A DNA stretch of 48,334 bases, taken from Thioalkalivibrio versutus. GTDB lineage: Bacteria > Pseudomonadota > Gammaproteobacteria > Ectothiorhodospirales > Ectothiorhodospiraceae. The position numbers and the translations under genes were made by a program. The notes under the pieces were generated by a model, which worked only from the letters and a program-made list of their open reading frames with translations, did not search any database and was not told the origin of the DNA. Positions 1 through 48,334 of the stretch are shown one piece after another; position 1 is the first letter of the stretch, and each line of letters opens with the position of its first letter. Location: assembly GCF_001999325.1 (NCBI RefSeq), contig NZ_MVAR01000008.1:1-48334 (forward strand), in the 5' to 3' direction.

Positions 1-533
1 GGGTTCTTCATCCGGCGCGCGACCCCGCGGGCGTAGGTATCCAGCCAGCCCTCGACCATGCGCTGCGGCCCCAGGCAGGCCGCCAGCGCCTGTTCCTCGG
101 CCGCGTGCGTGAAGCCTTCCAGCTCGCCGTCATTATCGCGCGGGCCGAGCATGATGAACGGCTGCCCACCGGTGTGGAACGAGTGCAGATCCAGCAGCAC
201 ATCATGCGCCGCCAGCAGCGGGCACAGCACGTTGGCGATGCGGTCCTCGAAGTCCTGTGGGTCGTCGGTCACGCGCAGATTGCGGTTCAGGTTGCGCTCG
301 CCCATGCGGCTTTCCAGCTGATAGGCCAGCGGGTTGGTGCGCGGCACCAGCGTCAGTTGTCCGCGCAGCAAACGCCGCTGCCCCGACTCCAGCTCCGCGT
401 GCAGGCGTTCGGTGGCCTGGGTGCCACAGGTCTCGTTGCCGTGCACCGCCCCCAGCACGATCAGACGCGGCCCCGGCTCCAGGCCGTGAAAGGTGATCGA
501 ACGCAAGGCAGTGGGACGGGACGGATCGGACAT
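1..533 (-). CDS. Succinylglutamate desuccinylase/aspartoacylase-family protein (3' end missing)
   Basis: The window holds about the first 177 residues; the C-terminal part lies beyond base 1. The AstE/AspA family are zinc-dependent amide hydrolases with an M14 carboxypeptidase-like fold. The zinc ligands are visible: the HGNE motif at residues 31-34 supplies His and Glu, and DLHS (His about 117) supplies the third ligand. The substrate-binding segment ERNLNRNL sits near residues 79-86. There is no signal peptide, so it should be cytosolic. The ATG at 533 is the only sensible start and lies just before the conserved first beta strand. It follows the GGDEF/EAL gene on the same strand after about 100 bp. 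The substrate cannot be assigned: succinylglutamate, N-acetylaspartate-like or peptide substrates are all possible, and no arginine catabolism genes are adjacent. Confidence 0.8.
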   Translation of the reverse strand, partial: MSDPSRPTALRSITFHGLEPGPRLIVLGAVHGNETCGTQATERLHAELESGQRRLLRGQLTLVPRTNPLAYQLESRMGERNLNRNLRVTDDPQDFEDRIANVLCPLLAAHDVLLDLHSFHTGGQPFIMLGPRDNDGELEGFTHAAEEQALAACLGPQRMVEGWLDTYARGVARRMKN

Positions 534-630
534 CGGGGCAGCTCCGGGCAAGAGACGGGCCTAAAGGCTACCGGAGCGGCCCAGGGGATGCCATGCGGGC
601 ATGCCTGACGACACTGACCAGCGGGCCCCC

Positions 631-3600
631 TCAGGGTGTCGGCAGGCCGGCATGCTTCGTCATCCAGGCATCCAGCGCCTCGATCTCCAGCGGCCGACTG
701 TAGAGATACCCCTGACCCAGGGCACAGCCGCGCTCCTGCAGGAAGGCCGCCTGCTCCGCCGTCTCCACGCCTTCGGCGATCACCTGCATGTTCAGGTTGC
801 GGCCCATCGCGATGATGGTGGCGGCGATCTCGCGGTCGGCGCTCTCGCTGGCAACACCATCCACGAAACTGCGGTCGATCTTCAGGACATCCAGCGGATA
901 GGTCCTCAAGGCCGCCAGCGAGGAATACCCGGTCCCGAAGTCGTCGATGGCCAGCTTCACCCCCAGCGCCTTCAGCGCCACCAACCGTGCAATCGCCTGA
1001 TCGCCCTGCTGCATGATCGCGGTCTCGGTGATCTCCAGCTCCAGCTGGGCGGCCGGGAAGCCGGTCAGCGCCAGGATCTCCGCCACGCGATTGACGAAGT
1101 CGCTGCGCTGCAGCTGCACCGGGGACAGATTGACCGCCAGACCGAAATCTCCGGCGCCGCGGTCCAGCAATCGGCGCCCGGCGTCGCAGGCCTCGCGCAA
1201 TACCCACTCGCCCAGCGCAACGATCAACCCGGTGTCCTCGGCGATCGGGATAAAGCGATCCGGCGGGATCATCTCCCCCTGTGCCGGCTGCCAGCGCAGC
1301 AGCGCCTCCATGCCGAAGGGTTGCCCGTCCTCCAGCCGCACCTGTGGCTGGAAATGCAGCCGCAACTCGCCGTTGTCGTCCTGCAGGGCCTGGCGCAGTC
1401 GGTTCTCCAGCTCCAGGCGCTCGTCGGCCGCGCGTGTCAGGGCCTGGGTATAGACACTCCAGGTCTGGCGCCCGGATGCCTTGGCCTGGTACATCGCCGC
1501 ATCCGCGTGCTGGATCAGCGCGGTCACGGTGTCGCCATGATCGGGGTAGAGACTGATACCGATGCTGCCATTCAGATAGACCGAACGCCCGTCCTCCAGC
1601 GTAAAGGGGCGCTCGAAGCTTGCCAGCAAACTGCGGGCGCAGCGCGCGATCTCGTCGTCGCTGTCCGGGTTCTCCGCCACAATCAGGAATTCATCGCCGC
1701 CCAGCCGACCCAGCACATGGGTTGGCCCCAGCACCCCGCGCAGACGCCGCGCGACCTCCACCAGCACCTGATCGCCCGCCGGGTGCCCCATGGAATCGTT
1801 CACGTTCTTGAACCGGTCCAGATCGAGATTCAGCACCGCAATCCGGTGCCCATGCATGCGGGCACGCTCCAGCGCCTGCCCCAGCATCACCTGCAGCTGG
1901 CTGCGATTGGGCAGGTCGGTCAGGGCGTCGTTCTGAGCCAGGTACTGCAACTCTTCCTCCGAGCGGCGCAACTCGGACATATCGGTCAGCACCCCGGAGT
2001 AGTGCAGGGCCTGACCCTGTTCGTCGTAAACGGTGTTCAGGCTCAGCCACTGCGGGGCCACCTCACCATTGTGCCGGCGGTTCCAGATCTCGCCCTGCCA
2101 GTGACCCTCGCGCTGCAGGCTGTCCCACATGTGCTTGAAGAACTCTCCGTCATGGCGCCCGGACTGCAGAAAGCTCGGGTTGCGCCCCAGGGCCTCGCCC
2201 TCGGAAAAACCGGTGATGTCGACGAAGGCCGGATTCACCGCGACGATCCGCGGGGTCAGGTCGGTGATGATGATGCCGTCACGGGTACTCTCGAATACCG
2301 CCGCCATGCGCCGCAGGCCCAGCAAGGCCTGGCGCCGTTCCAGCGCCGCCCCCAGACTGGAGGCGACGATGCGCGCCAGGCTCTGGTCCGCATCGGTCCA
2401 GCGCTGCGCGCGCCGCACCCGGTCGAGCGCGAGGAACCCGCGGTACTCGCCCTCCACGTACAGGGGTACCAGCAGCACAGCCTGGCTTTGCGAGGCCTCC
2501 AGGATCGCGCGTTCCTCATCCGGCAGCTCGCGGGTCAGCACATCGATCGCACCGCCGCCCTGCAGGATCTCGTGCCAGCGCGGCAGGACCGATTCCAGGC
2601 TCAGGTTGCGCAGCGGCGGCGGGCGGATCATCTCCTCGGCATCCGAACGCACCCAGTAGTAGCGGTGGATATCCAGGGCCTCGCGCACCGCGTGGTCCAG
2701 TTCGGCCACCAGCACATAGGCCCGGTCGGCGCCAGCCTCCTGCCCCAGTTCGGCCAGCAGCCGGTGGATCACGCTGGCGGGGTTGTCCTCGCGCAACAGT
2801 TCCACGGTCAGCTCGGCGGCAGTGCGCAGCGCGCGCTCGCGCTCGCCGAGTGCCTGCGAGACGCGCAGCTTCTGCGCCGCCAGCCCCGCGATCTGGGTGA
2901 ACTCGTCGATCAGCACCCGTTCGCCAGGGTAGGGTCCGCGTGACGCGCCGAGATAAATACCCAGGGTGCCCAGCACGCCACCGTCGGCATCCCGGAAGGG
3001 GAACGACCAGCAAGCGCCAAAGCCCGCCCCACGCACGAGATCGCAGAACCCGGCCCAGTTCGGGTGCGTCCCGCAGTCCTCGATGATCATCGGCTCGCCA
3101 CTCCAGGCGGCCTCGCCGCAGGAGGCCACCCCCTGGGCAGCGCGGATCCGGCGGGTCGCACTGCGCAGCGGGTCCGGCAGCCGCGGAGCCGCCACGCCGT
3201 AGAGTTCCTGACTGTCGGCATCCAGCAGCATGATGCAGCCGTGCAGGTCAGGCGCCAGCGATTCCAGGCCCTTGACCACATCCTCCAGCAGGCGTGGATC
3301 GCGCTCCCCCGTGGCCAGGCGTGCCAGTACGTTCCCGCGTACCTCCTGAACGCGCTGGTCCAGCACCCGCCGGGTCACGTCCACCAGACTCCCGGACAGG
3401 CCCGTGGCCCGGCCCGCGGCATCCAGATTGACCTGGCCGCGCAGCTCCAGCCAGCACAGCGAGCCGTCGGCTGCGCGCAGACGAATCTCGGCCTCCAGCC
3501 GGCCGTCGTCGGCCTCCACGGCGCGCGTCAGCAGTCGCGCGGCCAAACCGCGATCCTCCAGCGGCATGAACGACAACATCTCCTCGCCAATCGACAATTC

Positions 3601-4536
3601 CACCGAATGGCCGGTGATGGCCGTCCAGGCCGGATTGAGGAAACGCCAGCAACCGGCGGCATCGGTCTCGAAGACGATATCGCCGGCGCGTTCGATCACC
3701 TCGCGGTAGCGCCGTTCGGAGGCCGCCAGCGCCGCACGTTCCCGGCGCAGCCGCACGCGGGCATACACCTGGTCCAGCAGCATCGGCAGGGTCTTCAGAT
3801 AGCCCTCGTGCTTGACCGTGTAATCCTCCACGCCCATACGCAGGGCACGCGCGGCGAGGTCCTCGGTGCCTTGCCCGGTCACCAGGATGGTCGGCAGGTC
3901 CAGTCCGCGGTCCTCGCGCACCAGGCGCGCCAGCTCGAGGCCGTCGATCCCGGGCAACCGGTAGTCCACCAACAACAAGTCAAAGCCCAGCTCCCCGGCG
4001 GCACTTTCCGGTAGCGCCGCCAGGGCCTCCTCGGCGGTGTGCATCGTCGCCAGCTGCACATGTGGGGCCGTGCGCGCCAGTTCGCGACAGGTCAGGCCGA
4101 CATCGAATTCGCTGTGCTCGACATACAGTACCCGCAGCGGCTCACGCGCCTCGATCACCCGCAGCTCGCGCCGGGCGCAAGCATCCACCACCCGCCCCGG
4201 AAGGCGCTCCAGGTAGCCATCGGCCTTGGTCAGATAGTCATCGGCACCCGCGCGAAACGCCGCCACCACGGTTTCCTGTTCGCCGTGCCCGGTGAGCACC
4301 AGCACGGCCTCGCCGCGTCCCGCGGCGTGCAGCTCGCTGATCAAGTCGAGACCGCTGCCATCCGGCAGGCGCAGATCCACCACCACACAGTCGAAGCCAT
4401 CCGCCCCGGTCAGCGCCGCGCGCGCCTCGGCCAGAGACCCCGCCGGGGACACGTCGGCGCCCGGCACCTGACGTTCCAGGACGCGGCGCTGCAGATCGGC
4501 ATCTGCCGAGTTATCTTCTACGAGCAGGATTCGCAT
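631..4536 (-). CDS. Tandem-receiver PAS/GAF/GGDEF/EAL cyclic-di-GMP protein
   Basis: A 1301-residue cytosolic signalling protein without membrane segments. Order of domains: REC1 (about 1-120, acceptor Asp54 in VVVDLRLPDG), REC2 (about 133-255, LLVDYRLPG), PAS (275-390), GAF (400-560), second GAF (575-725), PAS (735-860), GGDEF (865-1030) and EAL (1045-1295). The GGDEF signature is intact (RLGGDEFL, about 943-951), as are EALLRW (about 1076) and DDFGTGYSSL, so both diguanylate cyclase and c-di-GMP phosphodiesterase activity are possible. It lies 30 bp downstream of a single-domain response regulator and its histidine kinase, and probably takes phosphate from that kinase. Two receivers in series in front of two GAF and two PAS sensors is an unusually elaborate input. 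Net direction of c-di-GMP turnover cannot be read from sequence. Confidence 0.93.
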   Translation of the reverse strand: MRILLVEDNSADADLQRRVLERQVPGADVSPAGSLAEARAALTGADGFDCVVVDLRLPDGSGLDLISELHAAGRGEAVLVLTGHGEQETVVAAFRAGADDYLTKADGYLERLPGRVVDACARRELRVIEAREPLRVLYVEHSEFDVGLTCRELARTAPHVQLATMHTAEEALAALPESAAGELGFDLLLVDYRLPGIDGLELARLVREDRGLDLPTILVTGQGTEDLAARALRMGVEDYTVKHEGYLKTLPMLLDQVYARVRLRRERAALAASERRYREVIERAGDIVFETDAAGCWRFLNPAWTAITGHSVELSIGEEMLSFMPLEDRGLAARLLTRAVEADDGRLEAEIRLRAADGSLCWLELRGQVNLDAAGRATGLSGSLVDVTRRVLDQRVQEVRGNVLARLATGERDPRLLEDVVKGLESLAPDLHGCIMLLDADSQELYGVAAPRLPDPLRSATRRIRAAQGVASCGEAAWSGEPMIIEDCGTHPNWAGFCDLVRGAGFGACWSFPFRDADGGVLGTLGIYLGASRGPYPGERVLIDEFTQIAGLAAQKLRVSQALGERERALRTAAELTVELLREDNPASVIHRLLAELGQEAGADRAYVLVAELDHAVREALDIHRYYWVRSDAEEMIRPPPLRNLSLESVLPRWHEILQGGGAIDVLTRELPDEERAILEASQSQAVLLVPLYVEGEYRGFLALDRVRRAQRWTDADQSLARIVASSLGAALERRQALLGLRRMAAVFESTRDGIIITDLTPRIVAVNPAFVDITGFSEGEALGRNPSFLQSGRHDGEFFKHMWDSLQREGHWQGEIWNRRHNGEVAPQWLSLNTVYDEQGQALHYSGVLTDMSELRRSEEELQYLAQNDALTDLPNRSQLQVMLGQALERARMHGHRIAVLNLDLDRFKNVNDSMGHPAGDQVLVEVARRLRGVLGPTHVLGRLGGDEFLIVAENPDSDDEIARCARSLLASFERPFTLEDGRSVYLNGSIGISLYPDHGDTVTALIQHADAAMYQAKASGRQTWSVYTQALTRAADERLELENRLRQALQDDNGELRLHFQPQVRLEDGQPFGMEALLRWQPAQGEMIPPDRFIPIAEDTGLIVALGEWVLREACDAGRRLLDRGAGDFGLAVNLSPVQLQRSDFVNRVAEILALTGFPAAQLELEITETAIMQQGDQAIARLVALKALGVKLAIDDFGTGYSSLAALRTYPLDVLKIDRSFVDGVASESADREIAATIIAMGRNLNMQVIAEGVETAEQAAFLQERGCALGQGYLYSRPLEIEALDAWMTKHAGLPTP

Positions 4537-4566
4537 GGGGTCTCGGGTTGCAAGGGGGCCGCGGCT

Positions 4567-5001
4567 TCAGACCGGCGGGTGGTTAAGCAGGCACCAGTAG
4601 AGCTCGACCTGCTCGGCGACCTGCACGAACTGGGCGAAATCCACTGGTTTGACGATGTAGGAGTTGGCGCCGCAGTCATAGGCAGTGGCGATGTCACGGT
4701 CCTCATTGGAGGAGGTCAGCATCACCACCGGAATGCGCCGGAAGCGTTCGTGCGCACGGATACGCCGAAGCACCTCCAGTCCGTCCACCTTGGGCAGCTT
4801 GATATCCAGCAGGATCACCGCCGGCGGCGCGAGTTCGCCGCGCTCCCAGCGATCGAGAAACTCCAGCGCCTCCACCCCATCGCGCGCGGTCTCCAGCGGG
4901 TTGGAGAGGTTTCTCCGCTTGAAGGCGCGCTGCATCAGATCGATATCCACCGGGTTGTCCTCCACCACCAGGATGGAGGGCTGACGTCCGGCGTGGCTCA
5001 T
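4567..5001 (-). CDS. Single-domain response regulator (Rcp1-type receiver)
   Basis: The 144 residues form one receiver domain with no output domain. The acidic pair Glu14-Asp15, acceptor Asp66 (LLDIKLP), the Thr/Ser region MLTSSNED and Lys118 (YIVKP) are all present. The long loop around residues 50-60 is typical of the Rcp1 family that partners bacteriophytochrome-like or PAS histidine kinases. The ATG overlaps the TGA of the kinase gene upstream (ATGA), implying translational coupling and a fixed kinase-regulator stoichiometry. Without an output domain it probably works as a phosphate shuttle, for example to the two-receiver GGDEF/EAL protein 30 bp downstream. That partnership is inferred from position. 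Confidence 0.92.
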   Translation of the reverse strand: MSHAGRQPSILVVEDNPVDIDLMQRAFKRRNLSNPLETARDGVEALEFLDRWERGELAPPAVILLDIKLPKVDGLEVLRRIRAHERFRRIPVVMLTSSNEDRDIATAYDCGANSYIVKPVDFAQFVQVAEQVELYWCLLNHPPV

Positions 5002-7148
5002 CGCGGGAACTCCACGTGGAAGGCGGCCCCCTCGCCCGGCGTGCCCTCGGCGCGGATCTCGCCGCGCAGCCGGTGGACTGCACGGCGCACCAGGGCCAGG
5101 CCGACGCCGGTCCCCGGATAAGCCTCGGCTCGGTTCAGGCGCTGGAAGATATCGAAGATACGATCCCGAAACGCCATGTCAAAACCGATCCCGTTATCCC
5201 GCACCGTGATCCCGAGTGTAGCGCTGCGGGATTCGGCCTGCACCGTTACCTGCGGGGCCTCGCGCTCGGCACTGAACTTGAACGCGTTCTCCAGCAGGTT
5301 GCGCAGGATCAGGGCGACGCCATCCGGGTCGCTTACAAAGCAGAGATCAGGGTCGATCTCGATACTCACCTCGGCGCGCTCACGGAGTCCCGGATCCACC
5401 GACTCCAGCACCTCCTCCACCAGCGCGCGCACGCGGACGGTGCGCTCCTCCAGCGGCCGACGCTCCATGCGCGAGTAGGCCAGAAGATCCGAAATCAGTT
5501 CGTTCATCTGCGCCACGCCATTGCGGATATTGCTGAGGAAGACGCGACCCTCACCCTCCAGCTGCTCGCCGTAGTCCGCCTCCAGCAACTGGCTGTAGCC
5601 CTCGATTCCGCGCAGGGGTGCCTTCAGGTCGTGGGAGACGGCATAGGAAAACGATTCCAGTTCCTGGTTGAGCGCCTGCAGGGCCGCCGTGCGTTCCGCC
5701 ACCCGCTGTTCGAGCGTGGCGTTCAGATTGCGCAGTTCCAGTTCGTTACGCTTGAGCTCGGTCACCTCCAGCACCGTGCCCTGTACGTAATGCAGGCCGT
5801 CGGCGCGCTCGATCGGCGCCTCCATGGTGAGACTGAACCAGGCCTCCTCGCGCGCCTCGGGCCGGGCCTTCAGGAGCAACCGCTGGGGCCCGGGCCGGCC
5901 GCCGGCGATCAGGGTCTCCATCGCCGCGGAGAAGCTCGCCCCGTCCGCGGACTCGAGGTCGAAGAAATTGCGGGCAAACGACTCCAGCGTCGGCTTGCCG
6001 TAGTGGGCATCACAGCCCAGCAGCGCATACAACCGATCGGACCACCACAGCTCGCGGCTCTCCAGCAGGTACTCCCAGCTGCCCAGGCCGGCGTGGCGCT
6101 CGGCCTGGCTCAAGCGATCCACCTGGCGTGCCAGGGCGGCCTCCGCCTGCTTGCGCGCCTCGATATTGCGCAGCGTCACCAGCAGCAGCTTCTCTCCGGC
6201 GATCTCGGTGACCTGCAGGTTGGCCTCCACCCAGAACCCGTGGCCGTCACGGTGCCGGGCGCGCCACTCGAACACCAACTGTTCGCCACGCCGGGCGCGC
6301 TCCATCAGGGCCTTCTGGCGCTGAACGTCGAATCCGGTCTCGTCCGCGCTAAGGTCGTCCACGTTGCAGGCCAGCAGCTCGGCACGGCTGTAGCCGTACA
6401 TCTTCTCGGCCGCAGCGTTAATCCCGATCAGGGCCTCGGTATCCAGGTCTTGCAGCAGGATCGCCTCCTGCACGTTGTCGAAGATCGCGCGGAAGCGGGT
6501 CTCGGAATCACGCAGGTCCTGCTCGGCGCGCCGGCGTTCGGTCACGTCCACCAGCAGACCATTGATACGGATGACCTGCCCGGACTCGTCACGGGTCAGC
6601 CAGGTCCGGTCTTCCAGCCAGACCCAGCCGCCCGGTCCGTCCCGCAGACGATACAACTGGGTGTAACGGTCCGGGCCGCGCTCGATGTGCGCGGCGACCT
6701 CGGCCACGATGCGGTCGATATCGTCGGGATGAATCAGGTCGGCATAGTGCACCTCGCCGCGCAGCAGGGCATCGCGGGCAATGCCCCAGCGCTCGATATT
6801 CGGGGAGACAAAGGTGACCGGCCAGCCGGGGGTGGTAGCCCACTCAATGGCAACCACTGGGGAACGTTCAACAATCCCGGTGAGCCGGCGCGCCTCGCGC
6901 GAGGCGCGGTCACGATCCTTCAGGGGGAAATACACCAGCAGGAACAGGAGGATGGCTGTGACCACCACGTAGCCCCAGCCCTTGAGGGTCTGCAACTGCC
7001 CCAGCAGCTCCAGATCGTCGACCATCAGCAGCAGGGCCCGGTCGGACAGGGCGATCCAGAGCAGCCCGACGATCAGATACAGCACGGCGACGAGTAACGC
7101 GGTGCGCCCCGCGCTGGGTCTCCAGCTTCCCTTGTTGCCTCCCGCCAT
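4998..7148 (-). CDS. Membrane PAS sensor histidine kinase
   Basis: 716 residues. Two transmembrane segments (about 14-36 and 54-75) flank a very short periplasmic loop, so the signal is probably sensed by the cytosolic PAS domains (about 85-205, 210-335, 345-465). A coiled linker ([14 protein letters not shown]) leads to the HisKA domain with His506 in [14 protein letters not shown]. The HATPase domain has the N box ([10 protein letters not shown]), G1 (DNGIGFD) and G2 (GTGVGLALV). I chose the ATG at 7148: longer reading frames run into hisI upstream and add no membrane or PAS sequence. It is transcribed divergently from hisI and its stop overlaps the response regulator start. The architecture resembles phytochrome-like kinases but lacks PHY and bilin-binding GAF domains. 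Confidence 0.93.
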
Positions 7149-7270
7149 GCCATTCCTCCGACCGCCACGGAGACGCGGCCGGCATTCCCTGCCCGCCAGC
7201 TGTCCTGTCTCGAGCATCGACCACCCGTGGCCCAAGCGCAACCCAGGGCAGGCGGGGCCAGTTCGCGGGC

Positions 7271-7299
7271 TTCGGAGCGCGGTTCGAAAATGGTATTCT
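7271..7299 (+). promoter_or_regulatory. Possible sigma-70 promoter of hisI
   Basis: An extended -10 (TGGTATTCT, hexamer 7294-7299) lies 17 bp from a weak -35 (TTCGGA, 7271-7276). The predicted start falls near 7306, about 20 nt before the hisI ATG. The -35 matches only three of six positions, so the TGn extension would carry recognition. Confidence 0.35.
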
Positions 7300-7326
7300 T
7301 CGCCGCTCCCGCAAGCGGACGCAGCG

Positions 7327-7767
7327 ATGTTCAAGCAACTCGAAGGCGAGTCCCGTGGCGAGCGCCACCCGACCCCAGCGGTCCTGGATCGCCTGAAGCT
7401 CAATGCCGGCGGTTTGATCCCCGCCATTGCCCAGCAGCACGACACCGGCGAGGTCCTGATGCTGGCGTGGATGAACCGCGAGGCCCTGGACGAGACCCTG
7501 GCGACCGGACGCGTCTGCTACTACTCGCGCTCGCGCCAGGCGTTGTGGCGCAAGGGCGAGCAGTCCGGGCAGGTGCAGCAGCTGCATTCGCTGCACCTGG
7601 ACTGCGACGGCGACACCCTGCTGCTGAAGGTCGACCAGACCGGCCCGGCCTGCCATACCGGGCGGCGCAGCTGCTTCTACCTGCAGGTCGGACAGGACAC
7701 CGTCGTGGTGACCAGCGATCCCGAGATCGCCCCCGAGACGCTGTACGGCAAGGACACCGGGCAATGA
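7327..7767 (+). CDS. hisI: Phosphoribosyl-AMP cyclohydrolase
   Basis: A 146-residue stand-alone HisI, which opens the adenine ring of phosphoribosyl-AMP in the third step of histidine biosynthesis; the reaction needs zinc and magnesium. Family signatures include [11 protein letters not shown], the [17 protein letters not shown] segment, and the metal and catalytic region [19 protein letters not shown] followed by RRSCFY. No HisE domain follows, so phosphoribosyl-ATP pyrophosphohydrolase must be encoded elsewhere. No other his genes are in the window; the gene instead sits in an operon with cysS, whose ATG overlaps its TGA. The ATG at 7327 gives the full N-terminus. Confidence 0.95.
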
Positions 7768-9173
7768 GCGCGGCCCGGACCCTCACCCTGCACAACACCC
7801 TGGGCGGGCGCGACGAGCCGTTCGTGCCCCAGGACCCGGAGCGGGTGACGCTCTACGTCTGCGGCCCCACCGTGTACAACCGCGTGCACATCGGCAATGG
7901 CCGGCCGGTGGTCGTGTTCGACGTGCTGTTCCGCGTGTTGCGCGAGCTCTACGGCCCGGATCACGTGGTCTACGCCCGCAACATCACCGACGTCGACGAC
8001 AAGATCAACAAGGCCGCCGCCGACAACGGCGAGCCCATCGCCGCGCTGACCGAACGCTTCACCCGGGCCTTCCACGAGGACATCGCCGAACTCGGCACGC
8101 TCAAGCCGACCCTCGAGCCGCGCGCGACCGAACACATCCAGCCGATGATCGAGCTGATCGAACGCCTGATCGAACGCGGCCATGCCTACGTGGCCGACGA
8201 CCACGTGCTGTTCGACGTGACCTCCTACCCGGACTACGGCGCCCTGTCCGGGCGCTCGCTGGCGGACATGCAGGCCGGCGCCCGGGTCGAGGTCGCCGAC
8301 TACAAGCGCCACCCCGGCGACTTCGTGCTGTGGAAGCCGGCCGCGGCGGGCGAGCCCGGCTGGGAGAGCCCCTGGGGCACGGGCCGCCCCGGCTGGCACC
8401 TGGAATGCACGGCAATGATCCGCAGCCACCTGGGCCCGATGATCGACATCCACGGCGGCGGCCACGACCTGGTCTTCCCGCACCACGAAAACGAGATCGC
8501 CCAGGGCTGCGCGGCCGAGGGCTGCCACGAACACGGCACCCACTACGCCCGTTACTGGGTGCACAACGGACACCTGACCATCGACGGCGAGAAGATGTCC
8601 AAGTCACTGGGCAATTTTCAGCTGCTGCACGACCTGCTGCAGCACTACCCCGGCGAGGTCCTGCGCCTGGCGCTGCTGTCGCGCCACTACCGCGCCCCGC
8701 TGAACTTCTCGGAAGAGACCCTGACCCAGTCGCGCAACAGCCTGAATGGCCTGTACCGCGTACTGCGCGATGTGGCCGACATCGAGGCCGACGACATTGC
8801 TGCCTCCAACACGGCAGTGTTCACGGCGCTGCTGGATGACCTGAACACCCCCGCCGCGATCACCGCGCTGCACCGCATGACCGACGCCCTGGCAACAGCA
8901 TCCGACGATGCCGAACGGGCCCGCCGCAAGGGTGAACTGCTGGCGGGCGCCGCCCTGCTGGGTCTGCTGCAACAGGACCCAGCCACGTGGTTTCAGGGCG
9001 ACGCCGGGGACGATGACCTGGCCGCCTGGGTGGAGGAGCGCATCGCCGCACGCAAGGCCGCGCGCCAGGGCCGCGACTTCGCCAAGGCGGATGCCATCCG
9101 CGACGAACTCGTCGCGCGCGGCATCGAGCTGGAAGACACGCCGGATGGCACGCGCTGGCAGCGCGCCACCTGA
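7764..9173 (+). CDS. cysS: Cysteinyl-tRNA synthetase
   Basis: 469 residues, the usual length for bacterial CysRS, a class I synthetase that charges tRNA-Cys. The HIGH-like motif is VHIGN (His42) and the KMSKS loop is at about 277-281 in [10 protein letters not shown]. The zinc ligands are visible: Cys in CGPTVYN, Cys in WHLECTAM, and His/Glu in [13 protein letters not shown]. The C-terminal DALR-type helical domain and tRNA-binding tail are present. Translation is coupled to hisI by an ATGA overlap, and the next gene starts 5 bp downstream. Confidence 0.97.
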
Positions 9174-9178
9174 AGCCG

Positions 9179-9826
9179 ATGCATCTGCGCCCCTGGCTCA
9201 TGCGATTGACGCTGGTTCTGGGTCTGCTCCTGCCGGCCGGCGCGCTCGCCCACCCGCATGCGTGGATCGACCTGCGCATGGGGCTGGTCTTCGACGATGC
9301 CGGCAACCTGGCGAGCATGGAGCAATCCTGGCGCATCGACCCGACCTACAGCCACATGCTGCTGGAAGACCTGACCCGGGACCTCGACGGTGCCACCGGC
9401 ATCGATGCGGCGCTGGAACACGCCGCCGAACGCATGCTCGGAAACCTGGCTGCCTATGACTACTTCACCGAACTGAACCTGGGCGACGAGCGCCTGGACG
9501 TGCCGCAGGCCCGCAACGCGCGCCTGACCCTGGAGGACCGGCGCCTGCACCTGCGTTTCGAGCTGCCGCTGGACGAACACGACATCACCGCCGGTGACGC
9601 CTTCACCTACCGCGTCTTCGATCCGGAATACTGGATCGAGATCCGGCACGATCCGGACGACATCGTCTTCGTGGAGAATCGACCCGGTTGCGAGGTCGCC
9701 GTCACCGAGCCCCGACCGGACCCGCAGCTGATCCGCTACGCCGCCACCCTGGAACGTTCGGACCGCAGCCCGGTCAACGACCTGGGCCGTCACTTCGCGG
9801 AAACCGCCACGCTGGAATGCGACTGA
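9179..9826 (+). CDS. zevA: DUF1007 periplasmic protein, ZevA-like zinc-uptake component
   Basis: 215 residues with a signal peptide (hydrophobic core about 8-23, cleavage after ALA). The mature N-terminus begins HPHAWID, a histidine-rich start typical of DUF1007. In Haemophilus influenzae a DUF1007 protein (ZevA) and a NicO-family permease (ZevB) form the ZevAB zinc-uptake system; the same pair, in the same order, is seen here. DUF1007 genes are also found next to nickel/cobalt and zinc ABC systems, so zinc is the best but not the only candidate. It starts 5 bp after cysS and probably shares its transcript. Confidence 0.8.
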   Translation: MHLRPWLMRLTLVLGLLLPAGALAHPHAWIDLRMGLVFDDAGNLASMEQSWRIDPTYSHMLLEDLTRDLDGATGIDAALEHAAERMLGNLAAYDYFTELNLGDERLDVPQARNARLTLEDRRLHLRFELPLDEHDITAGDAFTYRVFDPEYWIEIRHDPDDIVFVENRPGCEVAVTEPRPDPQLIRYAATLERSDRSPVNDLGRHFAETATLECD

Positions 9827-9879
9827 GCCCGGTGCTGCCGCGCGATCGGACGCCACGCACACCACACCGCAGACTGAGT

Positions 9880-9892
9880 GTTATACAGTAAC
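9880..9892 (+). promoter_or_regulatory. Zur-box-like palindrome before zevB
   Basis: GTTATACAGTAAC matches 10 of 12 fixed positions of the gammaproteobacterial Zur core GTTATA-N-TATAAC. It contains a -10-like TATACA (9882-9887) and ends 3 bp before the zevB ATG, so a transcript from here would be nearly leaderless. No convincing -35 is visible. Confidence 0.4.
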
Positions 9893-9895
9893 GCC

Positions 9896-10963
9896 ATGCG
9901 CACCGACCAAGACCTGTTCCGAGGCCCTTCCCTCAACCTGCTACTTCTGTTGCTGGCCCTGCTGTTTGGCGGCTCCGGACTCGTGCAGGCCGAGACCGGC
10001 CACCCGCTGGGCGCCCCCACCGGGGCGCCCGCCGAACGCGACGCGCCCGCCAGCGGCAATCAGGCGCCAACCCCACTGGTTGAGCCCCCGAGCCACCTGG
10101 AACGCCTGACCGGCTGGATGCTGCAGACCCAGCGGCAGTTGCACCGCAGCCTGACCGAGGGCCTGCACGCCCTGCGCGACGGTCCGACCACACAAACCGC
10201 CGGGGCGCTCATCCTGGTCAGCCTGCTCTACGGGATCTTCCACGCCGCCGGCCCCGGCCACGGCAAGGCGGTGATCAGCGCCTACCTGCTGACCCAGCCG
10301 CAGAACCTGCGGCGCGGCATCTTGCTATCCACCGCCTCCGCGCTGGCGCAGGGCGTCACCGCCATCGCCCTGGTCGGTGTGTTGATCGGCCTGTTCGGTT
10401 GGCTGGCCCGCGACACCCTGGGTCAGGTACGCACCCTGGAAATCGCCAGCTTCGCCCTTGTCGCGCTGCTCGGGCTGTGGCTGATGGTTCGTGCCCTGCG
10501 CCATGCCTGGCGGCTGCATCGCGCCCACCGCGCTCAAGCCCACGATCACGATCATGCGCACGAACACGACGCGCACTGCGGCTGCGGCACCCCGCACCAC
10601 GTGGATCCCAACCAGCGTGGTACCTGGTGGGGCACAGTGCTGGCCGTCGGCATTCGCCCCTGTTCCGGCGCGGTGCTGATCATGGCGGTCTCCACCGCCC
10701 TGGGCCTGGCCTGGGCTGGCGTGGCCGCCGTGCTGGCGATGTCACTGGGCACGGCGGCGACGGTCTCGGTGCTGGCGACCCTCGCCGTCTCCGCACGTGA
10801 CTGGACCCGTCGCTGGCTGGGCCCGACGCGCCTGGGCCGGCTCACCTACATTGGGCCGTCCCTGGGCCTGGCCGGGGGCGGCGTGATCGCCCTGATCGGT
10901 CTCAGCCTGGTCCTCGGCGCCATCGCCTACCAACCCGTCGCTCACCCGCTGGGGATTCGCTAG
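9896..10963 (+). CDS. zevB: NicO/RcnA-family metal permease, ZevB-like
   Basis: 355 residues: an N-terminal signal/anchor (13-31), a Pro-rich periplasmic stretch, then about six transmembrane segments. The family motif HAAGPGHGKAVISAYLL (116-132) and GIRPCSGAVLIM are intact. A cytoplasmic metal-binding loop rich in His (about 214-235, HDHDHAHEHDAHCGCG) separates the two halves. RcnA relatives export Ni/Co, whereas ZevB works with periplasmic ZevA in zinc uptake; the adjacent DUF1007 gene favours the latter. An in-frame GTG at 9878 is an alternative start, but it would put the Zur-like box inside the gene. Neither start has a good Shine-Dalgarno sequence. Confidence 0.85.
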   Translation: MRTDQDLFRGPSLNLLLLLLALLFGGSGLVQAETGHPLGAPTGAPAERDAPASGNQAPTPLVEPPSHLERLTGWMLQTQRQLHRSLTEGLHALRDGPTTQTAGALILVSLLYGIFHAAGPGHGKAVISAYLLTQPQNLRRGILLSTASALAQGVTAIALVGVLIGLFGWLARDTLGQVRTLEIASFALVALLGLWLMVRALRHAWRLHRAHRAQAHDHDHAHEHDAHCGCGTPHHVDPNQRGTWWGTVLAVGIRPCSGAVLIMAVSTALGLAWAGVAAVLAMSLGTAATVSVLATLAVSARDWTRRWLGPTRLGRLTYIGPSLGLAGGGVIALIGLSLVLGAIAYQPVAHPLGIR

Positions 10964-11052
10964 GCAGACGACGCCTCCACGGGGCCGAGCTTGCCCCGGA
11001 TGGACACCTCCTCTAACGTCCGGGTCATCGGACCCCAGCGCGCGAGGCCCTC

Positions 11053-12855
11053 ATGTCGTCGACCACCATCACCCCGGAGCAGGCCCCCACCCTGCCGGCG
11101 CTGTTCCGCACCCGGGTCTCCATGAGTCGGGATGCCCCGGCCTATCGCCACTTCAGCGCCGACGACCAGACCTGGAAGCAGACCACCTGGGGCGAAATGG
11201 CCGCGATGGTGGATCGCTGGCAGGCTGCGCTGGCGCGCGAAGGTTTCAAGCCCGGGGAACGCGTTGCGCTGATGCTCGGCAACTCGCGCGAGTGGGTCGC
11301 CCTCGACCAGGCCGCCAGCGAACTGGGGCTGATTACCGTGCCGCTGTACACCGACGACCGCCCCGACAACGTCGCCTACATCATTGGCCAGACTCAGGCC
11401 CGCCTGCTCTTGCTGGGCGAGAGCATGCACAACCGGCGCCTGTCCGAACACTTCGAAAACATGCCCTCGCTCAAGCGCATCGTGTGTCTGGGCCAATCCG
11501 AGGGTGAGCCCGATGACTCGCGGGTGATGCACCTCGACCGCTGGCTGGAACGCGGCGACCCCGACCAAGTGCGTCGCCCGGACCTGGACCCCCTGGGCCT
11601 GGCGACCATCGTGTTCACCTCCGGCACCACGGGGCGACCCAAAGGCGTGATGCTGTCGCATCGCAATATTCTCGACAATGCCCAGGCCTCTTCCACCGCC
11701 GGACCGCTGTCGGATACCGACCGCTTCCTCTCCTTCCTGCCCTTGTCCCACATGCTGGAACGTACCGGCGGCTATTACATGCCCATGCTGATCGGCGCCG
11801 AGGTCGCTTTCGCGCGCTCTATCCAGGGTCTGGGCGAGGATCTGATGTCCGTGCAGCCCACCGTGCTGATCTCGGTCCCGCGCATCTACGAACGTGTGCA
11901 TGGCCGCATCCAGGCCGGCCTGAAGGAGAAATCCGCGATCGGCCGTGGCCTGTTCAAGGCCACGGTGGCCATTGGCTGGCGCCGCTTCGAATACCAGCAG
12001 GGCCGTGCATCCTGGTCCCCGGGCCTGCTGCTGTGGCCCCTGCTGGAACGAATCGTGGCGCACAAGGTGCTGAATCGCCTGGGCGGCAAGCTGCGCTTCG
12101 CCGTGTGCGGCGGCGCGCCGCTACCGCCACCGATTGCCCGCTTCTTCATCGGCCTCGGCCTCCCGGTACTGCATGGCTACGGCATGACCGAATCCAGCCC
12201 GGTGGTCAGCGTCAACACCCCGGACGACAACCTGCCCGCCTCCATCGGCAAGCCCCTTCCGGGTATCGAAGTAAAGATCGGCGAAATGGACGAGCTGCTT
12301 ACCCGTTCCAGCAGCGTCATGCTTGGCTACTGGAAGAACGAAGAGGCCACCGCCTCCACGATCGACCAGGATCACTGGCTGCACAGCGGGGATCAGGCAC
12401 GAATCGACGACGATGGCCGCATCTTCATCACCGGACGCCTGAAGGACATCCTCGTGCTGACCAATGGCGAGAAGGTCCCACCGGCGGACATGGAGATGGC
12501 CATCGCCCTGGACGCCCTGTTCGATCAGGTCATGGTGGTCGGCGACGGCCACTCCTTCCTGAGCGCCCTGGTCGTCCCCGAACCCGAGGCCTGGGCGACC
12601 TTCGCCGAGGACCACGACCTCGACCCCAGTGCCGCCGGACGCCTGTCGCGTGCTACCGAGCGCGCCCTGCTCCAGCGCATGCAGTACCAGCTACGCGACT
12701 TTCCCGGCTACGCCAGGATCCGCCACGTCCACGTGGTGCACGAACCCTGGTCAGTGGACAACGGCATGCTGACCCCGACCATGAAGCTCAAGCGCCCGGT
12801 CATTACCAAGCACTACGCCAAAGCCATCGAGGCCATGTACGCCGGCCACGACTGA
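11053..12855 (+). CDS. Long-chain acyl-CoA synthetase (AMP-forming, FAA1 type)
   Basis: 600 residues of the ANL adenylating superfamily. The P-loop-like A3 motif is IVFTSGTTGRPKGVMLSH, A5 is GYGMTESSP, the A7-type motif is HSGDQARIDDDGRIF, and A8 is TGRLKDILVLTNGEK. The long insert between A3 and A5 (about 250-340) is typical of COG1022 long-chain fatty acid ligases. It should activate fatty acids to acyl-CoA at the inner membrane face for lipid recycling or beta-oxidation; no other beta-oxidation genes are in the window. It stands alone, about 90 bp after zevB, and converges on dsrE2 with an intrinsic terminator between. Confidence 0.9.
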   Translation: MSSTTITPEQAPTLPALFRTRVSMSRDAPAYRHFSADDQTWKQTTWGEMAAMVDRWQAALAREGFKPGERVALMLGNSREWVALDQAASELGLITVPLYTDDRPDNVAYIIGQTQARLLLLGESMHNRRLSEHFENMPSLKRIVCLGQSEGEPDDSRVMHLDRWLERGDPDQVRRPDLDPLGLATIVFTSGTTGRPKGVMLSHRNILDNAQASSTAGPLSDTDRFLSFLPLSHMLERTGGYYMPMLIGAEVAFARSIQGLGEDLMSVQPTVLISVPRIYERVHGRIQAGLKEKSAIGRGLFKATVAIGWRRFEYQQGRASWSPGLLLWPLLERIVAHKVLNRLGGKLRFAVCGGAPLPPPIARFFIGLGLPVLHGYGMTESSPVVSVNTPDDNLPASIGKPLPGIEVKIGEMDELLTRSSSVMLGYWKNEEATASTIDQDHWLHSGDQARIDDDGRIFITGRLKDILVLTNGEKVPPADMEMAIALDALFDQVMVVGDGHSFLSALVVPEPEAWATFAEDHDLDPSAAGRLSRATERALLQRMQYQLRDFPGYARIRHVHVVHEPWSVDNGMLTPTMKLKRPVITKHYAKAIEAMYAGHD

Positions 12856-12898
12856 TCTTTTCTCTTTTGATCCACCACGAAGCGCCCCAAAAACGAAA

Positions 12899-12929
12899 AA
12901 GGCCCCGCAGCGCAACGCCGCGGGGCCTT
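12899..12929 (-). terminator. Intrinsic terminator of the dsrE2 transcript
   Basis: A 10-bp stem (AAGGCCCCGC with GCGGGGCCTT) is followed on the minus strand by a broken T-run (TTTTTCGTTTTT). The T-run lies only on that side, so it mainly ends the minus-strand operon. Confidence 0.85.
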
Positions 12930-12956
12930 GATGGGCGCGCCAGGCGCGCCGCCGGT

Positions 12957-13427
12957 TCAGATGAACAGGCAGATATCGGACTCGCCGGCGAACTCGAAGA
13001 ACGCGGCGGCCCCGGCGTATTCCACGCCGTCGATGAATTCACTGGTGTCCATGTCGAACAGGTCCACCGTCATCTGGCAGGCAATCATGCGTACCTCGGC
13101 CTCCAGGCACAGCTCGCGCAGGTCGCCCAGATCGGAGACGCCCTTCGCCGCCATCTTTTTCTTCATCATCACGGTCATCATCTTCTGCATGCCCGGCAGG
13201 GCCTGCAGAAGCACCGGCATCGGCATCGGCATCGGCATGCCCGGATTGCCCAGCGAGGTCACCTGCAGATCCAGTTTCTTGCGCAGCAGTTGCAGGCCAT
13301 AGAAGGTAAAGAACACTTCGCAGTCGTAGCCCAGAGCGGCCGCCGTGGAAGCGAGGATGAAGGGCGGATAACCCCAGTCCAGGCTACCCTTCGTCGCAAT
13401 GATGGCCATCTTCTTTTGATCACTCAT
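12957..13427 (-). CDS. dsrE2: DsrE2-type sulfur-transfer protein
   Basis: 156 residues, with a strong Shine-Dalgarno (GGAGGAGAAAG) before the ATG at 13427. It belongs to the DsrE/DsrF/DrsH-like superfamily, DsrE2/COG2210 branch: the N-terminus reads AIIATKGSLDW, followed by FFTFYGLQLL and a Met/Pro-rich, positively charged middle (MPMPMPMP then MMKKKMAAKG). That middle is characteristic of membrane-associated DsrE2. Two cysteines are plausible sulfur carriers: one in LCLEAEV and the conserved one in ACQMTVDLF. In sulfur oxidisers DsrE2 receives persulfide from rhodanese and TusA and passes sulfane sulfur towards Dsr or Hdr-like oxidation, but neither rhd, tusA nor hdr genes are here. It is the last gene of the minus-strand operon and ends at a terminator. 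Confidence 0.82.
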   Translation of the reverse strand: MSDQKKMAIIATKGSLDWGYPPFILASTAAALGYDCEVFFTFYGLQLLRKKLDLQVTSLGNPGMPMPMPMPVLLQALPGMQKMMTVMMKKKMAAKGVSDLGDLRELCLEAEVRMIACQMTVDLFDMDTSEFIDGVEYAGAAAFFEFAGESDICLFI

Positions 13428-13532
13428 TTCTACTTTCTCCTCCAGTGGTAACAGGAATCGGATCCGCCACAGCCCCCTGCGCACGATCCGTCCCCAGTTG
13501 GTTAAAGCCCGTGGGTGTCGGGGCGGGACAGC

Positions 13533-13679
13533 CTACTGCTCCGACGCCTGACGCCCCCTGCGCCAGTCGCGGATCAGTGCACACCCGGCACAAACCCCCA
13601 GCGCTGCCATGCTGGCCCATACCGAGATGGGCACCAGGATCATGGCCAGCGCGAACATAAGCCACGCCAGTATGGTCAT
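13533..13679 (-). CDS. 48-residue single-span membrane peptide
   Basis: A short frame preceded by an excellent Shine-Dalgarno (GCAGGAGGAGAACG, then ATG). It begins MTILAWLMFALAM and continues with a hydrophobic stretch to about residue 36, including a Cys pair (VCAGCAL), then a basic cytosolic tail (RDWRRGRQASEQ). It would be an inner-membrane peptide, N-out or hairpin. It lies between the dynamin-like GTPase (102 bp upstream) and dsrE2 (105 bp downstream), all on the minus strand. The CxxC pair close to a sulfur-transfer gene makes a small redox or persulfide partner of DsrE2 conceivable, but that is speculation. I know of no named family for it. Confidence 0.65.
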   Translation of the reverse strand: MTILAWLMFALAMILVPISVWASMAALGVCAGCALIRDWRRGRQASEQ

Positions 13680-13683
13680 CGTT

Positions 13684-13760
13684 CTCCTCCTGCACAACAT
13701 TAGCGGCCGGTAACCGCGCCCGCTGGTCGTGCTGCTTGCTGCGAGCCGGCGCAGGAGGAG
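13684..13760 (-). promoter_or_regulatory. Leader hairpin that can mask a Shine-Dalgarno
   Basis: In the minus-strand mRNA CTCCTCCTGC (13760-13751) is a perfect 10-nt complement of GCAGGAGGAG (13693-13684), the ribosome site of the 48-residue peptide. The 57-nt interior is G+C-rich and contains its own short pairing (GCGG/CCGC). The arrangement could shut off translation until the upstream arm is engaged. Confidence 0.5.
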
Positions 13761-13781
13761 GCATCATGCCTGCCCCTACCC

Positions 13782-15347
13782 CTAGCGCCTCTCCGGCGCC
13801 TCCGGCTCGGCGTAATCGCGGGGCGCATCCGTGCCCGGCGTCGGGTCGGGGACCGGGGCTTCCGGCTCCTTCGGGTTGTAGACATCGCTGGCCGAGGCCC
13901 GCCCGCCCTGGCGCGAGACCGGACTGGCATCCACAAACTGGTTGTTCAGGCGCTGGATGTAGGCCTCGGCGCGGTCGCGCAACTGATGCAGGCGGCCGAT
14001 CATCCGCCGCCCCAGACCCAGCGGTGCACGCCCCATCATCGGGCGCCAGGGACGCGTGTTCTTCTCGAAGGCCGCGCGCCAGTTACCGGCGGGGGTCTCG
14101 GTCGGCAGCGTCCGCGCGATGCGGCGCGCCAGCCAGCGGCGATTGAAGAAGTGAATCCCGCCGAGCACGATGGCCAGCACCACGATGCCAAAGACAGTCA
14201 GCAACGGGCGCTCGCCCATGGACTGCCAGACGCTGCCATCGGTCCACGGGGCCACGCCACCGGTCCACTGATAGCCAATCAGACCCAGGATCACCGCGAC
14301 CACCGCGAACATCCCGGCGTCGAACTGCACGACACGGCGGCGCCAGCGCGCGAGCGCACGTTGCAGCGCCGGCATGACGTCCATCTCGATGGATTCGGCG
14401 ATCGCCTGCAGCGAGCCAAGGATCCGGTAGGAACGCGAGGAACTGATCTCCTGGATCTTGGCGTGGATCTCCTGACGGTCGCGCCGGGATTTCTCCTCGT
14501 AGCGCTCGCGCACCTGAGGATCGCCGATCTCGACCGCCGCACTCTCGTTGTACAGGCAGTAGAAGCGCCCGGTGGCATTGCCCTGGCGCACCACGGCGCG
14601 CTGCCAGGCGGAAACGACCTCTTCCAGGTTGTCCTCGCGCCAGGTGGTGTCGATCTGGTTAAGGATAAACACCAGTTTGGTGAAATCATTGCGCTCGGCG
14701 ACGCGATTGACCAGGTGCTCCAGGGTGTCGCGCATCGCGCCAGGTTCCGGGTGGCGGGCATCGAAGAACACCAGCACCAGGTCCGACAGATCGATGATGT
14801 GGTCGGTCAGCTGCAGGATCGTCGCGCGCTGCTCGTCGGCATCGAACCCGGGAGAGTCGATGATGATGCGCCCGCGCAGATGCTCCGCGCGCGCGGTCTT
14901 CATCGCCAGAAAATGATCCACCGTACGCCCGCCGCCGTCGGTGATGCGCTCGATCTCGTCGGATACGCGATAGAACGGGAAACGCGGATCGCCGTCCAGC
15001 GCGAGCCCCGGCAGCTCCTGCACGTGCTCGCTTCCGCCGTAGCTGATCACGGTGAACTTGTCGTCCACCGCCTGCGAACCGCTGCGCTGCACGGTGGTGC
15101 CCACGTATTCGTTGATGAAGGTGGACTTGCCGGCCGAGAACGTCCCCAGCATGGCGATCATCGGCCACCAGGAGATGGTGAAGGCGTAGGAGTCTTCGGT
15201 GGGATCCAGCAGACCGGCCGCATAGCCGACCCGGTCCAGATCACGGAAGGGGTCGACCACCCCTTTCAGGACCGGATTCTCTTCGGCAAGGCGGTCGCTG
15301 AGCAGCTTGAGCTGCTTGCGTACCCGAGGGCCAGGACGATTGAACAT
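13782..15347 (-). CDS. Membrane-anchored dynamin/EHD-like GTPase
   Basis: 521 residues. The GTPase motifs are clear: G1 GTFSAGKST (68-76), G3 DSPGF (about 166-170), G4 NQID (about 231-234). The region before G1 (VDPFRDLDRV, then WPMIAMLGTF) resembles EHD and bacterial dynamin-like proteins. Two transmembrane segments follow the G domain and helical stalk (about 338-360 and 380-400), then a Pro/Glu-rich disordered tail (PVPDPTPGTDAP). Dynamin relatives polymerise on membranes to bend, tether or sever them. It is preceded by GGAG and starts 27 bp after the coiled-coil membrane protein gene, inside the ParA-DUF302-dynamin-DsrE2 operon. Other known bacterial dynamins act in envelope repair or vesiculation; here the neighbours suggest a link to sulfur-globule handling, which is inference. 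Confidence 0.85.
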   Translation of the reverse strand: MFNRPGPRVRKQLKLLSDRLAEENPVLKGVVDPFRDLDRVGYAAGLLDPTEDSYAFTISWWPMIAMLGTFSAGKSTFINEYVGTTVQRSGSQAVDDKFTVISYGGSEHVQELPGLALDGDPRFPFYRVSDEIERITDGGGRTVDHFLAMKTARAEHLRGRIIIDSPGFDADEQRATILQLTDHIIDLSDLVLVFFDARHPEPGAMRDTLEHLVNRVAERNDFTKLVFILNQIDTTWREDNLEEVVSAWQRAVVRQGNATGRFYCLYNESAAVEIGDPQVRERYEEKSRRDRQEIHAKIQEISSSRSYRILGSLQAIAESIEMDVMPALQRALARWRRRVVQFDAGMFAVVAVILGLIGYQWTGGVAPWTDGSVWQSMGERPLLTVFGIVVLAIVLGGIHFFNRRWLARRIARTLPTETPAGNWRAAFEKNTRPWRPMMGRAPLGLGRRMIGRLHQLRDRAEAYIQRLNNQFVDASPVSRQGGRASASDVYNPKEPEAPVPDPTPGTDAPRDYAEPEAPERR

Positions 15348-15374
15348 GCGGACTCCGTCAGTCGAAACGCGTGA

Positions 15375-15896
15375 TCAGCGCGGGTAATACGGCCCCGGCG
15401 AACCCCGGACCGGACCGCTCTGATCGGTGAATGGGTTGAACATGTTCATCATACCCATGGGCGCCCCCACATTGCGATTCAGACTCCACATATCCTGTTG
15501 CATGCCCGTGATCGCGCCCGCCATCACGCTGGTATCCCGCGTCATCGAGCCGATATTGGCATCCATCGAGCGCGTATTGCCCGCGATCACCGCCACTTCC
15601 TCGTTCATTACCCGCATGGTGTTGTTGATGTCCGTCATCTGGTGGTCCATCGAGGCCATGTGCCCGGCGATAGTGGACATGTCGCGATCGACCACCTGGG
15701 TCATCTGGGCGATCTCCTGGGTCAACTGGCTGACATCCCGGGTCAGGCTGGTGATCAGCCAGAACCCGTAGATGGCCAGGACCACGAAGGCCAGCAAGGC
15801 GGCGTACACAATCAGCTCCACACGCCGGGAGCGGGCATCCGCCTTGTCCGCCTCGTCGCGGACCCTGTTGAAATCACTGTTGCTCTCGTCGCTCAT
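15375..15896 (-). CDS. Membrane-anchored coiled-coil protein, unknown function
   Basis: 173 residues: a charged cytosolic N-terminus, one transmembrane helix (about 27-50), then a long helical region (55-140) rich in Met, Thr, Asp and Asn with heptad-like spacing (TQEIAQMTQVVDRDMSTIA). The C-terminus is Pro/Gly/Met-rich and ends GPYYPR. The helix is probably periplasmic by the positive-inside rule (RSRRVE before the span). I do not recognise a named family. The Met-rich helical body and aromatic/Pro/Gly tail recall the secreted proteins encoded 2-4 kb upstream, and it lies 44 bp after the DUF302 gene and 27 bp before the dynamin gene. It could serve as a membrane tether or receptor; this is a guess from topology and position. 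Confidence 0.75.
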   Translation of the reverse strand: MSDESNSDFNRVRDEADKADARSRRVELIVYAALLAFVVLAIYGFWLITSLTRDVSQLTQEIAQMTQVVDRDMSTIAGHMASMDHQMTDINNTMRVMNEEVAVIAGNTRSMDANIGSMTRDTSVMAGAITGMQQDMWSLNRNVGAPMGMMNMFNPFTDQSGPVRGSPGPYYPR

Positions 15897-15940
15897 TGAA
15901 CGCCCTTGGTCGATGCACGGAAACGGATTCGCTACCCCCG

Positions 15941-16528
15941 TCAGAAGGCGCCGACGGCGGCGCGGTCAATGATTTCCTCCAGTGATTCCTTCACAAAAAT
16001 GGCCTGCTCGCGCAGATCCTCGGGCAGCGGGCGCCCTCCGTGGATCATCGGCTCCAGATCCAGCGTCATCAGCCACAGATTGCCCTCGGCATCTTCCTGC
16101 AGCACGATCCGGCACGGCAGATACGCAGCCATCGCCGGGCTGTGGCGAACCATCTGCGCGGCAATCGCCACATCACAGAACATATAGATCTTCAGGAACG
16201 GAAAGTCCTCCCCGGTAACGCTTCGTACCTCCTCCCCCATCGGCAATTCGCCGACGTTGCGGATATTCAGCTCGTTGGCCACCAGGCGCAGAATATCCTC
16301 GACCTCTTCGACCGCCAGGCCCGCGTCCACCTTGCGCTTGTAGACCATGGCCTCCGCGGCGTCGCCGGTCTCCAGCACCGTGCGGGCCATCTGCGAATAG
16401 ACCTTGGGCGCCTGGGAATCCAGCGAGCGGACCTGACCGAGGTAGGGCTCGAAAGCAAAAATGGCATACCCCACCCCAATCAGTGCCAGCAATCCGATCA
16501 CGACCAACGCATTGCGTATGAAGCGCAT
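15941..16528 (-). CDS. Membrane-anchored DUF302 protein
   Basis: 195 residues: an N-terminal transmembrane anchor (about 7-27), a short helical linker, then a DUF302 domain (about 95-180) with FLKIYMFCDVAIAAQMV and the family end YLPCRIVLQEDAEGNLWL followed by DLEPMIHGG. DUF302 domains form small alpha/beta dimers; their ligand is uncertain, and binding of thiols or metals has been suggested. Two Cys residues (FCDV, LPCR) are in the domain. DUF302 genes are frequent in sulfur-oxidiser genomes in my recollection. It has a good ribosome site (AGGAGAG) and lies 51 bp after parA, separated by a 20-bp palindrome. Confidence 0.85.
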   Translation of the reverse strand: MRFIRNALVVIGLLALIGVGYAIFAFEPYLGQVRSLDSQAPKVYSQMARTVLETGDAAEAMVYKRKVDAGLAVEEVEDILRLVANELNIRNVGELPMGEEVRSVTGEDFPFLKIYMFCDVAIAAQMVRHSPAMAAYLPCRIVLQEDAEGNLWLMTLDLEPMIHGGRPLPEDLREQAIFVKESLEEIIDRAAVGAF

Positions 16529-16552
16529 GAAGCTCTCCTGCTCGGTGCCCGC

Positions 16553-16572
16553 CGTCCGGTGATCACCGGACG
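16553..16572. repeat. 20-bp perfect palindrome between parA and the DUF302 gene
   Basis: CGTCCGGTGATCACCGGACG is identical to its reverse complement. It sits in the 51-bp gap between parA and the DUF302 gene. As RNA it could fold into an 8-bp stem with a GATC loop, but no T-run follows, so it is not a normal terminator. As DNA it could be a dimer-binding site, for example a parS-like centromere. Confidence 0.85.
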
Positions 16573-16579
16573 CGACACA

Positions 16580-17224
16580 TTATTGTTTCTTGCGGCGGTT
16601 GCGCCCGAACAGGGCTACAGCCAGGGCGTCCAGCTCGGCGGCGGCCTTGCCGCGGGGCTCCAGTTCGCGCACCGAGAGCCCTTCGCTGAAGGAACGGCGA
16701 AAGGCCATGCGCTGCTTCAGCCGCGGCTTCAGCAAGCGGACCCCCTCGATCTGCTGCAGCGCCTCGTGCGTCTCGTCGGTCTCGCGCACGGCCTGGTGCG
16801 TATCGGCACGATTGATGAATGCCAGGATCTCGGGACGATCACAAGACCCCCGTTGCTCCTGAATGCGCTGAACGAAGCGATAAGTCGACCAGACGTCCGC
16901 CTGGCTGGGCGGCACCGGGATCAGCACACGGTCGGCACCCTCCACCGCAGTCATCAGGGAGGCCATGTCCGACGCACCGACATCGATCAGCACCTCGTCG
17001 TAATCGCCCGTGCGGGAGCGGACGGCATCGAGATCACTGACCCCGTCCAGCGCGGGTTCGTAGCCTTCCTCGTGGCGCACCTCCAGCACATCGCTGAGGG
17101 TTCGCTGCGGATCCAGATCCACGGTCAGGGCGCGACGACGCCCCTCCAGCAACCACAGGGCCAGGTTAAAGGCCACGGTACTCTTGCCGGTACCACCTTT
17201 CAGATTGGCGACGACGGTCTGCAT
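16580..17224 (-). CDS. Orphan ParA/MinD-type ATPase
   Basis: 214 residues with the deviant Walker A KGGTGKST (about 9-16), Walker A' (VDLDPQRTL) and Walker B (EVLIDVGASD), followed by the helix-rich half with LIPVPPSQADVW. The start at 17224 follows GGAGAC; a frame extending to 17242 lacks a ribosome site. Short ParAs of this kind move cargoes over the nucleoid: plasmids, chemoreceptor clusters, or carboxysomes (McdA). No parB, origin or plasmid gene is nearby, so plasmid partition is unlikely. Its neighbours are secreted globule-like proteins, DUF302, coiled-coil and dynamin proteins. It is separated from the globule gene upstream by a terminator but runs into the DUF302 gene downstream. Cargo positioning is inferred. 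Confidence 0.9.
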   Translation of the reverse strand: MQTVVANLKGGTGKSTVAFNLALWLLEGRRRALTVDLDPQRTLSDVLEVRHEEGYEPALDGVSDLDAVRSRTGDYDEVLIDVGASDMASLMTAVEGADRVLIPVPPSQADVWSTYRFVQRIQEQRGSCDRPEILAFINRADTHQAVRETDETHEALQQIEGVRLLKPRLKQRMAFRRSFSEGLSVRELEPRGKAAAELDALAVALFGRNRRKKQ

Positions 17225-17242
17225 GGCGTCTCCTTCGAGCAT

Positions 17243-17279
17243 TGCGGATTGGCGGCTACGCGCAACCCACCAATCCGCA
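17243..17279. promoter_or_regulatory. 10-bp inverted repeat upstream of parA
   Basis: TGCGGATTGG (17243-17252) and CCAATCCGCA (17270-17279) are perfect inverted repeats with 17 bp between them, 19 bp upstream of the parA start. It could be an operator for autoregulation or a leader hairpin. The spacing places the arm centres about 27 bp apart, roughly 2.5 helical turns. Confidence 0.6.
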
Positions 17280-17287
17280 CGGCTCCG

Positions 17288-17321
17288 AAAAAAAGGGGCC
17301 TGCCCGACACCGGGCAGGCCC
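17288..17321 (-). terminator. Intrinsic terminator after the sulfur-globule-like gene
   Basis: An 11-bp stem (GGGCCTGCCCG with CGGGCAGGCCC, loop ACAC) is followed on the minus strand by seven T. It lies 15 bp after the stop of the globule-like gene and before parA, so the two can be expressed at very different levels. Confidence 0.9.
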
Positions 17322-17335
17322 GAACAGCGACGGGC

Positions 17336-17782
17336 TTAGTTGCCTTGGCCCTGCTGCTGCGGCATCTGACCCTGCGGGCCATAGCCCTGAGGACCGTAGC
17401 CCTGCGGACCGTAACCCGGACCGTAGCCGTAGCCCGGGCCGTAGCCATAACCCGGGTGGCCGTAACCCTGACCATAACCCCGGCCGTAGCCATCCCCATA
17501 GCCCTGACCGTAACCGTGGCCGCGACCACGACCACTGGCGGAGAAGTCAAAGTTACCGTCACCCATCATGTCGCCCATCATGTCGCCCATGCCGTAATTA
17601 CGACCGGAGCCGTAACCGGGGCCACCGAAGAACGGCATGCTCGGGCCATAGCCGTAGCCCGGGCCATAGGCGCCGGGGCCATACCCGTAGCCGGGGCCGC
17701 CCCACTGGGCGGAGGCCATCATCGGGGCGGCCAGGCCACCCAGGGAAACGGCGAGAACTGCTGCTTTGACCAACTTGTTCAT
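17336..17782 (-). CDS. Secreted Gly/Tyr-rich sulfur-globule-like protein
   Basis: 148 residues with a Sec signal peptide (core KAAVLAVSLGGLAAP, cleavage ASA-QW). The mature protein is almost entirely Gly, Tyr, Pro and Gln. A central block, DMMGDMMGDGNFDFSASGRG, is followed by GYGQGYGDGYGRGYGQGYG and PGYGYGPGYGPQGYGPQG repeats. Sulfur globule proteins of purple and colourless sulfur bacteria (SgpA/B/C) are secreted, Gly/Asn/Tyr-rich and contain comparable GDG-F-F-SG-GRG then GYG-repeat blocks; they coat periplasmic sulfur globules. A perfect AGGAGG precedes the ATG, and a strong terminator follows, as expected for an abundant structural protein. Other Gly/Tyr-rich secreted proteins exist, so the assignment rests on the central block and on the sulfur context. 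Confidence 0.75.
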   Translation of the reverse strand: MNKLVKAAVLAVSLGGLAAPMMASAQWGGPGYGYGPGAYGPGYGYGPSMPFFGGPGYGSGRNYGMGDMMGDMMGDGNFDFSASGRGRGHGYGQGYGDGYGRGYGQGYGHPGYGYGPGYGYGPGYGPQGYGPQGYGPQGQMPQQQGQGN

Positions 17783-17863
17783 GGTGCTACCTCCTGAAGG
17801 AGTCATGCCCTCAATTTGAATGCGTGCACGCGGGGAGGGCTTCTCGAATGCACGCCTTACTGG

Positions 17864-18304
17864 TCAGGGGAACGGGAAACCGCCCATCCCCCAGGGGAAG
17901 ACCGAAGACGGCCCGCCCATGCCCGGGTAACCGGACTGCCCCGGATACCCGTATGGATAGCCCCCCGGCATCCCGCCAGGGGTGTGGAACGACGGAGCAG
18001 CCGGTGTGCCGTACGGGTGTTGCGGCCCGTAACCGCGGGACGCCGGAGCGTGCTGCGGCGGGCCTGGCGCATCCCGCGATTCACCCCGCCGTGACGGGTC
18101 GTAATCGCGGTCCGGAAAACGCCCGCGCGGGCGTTCCGGGGCCGACCGCTGCACCTCCGGCGTACCGGAGGCCCAGGGGTTGTGGCGATCACTCGCCGCC
18201 AGGTCAGCGGCCGGCAACAGAAACCCCGTGGCCAGCAATACCCCGAGTATCGGGGCGTTTCTGACCCGCCTGCGTTTCAGTTGACCGGACTGCCTGCCCT
18301 GCAT
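17864..18304 (-). CDS. Secreted Pro/Gly/Tyr-rich protein
   Basis: 146 residues. A basic N-region (LKRRRVRN) and hydrophobic core (APILGVLLATGFLLP) form a signal peptide. The first half of the mature protein is charged and Pro-rich (DRHNPWASGTP, then RPRGRFPDRDYDPSRRG). The second half is Pro/Gly/Tyr-rich (PGGYPYGYPGQSGYPGMGG) and ends FPWGMGGFPFP. I do not recognise a family. It lies between two globule-like genes, 74 and 81 bp away, and shares their low-complexity aromatic style without their GDxxF block; it may be a minor envelope or adaptor protein of the same structure. I chose the ATG at 18304 because GGAGG lies 9 nt upstream. Confidence 0.65.
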   Translation of the reverse strand: MQGRQSGQLKRRRVRNAPILGVLLATGFLLPAADLAASDRHNPWASGTPEVQRSAPERPRGRFPDRDYDPSRRGESRDAPGPPQHAPASRGYGPQHPYGTPAAPSFHTPGGMPGGYPYGYPGQSGYPGMGGPSSVFPWGMGGFPFP

Positions 18305-18332
18305 GGCGAACTGCCTCCGTCTGACTTCCACT

Positions 18333-18356
18333 CCGACGGGCACCAGCGCCCGTCGG
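18333..18356 (-). repeat. 9-bp intergenic hairpin
   Basis: CCGACGGGC and GCCCGTCGG pair around a 6-nt loop in the gap between the two secreted-protein genes. No T-run follows on either strand. It could stabilise the 3' end of the upstream message or partly attenuate transcription. Confidence 0.5.
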
Positions 18357-18378
18357 CATGCGATCACCGATCCGCAGA

Positions 18379-19071
18379 TCAGTTGCCGCCCTCTTCCTGC
18401 ATGGATTCACGACGCTCCTGCATCATCTCCATGCGGCGCTCACGCTGGCGCTCCATCTCTTCCTCGTACGCCGCACGCCCGGCTTCCATCGCCTTCTGAC
18501 GCGCTTCCCGCATGGCTTCCATCTCTTCCATGCGCTCCTGGCGCTCGGCGTGCTGGGCCTGGATGCGCTCACGCATCTCTTCCGGCATGTCTTCCGGCAG
18601 GTTGTCCGGATCGAACTGCTGCATCTGGCCGTAGCCCTGACGCTGCTGCATGCCATAGCCCGGCTGCATCATGCCCGGATGGCCGAAACCACCCTGCTGC
18701 GGACCGGGGCCATACCCCGGGCCGTAGCCCGGACCGTAGCCCTGATGGCCGCGGCCATAGCCCTGGCCGTACCCATCACCGTGGCCGCGCCCGTAGCCCT
18801 GCCCCTGACTGCGCCCGGACATGCCGAAGCTGAAGTCACCGGAGCCTTCACGCTGCTGCATCATCCCGCCACCGGGATATGCGCCCATGCCGGAGCCGTA
18901 CGGGGCGTGCCCGTAGGGGCCGGGCACCGGGCCCTGCTGGCCCATCGCCGGACCCTGGCCGTAACCCTGATCCTGTTCCTGGGCCTGGGCGACGCCCAGG
19001 GCCAGTACGGATGCCACGGCGGCACTGGCCAGCGCGGTACCAATCATTCGGGAATTGAAACGCTTCTTCAT
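18379..19071 (-). CDS. Sulfur-globule-like protein with charged helical tail
   Basis: 230 residues: signal peptide (cleavage AQA-QE), a Gly/Tyr/Gln/Pro region, then GSGDFSFGMSGRSQGQGYG and GYG/GHG repeats that match the central block of the protein encoded at 17336-17782. The C-terminal ~80 residues change abruptly to a Met/Glu/Arg-rich helix (EEMRERIQAQHAERQERMEE, later RQRERRMEMMQERRESMQEE) likely to form a coiled coil. In effect an Sgp-like coat module is fused to a helical module. AGGAGG precedes the ATG at 19071, only 31 bp after the RND permease stop, so co-transcription with the efflux genes is likely. The tail may bind other coat proteins or the envelope. Confidence 0.72.
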   Translation of the reverse strand: MKKRFNSRMIGTALASAAVASVLALGVAQAQEQDQGYGQGPAMGQQGPVPGPYGHAPYGSGMGAYPGGGMMQQREGSGDFSFGMSGRSQGQGYGRGHGDGYGQGYGRGHQGYGPGYGPGYGPGPQQGGFGHPGMMQPGYGMQQRQGYGQMQQFDPDNLPEDMPEEMRERIQAQHAERQERMEEMEAMREARQKAMEAGRAAYEEEMERQRERRMEMMQERRESMQEEGGN

Positions 19072-19102
19072 TGCGAACCTCCTCGAGGTCTTGCTTGCAT
19101 GT

Positions 19103-22100
19103 TCACTTGAGTCGAATCCCACGCCGGGTGCGGCCCTTGCCGGATGTGCCCGGTTTGCCGCTCCCCTTGGGGGTGCTGCCGCTGTCCTTGCGGCCGGTCT
19201 TGCTGCTCGTGGTGCCGGTCTTGCTTGTCCCGCCGGCCTTCTTGTTGGATGCCGTCAACGCGCGCTTGTTCGCGCTCGCGCTGCCCGTTTTCCGGGTTCC
19301 GGTGCTCTTGATGGTGCTGCTTGCGCGTCCTTGCGTGGCGTCACCGGACACGGACGTGTCGCCGGAGGTCTTGCTCGCGGCTGCGGTGGGCTTGTCCTTC
19401 GCGCTTACCGAGGTGCCCGCTGGCGACTTCTTCGGAGTGTTCGTCCCGGCGGCATCGCCAGCACCCCGCGTGGAGGTCGCCTGCGCGGCACGGGACGCGG
19501 TCTTGGAAGGGGCCGGCTCTTTCGCGGTCCCCGCGGCGGAGTCGGGCTTCACAGCCTGGGTGCGGCTGGACGGCGCGGCACCGGCGTCCTGGGCTCCGGC
19601 ATTCGCGGTGGCCGGTGTGGAGGCCACGCGCTCTGGGGTGCCGGTCGCCTCAGGTGCCTGCGCAACAGGGCCCGACGGCTTCGAGTCAGCCGACGGGTTT
19701 TCCGAACGGGGCTGCGGAGTCGCCGCAGTCCCGCCGGAACCCGTGCCCGACGCGCCACCGCTCCCCGGGGCACCGCCCGTCGGCCCGCCAGGCCCGGCGG
19801 AGGGACCGCCCGATCCGCCGCTGGGCGGCGGGGGGCCGCCATCGCCATTGCGGCGGCGTTCAATGAAAGACCGAATCAGGCGCCCCAGGGCGAGCGCCAG
19901 ATCGCGCAGGCCCTCGATGAAAGCCACGACCAGGCACTTGAGATAAAGCCCCGCGTATTGCACGACCTGGGTGACCGGCCCGCCCTCGCGCGGGCCGAAC
20001 AGGTCATTCCCCTCGCCGGATGCCCCCGGAGACGCACCCTGGGTCGCGCTGGCCGTCACACCGGCATGCACAGCATGGCCATTGCCATTGCCACAGCCCG
20101 CCGTGGCCGCACCGTCCTCGTCCAGGCTGGTCGGGCAGAAGGCACGGCGGCCGGAGATGCAGCCCAGCGGGATCACCACCAAGGTCAGCAGGGTGGCCAC
20201 CACCGTGCCGAACATCAGCGAGATCGCCATGCCCTGGAAGATCGGATCGAACAGGATCACGCTGGAGCCGGCCAGCAGGGCCAGCGCGGTGATGATGATC
20301 GGACGGGTACGCGCCTGGCAGGCCAGGATCATCGCGTCGCGCACGTCGTGGCCCTCGTCCACCGCCTGGCGACCGAAGTCCACCAGCAGGATCGAGTTGC
20401 GGACAATAATCCCCGCGAGCGCGATAAAGCCGATCATCGAGGTCGCGGTGAATTCGGCGTTCATCAGCCAGTGGCCGGGAATAATGCCGATCAGGGTCAG
20501 CGGGATCGGGGCCATGATGATGCCCGGCAACACGAAGTTGCCGAACTCCCAGACCACCAGCATGTAGATCAGGATCAGCGCGATCGCGAAGGCGATCCCC
20601 ATGTCGCGGAAGGTCACGTACGTCACCGTCCACTCGCCGGCCCATTCGAAGGCGGTCGACCCATCATTGGGCGGCGGCCCCAGCCAGTGCGGCTGTACCT
20701 GGCTGCCATCCGGAAGACGGTAGTCCTCCAGCTGTTCCTGGACCTCCAGCATGCCGTACACCGGCGCGGCCAGACGCCCGACCACCTCGCCGGTCACGTA
20801 CTCCACCGGACGCAGGTTCTTGTGGTAAATCGGCTCGTCCTGCGGGCGCTGGACGAATTCGCCCAGCTCGGCCAGCGGGATCGACCCGCCCTGCCGGGTG
20901 GAGATCGGCAGCATCTCCAGCTGCCGGATGTCATTGCGCGTTGCCATCGGCAGACGCATCTCGATCAAATGCGGCTCGACCAGCGACTGCGCCTTTACAT
21001 CGCCCAGGATCTGCCCGCCGATCGCGGTCTCCAGGGTTCGATTGATGGTGTCCACGGTCACACCGCGGCGCAGCGCCTTGTCGCGATCCACATCGAAGTG
21101 CCAGACGTTGTGTGGCGCCTGCAGGAAGCTGTCCACATCGGCCACGTGCTCGGCACCGGCGAACATGCCCTCGAGATCGCGGGCTACAACGCGGCGGGTG
21201 GCAGCATCAGGGCCGTAGATCTCGGCGACAATCGACTGCAGCACCGGCGGACCCGGCGGCATCTCGACCACCTGGATGCGCGCGCCGGCCGCCTCGGCCA
21301 GCGGGGTCAGGCGTTCGCGCGCCTCGGTGGCAATATCGTGCGAGGTCCGGCTGCGGTCGCCCTTGTCCACCAGCTGTACCTGGATGTCCCCCTGCCAGGG
21401 TTCGTTGCGCAGGTAGTAGTGCCGCACCAGGCCGTTGAAATTGAACGGCGACGCGGTCCCGACGTAGGACTGCAGAGCCACCACCTCGTCCATCTCGCGC
21501 AGGGCGCTGGCCATGTCGTGGCTCAGCGTCGCGGTCTCGGTCAGGGCCGTGCCCTCGGGGAAGTTCACCATCACCTGGAACTCGGGCTTGTTATCCAGGG
21601 GCAGCATCTTCACGCGGACGTCCGTGGTCATGAACAGGCTGACCATCAGGAAGAAGATCACGATGACCGCGATCAGAAAGGCGTAGCCGCGCACCCGGTT
21701 GTCGGCCAGCCCCGGGATTACCGTACGGTAGAACCGCCCCAGCTTTTCCGCCTGGCGATGTTCCTTGTCGGTGGCCTTCTCCAGATACGCCATGCTCGGG
21801 CGCAGGCGCTGGGTGAGCCACGGGGTGAATACAAACGCCGCCACCAACGAGAACAGCATGGCCACGGACCCCAGCACCGGGATCGGCTGCATGTACGGGC
21901 CCATCATCCCGGAGACGAAACCCATCGGCAGCAGGGCCGCGATGACCGTGAAGGTGGCCAGGATGGTCGGGTTGCCGACCTCGCGCACCGCATCCACCGT
22001 GGTCTCGGTATCGATGCCGCGCTTCATCAGCCAGCGTCGGTAAATATTCTCCACCACCACGATGGCGTCATCGACCAGGATGCCAATGGAGAAGATCAGC

Positions 22101-23368
22101 GCAAACAGGCTGACGCGATCGATGGTGTAGCCCAGCAGCCACGCGCTGAACACAGTGAACAGGATCACCACCGGGATCACGATCAGCACCACGACCGCGG
22201 CACGAACCCCCAGGAACAGGCCCACCAGGATGGTCACCGCGAAGGTGGCGATGAACAGCTTGAAGAGCAGCTCGTTGACCTTCTCGTTGGCGGACTTGCC
22301 GTAGTTGCGCGAAACCGCCACCTCGACATTATCCGGGATCACGCTGCCCTTCAGACGCTCCAGGCGCTCGAGCACGTCGTTGGCGACGGTCACCCCGTTG
22401 CTGCCGGGCTTCTTGGCAATGGCCAGCGTGACCGCCGCGGCGCCTTCCGGTGCCGCATCCGGTTGGGGGGCTGCCGGACCGGAGTAGTGGCGCACGAACC
22501 GCTCCAGCTCGCCCGGGCCGTACGTCACCTCGGCCACATCGCGCAGATAGACCGGCTGGCCGTCGCTGACCGCAACCAGGAGTTGCTCGAGATCGGCGGC
22601 GCCGGTGAAGAAACGCCCGGTGTACACCGCAGTACTCAGCCCCCCGCTCTCGATGCGTCCTGCCGCGCCCTCGACATTCGCGGACTGCACGGCCTGGGCG
22701 ATCTGATCCAGGCTGATGTCGTAGCCCGCGAGGCGTTCCGGCAACACCTCGATGCGCAGGCGCTCCTCGCGTCCACTGACCACGAAGCTCTGGTTGGTGT
22801 CGGGGACCTCGTTCAGCTGCTGCTGTGCATCCAGTGCGATCTGGCGCAACAGGGCGTCGTCCACCTCATGCGACCAGAAGGTCAGGTTGAGCACCGGCAC
22901 GTCGTCCGCGCCCTTGACCTTGACCATGGGCTCGCTGACGCCGGGCGGCATCAGGTCGCGATTGGCGATCAGCTTGTCGTGCACCTTGACGATGGACGAC
23001 TCCATGTCCTCGCCAACGTCGAACTGCACGGTCACCATCGCCTCGCCTCGATGCGACGCGGAGTAGACGTTGTCCACCCCGGACAACTCGCTCATCAGCC
23101 GCTCCAGCGGCCGTGCCGCGAGGCTCGCCACCTGCTCGGAGGGCACGCCGGGGTAGGACACCATGATGTCCACCATCGGCACGGAGATCTGCGGGTCCTC
23201 CTGGCGCGGGGTGACCATCAGGCCGAGAATGCCGATCGCGATACTGGCGATCAGCAGCAGCGACGACAGCGGCGAATGAATAAAGGCCGCCGCCATGCGC
23301 CCGGCAATGCCGGGGTCGCCGTGTTTCTGCCGGAAACCGGTATCGGATTGTTTGTCGTCTTCGGCCAT
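19103..23368 (-). CDS. RND-family permease with long low-complexity C-terminal tail
   Basis: 1421 residues against about 1030-1080 for usual AcrB-type permeases. The core (1-1080) has TM1 (LLLIASIAIGILGLM), the two large periplasmic loops, the TM4 proton-relay Asp pair (GILVDDAIVVVENIY) and the C-terminal half with GIIVRNSILLVDF. After the last span comes a Gly-rich linker, then an extra amphipathic helix near 1125-1168 (LYLKCLVVAFIEGLRDLALA). About 250 residues of Gly/Pro- and then Ala/Ser/Thr/Lys-rich sequence follow, ending GKGRTRRGIRLK. The tail would be cytosolic and strongly basic. It follows its membrane-fusion partner by 130 bp; no outer-membrane channel gene is adjacent. Substrate unknown. 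Immediate coupling to the globule-like gene at 19071 suggests transport of a sulfur-related or coat-related molecule, which is inference. Confidence 0.92.
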   Translation of the reverse strand: MAEDDKQSDTGFRQKHGDPGIAGRMAAAFIHSPLSSLLLIASIAIGILGLMVTPRQEDPQISVPMVDIMVSYPGVPSEQVASLAARPLERLMSELSGVDNVYSASHRGEAMVTVQFDVGEDMESSIVKVHDKLIANRDLMPPGVSEPMVKVKGADDVPVLNLTFWSHEVDDALLRQIALDAQQQLNEVPDTNQSFVVSGREERLRIEVLPERLAGYDISLDQIAQAVQSANVEGAAGRIESGGLSTAVYTGRFFTGAADLEQLLVAVSDGQPVYLRDVAEVTYGPGELERFVRHYSGPAAPQPDAAPEGAAAVTLAIAKKPGSNGVTVANDVLERLERLKGSVIPDNVEVAVSRNYGKSANEKVNELLFKLFIATFAVTILVGLFLGVRAAVVVLIVIPVVILFTVFSAWLLGYTIDRVSLFALIFSIGILVDDAIVVVENIYRRWLMKRGIDTETTVDAVREVGNPTILATFTVIAALLPMGFVSGMMGPYMQPIPVLGSVAMLFSLVAAFVFTPWLTQRLRPSMAYLEKATDKEHRQAEKLGRFYRTVIPGLADNRVRGYAFLIAVIVIFFLMVSLFMTTDVRVKMLPLDNKPEFQVMVNFPEGTALTETATLSHDMASALREMDEVVALQSYVGTASPFNFNGLVRHYYLRNEPWQGDIQVQLVDKGDRSRTSHDIATEARERLTPLAEAAGARIQVVEMPPGPPVLQSIVAEIYGPDAATRRVVARDLEGMFAGAEHVADVDSFLQAPHNVWHFDVDRDKALRRGVTVDTINRTLETAIGGQILGDVKAQSLVEPHLIEMRLPMATRNDIRQLEMLPISTRQGGSIPLAELGEFVQRPQDEPIYHKNLRPVEYVTGEVVGRLAAPVYGMLEVQEQLEDYRLPDGSQVQPHWLGPPPNDGSTAFEWAGEWTVTYVTFRDMGIAFAIALILIYMLVVWEFGNFVLPGIIMAPIPLTLIGIIPGHWLMNAEFTATSMIGFIALAGIIVRNSILLVDFGRQAVDEGHDVRDAMILACQARTRPIIITALALLAGSSVILFDPIFQGMAISLMFGTVVATLLTLVVIPLGCISGRRAFCPTSLDEDGAATAGCGNGNGHAVHAGVTASATQGASPGASGEGNDLFGPREGGPVTQVVQYAGLYLKCLVVAFIEGLRDLALALGRLIRSFIERRRNGDGGPPPPSGGSGGPSAGPGGPTGGAPGSGGASGTGSGGTAATPQPRSENPSADSKPSGPVAQAPEATGTPERVASTPATANAGAQDAGAAPSSRTQAVKPDSAAGTAKEPAPSKTASRAAQATSTRGAGDAAGTNTPKKSPAGTSVSAKDKPTAAASKTSGDTSVSGDATQGRASSTIKSTGTRKTGSASANKRALTASNKKAGGTSKTGTTSSKTGRKDSGSTPKGSGKPGTSGKGRTRRGIRLK

Positions 23369-23498
23369 CGAGCTTGAACAGTCCTGTTGTCAGTCTGGCG
23401 TCCCGAGCACCGGTTCGGCCGGCGCGTCGCCACCGGTGCACCTGCCAGGGGGCAGCAACCGGCGCTGATATTCCCGGCCTGCGGCCGGATATGGATCC

Positions 23499-24707
23499 CT
23501 ACATACGGCTCCAGGGGTCCGTGACACCGTCGCGGCGTCCGACGCCCGAATCCGGGGAACCGCGCCCCACGGGCTGGCCGGAACGCACACCCGCGCCCGG
23601 TCGGGCCAGGATCTGCATGCCCGGCTCCAGCCCGGAGGTCACCACCACCTGGTCGCCGCGTCCGCCACCCAGGCGCACCATGCGCACGCGGACGTGGCCC
23701 TCGCCATCAAGCACGGCCACGCGCGGCAAGGCACCGCCCGGGATCAATGCCGAACGCGGAATCACGACCCGGTTACCGGAAAGCTCGCCCTGCGGCAGAT
23801 GCACCGCCGCATGCATGCCCGGGCCACCGCGCACGCCCTGCGGCAGGTCGAACTTGACCGTGACGGTGTGGCGCTGCGGGTCGGCCAGGGGGAAGATCCG
23901 GGCGACCCGGGCCTCCACTTCGTCACCGGTATCCAGCCGCACCTGTACGTAGTCGTCTTCCTGCAGGCTGCTCACCAGCCGCACCGGCACCTGCGCCTCG
24001 ACGCGCAGGAATTCGACATGGCCGAAGCTCACCAGCGGCTGACCGGGCTGGACGGTATCGCCCTCTTCCACGTGCTTGTGCATCACCAGGCCATCGAAGG
24101 GCGCCTCGGACCGGGTGTCGCGGATGGCCGCGTCCAGTTCGGTGACCCGGGCCCGGGCCTGCTCCCAGCGCGCCTGCGCCTGATCCACGCCGATGTAGCG
24201 GGAATAGAGATCCGTACGCCGGTCCAGCGCGGGATCGCCCATGCCCATGACCTGGCCCATCGGCTGGGTGAACATCTGGTCGAACATCGACGGCACGCCC
24301 ATGCCCGGCATCTGGCCAATACTGCGCGACTGCGGCGAGACCATCTCGCGGCCGTACTGCATCTGGGCCTCGCGGATCGCGGCCTCGGCGGTGCGCATCT
24401 CGGCCTCGGCCGCCTGGCGCTGGGCGCGCAGCCGGTCGTCGCTAATCGCGACCAGCACCGCCCCCTGTTCGAAGCGATCGCCCTCGGCGCCCGCCACATC
24501 CACCACGCGTCCCGCGGACTGCGCGGTCAGGGTGACTTCGCGATAGGGGACCACGGTGCCACTAACGGTCTGGGTGGCAGCCTGATCCGGCTCCACCGTG
24601 AGGATCAGACCAGCGGCGTGGGCCGCCGAGATGCCGAACAGCGGCAGGGCCAGTGCGGTACCCAGGAGGGTGCGGGCCAGGAGGCGTCGGGAAACTCGCG
24701 CAAACAT
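23499..24707 (-). CDS. RND periplasmic membrane-fusion (adaptor) protein
   Basis: 402 residues with signal peptide (RTLLGTALALPLFGISAAHA). The lipoyl half-motifs (VVPYREVTLTAQSAGRVVDV and APFDGLVMHKHVEEGDTV) flank the helical hairpin, and beta-barrel and membrane-proximal domains follow. The hairpin carries an unusual Met/Gly/Pro-rich insertion near residues 120-150 (SIGQMPGMGVPSMFDQMF, then QPMGQVMGMGD), absent from standard AcrA-like adaptors; such Met runs can bind soft metals or associate with hydrophobic surfaces. I chose the ATG at 24707, which opens the signal peptide and follows AGGTAGGA; the longer frame adds a non-secretory leader. It is the first gene downstream of the sigma-54 promoter. 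Confidence 0.9.
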   Translation of the reverse strand: MFARVSRRLLARTLLGTALALPLFGISAAHAAGLILTVEPDQAATQTVSGTVVPYREVTLTAQSAGRVVDVAGAEGDRFEQGAVLVAISDDRLRAQRQAAEAEMRTAEAAIREAQMQYGREMVSPQSRSIGQMPGMGVPSMFDQMFTQPMGQVMGMGDPALDRRTDLYSRYIGVDQAQARWEQARARVTELDAAIRDTRSEAPFDGLVMHKHVEEGDTVQPGQPLVSFGHVEFLRVEAQVPVRLVSSLQEDDYVQVRLDTGDEVEARVARIFPLADPQRHTVTVKFDLPQGVRGGPGMHAAVHLPQGELSGNRVVIPRSALIPGGALPRVAVLDGEGHVRVRMVRLGGGRGDQVVVTSGLEPGMQILARPGAGVRSGQPVGRGSPDSGVGRRDGVTDPWSRM

Positions 24708-24874
24708 GATCGTCCTACCTCGCGCCGAATGTCGCGATGAAAGAGGGCGCCCGCACCCGGCGCACCTGCGCGCACGGGACCGAGGGCAGGGAATGGACCG
24801 CACTCGACCGGACGCCAGGGAAACTGGCGGCGAGGCCCGTCCGGCGACCCGGGTGAGCCGGCTGAAAACCGCAG

Positions 24875-24891
24875 TGGGTATCCATTACCCA
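24875..24891 (-). repeat. Small inverted repeat in the efflux operon leader
   Basis: TGGGTA (24875-24880) and TACCCA (24886-24891) pair around a 5-nt loop. They lie about 20-35 nt downstream of the predicted sigma-54 start, in a leader of about 200 nt that otherwise shows no gene. Confidence 0.4.
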
Positions 24892-24920
24892 GTATGTAGA
24901 TGAACTCATGCCCGACTACA

Positions 24921-24936
24921 AGCAACGTATATGCCA
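24921..24936 (-). promoter_or_regulatory. Sigma-54 (-24/-12) promoter of the RND/globule operon
   Basis: On the minus strand TGGCATATACGTTGCT matches the sigma-54 consensus TGGCA-N6-TTGCW, with the required 10 bp between GG and GC. The predicted start is near 24910, giving a leader of about 200 nt before the adaptor gene at 24707. A sigma-54 activator is encoded divergently. Confidence 0.85.
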
Positions 24937-24998
24937 ATATATCGACATTCTTATAAAACAATCAGTTAATTAGGATTTCCTGATATTCAAGCAATGAC

Positions 24999-25008
24999 TG
25001 TTGCAACA
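24999..25008. promoter_or_regulatory. Activator-site palindrome, copy 1
   Basis: TGTTGCAACA is a perfect 10-bp palindrome, centred about 94 bp upstream of the predicted sigma-54 start and followed by a C-rich stretch and GTTTCGC. A second copy lies 85 bp away, about eight helical turns, on the same DNA face. Confidence 0.7.
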
Positions 25009-25083
25009 CCCCCGTTTCGCGCTATAACCGAGACAGGGATTGGCGAAACGGGCCATACCGGGGGTGCTGCAGGCGGCCCCGGG

Positions 25084-25093
25084 TGTTGCAACA
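25084..25093. promoter_or_regulatory. Activator-site palindrome, copy 2
   Basis: The same TGTTGCAACA, here extended to 12 bp (GTGTTGCAACAC) and followed by GTTTCCGC, echoing the right flank of copy 1. It is centred about 179 bp upstream of the sigma-54 start and about 50 bp before the activator gene, so it could also mediate autoregulation. Confidence 0.7.
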
Positions 25094-25137
25094 CTGCACC
25101 GTTTCCGCCGGGCCCTCCAACAAGAAAAGGAGGCGGG

Positions 25138-26538
<1,401 letters not shown>

Positions 26539-26570
26539 ACCTGCGGCTGGCAGACGACCGCCCCCACAAG

Positions 26571-26606
26571 AAAAGGCCCCGGAGGTGTACACCCCCGGGG
26601 CCTTTT
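26571..26606. terminator. Bidirectional intrinsic terminator
   Basis: A 12-bp stem (AAAAGGCCCCGG with CCGGGGCCTTTT) lies between the convergent activator and TPR genes. The A/T ends give U-runs on both strands. Confidence 0.9.
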
Positions 26607-26645
26607 CGGTTGCCCTGCCCGCGCCTTCCGCCGGCGCGAAAAGAC

Positions 26646-27305
26646 CTAGCGGTACTGTCGCAGGTGGCGGGCGCCATCGCGGTGGTGGCGGTCATACACT
26701 GGCGCCAGGCGCTCGATCATCGAACGCCGCTCGCTCGTCGGCAACAGCCCCAGGGCGCTGTCCCAGGCCCGCATCGCGCCCGCGGCATCGTCAGCGGCAT
26801 ACAGGGCGTTGCCCAGCTCGCCGTAGAGGTCGGCACGCTGCGCCGAGGTGGCCGGAATGTCTTCCAGTGCCGTGCGCAGCACCTCGACCGCCTCCTCGGG
26901 TCCGCCCCGCCAGTAGGCGACACGCCCGGCCTCCAGCGCCTCCTGCACCTGCCGCGCGACCTCTTCTTCGCTCATCGGCTCGCCGGTGGCCCGGAGCTGC
27001 GCCTGTTGCTGCGGGTCCGGAATCGGGCGCTGTGCGCTGCCCTCGTCCTCACGCTCGTAGGCCTCGCCCGTCATCGGGTCCATGTCGCCCTCCGACAAAC
27101 GCCCCTCACGCGGCGCTGTTTCGTCCGCTGGGGCCGGGGCATCCTCGGCGACCGCAACGGCCTCGACATCCGTGTCCTCCGGCACCGCATCGGCGCTGGG
27201 GGCCAGTACATCGCGCGCCGACCAGGCGATCAGCCACAGCACGATCACGATCAGGATCCAGTAGCGATTAACGAAACTTCTCTGCTTGTTGTCTGCCTGT
27301 TCCAT
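26646..27305 (-). CDS. Single-span membrane protein with TPR repeats
   Basis: 219 residues. One transmembrane helix (about 14-30, YWILIVIVLWLIAW) anchors an acidic, Ala/Pro/Glu-rich linker (40-100) and a C-terminal helical domain (about 115-200) with two TPR-like units (ALEAGRVAYWRGGPEEAVEV; LYGELGNALYAADDAAGAM). It is likely a periplasmic scaffold bound to the inner membrane. It ends at the shared terminator with the sigma-54 activator and starts from its own upstream region. No specific family is recognised; it may belong with the efflux/globule locus or be unrelated. Confidence 0.8.
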   Translation of the reverse strand: MEQADNKQRSFVNRYWILIVIVLWLIAWSARDVLAPSADAVPEDTDVEAVAVAEDAPAPADETAPREGRLSEGDMDPMTGEAYEREDEGSAQRPIPDPQQQAQLRATGEPMSEEEVARQVQEALEAGRVAYWRGGPEEAVEVLRTALEDIPATSAQRADLYGELGNALYAADDAAGAMRAWDSALGLLPTSERRSMIERLAPVYDRHHRDGARHLRQYR

Positions 27306-27525
27306 GCCTCACCTTTTCCGGTTTTTCCATTGGCGGAGCGACTCGGGCAACACGGATGAATGCATTCATCAGCGCTACTCCGGGGTCTCCGTCAAGCGTT
27401 CATTCCATTACCTATTTCTATCCTGCACCGAAACGCCTTCCAGAGCGAACAGGATAATGGACAGCACATCGGCGCCAATTCTCCCTTGTAAGGGGATGCT
27501 GATTAAAACACCCGGGCGGCGTGGG

Positions 27526-28329
27526 TCAGCGCAAACCGAGCACATCCTGATGCCCGACGGTCAGCTCGACCTCGCCGCGCGCGAGCGCCACGGCGCGCGC
27601 CTCGCCCCAGGCACGCAGATCCGCCGCCCGGCCCGGGTCGATCGCGCTGGCCGCGGCCACCCAGCCGTCGATCAGGGCCGCACCCAGCCCCGCCCGATGC
27701 GCGTCAATCCGCCAGTCACTGGCGCAGGTTTGCACCCGGTACCCCAGCCCCTCGAGCCGCGCCGCACAGGCCGGCGCGGCGGTCGGCCCCAGGGCCGGGC
27801 CGAACCCCTTGTCCGAGCGCTGGTGGCGATTGACCGCGTCCTCCAACTCGGCATCCAGGGCATGCGGCTGCGACCAGCGAATCCGTCCGTCATAACTCAG
27901 TGCGAACAACACCGCGGCGCCCTGTTCGGCGCAGGCCGCAAGCAACCGGTCCAGCCAGTCCTCCGAAACCAGATCCAGCAGCGCCGAACCCGTCACCAGC
28001 GACGATCCGCCCGCGAGGGCCGCAGCCGGATCGTCGGCCAGGTCGCTCACCCACCGCTCGAGCTCAATCCCGGCGCCGGGAGCGACGGCGCGGCCCAGCA
28101 GCCCGGTATCGTGATCCACCAGCCGCCAGTGTTGCGGGGACGGCAATCGCGGCGCGAGGTAGCGCAGGTTGGAGCCGGTGCCGCTGCCCAGATCCGTCAC
28201 CTCAAGGGGGCCGGCGACACGACGCCCAGCCAGATGCGCACGCAGGGATTCGACCAGGGCCTCCGGCCGGGCGGCATGATCGGCTGCCTCGCGCAGGGCC
28301 AGCCAGTCGGCGTCGAAGGATTCCGTCAT
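27526..28329 (-). CDS. Class I SAM-dependent methyltransferase of the pterin-like cluster
   Basis: 267 residues, Rossmann-type. Motif I is VTDLGSGTGSNLRYL (about 46-60) and the acidic loop is RLVDHDTG; LVTGSALLDLVSEDWL is the motif IV region. The substrate cannot be deduced. Its ATG overlaps the TGA of the glycosyltransferase gene (ATGA), so it works in the same pathway as the glycosyltransferase, the pterin-synthase homologue and the dehydrogenase upstream. It is the last gene of that unit. Small-molecule O- or N-methylation is more likely than nucleic-acid methylation, given these neighbours. Confidence 0.82.
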   Translation of the reverse strand: MTESFDADWLALREAADHAARPEALVESLRAHLAGRRVAGPLEVTDLGSGTGSNLRYLAPRLPSPQHWRLVDHDTGLLGRAVAPGAGIELERWVSDLADDPAAALAGGSSLVTGSALLDLVSEDWLDRLLAACAEQGAAVLFALSYDGRIRWSQPHALDAELEDAVNRHQRSDKGFGPALGPTAAPACAARLEGLGYRVQTCASDWRIDAHRAGLGAALIDGWVAAASAIDPGRAADLRAWGEARAVALARGEVELTVGHQDVLGLR

Positions 28330-29378
28330 TGCAGCCACGCCTCCAGCGTCTGTTCCAGTGCGGCCACCGCACCATCCCAGTCCGAACGTTCCGCCATCGC
28401 GTCGCGCGCCACCCGTCCCATCCGGTAGCGCGCTCCAGCATCGACCAACAAGGCGTCAATGGCCTCGGCAAGCGCCCCGATATCTCCCGGCGGCACCAGC
28501 CGACCAGCCGCCTCCGGCACGGTCGCAGGGATCGCCCCACCAGTGGTACCGATCACCGGCAAGCCGCGCGCCATCGCCTCGGTATAGGCCATGCCGAAGC
28601 CCTCGTAAGCGCTGGGCAGGACAAACAGCGAGGCCCGCCCGTACCAGCCCTCCAGCGCCGCATCATCGCATTCGCCGGCCCACTCGATCCGGTCTCCAAG
28701 CCCGGCCTCGGTGATCGCCGCCTCCACCCGCTGCACATAGGCCGCGCCCCGCCCCCGCGACCCCACCAAGCCCGCCCGCCAGTCCGTGGTCCGTATGCAC
28801 GCCAGGGCCTGCACCAGTTCCAGCTGGCCCTTGCGCGGCACGACCGAGCCCACACAGAGCAGCAGCGGCCGCTCGCCGGGACCGGGCCCCAACGCCTGCG
28901 GCCGCGGCTCGATCCCCGGCGGTATCGCCTGGAGCCGCCCGGAAGACACCCCCCAAGTGGCCACCTGCCCGGCGGTGAAGGCACTGGTGGCCAGCACGCC
29001 CTCGACCTGCCCCACGGCGGCGCGTTCACGCGCCAGCAGGTCATCGGCCCGCGCCGGTTCCAGCCCGGTCTCCAGACCCAGCGGGTGATGCAGCAGATAG
29101 ATCAGATGCAGGCGCTCGGCGTGGCGGGCCAGCACCCCGGGAAAGGCACCCGCCGCCAGGCCATCCAGCAGCACGGCCCGCCTATCGGGAAAGCCCGCAA
29201 GCGCGGCGTCCAGGGCCGACTCGGCCGCCGGATTCGGCCCGGGGAATGCTCCCTCCAGCTCGCGCACCGTCACCGTCCAGCCGCGCACCCTCAAGCCCGC
29301 GACCATGCGCGCATCGTAGCGATACCCGCCGGTGCGCTGCTCCAGCGACCCCGGCACCACCAGGCCGAGCTCACGCAT
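28326..29378 (-). CDS. GT4-family glycosyltransferase
   Basis: 350 residues with a GT-B fold. The N-terminal acceptor half has a Gly-rich loop (EQRTGGYRYDARM). The C-terminal donor half has LLLCVGSVVPRKGQ, and the GT4 E-x7-E motif region SAYEGFGMAYTEAMARGLPV near residues 268-287. The ATG at 29378 places the protein on the conserved start GLVVPGSLE; upstream in-frame codons would overlap the pterin-synthase homologue, which ends 5 bp before this start. It probably attaches a sugar to a product of the neighbouring enzymes. No lipopolysaccharide or capsule genes are nearby. Confidence 0.85.
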   Translation of the reverse strand: MRELGLVVPGSLEQRTGGYRYDARMVAGLRVRGWTVTVRELEGAFPGPNPAAESALDAALAGFPDRRAVLLDGLAAGAFPGVLARHAERLHLIYLLHHPLGLETGLEPARADDLLARERAAVGQVEGVLATSAFTAGQVATWGVSSGRLQAIPPGIEPRPQALGPGPGERPLLLCVGSVVPRKGQLELVQALACIRTTDWRAGLVGSRGRGAAYVQRVEAAITEAGLGDRIEWAGECDDAALEGWYGRASLFVLPSAYEGFGMAYTEAMARGLPVIGTTGGAIPATVPEAAGRLVPPGDIGALAEAIDALLVDAGARYRMGRVARDAMAERSDWDGAVAALEQTLEAWLQ

Positions 29379-29383
29379 TCGGC

Positions 29384-29782
29384 TCAGGGTGCCGCCTCGT
29401 AGCTGGCCCAGGCCACGTGCGACTCGTTCAGCGTCACGCACACCGCGTCCAGCTCGCGGGCCGATTCGCCCAGCTCACCGTCATGGATGGCGCGCGCCAC
29501 GCGCTGATGCAACGCATGGGCGAGGAACTCGGTGGTGGTGTTCTGGCCGCGAAACTCCTCGCGCTCGTCCAGGTTCTGGTAGTTCAGATCGGCCAGGAGG
29601 GCCTTGACCACCTCGCTGGCGCGGCCGATATCCACCACCAGCCCGTCGGCATCCAGTGCCTTGCGGCGGAAGGTCACGTCGACCACGTAGGTCGCGCCGT
29701 GGAGCTTCTGGGCCGGGCCAAAGGTCTCGCCGGAAAAGCTGTGGGCGATCATGAAATGATCACGGACGTTCAGGCTGTACAT
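29384..29782 (-). CDS. 6-pyruvoyltetrahydropterin synthase/QueD homologue with altered active site
   Basis: 132 residues, the normal length for a one-domain T-fold PTPS/QueD enzyme. These proteins bind zinc by three His and use a Cys with an Asp-His pair on dihydroneopterin triphosphate. Compared with Escherichia coli QueD (FEAAH, C-x3-HGH, LDHHYL, NPTSE, KET) this one has FMIAH, A-x3-HGA, LNYQNL, NTTTE and NES. The nucleophilic Cys, the second His of HGH and the Asp-His pair are therefore replaced, while the pterin-anchoring Glu (NES) remains. It may bind a pterin without the usual chemistry, or catalyse a different step. It sits between an MDR dehydrogenase and a glycosyltransferase, with folE 5 kb away. 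Confidence 0.85.
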   Translation of the reverse strand: MYSLNVRDHFMIAHSFSGETFGPAQKLHGATYVVDVTFRRKALDADGLVVDIGRASEVVKALLADLNYQNLDEREEFRGQNTTTEFLAHALHQRVARAIHDGELGESARELDAVCVTLNESHVAWASYEAAP

Positions 29783-29820
29783 CGGGCAATTCCCCGCAGG
29801 TCGCGTTAATCGGAAAAGGG

Positions 29821-30822
29821 TCAATAACGGATACGGTGGCAGAGCGTGCGTTCGGCCTCGGGCCCGGAGACACGCTGCATCGCCGTCGGCAGGTCGGCGA
29901 ACGCATCCTCGCCACTGATCAGGGCATCCAGCGCCGGATCGGTCAGCAGCGACAGCGCCAGCGCCAGGCGGCGGCGATAGTCCCAGCGCGCCGCGCGCTC
30001 CGGCGGGATGCGTCCGACCTGCGAGCTGCGCAACGTCAGCCGCCGCGAGTGAAAGGCCTCGCCCAACGGCGCCGGCACCGGCTGATCGCCGTACCAGCTC
30101 ATCTCCACCACCCGGGCCTCGACCCCGGCGAGCGCCAGCGCCTGCTCCAGCCCGGCCGGGTTGCCGCTGGCATGCACGACCCCGTCCAGGCCCTGCAGGT
30201 CCGGATTCGCTTGCGCCGCGTCCGGGGTGCAAAGGCTCAACCCCAGCCGGACCGCCGCGTCCTCGCGCTGGGGGTTGGGGTCGATCAACGTCACCTCGGT
30301 GCCGGGGATCGCCCGCAGAAGCCAGGCCACCAGCAGCCCGACCACCCCCGCCCCGATTACGGCGATGCGATCCCCCGGACCGGAGTGCGCATCCCAGACC
30401 GCGTTGATCGCCGTCTCCATGTTGGCCGCCAGCACCGCGCGCTCCGCGGGCACCGCATCCGGGATCGGGACCACCGCGGCCGCGGGAACGACGTAGGCGC
30501 TCTGGTGCGGATACAGACAGAACACCCGCTGCCCCAGCGGCGCATCCCCTTCGCCCCCCGCCTCGACCATTCCGACGCTGATGTATCCGTACTTGACCGG
30601 CCCGGGGAACTCGCCCGCCTGGAACGGCGCGCGCATCGCCTGATGCTGGCTCGCGGGGACCCGGCCATGAAAGACCAGCGCCTCGGTCCCGCGACTGATC
30701 GCGGAAAACTGCGTGCGCACCCGCACCTCCCCCGACACCGGCTCCGCCAGTGCCTCCGGACGCAGTTCGCCCGTGCCGGGACCGACGACCCAGAAGGCCT
30801 GTTCGGGAGCCGGCGTGGTCAC
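29821..30822 (-). CDS. MDR-family (zinc-type alcohol) dehydrogenase, BchC-like
   Basis: 333 residues of the medium-chain dehydrogenase/reductase family. The GroES-like half contains RTQFSAISRGTEALVFHG, where the usual catalytic zinc Cys is replaced, as in BchC-like members; the Rossmann half has VIGAGVVGLLVAWLL near 155-170. It should bind NAD(P). The start is uncertain: I prefer the GTG at 30822, giving MTTPAPEQAFWV; the next TTG and ATG upstream add Ala/Arg-rich sequence of no family character. It ends 38 bp before the pterin-synthase homologue and likely heads the operon. It may reduce or oxidise the side chain of the compound made by this cluster. Confidence 0.82.
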   Translation of the reverse strand: MTTPAPEQAFWVVGPGTGELRPEALAEPVSGEVRVRTQFSAISRGTEALVFHGRVPASQHQAMRAPFQAGEFPGPVKYGYISVGMVEAGGEGDAPLGQRVFCLYPHQSAYVVPAAAVVPIPDAVPAERAVLAANMETAINAVWDAHSGPGDRIAVIGAGVVGLLVAWLLRAIPGTEVTLIDPNPQREDAAVRLGLSLCTPDAAQANPDLQGLDGVVHASGNPAGLEQALALAGVEARVVEMSWYGDQPVPAPLGEAFHSRRLTLRSSQVGRIPPERAARWDYRRRLALALSLLTDPALDALISGEDAFADLPTAMQRVSGPEAERTLCHRIRY

Positions 30823-30968
30823 CGGAGGCACTGCAAGGTCGGCATGCAAGGCGGCGTCATCATCCGCGCAGTGTGGGCGAAGCGCATTCCAAGCGGCAAC
30901 TCCCGGCGCGCGGCGTGGTCGCAAGGCAAGGCCCCGGAGACCTCCCACGGAGGGCTACAATCCCCCCC

Positions 30969-31748
30969 ATGGAATCATCCACCGCCAAACGTCGCTCCGC
31001 GGCACGGATACGGACCGGTCTCCGCGTCTGGGCGGCCGACGGGCTCGTCGCCGGCCTGCTGGGCCTGGTCGTCACGGCGGCGCTGATGCTGCACGCCGAA
31101 CTGGGACCGCACGCAATCCTCGGCTTTGTCGTGCTCTGGTTCGTGCTCGGCGCCCTGCTCGCCACCACCACCCCCCCGGACGGACTGGCCCGGGACGGGC
31201 GTGGCCCCGGCCCGGCCAACCGGGTCACGCTCCTGCGCGCCGCCCTGACCGCACCCCTGGGGGCCCTGGTATTCGTCCCCCCTGCCACGGGTGACCCATT
31301 GCTGGCCCTCTGGGTGATTGCGCTGGCGGGCCTGGCCCTGCTGCTGGACGGGCTCGACGGGGCCGTCGCGCGGCGAACCGACAGCGCCACCGCATTCGGG
31401 GCCCGCTTCGACATGGAACTGGACGCAGCGATGATCCTGGCTTTGTCCGTGCTCGCCTGGCAGATGACCGCAGTCGGCCCCTGGGTGATCCTGATCGGGC
31501 TGATGCGCTATGCCTTCGTGCTGGCCGCCCGCCCCTGGCCCTGGCTGGCCGGGGCGCTGCCACCCAGCCGCCGCCGCCAGACCGTCTGCGTGCTGCAGAC
31601 CGTGGTGCTGCTTCTGGTGCTGATCCCCGGCCTGCCCGCCATTGCCGCCATCACCATCGCCCTGGCCGGGCTACTGGCCCTCGGCCTGTCCTTTGCCGTG
31701 GATATCCACTGGCTGTACCGCCACCGACCGGAGGTGTGTCATGACTGA
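30969..31748 (+). CDS. CDP-alcohol phosphatidyltransferase-family membrane protein
   Basis: 259 residues and about six transmembrane helices. The full catalytic signature DG-x2-AR-x8-G-x3-D-x3-D is present (DGAVARRTDSATAFGARFDM, then ELD, about 137-159). Such enzymes transfer a phosphoalcohol from a CDP donor, as in phospholipid head-group synthesis. It is transcribed divergently from the dehydrogenase with about 145 bp between, and overlaps the following yceI-like gene by 8 bp. Whether it serves phospholipid synthesis or the adjacent pterin-like pathway cannot be decided from sequence. The ATG at 30969 lies just after a C-run with little ribosome site. Confidence 0.85.
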   Translation: MESSTAKRRSAARIRTGLRVWAADGLVAGLLGLVVTAALMLHAELGPHAILGFVVLWFVLGALLATTTPPDGLARDGRGPGPANRVTLLRAALTAPLGALVFVPPATGDPLLALWVIALAGLALLLDGLDGAVARRTDSATAFGARFDMELDAAMILALSVLAWQMTAVGPWVILIGLMRYAFVLAARPWPWLAGALPPSRRRQTVCVLQTVVLLLVLIPGLPAIAAITIALAGLLALGLSFAVDIHWLYRHRPEVCHD

Positions 31749-32379
31749 CGCCCGCAACCACCGCTTTTCCAGCCGCCTGCGCTCCGCGCTCCTGACCTGC
31801 CTGCTGACCGCGACCTTCGCCCTGCCCGCTGCCGCCCTGGCCGATGCCGACCGCTGGGTCATCGACCCCGACCACTTCGCAGTCGGTTTCCTGGTCGATC
31901 ACGCCGGCTACGCCAAGGTCATGGGCATGTTCCTGGAGGCCGAGGGCGAGTTCACCTTCGACCCGGACTCGGGCGAGCTGGAGGGCGGCTTCTTCGTCGT
32001 GCAAACGGACAGCGTGTTCACCAACCACGCCGAGCGCGACGACCACCTGCGCAACGAGGACTTCCTGCACGTCGAGGCGTACCCGGAGATGCGCTTCACC
32101 GCCACGCGCTACCAGCCCACCGGCGACAACACCGGGCGCCTGAGCGGCGGCCTGGAGCTGCTGGGCGAGACCCGCACCATCCATCTCGACGTGACCATCA
32201 ACAAGGTCGGGCGCTACCCGTTCCCGCTGGGTGGCCTGTTCGGCCGCCCGTACGTGCTGGGGGCGTCGATGCGTGGCAGCTTCGATCGTTCCGATTTCGG
32301 CATGACCTACGGCCTGACCCGCGACATCGTTGGCGACGAGGTCGAACTGATGATCGAGTTCGAGGCGCAGCGGCAGTAA
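31741..32379 (+). CDS. YceI-family periplasmic lipocalin-like protein
   Basis: 212 residues with a signal peptide (LLTCLLTATFALPAAALA). YceI beta-barrel features are present: WVIDPDHFAVGFLVDHAG at the mature start, DDHLRNEDFLHVEAYPEM, and GMTYGLTRDIVGDEVELMIE at the end. YceI proteins bind isoprenoid or amphiphilic lipids in the periplasm and respond to high pH or stress. Its ATG lies inside the end of the phosphatidyltransferase gene, so the two are translationally coupled; a lipid link between them is possible. Confidence 0.92.
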   Translation: MTDARNHRFSSRLRSALLTCLLTATFALPAAALADADRWVIDPDHFAVGFLVDHAGYAKVMGMFLEAEGEFTFDPDSGELEGGFFVVQTDSVFTNHAERDDHLRNEDFLHVEAYPEMRFTATRYQPTGDNTGRLSGGLELLGETRTIHLDVTINKVGRYPFPLGGLFGRPYVLGASMRGSFDRSDFGMTYGLTRDIVGDEVELMIEFEAQRQ

Positions 32380-32605
32380 CGGACGGCCGTCTGAAAGGAT
32401 TCACCACGAAGCACACGAAGAGACGAAGGAAACACCGGGGCGTGTAACCACAGAGGGCACCCAAGGCACGGTGCATGGAAAGCTCCCGGCCTGCCGCGCA
32501 GGGCGCGACGGCTACGGCCGGAAGACCGCGTGATCGCGTGATCGCGGGGTCCGGGGCATCCGGACGCAGCGGATCCGACACCCGGGACTAGAACACTTCC
32601 GCGTC

Positions 32606-32632
32606 ATCCCGGCCGTAGCGCAGAGCCGGGAT
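32606..32632. repeat. ATCCCGG-type palindromic intergenic repeat, copy 1
   Basis: ATCCCGGC and GCCGGGAT arms around an 11-nt loop. Related elements occur at 32673, 45532 and 45626. The surrounding 32380-32750 stretch contains no convincing gene, only these repeats. Confidence 0.7.
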
Positions 32633-32672
32633 CTCCAGCCCATGACACCCACGCCGCCGCGCACCCCCGCGA

Positions 32673-32706
32673 GATCCCGGATCACCGCTTCGCGGTTTCC
32701 GGGACG
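32673..32706. repeat. ATCCCGG-type palindromic intergenic repeat, copy 2
   Basis: GATCCCGGATCACCGC then GCGGTTTCCGGGA form an imperfect hairpin with a TTC-type loop. The same core, in the other orientation, is at 45626-45660. Confidence 0.7.
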
Positions 32707-32752
32707 ACGCGGGTCGAGATCGCTCCCGAGTGCGATTCGATGGCAAAACGAA

Positions 32753-32783
32753 AAGGCCCCGGGCAGTAACGCGCCGGGGCCTT
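32753..32783 (-). terminator. Intrinsic terminator of the yjfB-like gene
   Basis: AAGGCCCCGG pairs with CCGGGGCCTT; on the minus strand the stem is followed by TTTTCGTTTT. It lies 28 bp after the yjfB-like stop codon. Confidence 0.85.
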
Positions 32784-32810
32784 GCAGGGCGAAAGGACTG
32801 GGGGGGGGCG

Positions 32811-33023
32811 TCAGGCGGTCGTGTTGATGTTGGTGCCCACGTTTGCCGGCAGACCCTGTGTGGCGGCCTGCATATCGCCAATGTCGGGCAGTGCCTCCAG
32901 CATCGACTGAGCGGCCATCTCCTGCGACTCCATCGCCTTCTTCTGCAGGGCCACATCTTTCTGCATGGCCAGCTGCTGCTGGCTTTGCTGGGTGGCCATT
33001 GCGGCAATCGCGCTTGCGTCCAT
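32811..33023 (-). CDS. YjfB-like putative motility protein
   Basis: 70 residues. The sequence starts MDASAIAAMATQQSQQQLAM, continues with a helical Gln/Lys-rich segment (QKDVALQKKAMESQE) and ends LPANVGTNINTTA, matching the small YjfB family (about 60-70 residues) often linked with flagellar or motility loci by annotation only. GGGAGT lies upstream of the ATG at 33023. It is a single-gene unit with its own terminator. No flagellar genes are in the window, and the function is unknown. Confidence 0.82.
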   Translation of the reverse strand: MDASAIAAMATQQSQQQLAMQKDVALQKKAMESQEMAAQSMLEALPDIGDMQAATQGLPANVGTNINTTA

Positions 33024-33303
33024 CCTGGTACTCCCGAACTCTGAATGTACAGGCCCTCCTGCGCTCAGGACGACGGACCTGCCCCCGGTGACGGCCGCAT
33101 CCCGCAAGACTTGAGCCTCCATGCACGATTTTTTCGCACGCGGGAGAATGTTCAACGCACAACCGCACGAACGGCGATTAGCACCGGAACCCTCGTCCCT
33201 AATCCCTTCCCTTCTCCGTGCCCTCTATGTCCGCTGTGGCGCAACCCGCCCTTAGCCTTCTTCGCACCTGCATGCACTTCGTGGTGAACAAGGTCCTCGA
33301 CCT

Positions 33304-33933
33304 TCAATCAGTCTTCCCGGCGTTGTGTCCGGCAGGACCTTCGGGCGCTCGGCAGACCCGCGCGGCAAAGCGCCGCATCACGCCACGGGCCACGCGATCC
33401 TCGGGTTCGATACAGAACCCGGCCTGCTCCACCGCGGCCTCAGTATCGCGATTCGGATGGCAACCGCCAGTGACGCAGGTCCAGGCCGGCTGCACCCGGT
33501 CCTGGGCCCGTCCCAGCAGCGGGCGGGTGTGGCGCACATGCTCCAGCATGCGCAACGCGCCGCCGTCCGCCAGCACCCGGCGCACCTCGCCCAGGGCCCG
33601 CGGCGGGTCCTGGACGCTGCAGAAAACCAGGCCGGAGACCACGCTATCGAACACCCCATCCGCAAATGGCAGCGCCTCGGCCTTCGCCACCACCAGCGGG
33701 ACCGCCGGCGCACGGCGTCGCGCCCACCGCAGCGCGGCCAGGTCCGGATCCATGCCGATCACTTGCGTCGGATCCGCGTACAGCGGCAGATCGCGCCCGG
33801 TCCCGCAGCCGACCTCCAGCACCCGGCCTTCGGCGCCCTCCACCAGGCGCCGCCGCCAGCGGCGCAGCCCCAGAAGATCGGCACCAGCCATCAGGCCGTC
33901 ATACAGCCAGGGGATCTGTTCAAGACCGCGCAT
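33304..33933 (-). CDS. Class I SAM-dependent methyltransferase (UbiE-like fold)
   Basis: 209 residues. Motif I is VLEVGCGTGRDLPLY (about 39-53), motif II is VIGMDPDLAAL, and VFDSVVSGLVFCSVQDP followed by RALGEVRRVLADGGALRMLE are Methyltransf_11 hallmarks. An N-terminal helix (IPWLYDGLM) resembles small lipid or quinone methyltransferases of the phosphatidylethanolamine methyltransferase type. The start at 33933 has a GGAG nearby; an ATG at 33972 in the same frame is possible. It stands alone on the minus strand between the YjfB-like gene and a plus-strand terminator. The substrate is undetermined. Confidence 0.85.
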   Translation of the reverse strand: MRGLEQIPWLYDGLMAGADLLGLRRWRRRLVEGAEGRVLEVGCGTGRDLPLYADPTQVIGMDPDLAALRWARRRAPAVPLVVAKAEALPFADGVFDSVVSGLVFCSVQDPPRALGEVRRVLADGGALRMLEHVRHTRPLLGRAQDRVQPAWTCVTGGCHPNRDTEAAVEQAGFCIEPEDRVARGVMRRFAARVCRAPEGPAGHNAGKTD

Positions 33934-34037
33934 CGCGACTCCGTGGGTGCCAGGGGGAGAAATGTGACGCATGCCACATTCTTGCGGCGGGTGGCAGGAA
34001 CCTGTTTCCACAGTCCCTGTCCACTTATACAAGTTGC

Positions 34038-34154
34038 GGAAATCATCGGCTCGTGGCAACGGCAGCCGGTGATCCGCCGTTCGGACGCAAACCCTCCATC
34101 ACACGGGTGTCCGAATGATCTTTGGCCCGGCGTCTTCGCCGGGCCATTTTTTTG
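34038..34154 (+). ncRNA. Candidate small RNA between two minus-strand genes
   Basis: A strong plus-strand terminator at 34125-34154 has no plus-strand gene before it. Upstream are a TTTCCA/TATACA promoter-like pair (34005-34010 and 34026-34031, spacer 15) and a 7-bp stem (TTCGGAC at 34081-34087 with GTCCGAA at 34110-34116). Together they would give a structured RNA of about 115 nt. The promoter is weak, so this is tentative. Confidence 0.3.
34125..34154 (+). terminator. Intrinsic terminator on the plus strand
   Basis: A 9-bp stem (GGCCCGGCG with CGCCGGGCC, loop TCTT) is followed by A and seven T on the plus strand. The opposite strand shows no U-run, so it does not serve folE. Confidence 0.85.
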
Positions 34155-34209
34155 CGTGGCCGCTCCGACCGGTACAGGCTGACGCGTTCGCGCCAGCACA
34201 GCGTCTCCC

Positions 34210-34863
34210 TCAGTTGCCGGTACGGCCGATCAGATTGAGGAATTCGCGCCGGGTGCGCCCGTCCTCGCGGAAGGCGCCCAGCATCACCGAGGTCGCCATC
34301 GAGGAGTGCTGCTTCTCCACCCCGCGCATGGTCATGCACATGTGCTTGGCATCCACCACCACGCCAACCCCCTTGGCCCCCGTCACCTGCATCAGCGCCT
34401 CGGCAATCTCGCGGGTCAGGCTCTCCTGGATCTGCAGCCGCGCGGCGAACATGTCCACGATGCGGGCAATCTTCGACAGGCCGATCACCTTGCCATCCGG
34501 CAGGTAGGCGACATGCACCTTGCCGATAATCGGCAGCAGGTGATGCTCGCACAGGGAGTACAGCTCGATATCGCGCAGCAGGACCATCTCGTCGTTATCG
34601 GACGAGAACAGCGCATCATTCACGATGGTGTCCAGGTCCTGCTGGTAGCCACGCGTCAGATACTGCATCGCCTTGGCCGCGCGCATCGGCGTGTCCCGCA
34701 GGCCCTCGCGTTGCGGATTCTCGCCGAGCCCGGCGAGAATCTCGCGGTAGTGCTCGGCGAGTTGTTCCGGGGCGGCCAGCGGCTGGCCCGAGGCAGGGGT
34801 GGCCGTCGGCTCGTCGGCCATGCGGGCATCTGCGTTCATCGATGGTTCCTTGTTCTCGTTCAT
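34210..34863 (-). CDS. folE: GTP cyclohydrolase I
   Basis: 217 residues. It converts GTP to 7,8-dihydroneopterin triphosphate, the first step of folate and pterin synthesis. Zinc ligands are present: Cys and His in SLCEHHLLP and Cys in HMCMTMRGV. The core motif [18 protein letters not shown] and the C-terminal FLNLIGR are typical of the canonical zinc-dependent type IA enzyme. An Ala/Pro-rich N-terminal extension of about 30 residues precedes the fold. It follows the DUF3429 gene by 24 bp and may share its promoter at the light-response-like intergenic region. folE is known in LitR-type light regulons, where pterins serve photolyase; it could also feed the pterin-like cluster at 27.5-30.8 kb. 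Confidence 0.96.
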
Positions 34864-34887
34864 TCTCGCGTTCTTCCTCTTTCCTGC

Positions 34888-35673
34888 TCAGGCCGCGATG
34901 GTGACCGCGAGGCCGGAGGCCAGGGCCAGCATCGCGCCCACGGTCAGCACCAGGCGCAGACCGAGATAGCCACGGGGCAACGCCCGCCGCTGCAGGCTCA
35001 GCCGGTCCACCCACCACACCCCAAGAAACAGCACGGCCAACGTCATCAAGGCCTGCGGCAGCGGCTGCAGCACCGCCAGCCAGGCCAGGACGGACGGCAC
35101 CACCGCCCACACCGGCGCCGAGAGCGGACCCACCCGGTGCTGCCGATCCGCCAGATAGATTCCCCAGTGGACCGCCCCCAGGAACGACAGGATCACCGCA
35201 CCATAGAGCGCCAGGGCCTCCAGCGCGAAAACCTGCCATTCGGGCTGGGCCATCCAGGCGCCGATGCCGAAGAACGCGAAGGGTAGCAGCCCGGCATACC
35301 CGAGCACCTGCAATGCAGGTGCCGGGGTATCCGGGCGCGCACCCTCGCCGCGCGCCTGCAGGGCCCGGTGGCCCAGGTACTCGCGCAGTTCAGGGAGGCC
35401 GCCGATCACCCCTTCGCGCGTCACAAACAGCGGCAGCACCGCGGCGCCGGTGGCCTGTTGCAACGCATGGAACTGCTCGCGGTTATGGGCCGAACCCATG
35501 CCCCACTCCAGCCGCTGCCAGCGCCCCGGGGCCGTCGCCTTCAGAAGCGCCTCGGCATCCCGGAAATCCGACAGCCCGGAGGTGATGCCCACGATCTCGT
35601 GGGTCGTCAGTGCATCGCGCACCTCTGCCGGCCACTCGGGGGCGCCCGCTTGCGCCTGGTTATCTGTGTTCAC
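34888..35673 (-). CDS. Glutaredoxin-like/DUF3429 fusion membrane protein
   Basis: About 261 residues. The N-terminal ~95 residues look like a glutaredoxin fold (THEIVGITSGLSDFRDAEAL, later PLFVTREGVIGGLPELREYL) but the CPYC site is replaced by SGLSDF, so no thiol redox chemistry is expected. The rest is a DUF3429 membrane domain with about five helices (VILSFLGAVHWGIYLADRQ is the family hallmark). I prefer the GTG at 35673, which has GGGAG upstream, over a GTG at 35694. It is divergent from the FAD-oxidoreductase operon and followed by folE. DUF3429 genes recur in light- or stress-induced clusters with DUF1365 and Cfa-like genes. Confidence 0.8.
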   Translation of the reverse strand: MNTDNQAQAGAPEWPAEVRDALTTHEIVGITSGLSDFRDAEALLKATAPGRWQRLEWGMGSAHNREQFHALQQATGAAVLPLFVTREGVIGGLPELREYLGHRALQARGEGARPDTPAPALQVLGYAGLLPFAFFGIGAWMAQPEWQVFALEALALYGAVILSFLGAVHWGIYLADRQHRVGPLSAPVWAVVPSVLAWLAVLQPLPQALMTLAVLFLGVWWVDRLSLQRRALPRGYLGLRLVLTVGAMLALASGLAVTIAA

Positions 35674-35751
35674 GATCCGCGTCTCCCGCTGCACCTGTTT
35701 CGCGGTATACCGCCCTCCTATTGGAAGCCGGGGAACTTTTTACCGCCACCA

Positions 35752-35788
35752 TTTACAAAGATTGTACAGTTATTGTATAAGATGTACA
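35752..35788 (+). promoter_or_regulatory. Promoter with LitR/CarH-like direct repeats
   Basis: TTTACA (35752-35757) and TATAAG (35776-35781), with an 18-bp spacer, form a sigma-70 promoter. TGTACA (35763), TGTATA (35774) and TGTACA (35783) repeat across the spacer and -10, with an 11-bp step between the first two. CarH and LitR, B12-dependent MerR photoreceptors, bind 11-bp direct repeats of such sequences. Confidence 0.65.
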
Positions 35789-35816
35789 TCGCCCTGCGGC
35801 CCGGAGATCCACCACC

Positions 35817-37190
35817 ATGCAACGCTCGCGCATCGCCGTCATCGGCGGAGGCATCGCCGGCCTGTCCGCTGCCTGGATTCTGCAGACCCGGCACCAGGTC
35901 CAACTGTTCGAAGCGGAACCGGAGCTCGGCGGCCATGCCCATACGGTGGAGGTACCCGATCCGCAGGGCCACACGGCCATCGATACCGGCTTCGTGGTCT
36001 ACAACGAGCGCAACTACCCCCTGCTCACCCGCCTGTTCACGGAACTCGACGTCCCCACCCAGGATACGGACATGTCCTTCGGCTATTCGCGCCAGCCCGC
36101 GGGCGTCGAGTATGCCGGCTCCGATCTGAACACCCTGTTCGCACAGCGCCGCAACCTGGTGCGCCCGACTTTCCTGCGCATGGCGCGCGATATCCTGCGC
36201 TTCAACCGCCTGGGCAAGGGCCTGTTCGAGCGTGGCGAAAGCCCGGAGGGCACGCTCGGCGCGTTCCTCGCCCGACACCGACTGGGCCGCGGCTTCACCG
36301 AGGACTACCTGCTGCCGATGGCGGCCGCGATCTGGTCCTGCCCGCCCGAGGAGATCCGCGAGTTCCCGGCCGCCAGTTTCCTGCAGTTCTTCCACAACCA
36401 CGGCCTGCTGGATCTGCGTGATCGCCCGCAGTGGCGCACGGTGGTCGGCGGCAGCCGCGAATACGTCCAGCGGCTCGCGGGGCGCCTGGAACCCGGCAGC
36501 GTGGTTCACCAACCGGTGCGCGCAGTGATCCCCGAGGCCGACCGGTGGCGGGTCCTGACCCACGATCAGGCAGCGGGGTTCGACGCGGTCGTGTTCGCCT
36601 GCCACGCCAACACCGCGCGCTGGCTGCTGAACAAGGCCGACCCGGCCCGCGAGCGTCTGCTCGCCGCCTGCCGCTTCCAGCCCAACCGCGCGGTACTGCA
36701 CACCGACCCGGCGCTGATGCCCCGCTCGCGCCGCGTGTGGTCCTCCTGGAACTATCTCTCCGGGCGCTCCACCCAGGCGCGCGACAGCGTCTCGGTCTCC
36801 TACTGGATGAACCGCCTGCATCGCCTGGAACGGCGCCAGGACTACATCATCAGCCTGAACCCCTGGCGCGAGCCGCACCCGAACACCGTGCTCGGCGAAC
36901 AGCACTGGGAACACCCGGTCATGGACACCGCGGCGGAGAAGGCGCGTCAGCGCCTCGCGGCCACCCAGGGCGAGAACAACCTGTACTTCGCCGGTGCGTG
37001 GATGGGCTACGGCTTCCACGAGGATGGACTGCGCTCGGCCGTTTCCATCGGGCGATCGCTGGGCATCGAACCGCCCTGGTCCTGCCCTGCGCACCCCCCC
37101 ATGCAGAGCGCCCGCCAACCGGGCTCCGCCATTCACGGCGGCGTAGCAGCACCGGCGCACGCGCCGCCTGCGCAATCCCGGAGCGCGTGA
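35817..37190 (+). CDS. FAD-dependent oxidoreductase (amine-oxidase fold), first gene of lipid operon
   Basis: 457 residues. The dinucleotide-binding motif is VIGGGIAGLSAAWIL (8-22) and the FAD-contact LFEAEPELGGHAHTV (about 30-44); near the end YFAGAWMGYGFHEDG marks the second FAD segment. It resembles phytoene-desaturase-like flavoproteins of the family always found with DUF1365 and Cfa-like genes. In Rhodobacter sphaeroides related genes belong to the sigma-E/ChrR singlet-oxygen response and furan fatty acid synthesis, where a flavoprotein desaturates a methylated acyl chain. An acyl-chain desaturase role is inferred. An Ala/Pro-rich tail of about 35 residues (SCPAHPPMQ onward) looks dispensable. 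The stop codon abuts the next ATG. Confidence 0.9.
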   Translation: MQRSRIAVIGGGIAGLSAAWILQTRHQVQLFEAEPELGGHAHTVEVPDPQGHTAIDTGFVVYNERNYPLLTRLFTELDVPTQDTDMSFGYSRQPAGVEYAGSDLNTLFAQRRNLVRPTFLRMARDILRFNRLGKGLFERGESPEGTLGAFLARHRLGRGFTEDYLLPMAAAIWSCPPEEIREFPAASFLQFFHNHGLLDLRDRPQWRTVVGGSREYVQRLAGRLEPGSVVHQPVRAVIPEADRWRVLTHDQAAGFDAVVFACHANTARWLLNKADPARERLLAACRFQPNRAVLHTDPALMPRSRRVWSSWNYLSGRSTQARDSVSVSYWMNRLHRLERRQDYIISLNPWREPHPNTVLGEQHWEHPVMDTAAEKARQRLAATQGENNLYFAGAWMGYGFHEDGLRSAVSIGRSLGIEPPWSCPAHPPMQSARQPGSAIHGGVAAPAHAPPAQSRSA

Positions 37191-37961
37191 ATGGACGCCG
37201 CCCTGGTCCATGGCACGGTGCTGCACCAGCGGTTCTTTCCGCAGCAATATCGCTTTCGCTACCCGGTAACCAGCGCGTTGTTCGATATCGATCGCCTGGC
37301 GGAGACCACCCGGCGCTGCCGTCTGTTCTCGCTGAATCGCTTCAACCTGTTCAGCCTGCGCACCCGCGACCACGGCCCGCGCGACGGCCGCCCCTGGCGC
37401 CCGTGGATCGAGGCCCACCTGGCCGAACACGCCATCGACCTGGCCGGTGGCCCGATTCACCTGCTGACCATGCCGCGCGTCCTCGGGCACGCCTTCAACC
37501 CGCTCAGTGTCTGGTACGCCCGGCATGCCGACGGCGACCTGCGCGCCATCCTGCTGGAGGTGCGCAATACCTTCGGCGAGCACCACCACTACCTGCTGCA
37601 CGAGAACGGCGCCCCCATGGCCCTCCCCGTGCGCCAGGAAAAGAACAAGGCCTTCCACGTCTCACCGTTCATCGACATGCACGCGCGCTACGCCTTCACC
37701 CTGACGCCGCCGCGCCTGCAGTCCGGCGCATCGCTGCGCATCGCGATCAACGAATACCAGGACCAGGACCTGATGCTGGTGGCCTCGCAACACGGCCGCC
37801 TGCGCCCGTTCAGCGACCGCGCACTGCTGGCCGCCTTCCTGAAGAAACCCTGGATGACCCTCAAGATCCTGCCGCTGATCCACTGGCAGGCTCTCAGAAT
37901 CTGGTGGCGCGGCGGGCGCTATCACCCACGGCCCGCACCCCCCGCACAGGAGATCGACTAA
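37191..37961 (+). CDS. DUF1365 protein
   Basis: 256 residues of the DUF1365 family: HGTVLHQRFFPQQYRFRYP at the start, FSLNRFNLFSLRTRDHG, MPRVLGHAFNPLSVWY, and NTFGEHHHYLLHE. The clustered His and Tyr are invariant in the family but no reaction is known. It starts directly after the FAD oxidoreductase stop and its TAA overlaps the ATG of the Cfa-like gene, so the three are stoichiometrically coupled. It probably acts with them on membrane lipids. Confidence 0.93.
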   Translation: MDAALVHGTVLHQRFFPQQYRFRYPVTSALFDIDRLAETTRRCRLFSLNRFNLFSLRTRDHGPRDGRPWRPWIEAHLAEHAIDLAGGPIHLLTMPRVLGHAFNPLSVWYARHADGDLRAILLEVRNTFGEHHHYLLHENGAPMALPVRQEKNKAFHVSPFIDMHARYAFTLTPPRLQSGASLRIAINEYQDQDLMLVASQHGRLRPFSDRALLAAFLKKPWMTLKILPLIHWQALRIWWRGGRYHPRPAPPAQEID

Positions 37962-39217
37962 TGGCCCTCGACCACATCGACACCCCGCAGGAAGGCACGG
38001 CCCGGCGCGACTGGGCCCTGCGCCTGGTCGCCCGCGCCCTGAAAGACATCGACACCGGGCAGATCACCCTGATCGGTCCGTCCGGCGACCGCATCACCTT
38101 GCGCGGGCGCAAGGCCGGCGTCGAGGCGGTATGGCACTTCCGCCGCCCGTGGCGGGCCATCCTGCGCCTGCTGCGGCACGGCGATATCGGCTTCGCCGAA
38201 GGCTTCATCAGTGGCGACTGGATCACCCCCGACCTGCAGACGCTGCTGCGCTTCGCCACCGACAACGAGCAGGCCCTGGCGCCGATGGCCGAGCGCCCGA
38301 CATGGCAGCGTGCCATCGACCGCATGCGCCACTGGATGCACCGCAACAGTCGCCGCGGAAGCCGCGCCAATATTCGCTTCCACTACGATCTCGGCAACGA
38401 CTTCTACAACCTGTGGCTGGACCGCACGATGAGCTATTCATCGGCACTTTTCACCCGCGGCGACGAGGCCCTGGAACAGGCCCAGGCGCAGAAGTACACC
38501 CGCCTGCTGGATCAGCTGAACGCCGAGCCCGGCGCACACATCCTCGAGATCGGCTGCGGCTGGGGCGGCTTTGCCGAGATGGCCGCGCAACGCGGCTACC
38601 GCGTCACCGGCGTGACACTCTCGCAGGAGCAACTCGACTATGCCCGCGCGCGCATCGAACGCGCCGGCCTGAGCGACCGCGTGGAACTGCGTCTGCAGGA
38701 CTATCGCGACCTGCAGGGCACCTTTGATCACGTGGTCTCGATCGAGATGTTCGAGGCCGTGGGCGAACACTGGTGGCCGACCTTCTTCGCCAAGGTCCGC
38801 AGCTGCCTGCGCCCCGGCGGCCGCGCGGCGCTGCAGGTCATCACCATCGCGGAGGAGGCCTTCGAGCACTACCGCCGCAACGCCGACTTCATCCAGCTCT
38901 ACATCTTCCCCGGTGGCATGCTGCCCTCGGTCCCGCGCTTCAACGCGGAGGCCGAACGCGCCGGGCTCGCAGTCAAGGACCAGGCCCTGTTCGGCGAAGA
39001 CTACGCGCGCACGTTGCGCCACTGGCACCGGGAGGTCCGCCAGGCGGAGCCGGTCATCGAGGCGCTGGGCTACTCGCAGTCGTTCCTGCGCATGTGGCGC
39101 TACTACCTCGCCTATTGCGAGGTCGGCTTCGACACCGCCCGCGTGAACCTGATGCAGGCGGTTCTGCAAAGCCCGGTCCAGTCCGCCGCGCCGGGCCGCG
39201 ACCCCGCGAACCAATGA
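37961..39217 (+). CDS. Cyclopropane-fatty-acid-synthase-like methyltransferase
   Basis: 418 residues. The SAM motif HILEIGCGWGGFAEMAAQ and QDYRDLQGTFDHVVSIEMFE are typical of the Cfa family. Compared with E. coli Cfa the YSC site is YSS, MFEHVG is MFEAVG, and the HTIG segment (bicarbonate-site His) is replaced by QVITI. The protein therefore belongs to the Cfa-like branch without the full cyclopropanation/bicarbonate site; in the furan fatty acid pathway a member of this branch (UfaM) adds a methyl group to the acyl double bond. It probably methylates membrane unsaturated fatty acids before the FAD enzyme acts. The ATG overlaps the DUF1365 stop (TAATG). Confidence 0.92.
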   Translation: MALDHIDTPQEGTARRDWALRLVARALKDIDTGQITLIGPSGDRITLRGRKAGVEAVWHFRRPWRAILRLLRHGDIGFAEGFISGDWITPDLQTLLRFATDNEQALAPMAERPTWQRAIDRMRHWMHRNSRRGSRANIRFHYDLGNDFYNLWLDRTMSYSSALFTRGDEALEQAQAQKYTRLLDQLNAEPGAHILEIGCGWGGFAEMAAQRGYRVTGVTLSQEQLDYARARIERAGLSDRVELRLQDYRDLQGTFDHVVSIEMFEAVGEHWWPTFFAKVRSCLRPGGRAALQVITIAEEAFEHYRRNADFIQLYIFPGGMLPSVPRFNAEAERAGLAVKDQALFGEDYARTLRHWHREVRQAEPVIEALGYSQSFLRMWRYYLAYCEVGFDTARVNLMQAVLQSPVQSAAPGRDPANQ

Positions 39218-39218
39218 G

Positions 39219-40562
39219 GTGAGCACCCTTCGCTGGCCGCGGCTGTTCGCCTACGGCGGCCTGGGCATGCCCCTGGCCGTCCTCGGCCTGCCGCTGTATG
39301 TCTTCCTGCCCGCGCACTACGCCGAGCACACCGGCCTGGGCGTCACCCTGGTCGGGGTATTCCTGTTGCTGGCACGGCTGCTCGATGTCGTCACCGACCC
39401 GCTGATCGGCCATCTCTCCGACCGCATCCCCGGCGCCTGGCGACGGCGCGCGGTCATGCTGGCGGGCGTCCCGTTGCTGCTGATCGCCGCGCCCTTCCTG
39501 TTCCGCCCACCGGCGGATGCCGGCGCCTGGTATCTGCTGCTCTTCAGCACCCTGGTCTACCTCGGCTGGACACTGGTCGCCCTGCCCTATGCCGCCTGGG
39601 GCGCCGAGCTCTCCGGCGACTACCACGAGCGCTCGCGCATCACCGCCACGCGCGAGGGCTTCGTCGTCCTGGGCACGGTGACGGCCGCCGCGCTCCCCGC
39701 GGTCCTGGGCCTGCAGGACGATGCCGGCGCGGCGCTGGCCACCCTTGCAGTCCTGCTGTGGGTGCTGCTGCCGATCGCCTTCGTCGTCCTGCTCTGGCGA
39801 GTGCCGGAGCGCCCGGGGCGCCTGGAACCGGTGCCCTGGCGCACCGGCTGGACCCTGCTGCGGTCCAACCAGCCGTTCCGCCGCCTGGTCCTCGCCTGGG
39901 TCCTGAACGGTACGGCCAACGCCATCCCGGCCACCCTGTTCCTGTTGTTCATCACCCACGTGCTGGAGGCTCCCGGACACGCCGGGCCACTGCTGCTGGT
40001 CTACTTCGCCACCGGCATCCTCGCGCTGCCCCTGTGGCTGCGCCTCGCCCGCCGGCTGCCCAAGCACCGGGTGTGGACGCTGTCGATGCTGCTCGCCTCG
40101 GCCTTCTTTATCTGGGTTCCGTTCCTCGGTTCCGGCGACGTGCTCGCGTTCTACGCCATCACCGTATTGACCGGGCTCAGCCTCGGTGTGGACCTGGCGC
40201 TGCCGGCCGCGATGCAGGCCGACGTGATCGACCAGGACACCGCCGACGGCGGCGGCGAGCGCGCCGGACTCTTCTTCGGGCTGTGGGGCATGGCTACCAA
40301 GCTGGCCCTGGCCCTTGCGGTGGGTCTTAGCTTCCCGCTGCTGGGCCTGGCCGGCTTCTCCGCCGCCGGCGACAACGGTTCCACCGCCCTGCTCGTGCTG
40401 GCGCTGGCCTACGCCGGCCTCCCGGTGCTGTTCAAGCTCGCGGCGATGGCCCTGATCTGGCGCTTCCCCATCGACGCCGACGCCCAGCACGCCCTGCGCG
40501 AACGCATCCACGCGCGCGAACGCGCCGCGCCTTCAGCCCAGCCCGGAGGAACCACCCCATGA
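39219..40562 (+). CDS. MFS transporter (GPH/MFS_2 type)
   Basis: 447 residues, twelve predicted membrane helices. The motif between helices 2 and 3, DVVTDPLIGHLSDRIPGAWR, is the signature of the glycoside-pentoside-hexuronide:cation symporter branch. The start is GTG at 39219, one base after the Cfa-like stop; AGGTGAG may serve as its ribosome site. Members encoded in DUF1365/Cfa clusters have no known substrate, and a role in lipid movement is conceivable. Its stop overlaps the ATG of the next gene. Confidence 0.88.
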   Translation: MSTLRWPRLFAYGGLGMPLAVLGLPLYVFLPAHYAEHTGLGVTLVGVFLLLARLLDVVTDPLIGHLSDRIPGAWRRRAVMLAGVPLLLIAAPFLFRPPADAGAWYLLLFSTLVYLGWTLVALPYAAWGAELSGDYHERSRITATREGFVVLGTVTAAALPAVLGLQDDAGAALATLAVLLWVLLPIAFVVLLWRVPERPGRLEPVPWRTGWTLLRSNQPFRRLVLAWVLNGTANAIPATLFLLFITHVLEAPGHAGPLLLVYFATGILALPLWLRLARRLPKHRVWTLSMLLASAFFIWVPFLGSGDVLAFYAITVLTGLSLGVDLALPAAMQADVIDQDTADGGGERAGLFFGLWGMATKLALALAVGLSFPLLGLAGFSAAGDNGSTALLVLALAYAGLPVLFKLAAMALIWRFPIDADAQHALRERIHARERAAPSAQPGGTTP

Positions 40563-41149
40563 ATAGCCAAGCCACCCGCCGCGGGACCCTGCTCGCATCC
40601 TTGCTGCTGCTTGCACTGTTCCTGACCGTCGCACCCGCCAGCGCCACGACCGAGATCGACGGCGTCCGCTTTGCCGACGCGGTCACGATCGACGACACGA
40701 CCGTCCCGCTGCGCGCCGGGCGGCTCTATCGCTACACCATCTTTCGGGTCTACGTCGGCGCGCTCTACGTCCCGGAAAACGTCGCTCCGGACGATGTGCT
40801 GACGGCCGACGTGCCCAAGCGCCTGGAACTGGAGTACCTGCGCGCCATCAGCGCCGACGACTTCCGCAAGAGCGGCAACCGCCTGCTGGAAGACCAGCAG
40901 ACCCCGGAAACCCTTGCGGCCCTGTCCGACCGACTCGAGACCTTCAACGCCGCCTACCGCGACATGGAGGCCGGCGACCGCTACGCCCTGGAATACCGCC
41001 CGGGCCACGGCACCCGCCTGCTGCAAAACGGCACACCGCTGGTCGAGGTCCCCGGCCACGACTTCGCCACGGCCTACTTCGGCATCTGGCTGCACCCGGA
41101 AGAGCCCCTGTCCGGTCGCTTCCGCGACACCCTGATCGGCCAACGCTGA
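40559..41149 (+). CDS. Chalcone-isomerase-like periplasmic protein
   Basis: 196 residues with signal peptide (LLASLLLLALFLTVAPASA). The domain has RYTIFRVYVGALYVPE and KRLELEYLRAISADDF, typical of bacterial chalcone-isomerase-like proteins, which share the fold of plant fatty-acid-binding CHI relatives. It is the last gene of the lipid operon, with ATGA overlap to the MFS gene. A role in binding fatty acids released or modified by the operon is plausible; isomerase activity on flavonoids is not expected. Confidence 0.88.
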   Translation: MNSQATRRGTLLASLLLLALFLTVAPASATTEIDGVRFADAVTIDDTTVPLRAGRLYRYTIFRVYVGALYVPENVAPDDVLTADVPKRLELEYLRAISADDFRKSGNRLLEDQQTPETLAALSDRLETFNAAYRDMEAGDRYALEYRPGHGTRLLQNGTPLVEVPGHDFATAYFGIWLHPEEPLSGRFRDTLIGQR

Positions 41150-41230
41150 ATCCGTCGCATCCCGGTTGCCCGCAGTTGCATTCGCGCAAGTGCATCGCAG
41201 GCTCAAACCAGGCGCCAAACGTTCACCGGT

Positions 41231-41260
41231 CATCGCGAGGCGCGAAGCGCCGTGGCGATC
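41231..41260. repeat. Palindromic intergenic repeat (CATCGCGAGGCGCGAAGCGCCGTGGCGAT type)
   Basis: Arms ATCGC and GCGAT enclose GCGCG/CGC pairings with an AAG-type loop, as in common repetitive extragenic palindromes. It lies in the 370-bp gap between the lipid operon and the GNAT gene, which otherwise shows no gene. Confidence 0.6.
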
Positions 41261-41518
41261 GCCCCGCCCTGCCACCCGCACGCGCCCATGGATGGCCGCG
41301 CGGCGCGCACAACGACAAAAGGCACCTCCGGTTCATGCACAGTGATTGGTTCGCGCGGCTCACGATCCGCTAACTGACTCACAGGAAGATTGCCCCAACG
41401 TAGACTAAACTTTTCCGTTCGGGACCCAGGGCCAGGAAGGCCGGGGAGCCATTCATCCACCCGTCCGCTCGCGTACGGATCGGGGCTCTCCCTCACAGCG
41501 TTCCGACGGAGGATTGCC

Positions 41519-42016
41519 ATGCAACACCGCATCGCCTTCCGGGAGGCCACCTGGCCTGCCGACGCCGAGGCACTGTCCCAAGTTCGCTGCGAGGTCTTCG
41601 TCGAGGAACAGGGCGTGCCCGAACCACTGGAGTTCGACGGCCTGGACGCCGCCGCCCTGCACTGGCTGGCCACCGGGCCAGGGGACGAACCGGTCGGCAC
41701 CCTGCGCATGCTGCCTTCCGGCCAGATCGGCCGCATGGCCGTGCGCGAACCCTGGCGCGGACACGGCATCGGCTCGCGCCTGCTGGACTGCGCCGTCCAC
41801 GCCGCCGCCCGCCACGGCTGGCGCGAGGTGTGGCTAAACGCCCAGAGCACCCGCATCGGCTTCTACGCCCGCCACGACTTCTTCGTCATCAGCGACACCT
41901 TCGAAGACGCCGGCATCCCCCACCGCCGCATGCTCCACCGCGTCCACTCCCCGATCGCACGACCCAGCCAACCCTGGAGCCACCCGAACCACGGCCTCGC
42001 CGCGCATCCGCTATAG
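41519..42016 (+). CDS. GNAT-family N-acetyltransferase
   Basis: 165 residues. The acetyl-CoA motif is IGRMAVREPWRGHGIGSRLLD (R/Q-x2-G-x-G/A), with ARHGWREVWLNAQ and GFYARHDFF completing the fold. Together with VRCEVFVEEQGVPEPLEFDG at the N-terminus this matches the ElaA/YjdJ-like group of unknown substrate. CGGAGGATTGCC precedes the ATG. The following small genes 42401-43700 are on the same strand but separated by 385 bp of repeats. Confidence 0.92.
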   Translation: MQHRIAFREATWPADAEALSQVRCEVFVEEQGVPEPLEFDGLDAAALHWLATGPGDEPVGTLRMLPSGQIGRMAVREPWRGHGIGSRLLDCAVHAAARHGWREVWLNAQSTRIGFYARHDFFVISDTFEDAGIPHRRMLHRVHSPIARPSQPWSHPNHGLAAHPL

Positions 42017-42040
42017 CTCATTCCGGGGCCACGCTCCCCG

Positions 42041-42075
42041 TGATGCGATTCGCTGCGCTCATCCGCATCCTACGA
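42041..42075. repeat. GATGCG...CGCATCCTACG intergenic repeat, copy 1
   Basis: TGATGCGATTCGCTGCGCTC followed by ATCCGCATCCTACGA; GATGCG and CGCATC form a stem. Four copies of this element occur in the window (also 42206, 45861 and, inverted, 45975). Confidence 0.85.
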
Positions 42076-42141
42076 GGGTCCTTGTGGGCGCCGACTCACC
42101 CGCGCGAATCGGCAGCACCCCCACCCCGCAACGCCCACAAA

Positions 42142-42173
42142 CGTAGGGTGCGTTGAGCCCTGCGAAACGCACC
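42142..42173. repeat. GGTGCGTT...AACGCACC intergenic repeat
   Basis: GGTGCGTT (42147-42154) and AACGCACC (42166-42173) form an 8-bp stem, preceded by CGTAG. It is a different repeat family from its neighbours on either side. Confidence 0.8.
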
Positions 42174-42205
42174 ACTCACGGGGCGCGGGGGCATCCACCC
42201 CCCAC

Positions 42206-42239
42206 GATGCGATTCGCTGCGCTCTTCGGCATCCTACGA
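42206..42239. repeat. GATGCG...GCATCCTACG intergenic repeat, copy 2
   Basis: GATGCGATTCGCTGCGCTC is identical to copy 1 over 19 bp, then TTCGGCATCCTACGA. It lies 165 bp from copy 1 in direct orientation. Confidence 0.85.
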
Positions 42240-42246
42240 GGCATTC

Positions 42247-42271
42247 TGTGGGAGCGTGCCTGCACGCGAAT
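42247..42271. repeat. GTGGGAGCG-type palindromic repeat
   Basis: GTGGGAGCGTGCCTGCACGCGA resembles the TGTAGGAGCG...CGCGA repeats widespread in gammaproteobacteria. The inner GCGTGC and GCACGC arms pair. The gap 42017-42400 holds only such repeats. Confidence 0.65.
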
Positions 42272-42400
42272 CCCCGCCCCGAAACCAACGAATCCAGCCG
42301 GCCCCCGACGCCGCGCGAAACCACCACCGAACCCAGAGATGCGAACACACCCGCACTCGCCTATGCTGAGAGGAGCACCCAGCACGCGAGCGACACGCCG

Positions 42401-42883
42401 ATGACCACCCCCGAACGCGACCCGACCCTGATCGACGCCGAGGCCCTGCTGGCCGAACTCCTGGCCGCCACCCGCCGGCGCCTCTGGCTGCATGCCCGCG
42501 TCGCGCTCCTGGCCGAGATCGCGGGTGCCGACCTCGGCGCCGAGCTGGCCGGCATCGCGCGCCGCAATCGCCACACCGATATCCGCCTGCTGGTGGACGA
42601 CGATCTCGCCCTGAAAGAACAACTCCCGAGCCTGGTCGAGAGCATCAAGCGTCTGCCCAGCGCCGTCTCGGTGCGCCGGCTGGCGGCCGCGGAGGAAAGC
42701 CCGCTCACCGTCACCGCCATCGCCGATCACAGCGGCTGGATGCAGCTCACCCAGGCCGGCGGCCGCCGCATCCTGCGCGGCGACGTCGAGGACCGGCCCG
42801 GCACCCAGCGCGCAGCCCAGGACTTCGAGGCCAACTGGAGTCTCAGCGATGAAGCCGTCGAGCTCCGCCGCCTCCTCGTCTGA
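42401..42883 (+). CDS. Conserved-looking cytosolic protein, unknown function
   Basis: 160 residues with no membrane segment. Beta/alpha alternation is visible (RRLWLHARVALLAEI, DIRLLVDDDLALKEQLP, then LTVTAIADHSGWMQLT), loosely like a phospholipase-D-type half domain, but no HKD motif is present. AGAGGAG lies about 25 nt upstream of the ATG, too far to be the ribosome site. The stop is 1 nt before the next gene's ATG, so the two act together. Genes of this kind follow GNAT genes in several gammaproteobacteria in my recollection. Confidence 0.75.
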   Translation: MTTPERDPTLIDAEALLAELLAATRRRLWLHARVALLAEIAGADLGAELAGIARRNRHTDIRLLVDDDLALKEQLPSLVESIKRLPSAVSVRRLAAAEESPLTVTAIADHSGWMQLTQAGGRRILRGDVEDRPGTQRAAQDFEANWSLSDEAVELRRLLV

Positions 42884-42884
42884 C

Positions 42885-43700
42885 ATGCCCCGCATGGTGG
42901 ATCGGCGCCGCTGGCTACGGGGCGCCCTCGCATTAGCCGCCGGCACGCTCCTGCCCGGGGCCGCGCTCGCGCGTGAACCCCACACTGAGGTCGCCGTTCT
43001 GCCGCTGCAGAACCGCCCGGCCCACAGCCTGCTGCCCGAGCTCCAGGCCCTGTTCGGCGACACCGCCACCCTGCGCGGCGACGGCTTCCGCCTGCTGGTG
43101 CGCGCCGACGCCCACACCCTCCAGCAGATCCGCGAGGTCGTCGCCGAACTTGACGCCCCGACCCAGGACCTCATCCTCTCCGTGCGCCGCCACAGCGACG
43201 CACCGCGAACCGAACGCGGCAGCGGTTTCGAGTTCGAGAGCGGCCCGGAAGGCACCGAAGGGCGTATCACTACCCAGCGCCTGCGCACCACGCGCCGCGA
43301 CGACCAGACCCAGCACCTGCGCCTGCGCGAAGGCACCGATGCGATCATCCTGGTGGGCGAGACCCGCACCGCCGGCTTCCGCATCATCCACGGCCGCGCC
43401 GGCGTCGGCGTCGAACCCCTGCTACAGGACACCGCCCGCGGCTTCCGCGTACGCCCCCAGGTGCAACCCGACGGCCGCGTGCGCGTCGCCATTGCCCACC
43501 TCCACGAACGCCCGCTCGCGCGCGGCGCCGTGGACCGCGACGCCGTGGATACCCAACTCACCCTGGAGCCGGGCGCCTGGCATACCCTCGGCGGTGCCCA
43601 CAGCAAGAGCGCCGCCGAGCAGCGCGGCCTCGCCTCCCGCCGAACCACCCGCGACCGCGACACCCTCACCCTCGAAATCCGCGTCGATCCCGTCCGCTGA
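42885..43700 (+). CDS. Exported protein with secretin/NolW-like N-terminal domain
   Basis: 271 residues. A twin-Arg-containing leader (DRRRWLRGALALAAGTLLPGAALA) is a Sec or Tat signal. Residues about 35-100 (TEVAVLPLQNRPAHSLLPEL, then LLVRADAHTLQQIREVVAEL) match the secretin short domain found in PilQ/GspD periplasmic regions. The remainder contains two beta-rich segments but no secretin pore domain. It would be periplasmic, perhaps an accessory to a secretin elsewhere. The ATG at 42885 immediately follows the upstream stop; an ATG at 42849 would overlap that gene by 35 bp and adds a Ser-rich leader. Confidence 0.75.
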   Translation: MPRMVDRRRWLRGALALAAGTLLPGAALAREPHTEVAVLPLQNRPAHSLLPELQALFGDTATLRGDGFRLLVRADAHTLQQIREVVAELDAPTQDLILSVRRHSDAPRTERGSGFEFESGPEGTEGRITTQRLRTTRRDDQTQHLRLREGTDAIILVGETRTAGFRIIHGRAGVGVEPLLQDTARGFRVRPQVQPDGRVRVAIAHLHERPLARGAVDRDAVDTQLTLEPGAWHTLGGAHSKSAAEQRGLASRRTTRDRDTLTLEIRVDPVR

Positions 43701-43772
43701 ACCGCCCGCTTTCGGCCGCCCTGCGCTCCGACGGGACCCGGCGCCGATCGCCATACCCCCCCCAAAAAACGC

Positions 43773-43792
43773 AAAAAGGCCCCAACGGGGCC
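43773..43792 (-). terminator. Second intrinsic terminator after the porin gene
   Basis: GGCCCC and GGGGCC pair around AAC; a T-run follows on the minus strand. It lies 12 bp beyond a stronger terminator and forms a tandem with it. Confidence 0.65.
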
Positions 43793-43803
43793 CGGTCTCG
43801 CAT

Positions 43804-43829
43804 AAAAAACGGGGCCCCTGGGGGCCCCG
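43804..43829 (-). terminator. Intrinsic terminator of the porin gene
   Basis: CGGGGCCCC pairs with GGGGCCCCG and six T follow on the minus strand. It lies about 50 bp after the porin stop. Confidence 0.85.
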
Positions 43830-43880
43830 CAAAACAAGCTACAAACTTGTTGATATACCGCTTGGTAGCAGTGTCCGTTC

Positions 43881-44963
43881 TTAGAAGGACACCCGCATGC
43901 CGCCACCGACACCGGTGAACGACAGGCTGCCGGTATCAGCAATGACTTCGCCCTCAGTGTTCAGGGTGGAGTCATCGGTGCTGTTGTAGCCAACGCCCGC
44001 AAATGCCATCACACGGTTGCTGAAGTTGTGCTTCACAGCGATAGCAGCGTAATCGGTGTTGGGACGGTCGTCCCGACGGGTATGGCCCAGATTCAGCACG
44101 AAGTCATTGCGACCCATGGTGTAGGTGCCCGACAGGAAGTAGGTATTACCCTTGTTTTCCGGGTTCGCCTGGTTCAGACGCTCCCACTTGAAGTCTTCCA
44201 CTTCGCCCACCACACGGAACGGGCCGGAACGCCAGTCCGCACCGACCTTGGTGGAACGGTATTCACCCAGGTCATCCCACGTCGGACCGTCCAGGTTCGA
44301 AACGTCGCTATTGACACCAGCATCATCAGCGTTGATGTGAGCGACGTAGAGATCGACCGGGCCCAGATCGAAGTTCAGGCGGCCGGCGAAGATCGTGTCG
44401 CTATCGTCGGCGTTATCAACAAACGCGGCGACATTCACGGACACCATTCCAAAGCTGTTGGAGTAGGCCAAACCATTGTTCAGGTAGCTACCATTCGCCA
44501 GACCACGATTCGGGCCCAGACGACCGCCGTTGGAACGGCCCTGCATGAAGGTCGCATTCAGCGGATCCTTGCCGGCGGTGCTGTAAGGGGTGCCCATGCG
44601 GCCCAGGGTCACACGACCGAAATTGCCATCCAGGCCAACGTACACGTCACGCGCTCCAGAATTGAAACCATCGCCGCTCGTGACGTTCTGCTCGATCTTG
44701 GCCAGACCGGTCAGGCCATTGCCGAGATCGTGATTGACCATCACGCCGATGCGGTTCGGGTTGGCACTGTCGCTAAAGTCGCCAGCACCACCCGCGTCGT
44801 GAACTCGGAAGCCGCTGTTGAAGTTATCACTGTCGCCAGAAGCGTTGTGATGGACAATCTGCGTCTGCAGCTGACCGAACAGGGTGACGTCGGTGTCGGC
44901 GGCGGCGAAGGCCGGGACTGCGAAGGCGCCGGCAACGGCGACGGCAAGAATCTGTTTTTTCAT
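43881..44963 (-). CDS. Outer-membrane general porin
   Basis: 360 residues: signal peptide (MKKQILAVAVAGAFAVPAFA), then a 16-strand-type barrel starting TDVTLFGQLQTQIVHH and ending GGGMRVSF with the C-terminal Phe required for BAM insertion. GLTGLAKIEQNV and YVGLDGNFGRVTLGRMGTPY are Gram-negative porin hallmarks, the latter leading into loop 3. The barrel is rich in Asp and Asn, consistent with an acidic surface in a salt- or alkali-adapted cell. Codons are more restricted and A/T-richer than in neighbouring genes, as for very abundant proteins. A strong promoter and tandem terminators agree. Confidence 0.93.
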   Translation of the reverse strand: MKKQILAVAVAGAFAVPAFAAADTDVTLFGQLQTQIVHHNASGDSDNFNSGFRVHDAGGAGDFSDSANPNRIGVMVNHDLGNGLTGLAKIEQNVTSGDGFNSGARDVYVGLDGNFGRVTLGRMGTPYSTAGKDPLNATFMQGRSNGGRLGPNRGLANGSYLNNGLAYSNSFGMVSVNVAAFVDNADDSDTIFAGRLNFDLGPVDLYVAHINADDAGVNSDVSNLDGPTWDDLGEYRSTKVGADWRSGPFRVVGEVEDFKWERLNQANPENKGNTYFLSGTYTMGRNDFVLNLGHTRRDDRPNTDYAAIAVKHNFSNRVMAFAGVGYNSTDDSTLNTEGEVIADTGSLSFTGVGGGMRVSF

Positions 44964-45040
44964 GGTGCGTATCTCCCAGGAGAGGTGTGTTGTTCGTTTC
45001 TTACGCCGCATCCACGGTCGATGCCGCGAATGACAGGTGT

Positions 45041-45069
45041 TTTATATACACCACGGTGTCTCGTTTCAA
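45041..45069 (-). promoter_or_regulatory. Strong sigma-70 promoter of the porin gene
   Basis: On the minus strand TTGAAA (45069-45064) and TATAAA (45046-45041) have a 17-bp spacer, five of six matches each. The predicted start is near 45034, giving a leader of about 70 nt to the porin ATG with GGGAG before it. Confidence 0.8.
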
Positions 45070-45463
45070 CCCCTGGGCGAGAAAAAATTGCCACAGTTGG
45101 GTGGTAAACGTGACGCAGGATGGGTTTCGGAAGATCAAACACTTGCGGGAACAGGCTACAGAAAGGTGCGAGATATCCGGCAACTTGCTGAATCGAGGGG
45201 AGCATTAGGATCGGCTTACCTGCCTGGAGCAGAGCGAACGGGTGGCTTGATCAGGTTTTTCTTATTTTTTCGGGATTTGCTTCGTGAGGGGGTTTTGCAA
45301 CGCTCGCAAGGCGGGTCAACGCGATGCAACGCCCGTTGTTTTTTTGCAACGAGGTCGTTTTCGGGTGACGGCGAGGAGGGTGTGTTGTGGAAATGCGACA
45401 TGTCCTTGGGCCGTCGAAGCGTTGGCGGGAGGCGACACGTTTGCGCTGATCAGGCTTTGGCAG

Positions 45464-45494
45464 GGGCTTCGCGGCCGAGGCCGCTCCTACAGGG
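45464..45494. repeat. TTCGCGGCCGAGGCCGCTCCTACAGG-type repeat
   Basis: GCGGCC and GGCCGC arms around GA, followed by TCCTACAGGG. This is the common gammaproteobacterial extragenic palindrome core and is related to the element at 42247. Confidence 0.75.
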
Positions 45495-45531
45495 GCATGG
45501 TGGGCGGTTGAAGCGCGGGGGTTCATCCGGA

Positions 45532-45565
45532 GATCCCGGCTCTTCGCTTCGCTGCGGCCGGGATG
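45532..45565. repeat. ATCCCGG-type palindromic intergenic repeat, copy 3
   Basis: GATCCCGGCTCTTCGCTTCG then CTGCGGCCGGGATGA; the arms ATCCCGGC and GCCGGGAT match copy 1 at 32606. Confidence 0.75.
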
Positions 45566-45625
45566 AGGGGGTGCAGGACTCGTCTCGGTCTCTCTTCGAA
45601 CAAGACCTCGGCCACCCGCCGCCGT

Positions 45626-45660
45626 CATCCCGGAAACCGCGCAGCGGTTATCCGGGATCT
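45626..45660. repeat. ATCCCGG-type palindromic intergenic repeat, copy 4
   Basis: ATCCCGGAAACCGC and GCGGTTATCCGGGAT form a long imperfect hairpin, the inverse of copy 2 at 32673. Confidence 0.75.
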
Positions 45661-45860
45661 CGCACGTTCGGGGAGCCCCAATCCCTTGAGGTCGCGGCCC
45701 GGCCCTTCGCTTCGCTCCGGCCGATGACGGGTGGGGTGGACGCGTGGGCGGTATGCCGGGGGTTCGACGAACGGTCGGGGTGACCGGGCGTGGCGGATGG
45801 GCGGCATCGCGGGGACATGGCAGCGTGCCAGGGATCGATGAGGAGGGGTTCCCGAGGCCA

Positions 45861-45892
45861 TGATGCGGTTCGCTGCGCTCAGCGCATCCTAC
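45861..45892. repeat. GATGCG...CGCATCCTACG intergenic repeat, copy 3
   Basis: TGATGCGGTTCGCTGCGCTC followed by AGCGCATCCTACG; one base differs from copies 1 and 2 in the 5' half. Confidence 0.85.
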
Positions 45893-45974
45893 GGGATACC
45901 ACGGCCCCGCCATGCACAGGGTCCAGGGAGCGCTGCCGCACCCGATCCCGGCTCGGACTGCGGTTTAAAGCACT

Positions 45975-46008
45975 CGTAGGATGTGATGAGCGAAGCGAAT
46001 CGCATCAC
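45975..46008. repeat. GATGCG...CGCATCCTACG intergenic repeat, copy 4 (inverted)
   Basis: CGTAGGATGTGATGAGCGAA then GCGAATCGCATCA is the reverse complement of the element at 42041. With copy 3, about 80 bp away, it forms an inverted pair that could fold into one long hairpin. Confidence 0.85.
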
Positions 46009-46033
46009 CCCGGGCCGAACAGCCTGGGTCGCC

Positions 46034-47221
46034 TTAATCGAGCCCGAAGGCTCGGAGCGCGAGGCGGCGCTTGAGGGGGGTGGCCTGGTCGACCAGGCGA
46101 ATGCCGAGACCGCGCAGTTCCGGGAGGCCCGCAGCGTGGGTGCCGAAGACGAGGCGAAAGCCGTCCATGGCGCGCTGCATGAAGGCGTTTTCGCTGCGGC
46201 GGTCACGGGTGTAGGCGCGCAGGACGGTCTCGGCACCCGGGTCGCGGCGGGCGGGGCCGTGCAGGCGTTCGACCAGGGCGCGGGCGTCGGCCAGGCCGAG
46301 GTTCAGGCCCTGCCCGGCCAGCGGGTGGATGGTGTGGGCGGCATCCCCGGCCAGGGCGACGCGGCCGGCGTGGTAGTCGCGGGCGTGGCGGGCTACCAGC
46401 GGGAAGCTGGCGCGCTTCGATGTGGCGGTGATCGCTCCCAGTCGGTGGTCGATCACGGCCTCCAGGGCCCGGCAGAAGCCGGCATCGTCCAGCGCGAGCG
46501 TGTCGTCCGCCTGGTGTTCGGGCTGGGACCAGACGATCGAGCTGCGTCCGTCCGCCAGCGGAAGGAACGCGATGATCTGGTCGTCGACGAAGCGCTGCCA
46601 GGCGGTGTCCTCGTGCGGGCGCTCGGTGGTCACGGTCGCGACCACGCCGCGGGCGTGATAGTCCTGTTCGCGCACCGGGATGCCCATGCGGGAGCGCAGG
46701 GGCGATTGCGCGCCGTCGGCCGCGACCACCAGACGGGCGGAGGCCAGCGGCGCATGTTGCGGGCCATAGACATCCACCCGATCCGGGCGGGTGTCAAGGC
46801 TCTTCCATTCGGTTTCCGGCCACAGGGCCACGCCGGCGGCCTCCAGCTCGGTCCACAGCACGGCCTCCAGGGCGGCGTGCTCCACGGTCCAGCCGAGCGC
46901 CGGCACGCCCAGCTCGTCGGCATCAAAGCGGATATGCCCGGGGCCGCGGCCATCCCATACGGCCATGCCGGAGAAGGCATGGGCGCGGCGCGCCTCGAGG
47001 GCGTCCTGCACCCCCAGACGGGCCAGGAACTCCATGGAGGCGATGTTGAGCGTGGCGACGCGCGTCACCGGGGTCGCGTCGCTGAAGGTAGGCGCAGCAT
47101 TGCGCTCCAGCAGCCCGACGCGCAGGCCCTGGCGGGCCGCGCCCAGCGCGATGGCACCACCAACCGCGCCGGCGCCCACCACCAGCAGATCCAGCACGTC
47201 GCGGGAACCGGACGCGCTCAT
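46034..47221 (-). CDS. UbiH/UbiI/VisC-family FAD monooxygenase
   Basis: 395 residues. It has the FAD motif LLVVGAGAVGGAIALGAARQ (12-31), the DG motif region LVVAADGAQSPLRSRMG, and the second FAD motif GDAAHTIHPLAGQGLNLGL. These flavin hydroxylases add ring hydroxyls in ubiquinone synthesis. The ATG overlaps the stop of the upstream homologue (ATGA). In many gammaproteobacteria ubiH is followed by visC (ubiI), so this second gene is best read as the UbiI-like C5-hydroxylase; UbiF-like activity is an alternative. A stand-alone assignment within the family is not safe from sequence alone. Confidence 0.88.
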   Translation of the reverse strand: MSASGSRDVLDLLVVGAGAVGGAIALGAARQGLRVGLLERNAAPTFSDATPVTRVATLNIASMEFLARLGVQDALEARRAHAFSGMAVWDGRGPGHIRFDADELGVPALGWTVEHAALEAVLWTELEAAGVALWPETEWKSLDTRPDRVDVYGPQHAPLASARLVVAADGAQSPLRSRMGIPVREQDYHARGVVATVTTERPHEDTAWQRFVDDQIIAFLPLADGRSSIVWSQPEHQADDTLALDDAGFCRALEAVIDHRLGAITATSKRASFPLVARHARDYHAGRVALAGDAAHTIHPLAGQGLNLGLADARALVERLHGPARRDPGAETVLRAYTRDRRSENAFMQRAMDGFRLVFGTHAAGLPELRGLGIRLVDQATPLKRRLALRAFGLD

Positions 47222-48334
47222 GCCCCGCCCCCTGCGTCCGGCCGCGCGAGATGGCGTGCGGTATGGCGCGGCAGCGGGCCAAGGCCCATCGCCGCCTGTG
47301 CCAGGCGATCGCGCGCCGGACGCAGGCGGTCGACCGCCATCATCCCGCTGCCCAGCGCATGCCCGCGCAGACCTGCCGCATGCAGCATGCCGCGGGCAAG
47401 GAAGTCGGTCGCGGCGACCACGCCGTTCACGTCACCGCGCCGGGCCCGGGCATAGGCGGCAAGGGTTGCGGGTGCGCCAGGGTCGGCGACAAAGCCGGGC
47501 GCCCCGCCCTGCCCGCGCCCCTCGCGCAGCGCGCCCAGCAGGGTCGCCACGTCGCGCAGGGCGAGGTTCAGCCCCTGCCCGGCCACCGGGTGCACCGCAT
47601 GCGCGGCATTGCCCAGCAGCAGCGCGCGGTCCGCGACCGACTCCGGGGCATGCACCCGCTCCAGCGGGAAGCGCACCACGCGGCCCGCCGGGCGCAGCCG
47701 CCCCAGGGTCCAGCCGAAGCGGGCCTGCAGCTCGCGCAGGCGTTCGGCCTCGTCCAGTTCCAGGCGGCGCTCGCAGGTCTCCGGCGGGGCCACCCAGACC
47801 ACGTTCATCCGGCCATCCGCCTGCGGCAGCAGCGCCAGCGGGCCCTCGTCGGTGAAGCGTTCGAAGGCCTGGCCGTTGTGCGGCCGCGCGGGCTGCACGT
47901 CAAAAACCAGGGCATCCGCCGCGTAACGCAGGCGGTTCACCGGCAGGCCCAGGGCCTTGCGGGTGGGCGACTGGATGCCGTCGGCGGCCAGGACCAGACG
48001 CGCGGCCCAAGTGCTCTCGCCTTCGGCGCCGTGGATGCGCAGTGCGCGCTGGCCGTCCGTCACCTCGCCGACGCCGGCCAGCGTCGAGTGGTGGCGCACG
48101 TCCACGCCGGCGTCCCGGCAGGCCGCGTCCAGCCTCGGCTCCAGCGCAACGGCCGGCACTACCTGGCCGAGGGCGTGGCGGCCGTGATCGGCCGCGTTCA
48201 GGTGGACGCGCCCCAGGCCACCGCGGCGGCTGACGACGATGGAACGGATCGCAGTGGCCCGTTCGGCCAGCGGCGCCCAGTAGCCCAGATCGTCCAGGAA
48301 CTGCACGGAGCCGGCCGCCAGCGCATAGCCGCGG
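47218..48334 (-). CDS. ubiH: UbiH-like FAD monooxygenase (5' end missing)
   Basis: The frame is open to the end of the window. The visible part begins GYALAAGSVQFLDDLGYW, equivalent to about residue 40-50 of the family, so the N-terminal FAD motif lies outside; an internal Met at 48306 is not the real start. The DG motif region (LVLAADGIQSPTRKALG), substrate region (ALLPQADGRMNVVWVAPP) and GNAAHAVHPVAGQGLNLAL are present. The first residue of the second FAD motif pair is GN rather than GD, a common UbiH variant. It is translationally coupled to the homologue downstream; the UbiH (C6-type hydroxylase) name follows from gene order. Confidence 0.8.
   Translation of the reverse strand, partial: RGYALAAGSVQFLDDLGYWAPLAERATAIRSIVVSRRGGLGRVHLNAADHGRHALGQVVPAVALEPRLDAACRDAGVDVRHHSTLAGVGEVTDGQRALRIHGAEGESTWAARLVLAADGIQSPTRKALGLPVNRLRYAADALVFDVQPARPHNGQAFERFTDEGPLALLPQADGRMNVVWVAPPETCERRLELDEAERLRELQARFGWTLGRLRPAGRVVRFPLERVHAPESVADRALLLGNAAHAVHPVAGQGLNLALRDVATLLGALREGRGQGGAPGFVADPGAPATLAAYARARRGDVNGVVAATDFLARGMLHAAGLRGHALGSGMMAVDRLRPARDRLAQAAMGLGPLPRHTARHLARPDAGGGA

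Follow-up and report, generated by a model that had tools for sequence, protein, structure and literature searches.

A conserved ParA and coiled-coil gene module that accompanies sulfur globule protein genes in Gammaproteobacteria and may serve periplasmic sulfur globules

The window analyzed here, a 48,334-nucleotide stretch of contig NZ_MVAR01000008.1 from Thioalkalivibrio versutus, a sulfur bacterium of soda lakes, holds a run of genes that all lie on the minus strand. The run opens with an RND periplasmic adaptor (MFP; 23499-24803), assigned by its Pfam HlyD_D23/HlyD_3 matches, which is syntenic within the genus and adjoins the core of the set in other families. It is followed by an RND inner-membrane pump with a long low-complexity C-terminal tail (19103-23368; ACR_tran, 513 bits). 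Three low-complexity proteins come next, each with a signal-peptide-like N-terminus as judged by eye: a Gly/Gln/Met/Glu-rich protein with a charged C-terminus (18379-19071), a Pro/Gly/Arg-rich protein with syntenic relatives (17864-18304) and a sulfur globule protein (SGP, PF17228; 17336-17782) in which Gly and Tyr make up 47% of the residues. A strong intrinsic-terminator-like hairpin is predicted in the interval between the SGP gene and that of a ParA-type ATPase (17321-17296 and 16580-17242, respectively). Further downstream are a protein with an N-terminal hydrophobic segment and a DUF302 domain (15941-16528; 54.7 bits, cut-off 23), a predicted one-transmembrane coiled-coil protein, henceforth referred to as cc (15375-15896), a dynamin-superfamily GTPase with a hydrophobic C-terminal helical region (13782-15347), a conserved hydrophobic protein of 48 amino acids (13533-13679) with 78-100% identity across 25 of the 26 loci fetched, and the sulfur carrier DsrE2 (12957-13427). 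A second terminator-like hairpin is predicted 3' of DsrE2 (12929-12899).

This gene content and order agree with the original prediction, which described two secreted proteins with GYG repeats and a third, Pro/Gly/Tyr-rich one, followed by ParA, DUF302, cc, dynamin-like GTPase and DsrE2 genes on one strand. The gaps of 27-105 bp that it gave hold only if the 48-amino-acid gene, which it did not name, is counted; otherwise the dynamin and DsrE2 genes are 354 bp apart. The set also reaches further upstream than was described: 31 bp separate the RND gene from the first of the secreted genes, and MFP lies beyond RND.

We assessed the secreted proteins against the Pfam SGP model. The proposal that they are Sgp-like stands for the 17336-17782 protein, which exceeds the PF17228 cut-off (31.8 bits vs 26.7); in the genome-wide PF17228 search, it and its neighbours scored 26.9 bits. 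The other two fall outside the family as Pfam defines it, since the 18379-19071 protein scores 14.8 bits, under the same cut-off, and the 17864-18304 protein had no PF17228 match in the Pfam search. Two of the secreted proteins share a sequence block, as predicted. The pattern proposed for it, GDxxF-x3-SGR, matches nothing, and the correct form is G[DN]FxFxxSGR (GDFSFGMSGR and GNFDFSASGR), which occurred in both proteins at once in none of 20,000 residue shuffles. Counts of GPY/F and SGR motifs by regular expression were not used because they were noisy, being taken from stop-to-stop frames, with one match inside cc itself.

The ParA protein belongs to the ParA/MinD superfamily by its Walker A motif (KGGTGKS) and its matches to AAA_31 (51.3 bits) and CbiA (46 bits). 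Its best PDB sequence match is ParF, and it scores below the cut-off of NF041546, the ParA family partition ATPase (138 vs 180 bits). In a phylogenetic tree, the module ParAs chosen for it, 31 in number, group in a single clade with a bootstrap of 100, which places them outside McdA in a tree that held one McdA-like sequence; that sequence, from the same genome, is their sister (joint split 99). We therefore rejected identity of the module ParA with any of the genome's six further ParA/MinD-type proteins. Alvin_1739, annotated as ParA-type, was likewise rejected as the Allochromatium vinosum copy because its neighbours, as listed in the part of PMC11267869 consulted, differ. The cc fold model is a single long helix (pTM 0.23). 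Of 11 aligned cc sequences, 10 have an N-terminus with a net acidic charge, and 10 carry a conserved basic pair next to the membrane; known ParA partners are described, in the section consulted, as having a basic disordered N-terminus (PMC10241942). The GTPase can be assigned to the dynamin superfamily from its Dynamin_N score (54.8 bits, cut-off 27) and a predicted dynamin-like fold, whose best matches are EHD ATPases, IniA and BDLP (E 1.3e-11 to 8.5e-10); its PDB sequence matches are EHD4 and EHD2. DsrE2 exceeds the NF047629 equivalog cut-off (288.5 vs 210 bits).

We compared the locus with its relatives within the genus and beyond. ParA sits between SGP-like genes and dynamin, as in T. versutus, in 16 of the 26 fetched loci; four of the remaining ten are cut by contig ends, five lack ParA at that place and one has dynamin only. 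Within Thioalkalivibrio, identities are 61-96% for ParA, 70-98% for dynamin, 52-98% for cc, 48-97% for DUF302 and 32-98% for the secreted proteins. The repeated gene order across the fetched loci led us to reject a chance neighbourhood. Four Thioalkalivibrio genomes keep dynamin without cc and without a Pfam SGP, and their dynamin locus lacks ParA; a fifth (G024) has a similar dynamin locus, but its SGP-like, ParA and cc genes are grouped at another place in the genome. Outside the genus, the core of the module comprises MFP, RND, low-complexity secreted proteins, DUF4412, ParA, a TPR membrane protein and cc, often with dynamin, and the set is present in the presumed A. vinosum genome. RND is present in 27 of 32 module-context stretches and ParA (over 200 bits) in 23, leaving nine without it. 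ParA was not found in a Thiohalobacter locus (L092) from MFP to dynamin, nor in the shorter stretch L089. In the stretches inspected, the RND/MFP, DUF4412 and TPR proteins, none of which the original prediction listed, recur more widely than DUF302, which is also found between TPR and cc in L239. DsrE2, proposed as a member of the set, is one in Thioalkalivibrio and in one relative (L077), and in no other stretch inspected.

Among the members tested, cc follows SGP most closely. In 369 gammaproteobacterial genomes, both were found in 53, SGP only in 3, cc only in 22 and neither in 291 (Fisher 2e-42), so that cc occurs in 53 of 56 SGP genomes vs 22 of 313 others. Some SGP-negative calls are misses, as the L239 module encodes a 40-bit PF17228 protein and another genome called negative (G017) has a syntenic SGP gene. 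The two calls agree in 154 of 155 Chromatiales genomes (142 with both, one with SGP only, none with cc only, 12 with neither) and in 46 of 47 genomes of the order to which T. versutus belongs (27, 0, 1 and 19). By family label in the gammaproteobacterial sample, 27 families have both, none SGP only and 10 cc only (Pfam SGP); the family-level Fisher test took 178, the highest label seen, as the family total. Shared ancestry among the genomes means that the Fisher values assume too many independent events. In at least 13 of the 53 genomes with both, among the matches listed, an SGP place is found no more than 8 kb from cc, where about 0.7 would be expected. Of the best 60 cc loci by score, 37 have ParA at a distance of up to about 1.5 kb, and 44 have ParA or dynamin there. 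Eight of 20 fetched cc-only genomes had no other module member in the cc stretch. Thus cc, and with it the ParA/RND core, accompanies SGP genes across many families and is in part adjacent to them.

The dynamin is a weaker companion. It was proposed as a member of the globule set, to which it often belongs, and it occurs without SGP in 39 of 87 dynamin genomes; SGP is present in 48 of these 87 vs 53 of 75 cc genomes (dynamin was sampled in 360 genomes, whereas the SGP and cc lists are from 369). As a marker of the module it is thus weaker than cc. In SUP05 bacteria, sgp genes have been reported and dynamin is absent, according to the portion of PMC6509183 consulted. We then considered the 48 dynamin-bearing genomes outside Thioalkalivibrio. 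SGP was found in 17 of 18 genomes with ParA, cc or a module-type RND/MFP at the dynamin locus vs 6 of 30 others. Weak generic RND/MFP matches in three stretches (26-183 bits, no SGP) were left out of the module count; including them gives 17 of 21 vs 6 of 27 (p 1e-4). Three of the six SGP-bearing others carry cc elsewhere (G062, G067 and G052, the last of which is identical with genome G046, judging from where its SGP matches lie). The original prediction named an occurrence of the ParA-dynamin set mainly in organisms without Sgp-like genes as evidence against it. The comparative neighbourhood search found the opposite for the ParA/cc core, which gives good support to a link with globules.

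We consider this link likely, and the data suggest a system, not described before, that makes, places or distributes sulfur granules. We give even chances to the fuller reading that this locus represents a widespread module devoted to periplasmic sulfur globules and working as follows. The SGP-like proteins would coat the globule in the periplasm, and cc, joined in some loci by the TPR and DUF302 membrane proteins, would cross the inner membrane, meeting the coat or assembly site outside and ParA inside. In loci that have ParA, it might rely on the nucleoid for spacing, anchoring or distributing globules, or the sites where they are assembled, along the membrane. The EHD/BDLP-like dynamin may shape the membrane there, RND/MFP and DUF4412 may together supply or clear a hydrophobic component, and in Thioalkalivibrio DsrE2 could take up sulfur on the cytosolic side. 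Positioning of globules by ParA is plausible and unproven. More tentatively, and with somewhat less than even confidence, we suggest that periplasmic globules are an organelle positioned or partitioned from across the inner membrane by a ParA-type ATPase, which would grip them through membrane-spanning linkers (the coiled-coil and TPR proteins) while a dynamin-family GTPase acts where they attach, and that this would be widespread in globule-forming Gammaproteobacteria including Allochromatium and Chromatium. Globules appear randomly placed in many species, as stated in the part of PMC10386293 consulted, which counts against positioning. The further points that we set against the main reading are the mostly acidic cc N-terminus, the gaps in ParA, the cc stretches without any other member, the Thioalkalivibrio genomes that lack cc, the cc-only families and SUP05 without dynamin.

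Other readings of the same loci have to be weighed. The ParA-less module-context stretches weaken both the main reading and globule positioning, and strengthen an explanation that we regard as unlikely overall, yet the most serious of the alternatives: an envelope transport machine of globule formers, in which a hydrophobic compound (lipid, polysulfane or coat precursor) is exported or recycled by RND/MFP together with DUF4412 and an SCP2-like protein, and ParA and cc place the transporter rather than the globule. The pump is more constant than ParA in these stretches, one family (f103) has the pump, TPR and cc without ParA, and an SCP2-like gene lies 5' of MFP in five loci. However, many of the loci inspected have coat-like genes of low complexity in the interval from the pump to ParA or cc, and cc tracks SGP closely; these points leave room for a joint role. 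It is improbable that the core serves sulfur oxidation generally and tracks SGP because both mark sulfur oxidizers. Although 67 of 75 cc genomes carry soxB and 16 soxB genomes have cc without a Pfam SGP, 83 of 150 soxB genomes lack cc. Among those 150, both cc and SGP occur in 51, SGP only in 2, cc only in 16 and neither in 81 (p 3e-23), and we thus rejected soxB alone as the cause of the link.

The dynamin bears on a further explanation, to which we assign a very low probability, that ParA, cc and dynamin organize membrane or envelope growth around large inclusions (division or invagination) without contacting globules. Its frequent occurrence without SGP and its predicted fold, like that of the membrane-remodelling EHD, IniA and BDLP, would fit this; its looser association with SGP than that of cc does not. 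Finally, PF17228 is a low-complexity family and the 18379-19071 protein scores below its cut-off, so the Gly/Tyr-rich proteins might be unrelated surface proteins in an accidental neighbourhood. We find this scarcely credible, as the ParA placement recurs in the fetched loci and PF17228 matched none of 14 control genomes and only 3 of 219 soxB-negative genomes.

On how periplasmic sulfur globules are built, placed and shared out, the literature, in the parts consulted, describes only coat proteins; we found no paper on the module via interpolated A. vinosum gene numbers. A conserved module with an ATPase, a linker, a GTPase and a pump offers named candidate genes in a genetically accessible purple sulfur bacterium. 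If the proposal is true, ParA/MinD systems would gain a new cargo and a trans-membrane grip. In genome surveys, cc could become a second marker of intracellular sulfur storage, independent of low-complexity SGP matches.

We compared the module with known systems. Like SgpA and SgpB of A. vinosum (PF17228), the 17336-17782 protein passes the Pfam cut-off, is Gly/Tyr-rich and appears by eye to be secreted; here the SGP gene lies beside ParA and cc, whereas the presumed A. vinosum genome has both PF17228 places elsewhere. SgpD of A. vinosum, as described in the part of PMC10386293 consulted, resembles cc in being a globule envelope protein with a proposed coiled coil whose gene adjoins an exporter gene. 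By that description it is set apart by a cleavable signal peptide and near confinement to Chromatiaceae, whereas cc is membrane-anchored by sequence. EHD ATPases, IniA and BDLP share the dynamin-superfamily fold as best matches of the module dynamin model, but at 14-19% identity and TM-scores of 0.28-0.45 over the query, with a model built from 13 sequences. ParC, FlhG and Soj/ParA have the ParA/MinD superfamily in common with the module ParA but are separate copies in the same genome, named from their neighbours. Carboxysome positioning by McdA/McdB also involves a ParA-type ATPase and acts on an autotroph inclusion, as is proposed here, and among the paralogues in the T. versutus genome the McdA-like copy is the nearest to the module ParA. 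The module ParA nevertheless forms a separate clade and the McdA-like gene lies apart in the genome (L261); moreover, the candidate partner in the module spans the membrane and the proposed cargo is periplasmic.

The genes under study form an eleven-gene set on the minus strand, running from 24803 down to 12957, that encodes an RND periplasmic adaptor (MFP), an inner-membrane RND pump, three low-complexity secreted-like proteins, a ParA, a DUF302 protein, a one-TM membrane coiled-coil protein (cc; 15375-15896), a dynamin, a 48-aa protein and DsrE2. Neighbouring genes are 27-130 bp apart, and all three low-complexity proteins have signal-peptide-like N-termini. We found a strong terminator-like hairpin between the last secreted gene and ParA and a second one at the end of the set, and we therefore speak of a gene set in preference to one simple operon. 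Within 12800-25000 we detected no match to a sigma-70-type promoter, a result that carries little weight for this organism. Past its ACR_tran domain, the pump (19103-23368) has a low-complexity tail of ~350 residues rich in Ala, Ser, Thr, Gly and Lys. The 48-aa protein (13533-13679), located between the dynamin and DsrE2, is hydrophobic and conserved and contains two Cys. The cc protein has a short N-terminus that carries a basic pair, a single TM segment in which YGF is conserved, and a Met-rich coiled coil ending in a conserved C-terminus; we read its topology as N-in. Among the matches listed, the closest named match to the dynamin is from Thioalkalivibrio sp. ALMg11 (98% identical), which places the window in a Thioalkalivibrio genome. 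The structure model of the window dynamin (pLDDT 74, pTM 0.64) matches EHD4, IniA and BDLP.

Dynamin was found in 29 of the 47 genomes of the order, and 26 dynamin loci were retrieved for neighbourhood reading. The gene order SGP-like (sulfur globule protein-like) genes, ParA, dynamin occurs at 16 of the 26 loci; stretches L045, L047, L049 and L051 stop short of this point. The full set is present in L124, from a MAG named T. paradoxus. According to a passage in PMC5328954, T. paradoxus stores sulfur intracellularly, unlike other Ectothiorhodospiraceae, and one in PMC10386293 names Thioalkalivibrio, as a genus, among organisms with enveloped globules. In stretches L038-L042, dynamin, DsrE2 and the 48-aa gene are accompanied by an SGP-like gene, and SgpB, ParA, DUF302 and cc are all absent at that locus; in the two read in detail (L038 and L040), we also found a Pro/Gln-rich gene and one for a TPR-like membrane protein. 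T. thiocyanoxidans ARh2 (L065) shows just three of the modelled proteins: dynamin, the 48-aa protein and DsrE2. DUF302 is missing from L043 and L044, and in L043 a TPR-like gene occupies its place; L046 has both. In a distant family (L239, 7806-8255), as in some Thioalkalivibrio, DUF302 again separates TPR from cc and so could be an ancient component of the set. The Thiorhodospira dynamin (L055) has a different context, with ParA and cc adjoining each other elsewhere (L258). By eye, this dynamin of Thiorhodospira sibirica follows lepA-, lepB- and rnc-like genes, with DsrE-family and lipoyl-protein-like genes nearby.

A scan of genome contigs with the dynamin alignment yielded at least 80 loci. 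In Sedimenticola, Thiohalobacter, Chromatium, Thiorhodovibrio, Thiomicrorhabdus and others, one or more of MFP, RND, ParA and cc can be found at most 10 kb from dynamin; the dynamin and module groups are divergent in Chromatium and Sedimenticola. In C. okenii (L125, 9950 onward), the dynamin reads as separate pieces, through decay or assembly error. Recurring neighbours outside the genus are DUF4412, a membrane TPR protein and an SCP2-like protein. The last, named by eye, is a short protein whose gene precedes MFP in L082, L095, L100, L221, L229, L235 and L243; the L082 protein has no Pfam match. A Pro-rich GPY/F-like block behind a signal-like start is frequent in the protein encoded next after RND (L221, L226, L229, L233, L234, L235, L237 and L239), and these proteins may be a separate coat family. 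An 18-kb stretch (L242) of a presumed Allochromatium vinosum genome (G118) encodes MFP, RND, a 222-aa protein, DUF4412, ParA and cc and lacks dynamin; both Pfam SGP places of this genome are away from it. The Campylobacterota and Desulfovibrio-type stretches that scored have dynamin but lack the core; RND/MFP matches in them are weak and generic and confined to L104 and L116.

The original prediction read the Sgp-like, ParA, DUF302, coiled-coil, dynamin and DsrE2 genes as a candidate locus for globule biogenesis and positioning. Across genomes, the link to SGP held for module-type dynamin loci and for cc, and less well for dynamin alone (SGP in 48 of 87 dynamin genomes), which tracks SGP more loosely than cc. 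Outside Thioalkalivibrio, the SGP family PF17228 is present in 23 of 48 dynamin genomes: 17 of the 18 whose dynamin locus includes module members versus 6 of the 30 others (p 4e-7), or 17/21 versus 6/27 (p 1e-4) if three loci with weak generic matches are counted as module. Among 155 Chromatiales, 142 have both cc and SGP, 1 SGP only, 0 cc only and 12 neither; ten of these cc matches are weak (E 3.5e-9 to 8.3e-27), and with cc at E ≤ 1e-30 the counts are 132, 11, 0 and 12 (p 5e-12), where the SGP-negative genomes may amount to few lineages. The corresponding counts for the 47 genomes of the Thioalkalivibrio order are 27, 0, 1 and 19, with four of the 28 cc matches weak (G028, G029, G030 and G043; E about 1e-22 to 1e-23). 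An even sample of 369 Gammaproteobacteria gave 53, 3, 22 and 291 at cc E ≤ 1e-15 and 53, 3, 29 and 284 at E ≤ 1e-6; by family labels, 27 have both, 0 SGP only and 10 cc only. Among the 150 soxB carriers at E ≤ 1e-100 (156 at 1e-30), the counts are 51, 2, 16 and 81.

We examined cc stretches from 20 cc-only genomes, all of the 22 except G417 and G563. Module members adjoin cc in 12. These include G371, where the genome search overlooked an encoded PF17228 protein that scores 40 bits. In G548, one encoded protein is 42% Gly+Tyr and carries the SGR block but has no Pfam match, and G391 encodes several Gly/Tyr-rich proteins. Three f103-family genomes (G343, G459 and G558) have SCP2-like, MFP, RND, TPR and cc genes, with DUF4412 in G343 and G459, and neither ParA nor a Gly/Tyr-rich protein at the cc stretch. 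The other 8 have no module member alongside cc, some of these stretches being short; two (G298 and G434) have a second cc adjoining a dynamin. Stretches with a cc relative and no other module member are L220, L222, L223, L225, L227, L230, L231 and L236, and such relatives could represent a stand-alone paralogue with a different function. We consider a sulfur-globule function likely for the cc/ParA/RND module; the roles of dynamin, the pump, DUF302 and DsrE2 are ones that we infer.

The best single mechanism is that ParA positions or partitions globules via membrane linkers, which taken alone we regard as tentative; a broader statement that includes it is evenly balanced. We studied 40 stretches around cc (20 from cc-only genomes and 20 others), 32 of which hold other module members. 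In these 32, RND is present in 27 and ParA (> 200 bits) in 23. Its absence from nine (L221, L226, L229, L233, L234, L235, L254, L255 and L256) counts against ParA as the heart of the module, unless it is encoded elsewhere in those genomes. ParA is also absent from L092, which spans MFP to dynamin, and from the shorter L089. In the literature searched, with most subscription articles outside reach, we came across no ParA- or dynamin-based system for sulfur globules. The best match to the window ParA (A7) among solved structures is ParF. Its own genome has six further matches, four of which have neighbouring genes suggestive of carboxysome, chemotaxis, chromosome and flagellum, names that we assigned; in a Halothiobacillus study (PMC10241942), assignment of ATPases to cargoes started from gene neighbourhoods. 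In a tree of these six paralogues and 31 module-type ParAs chosen from 107 loci (> 200 bits, some genomes duplicated), the module ParAs form one clade (bootstrap 100), which is joined with the McdA-like copy (bootstrap 99).
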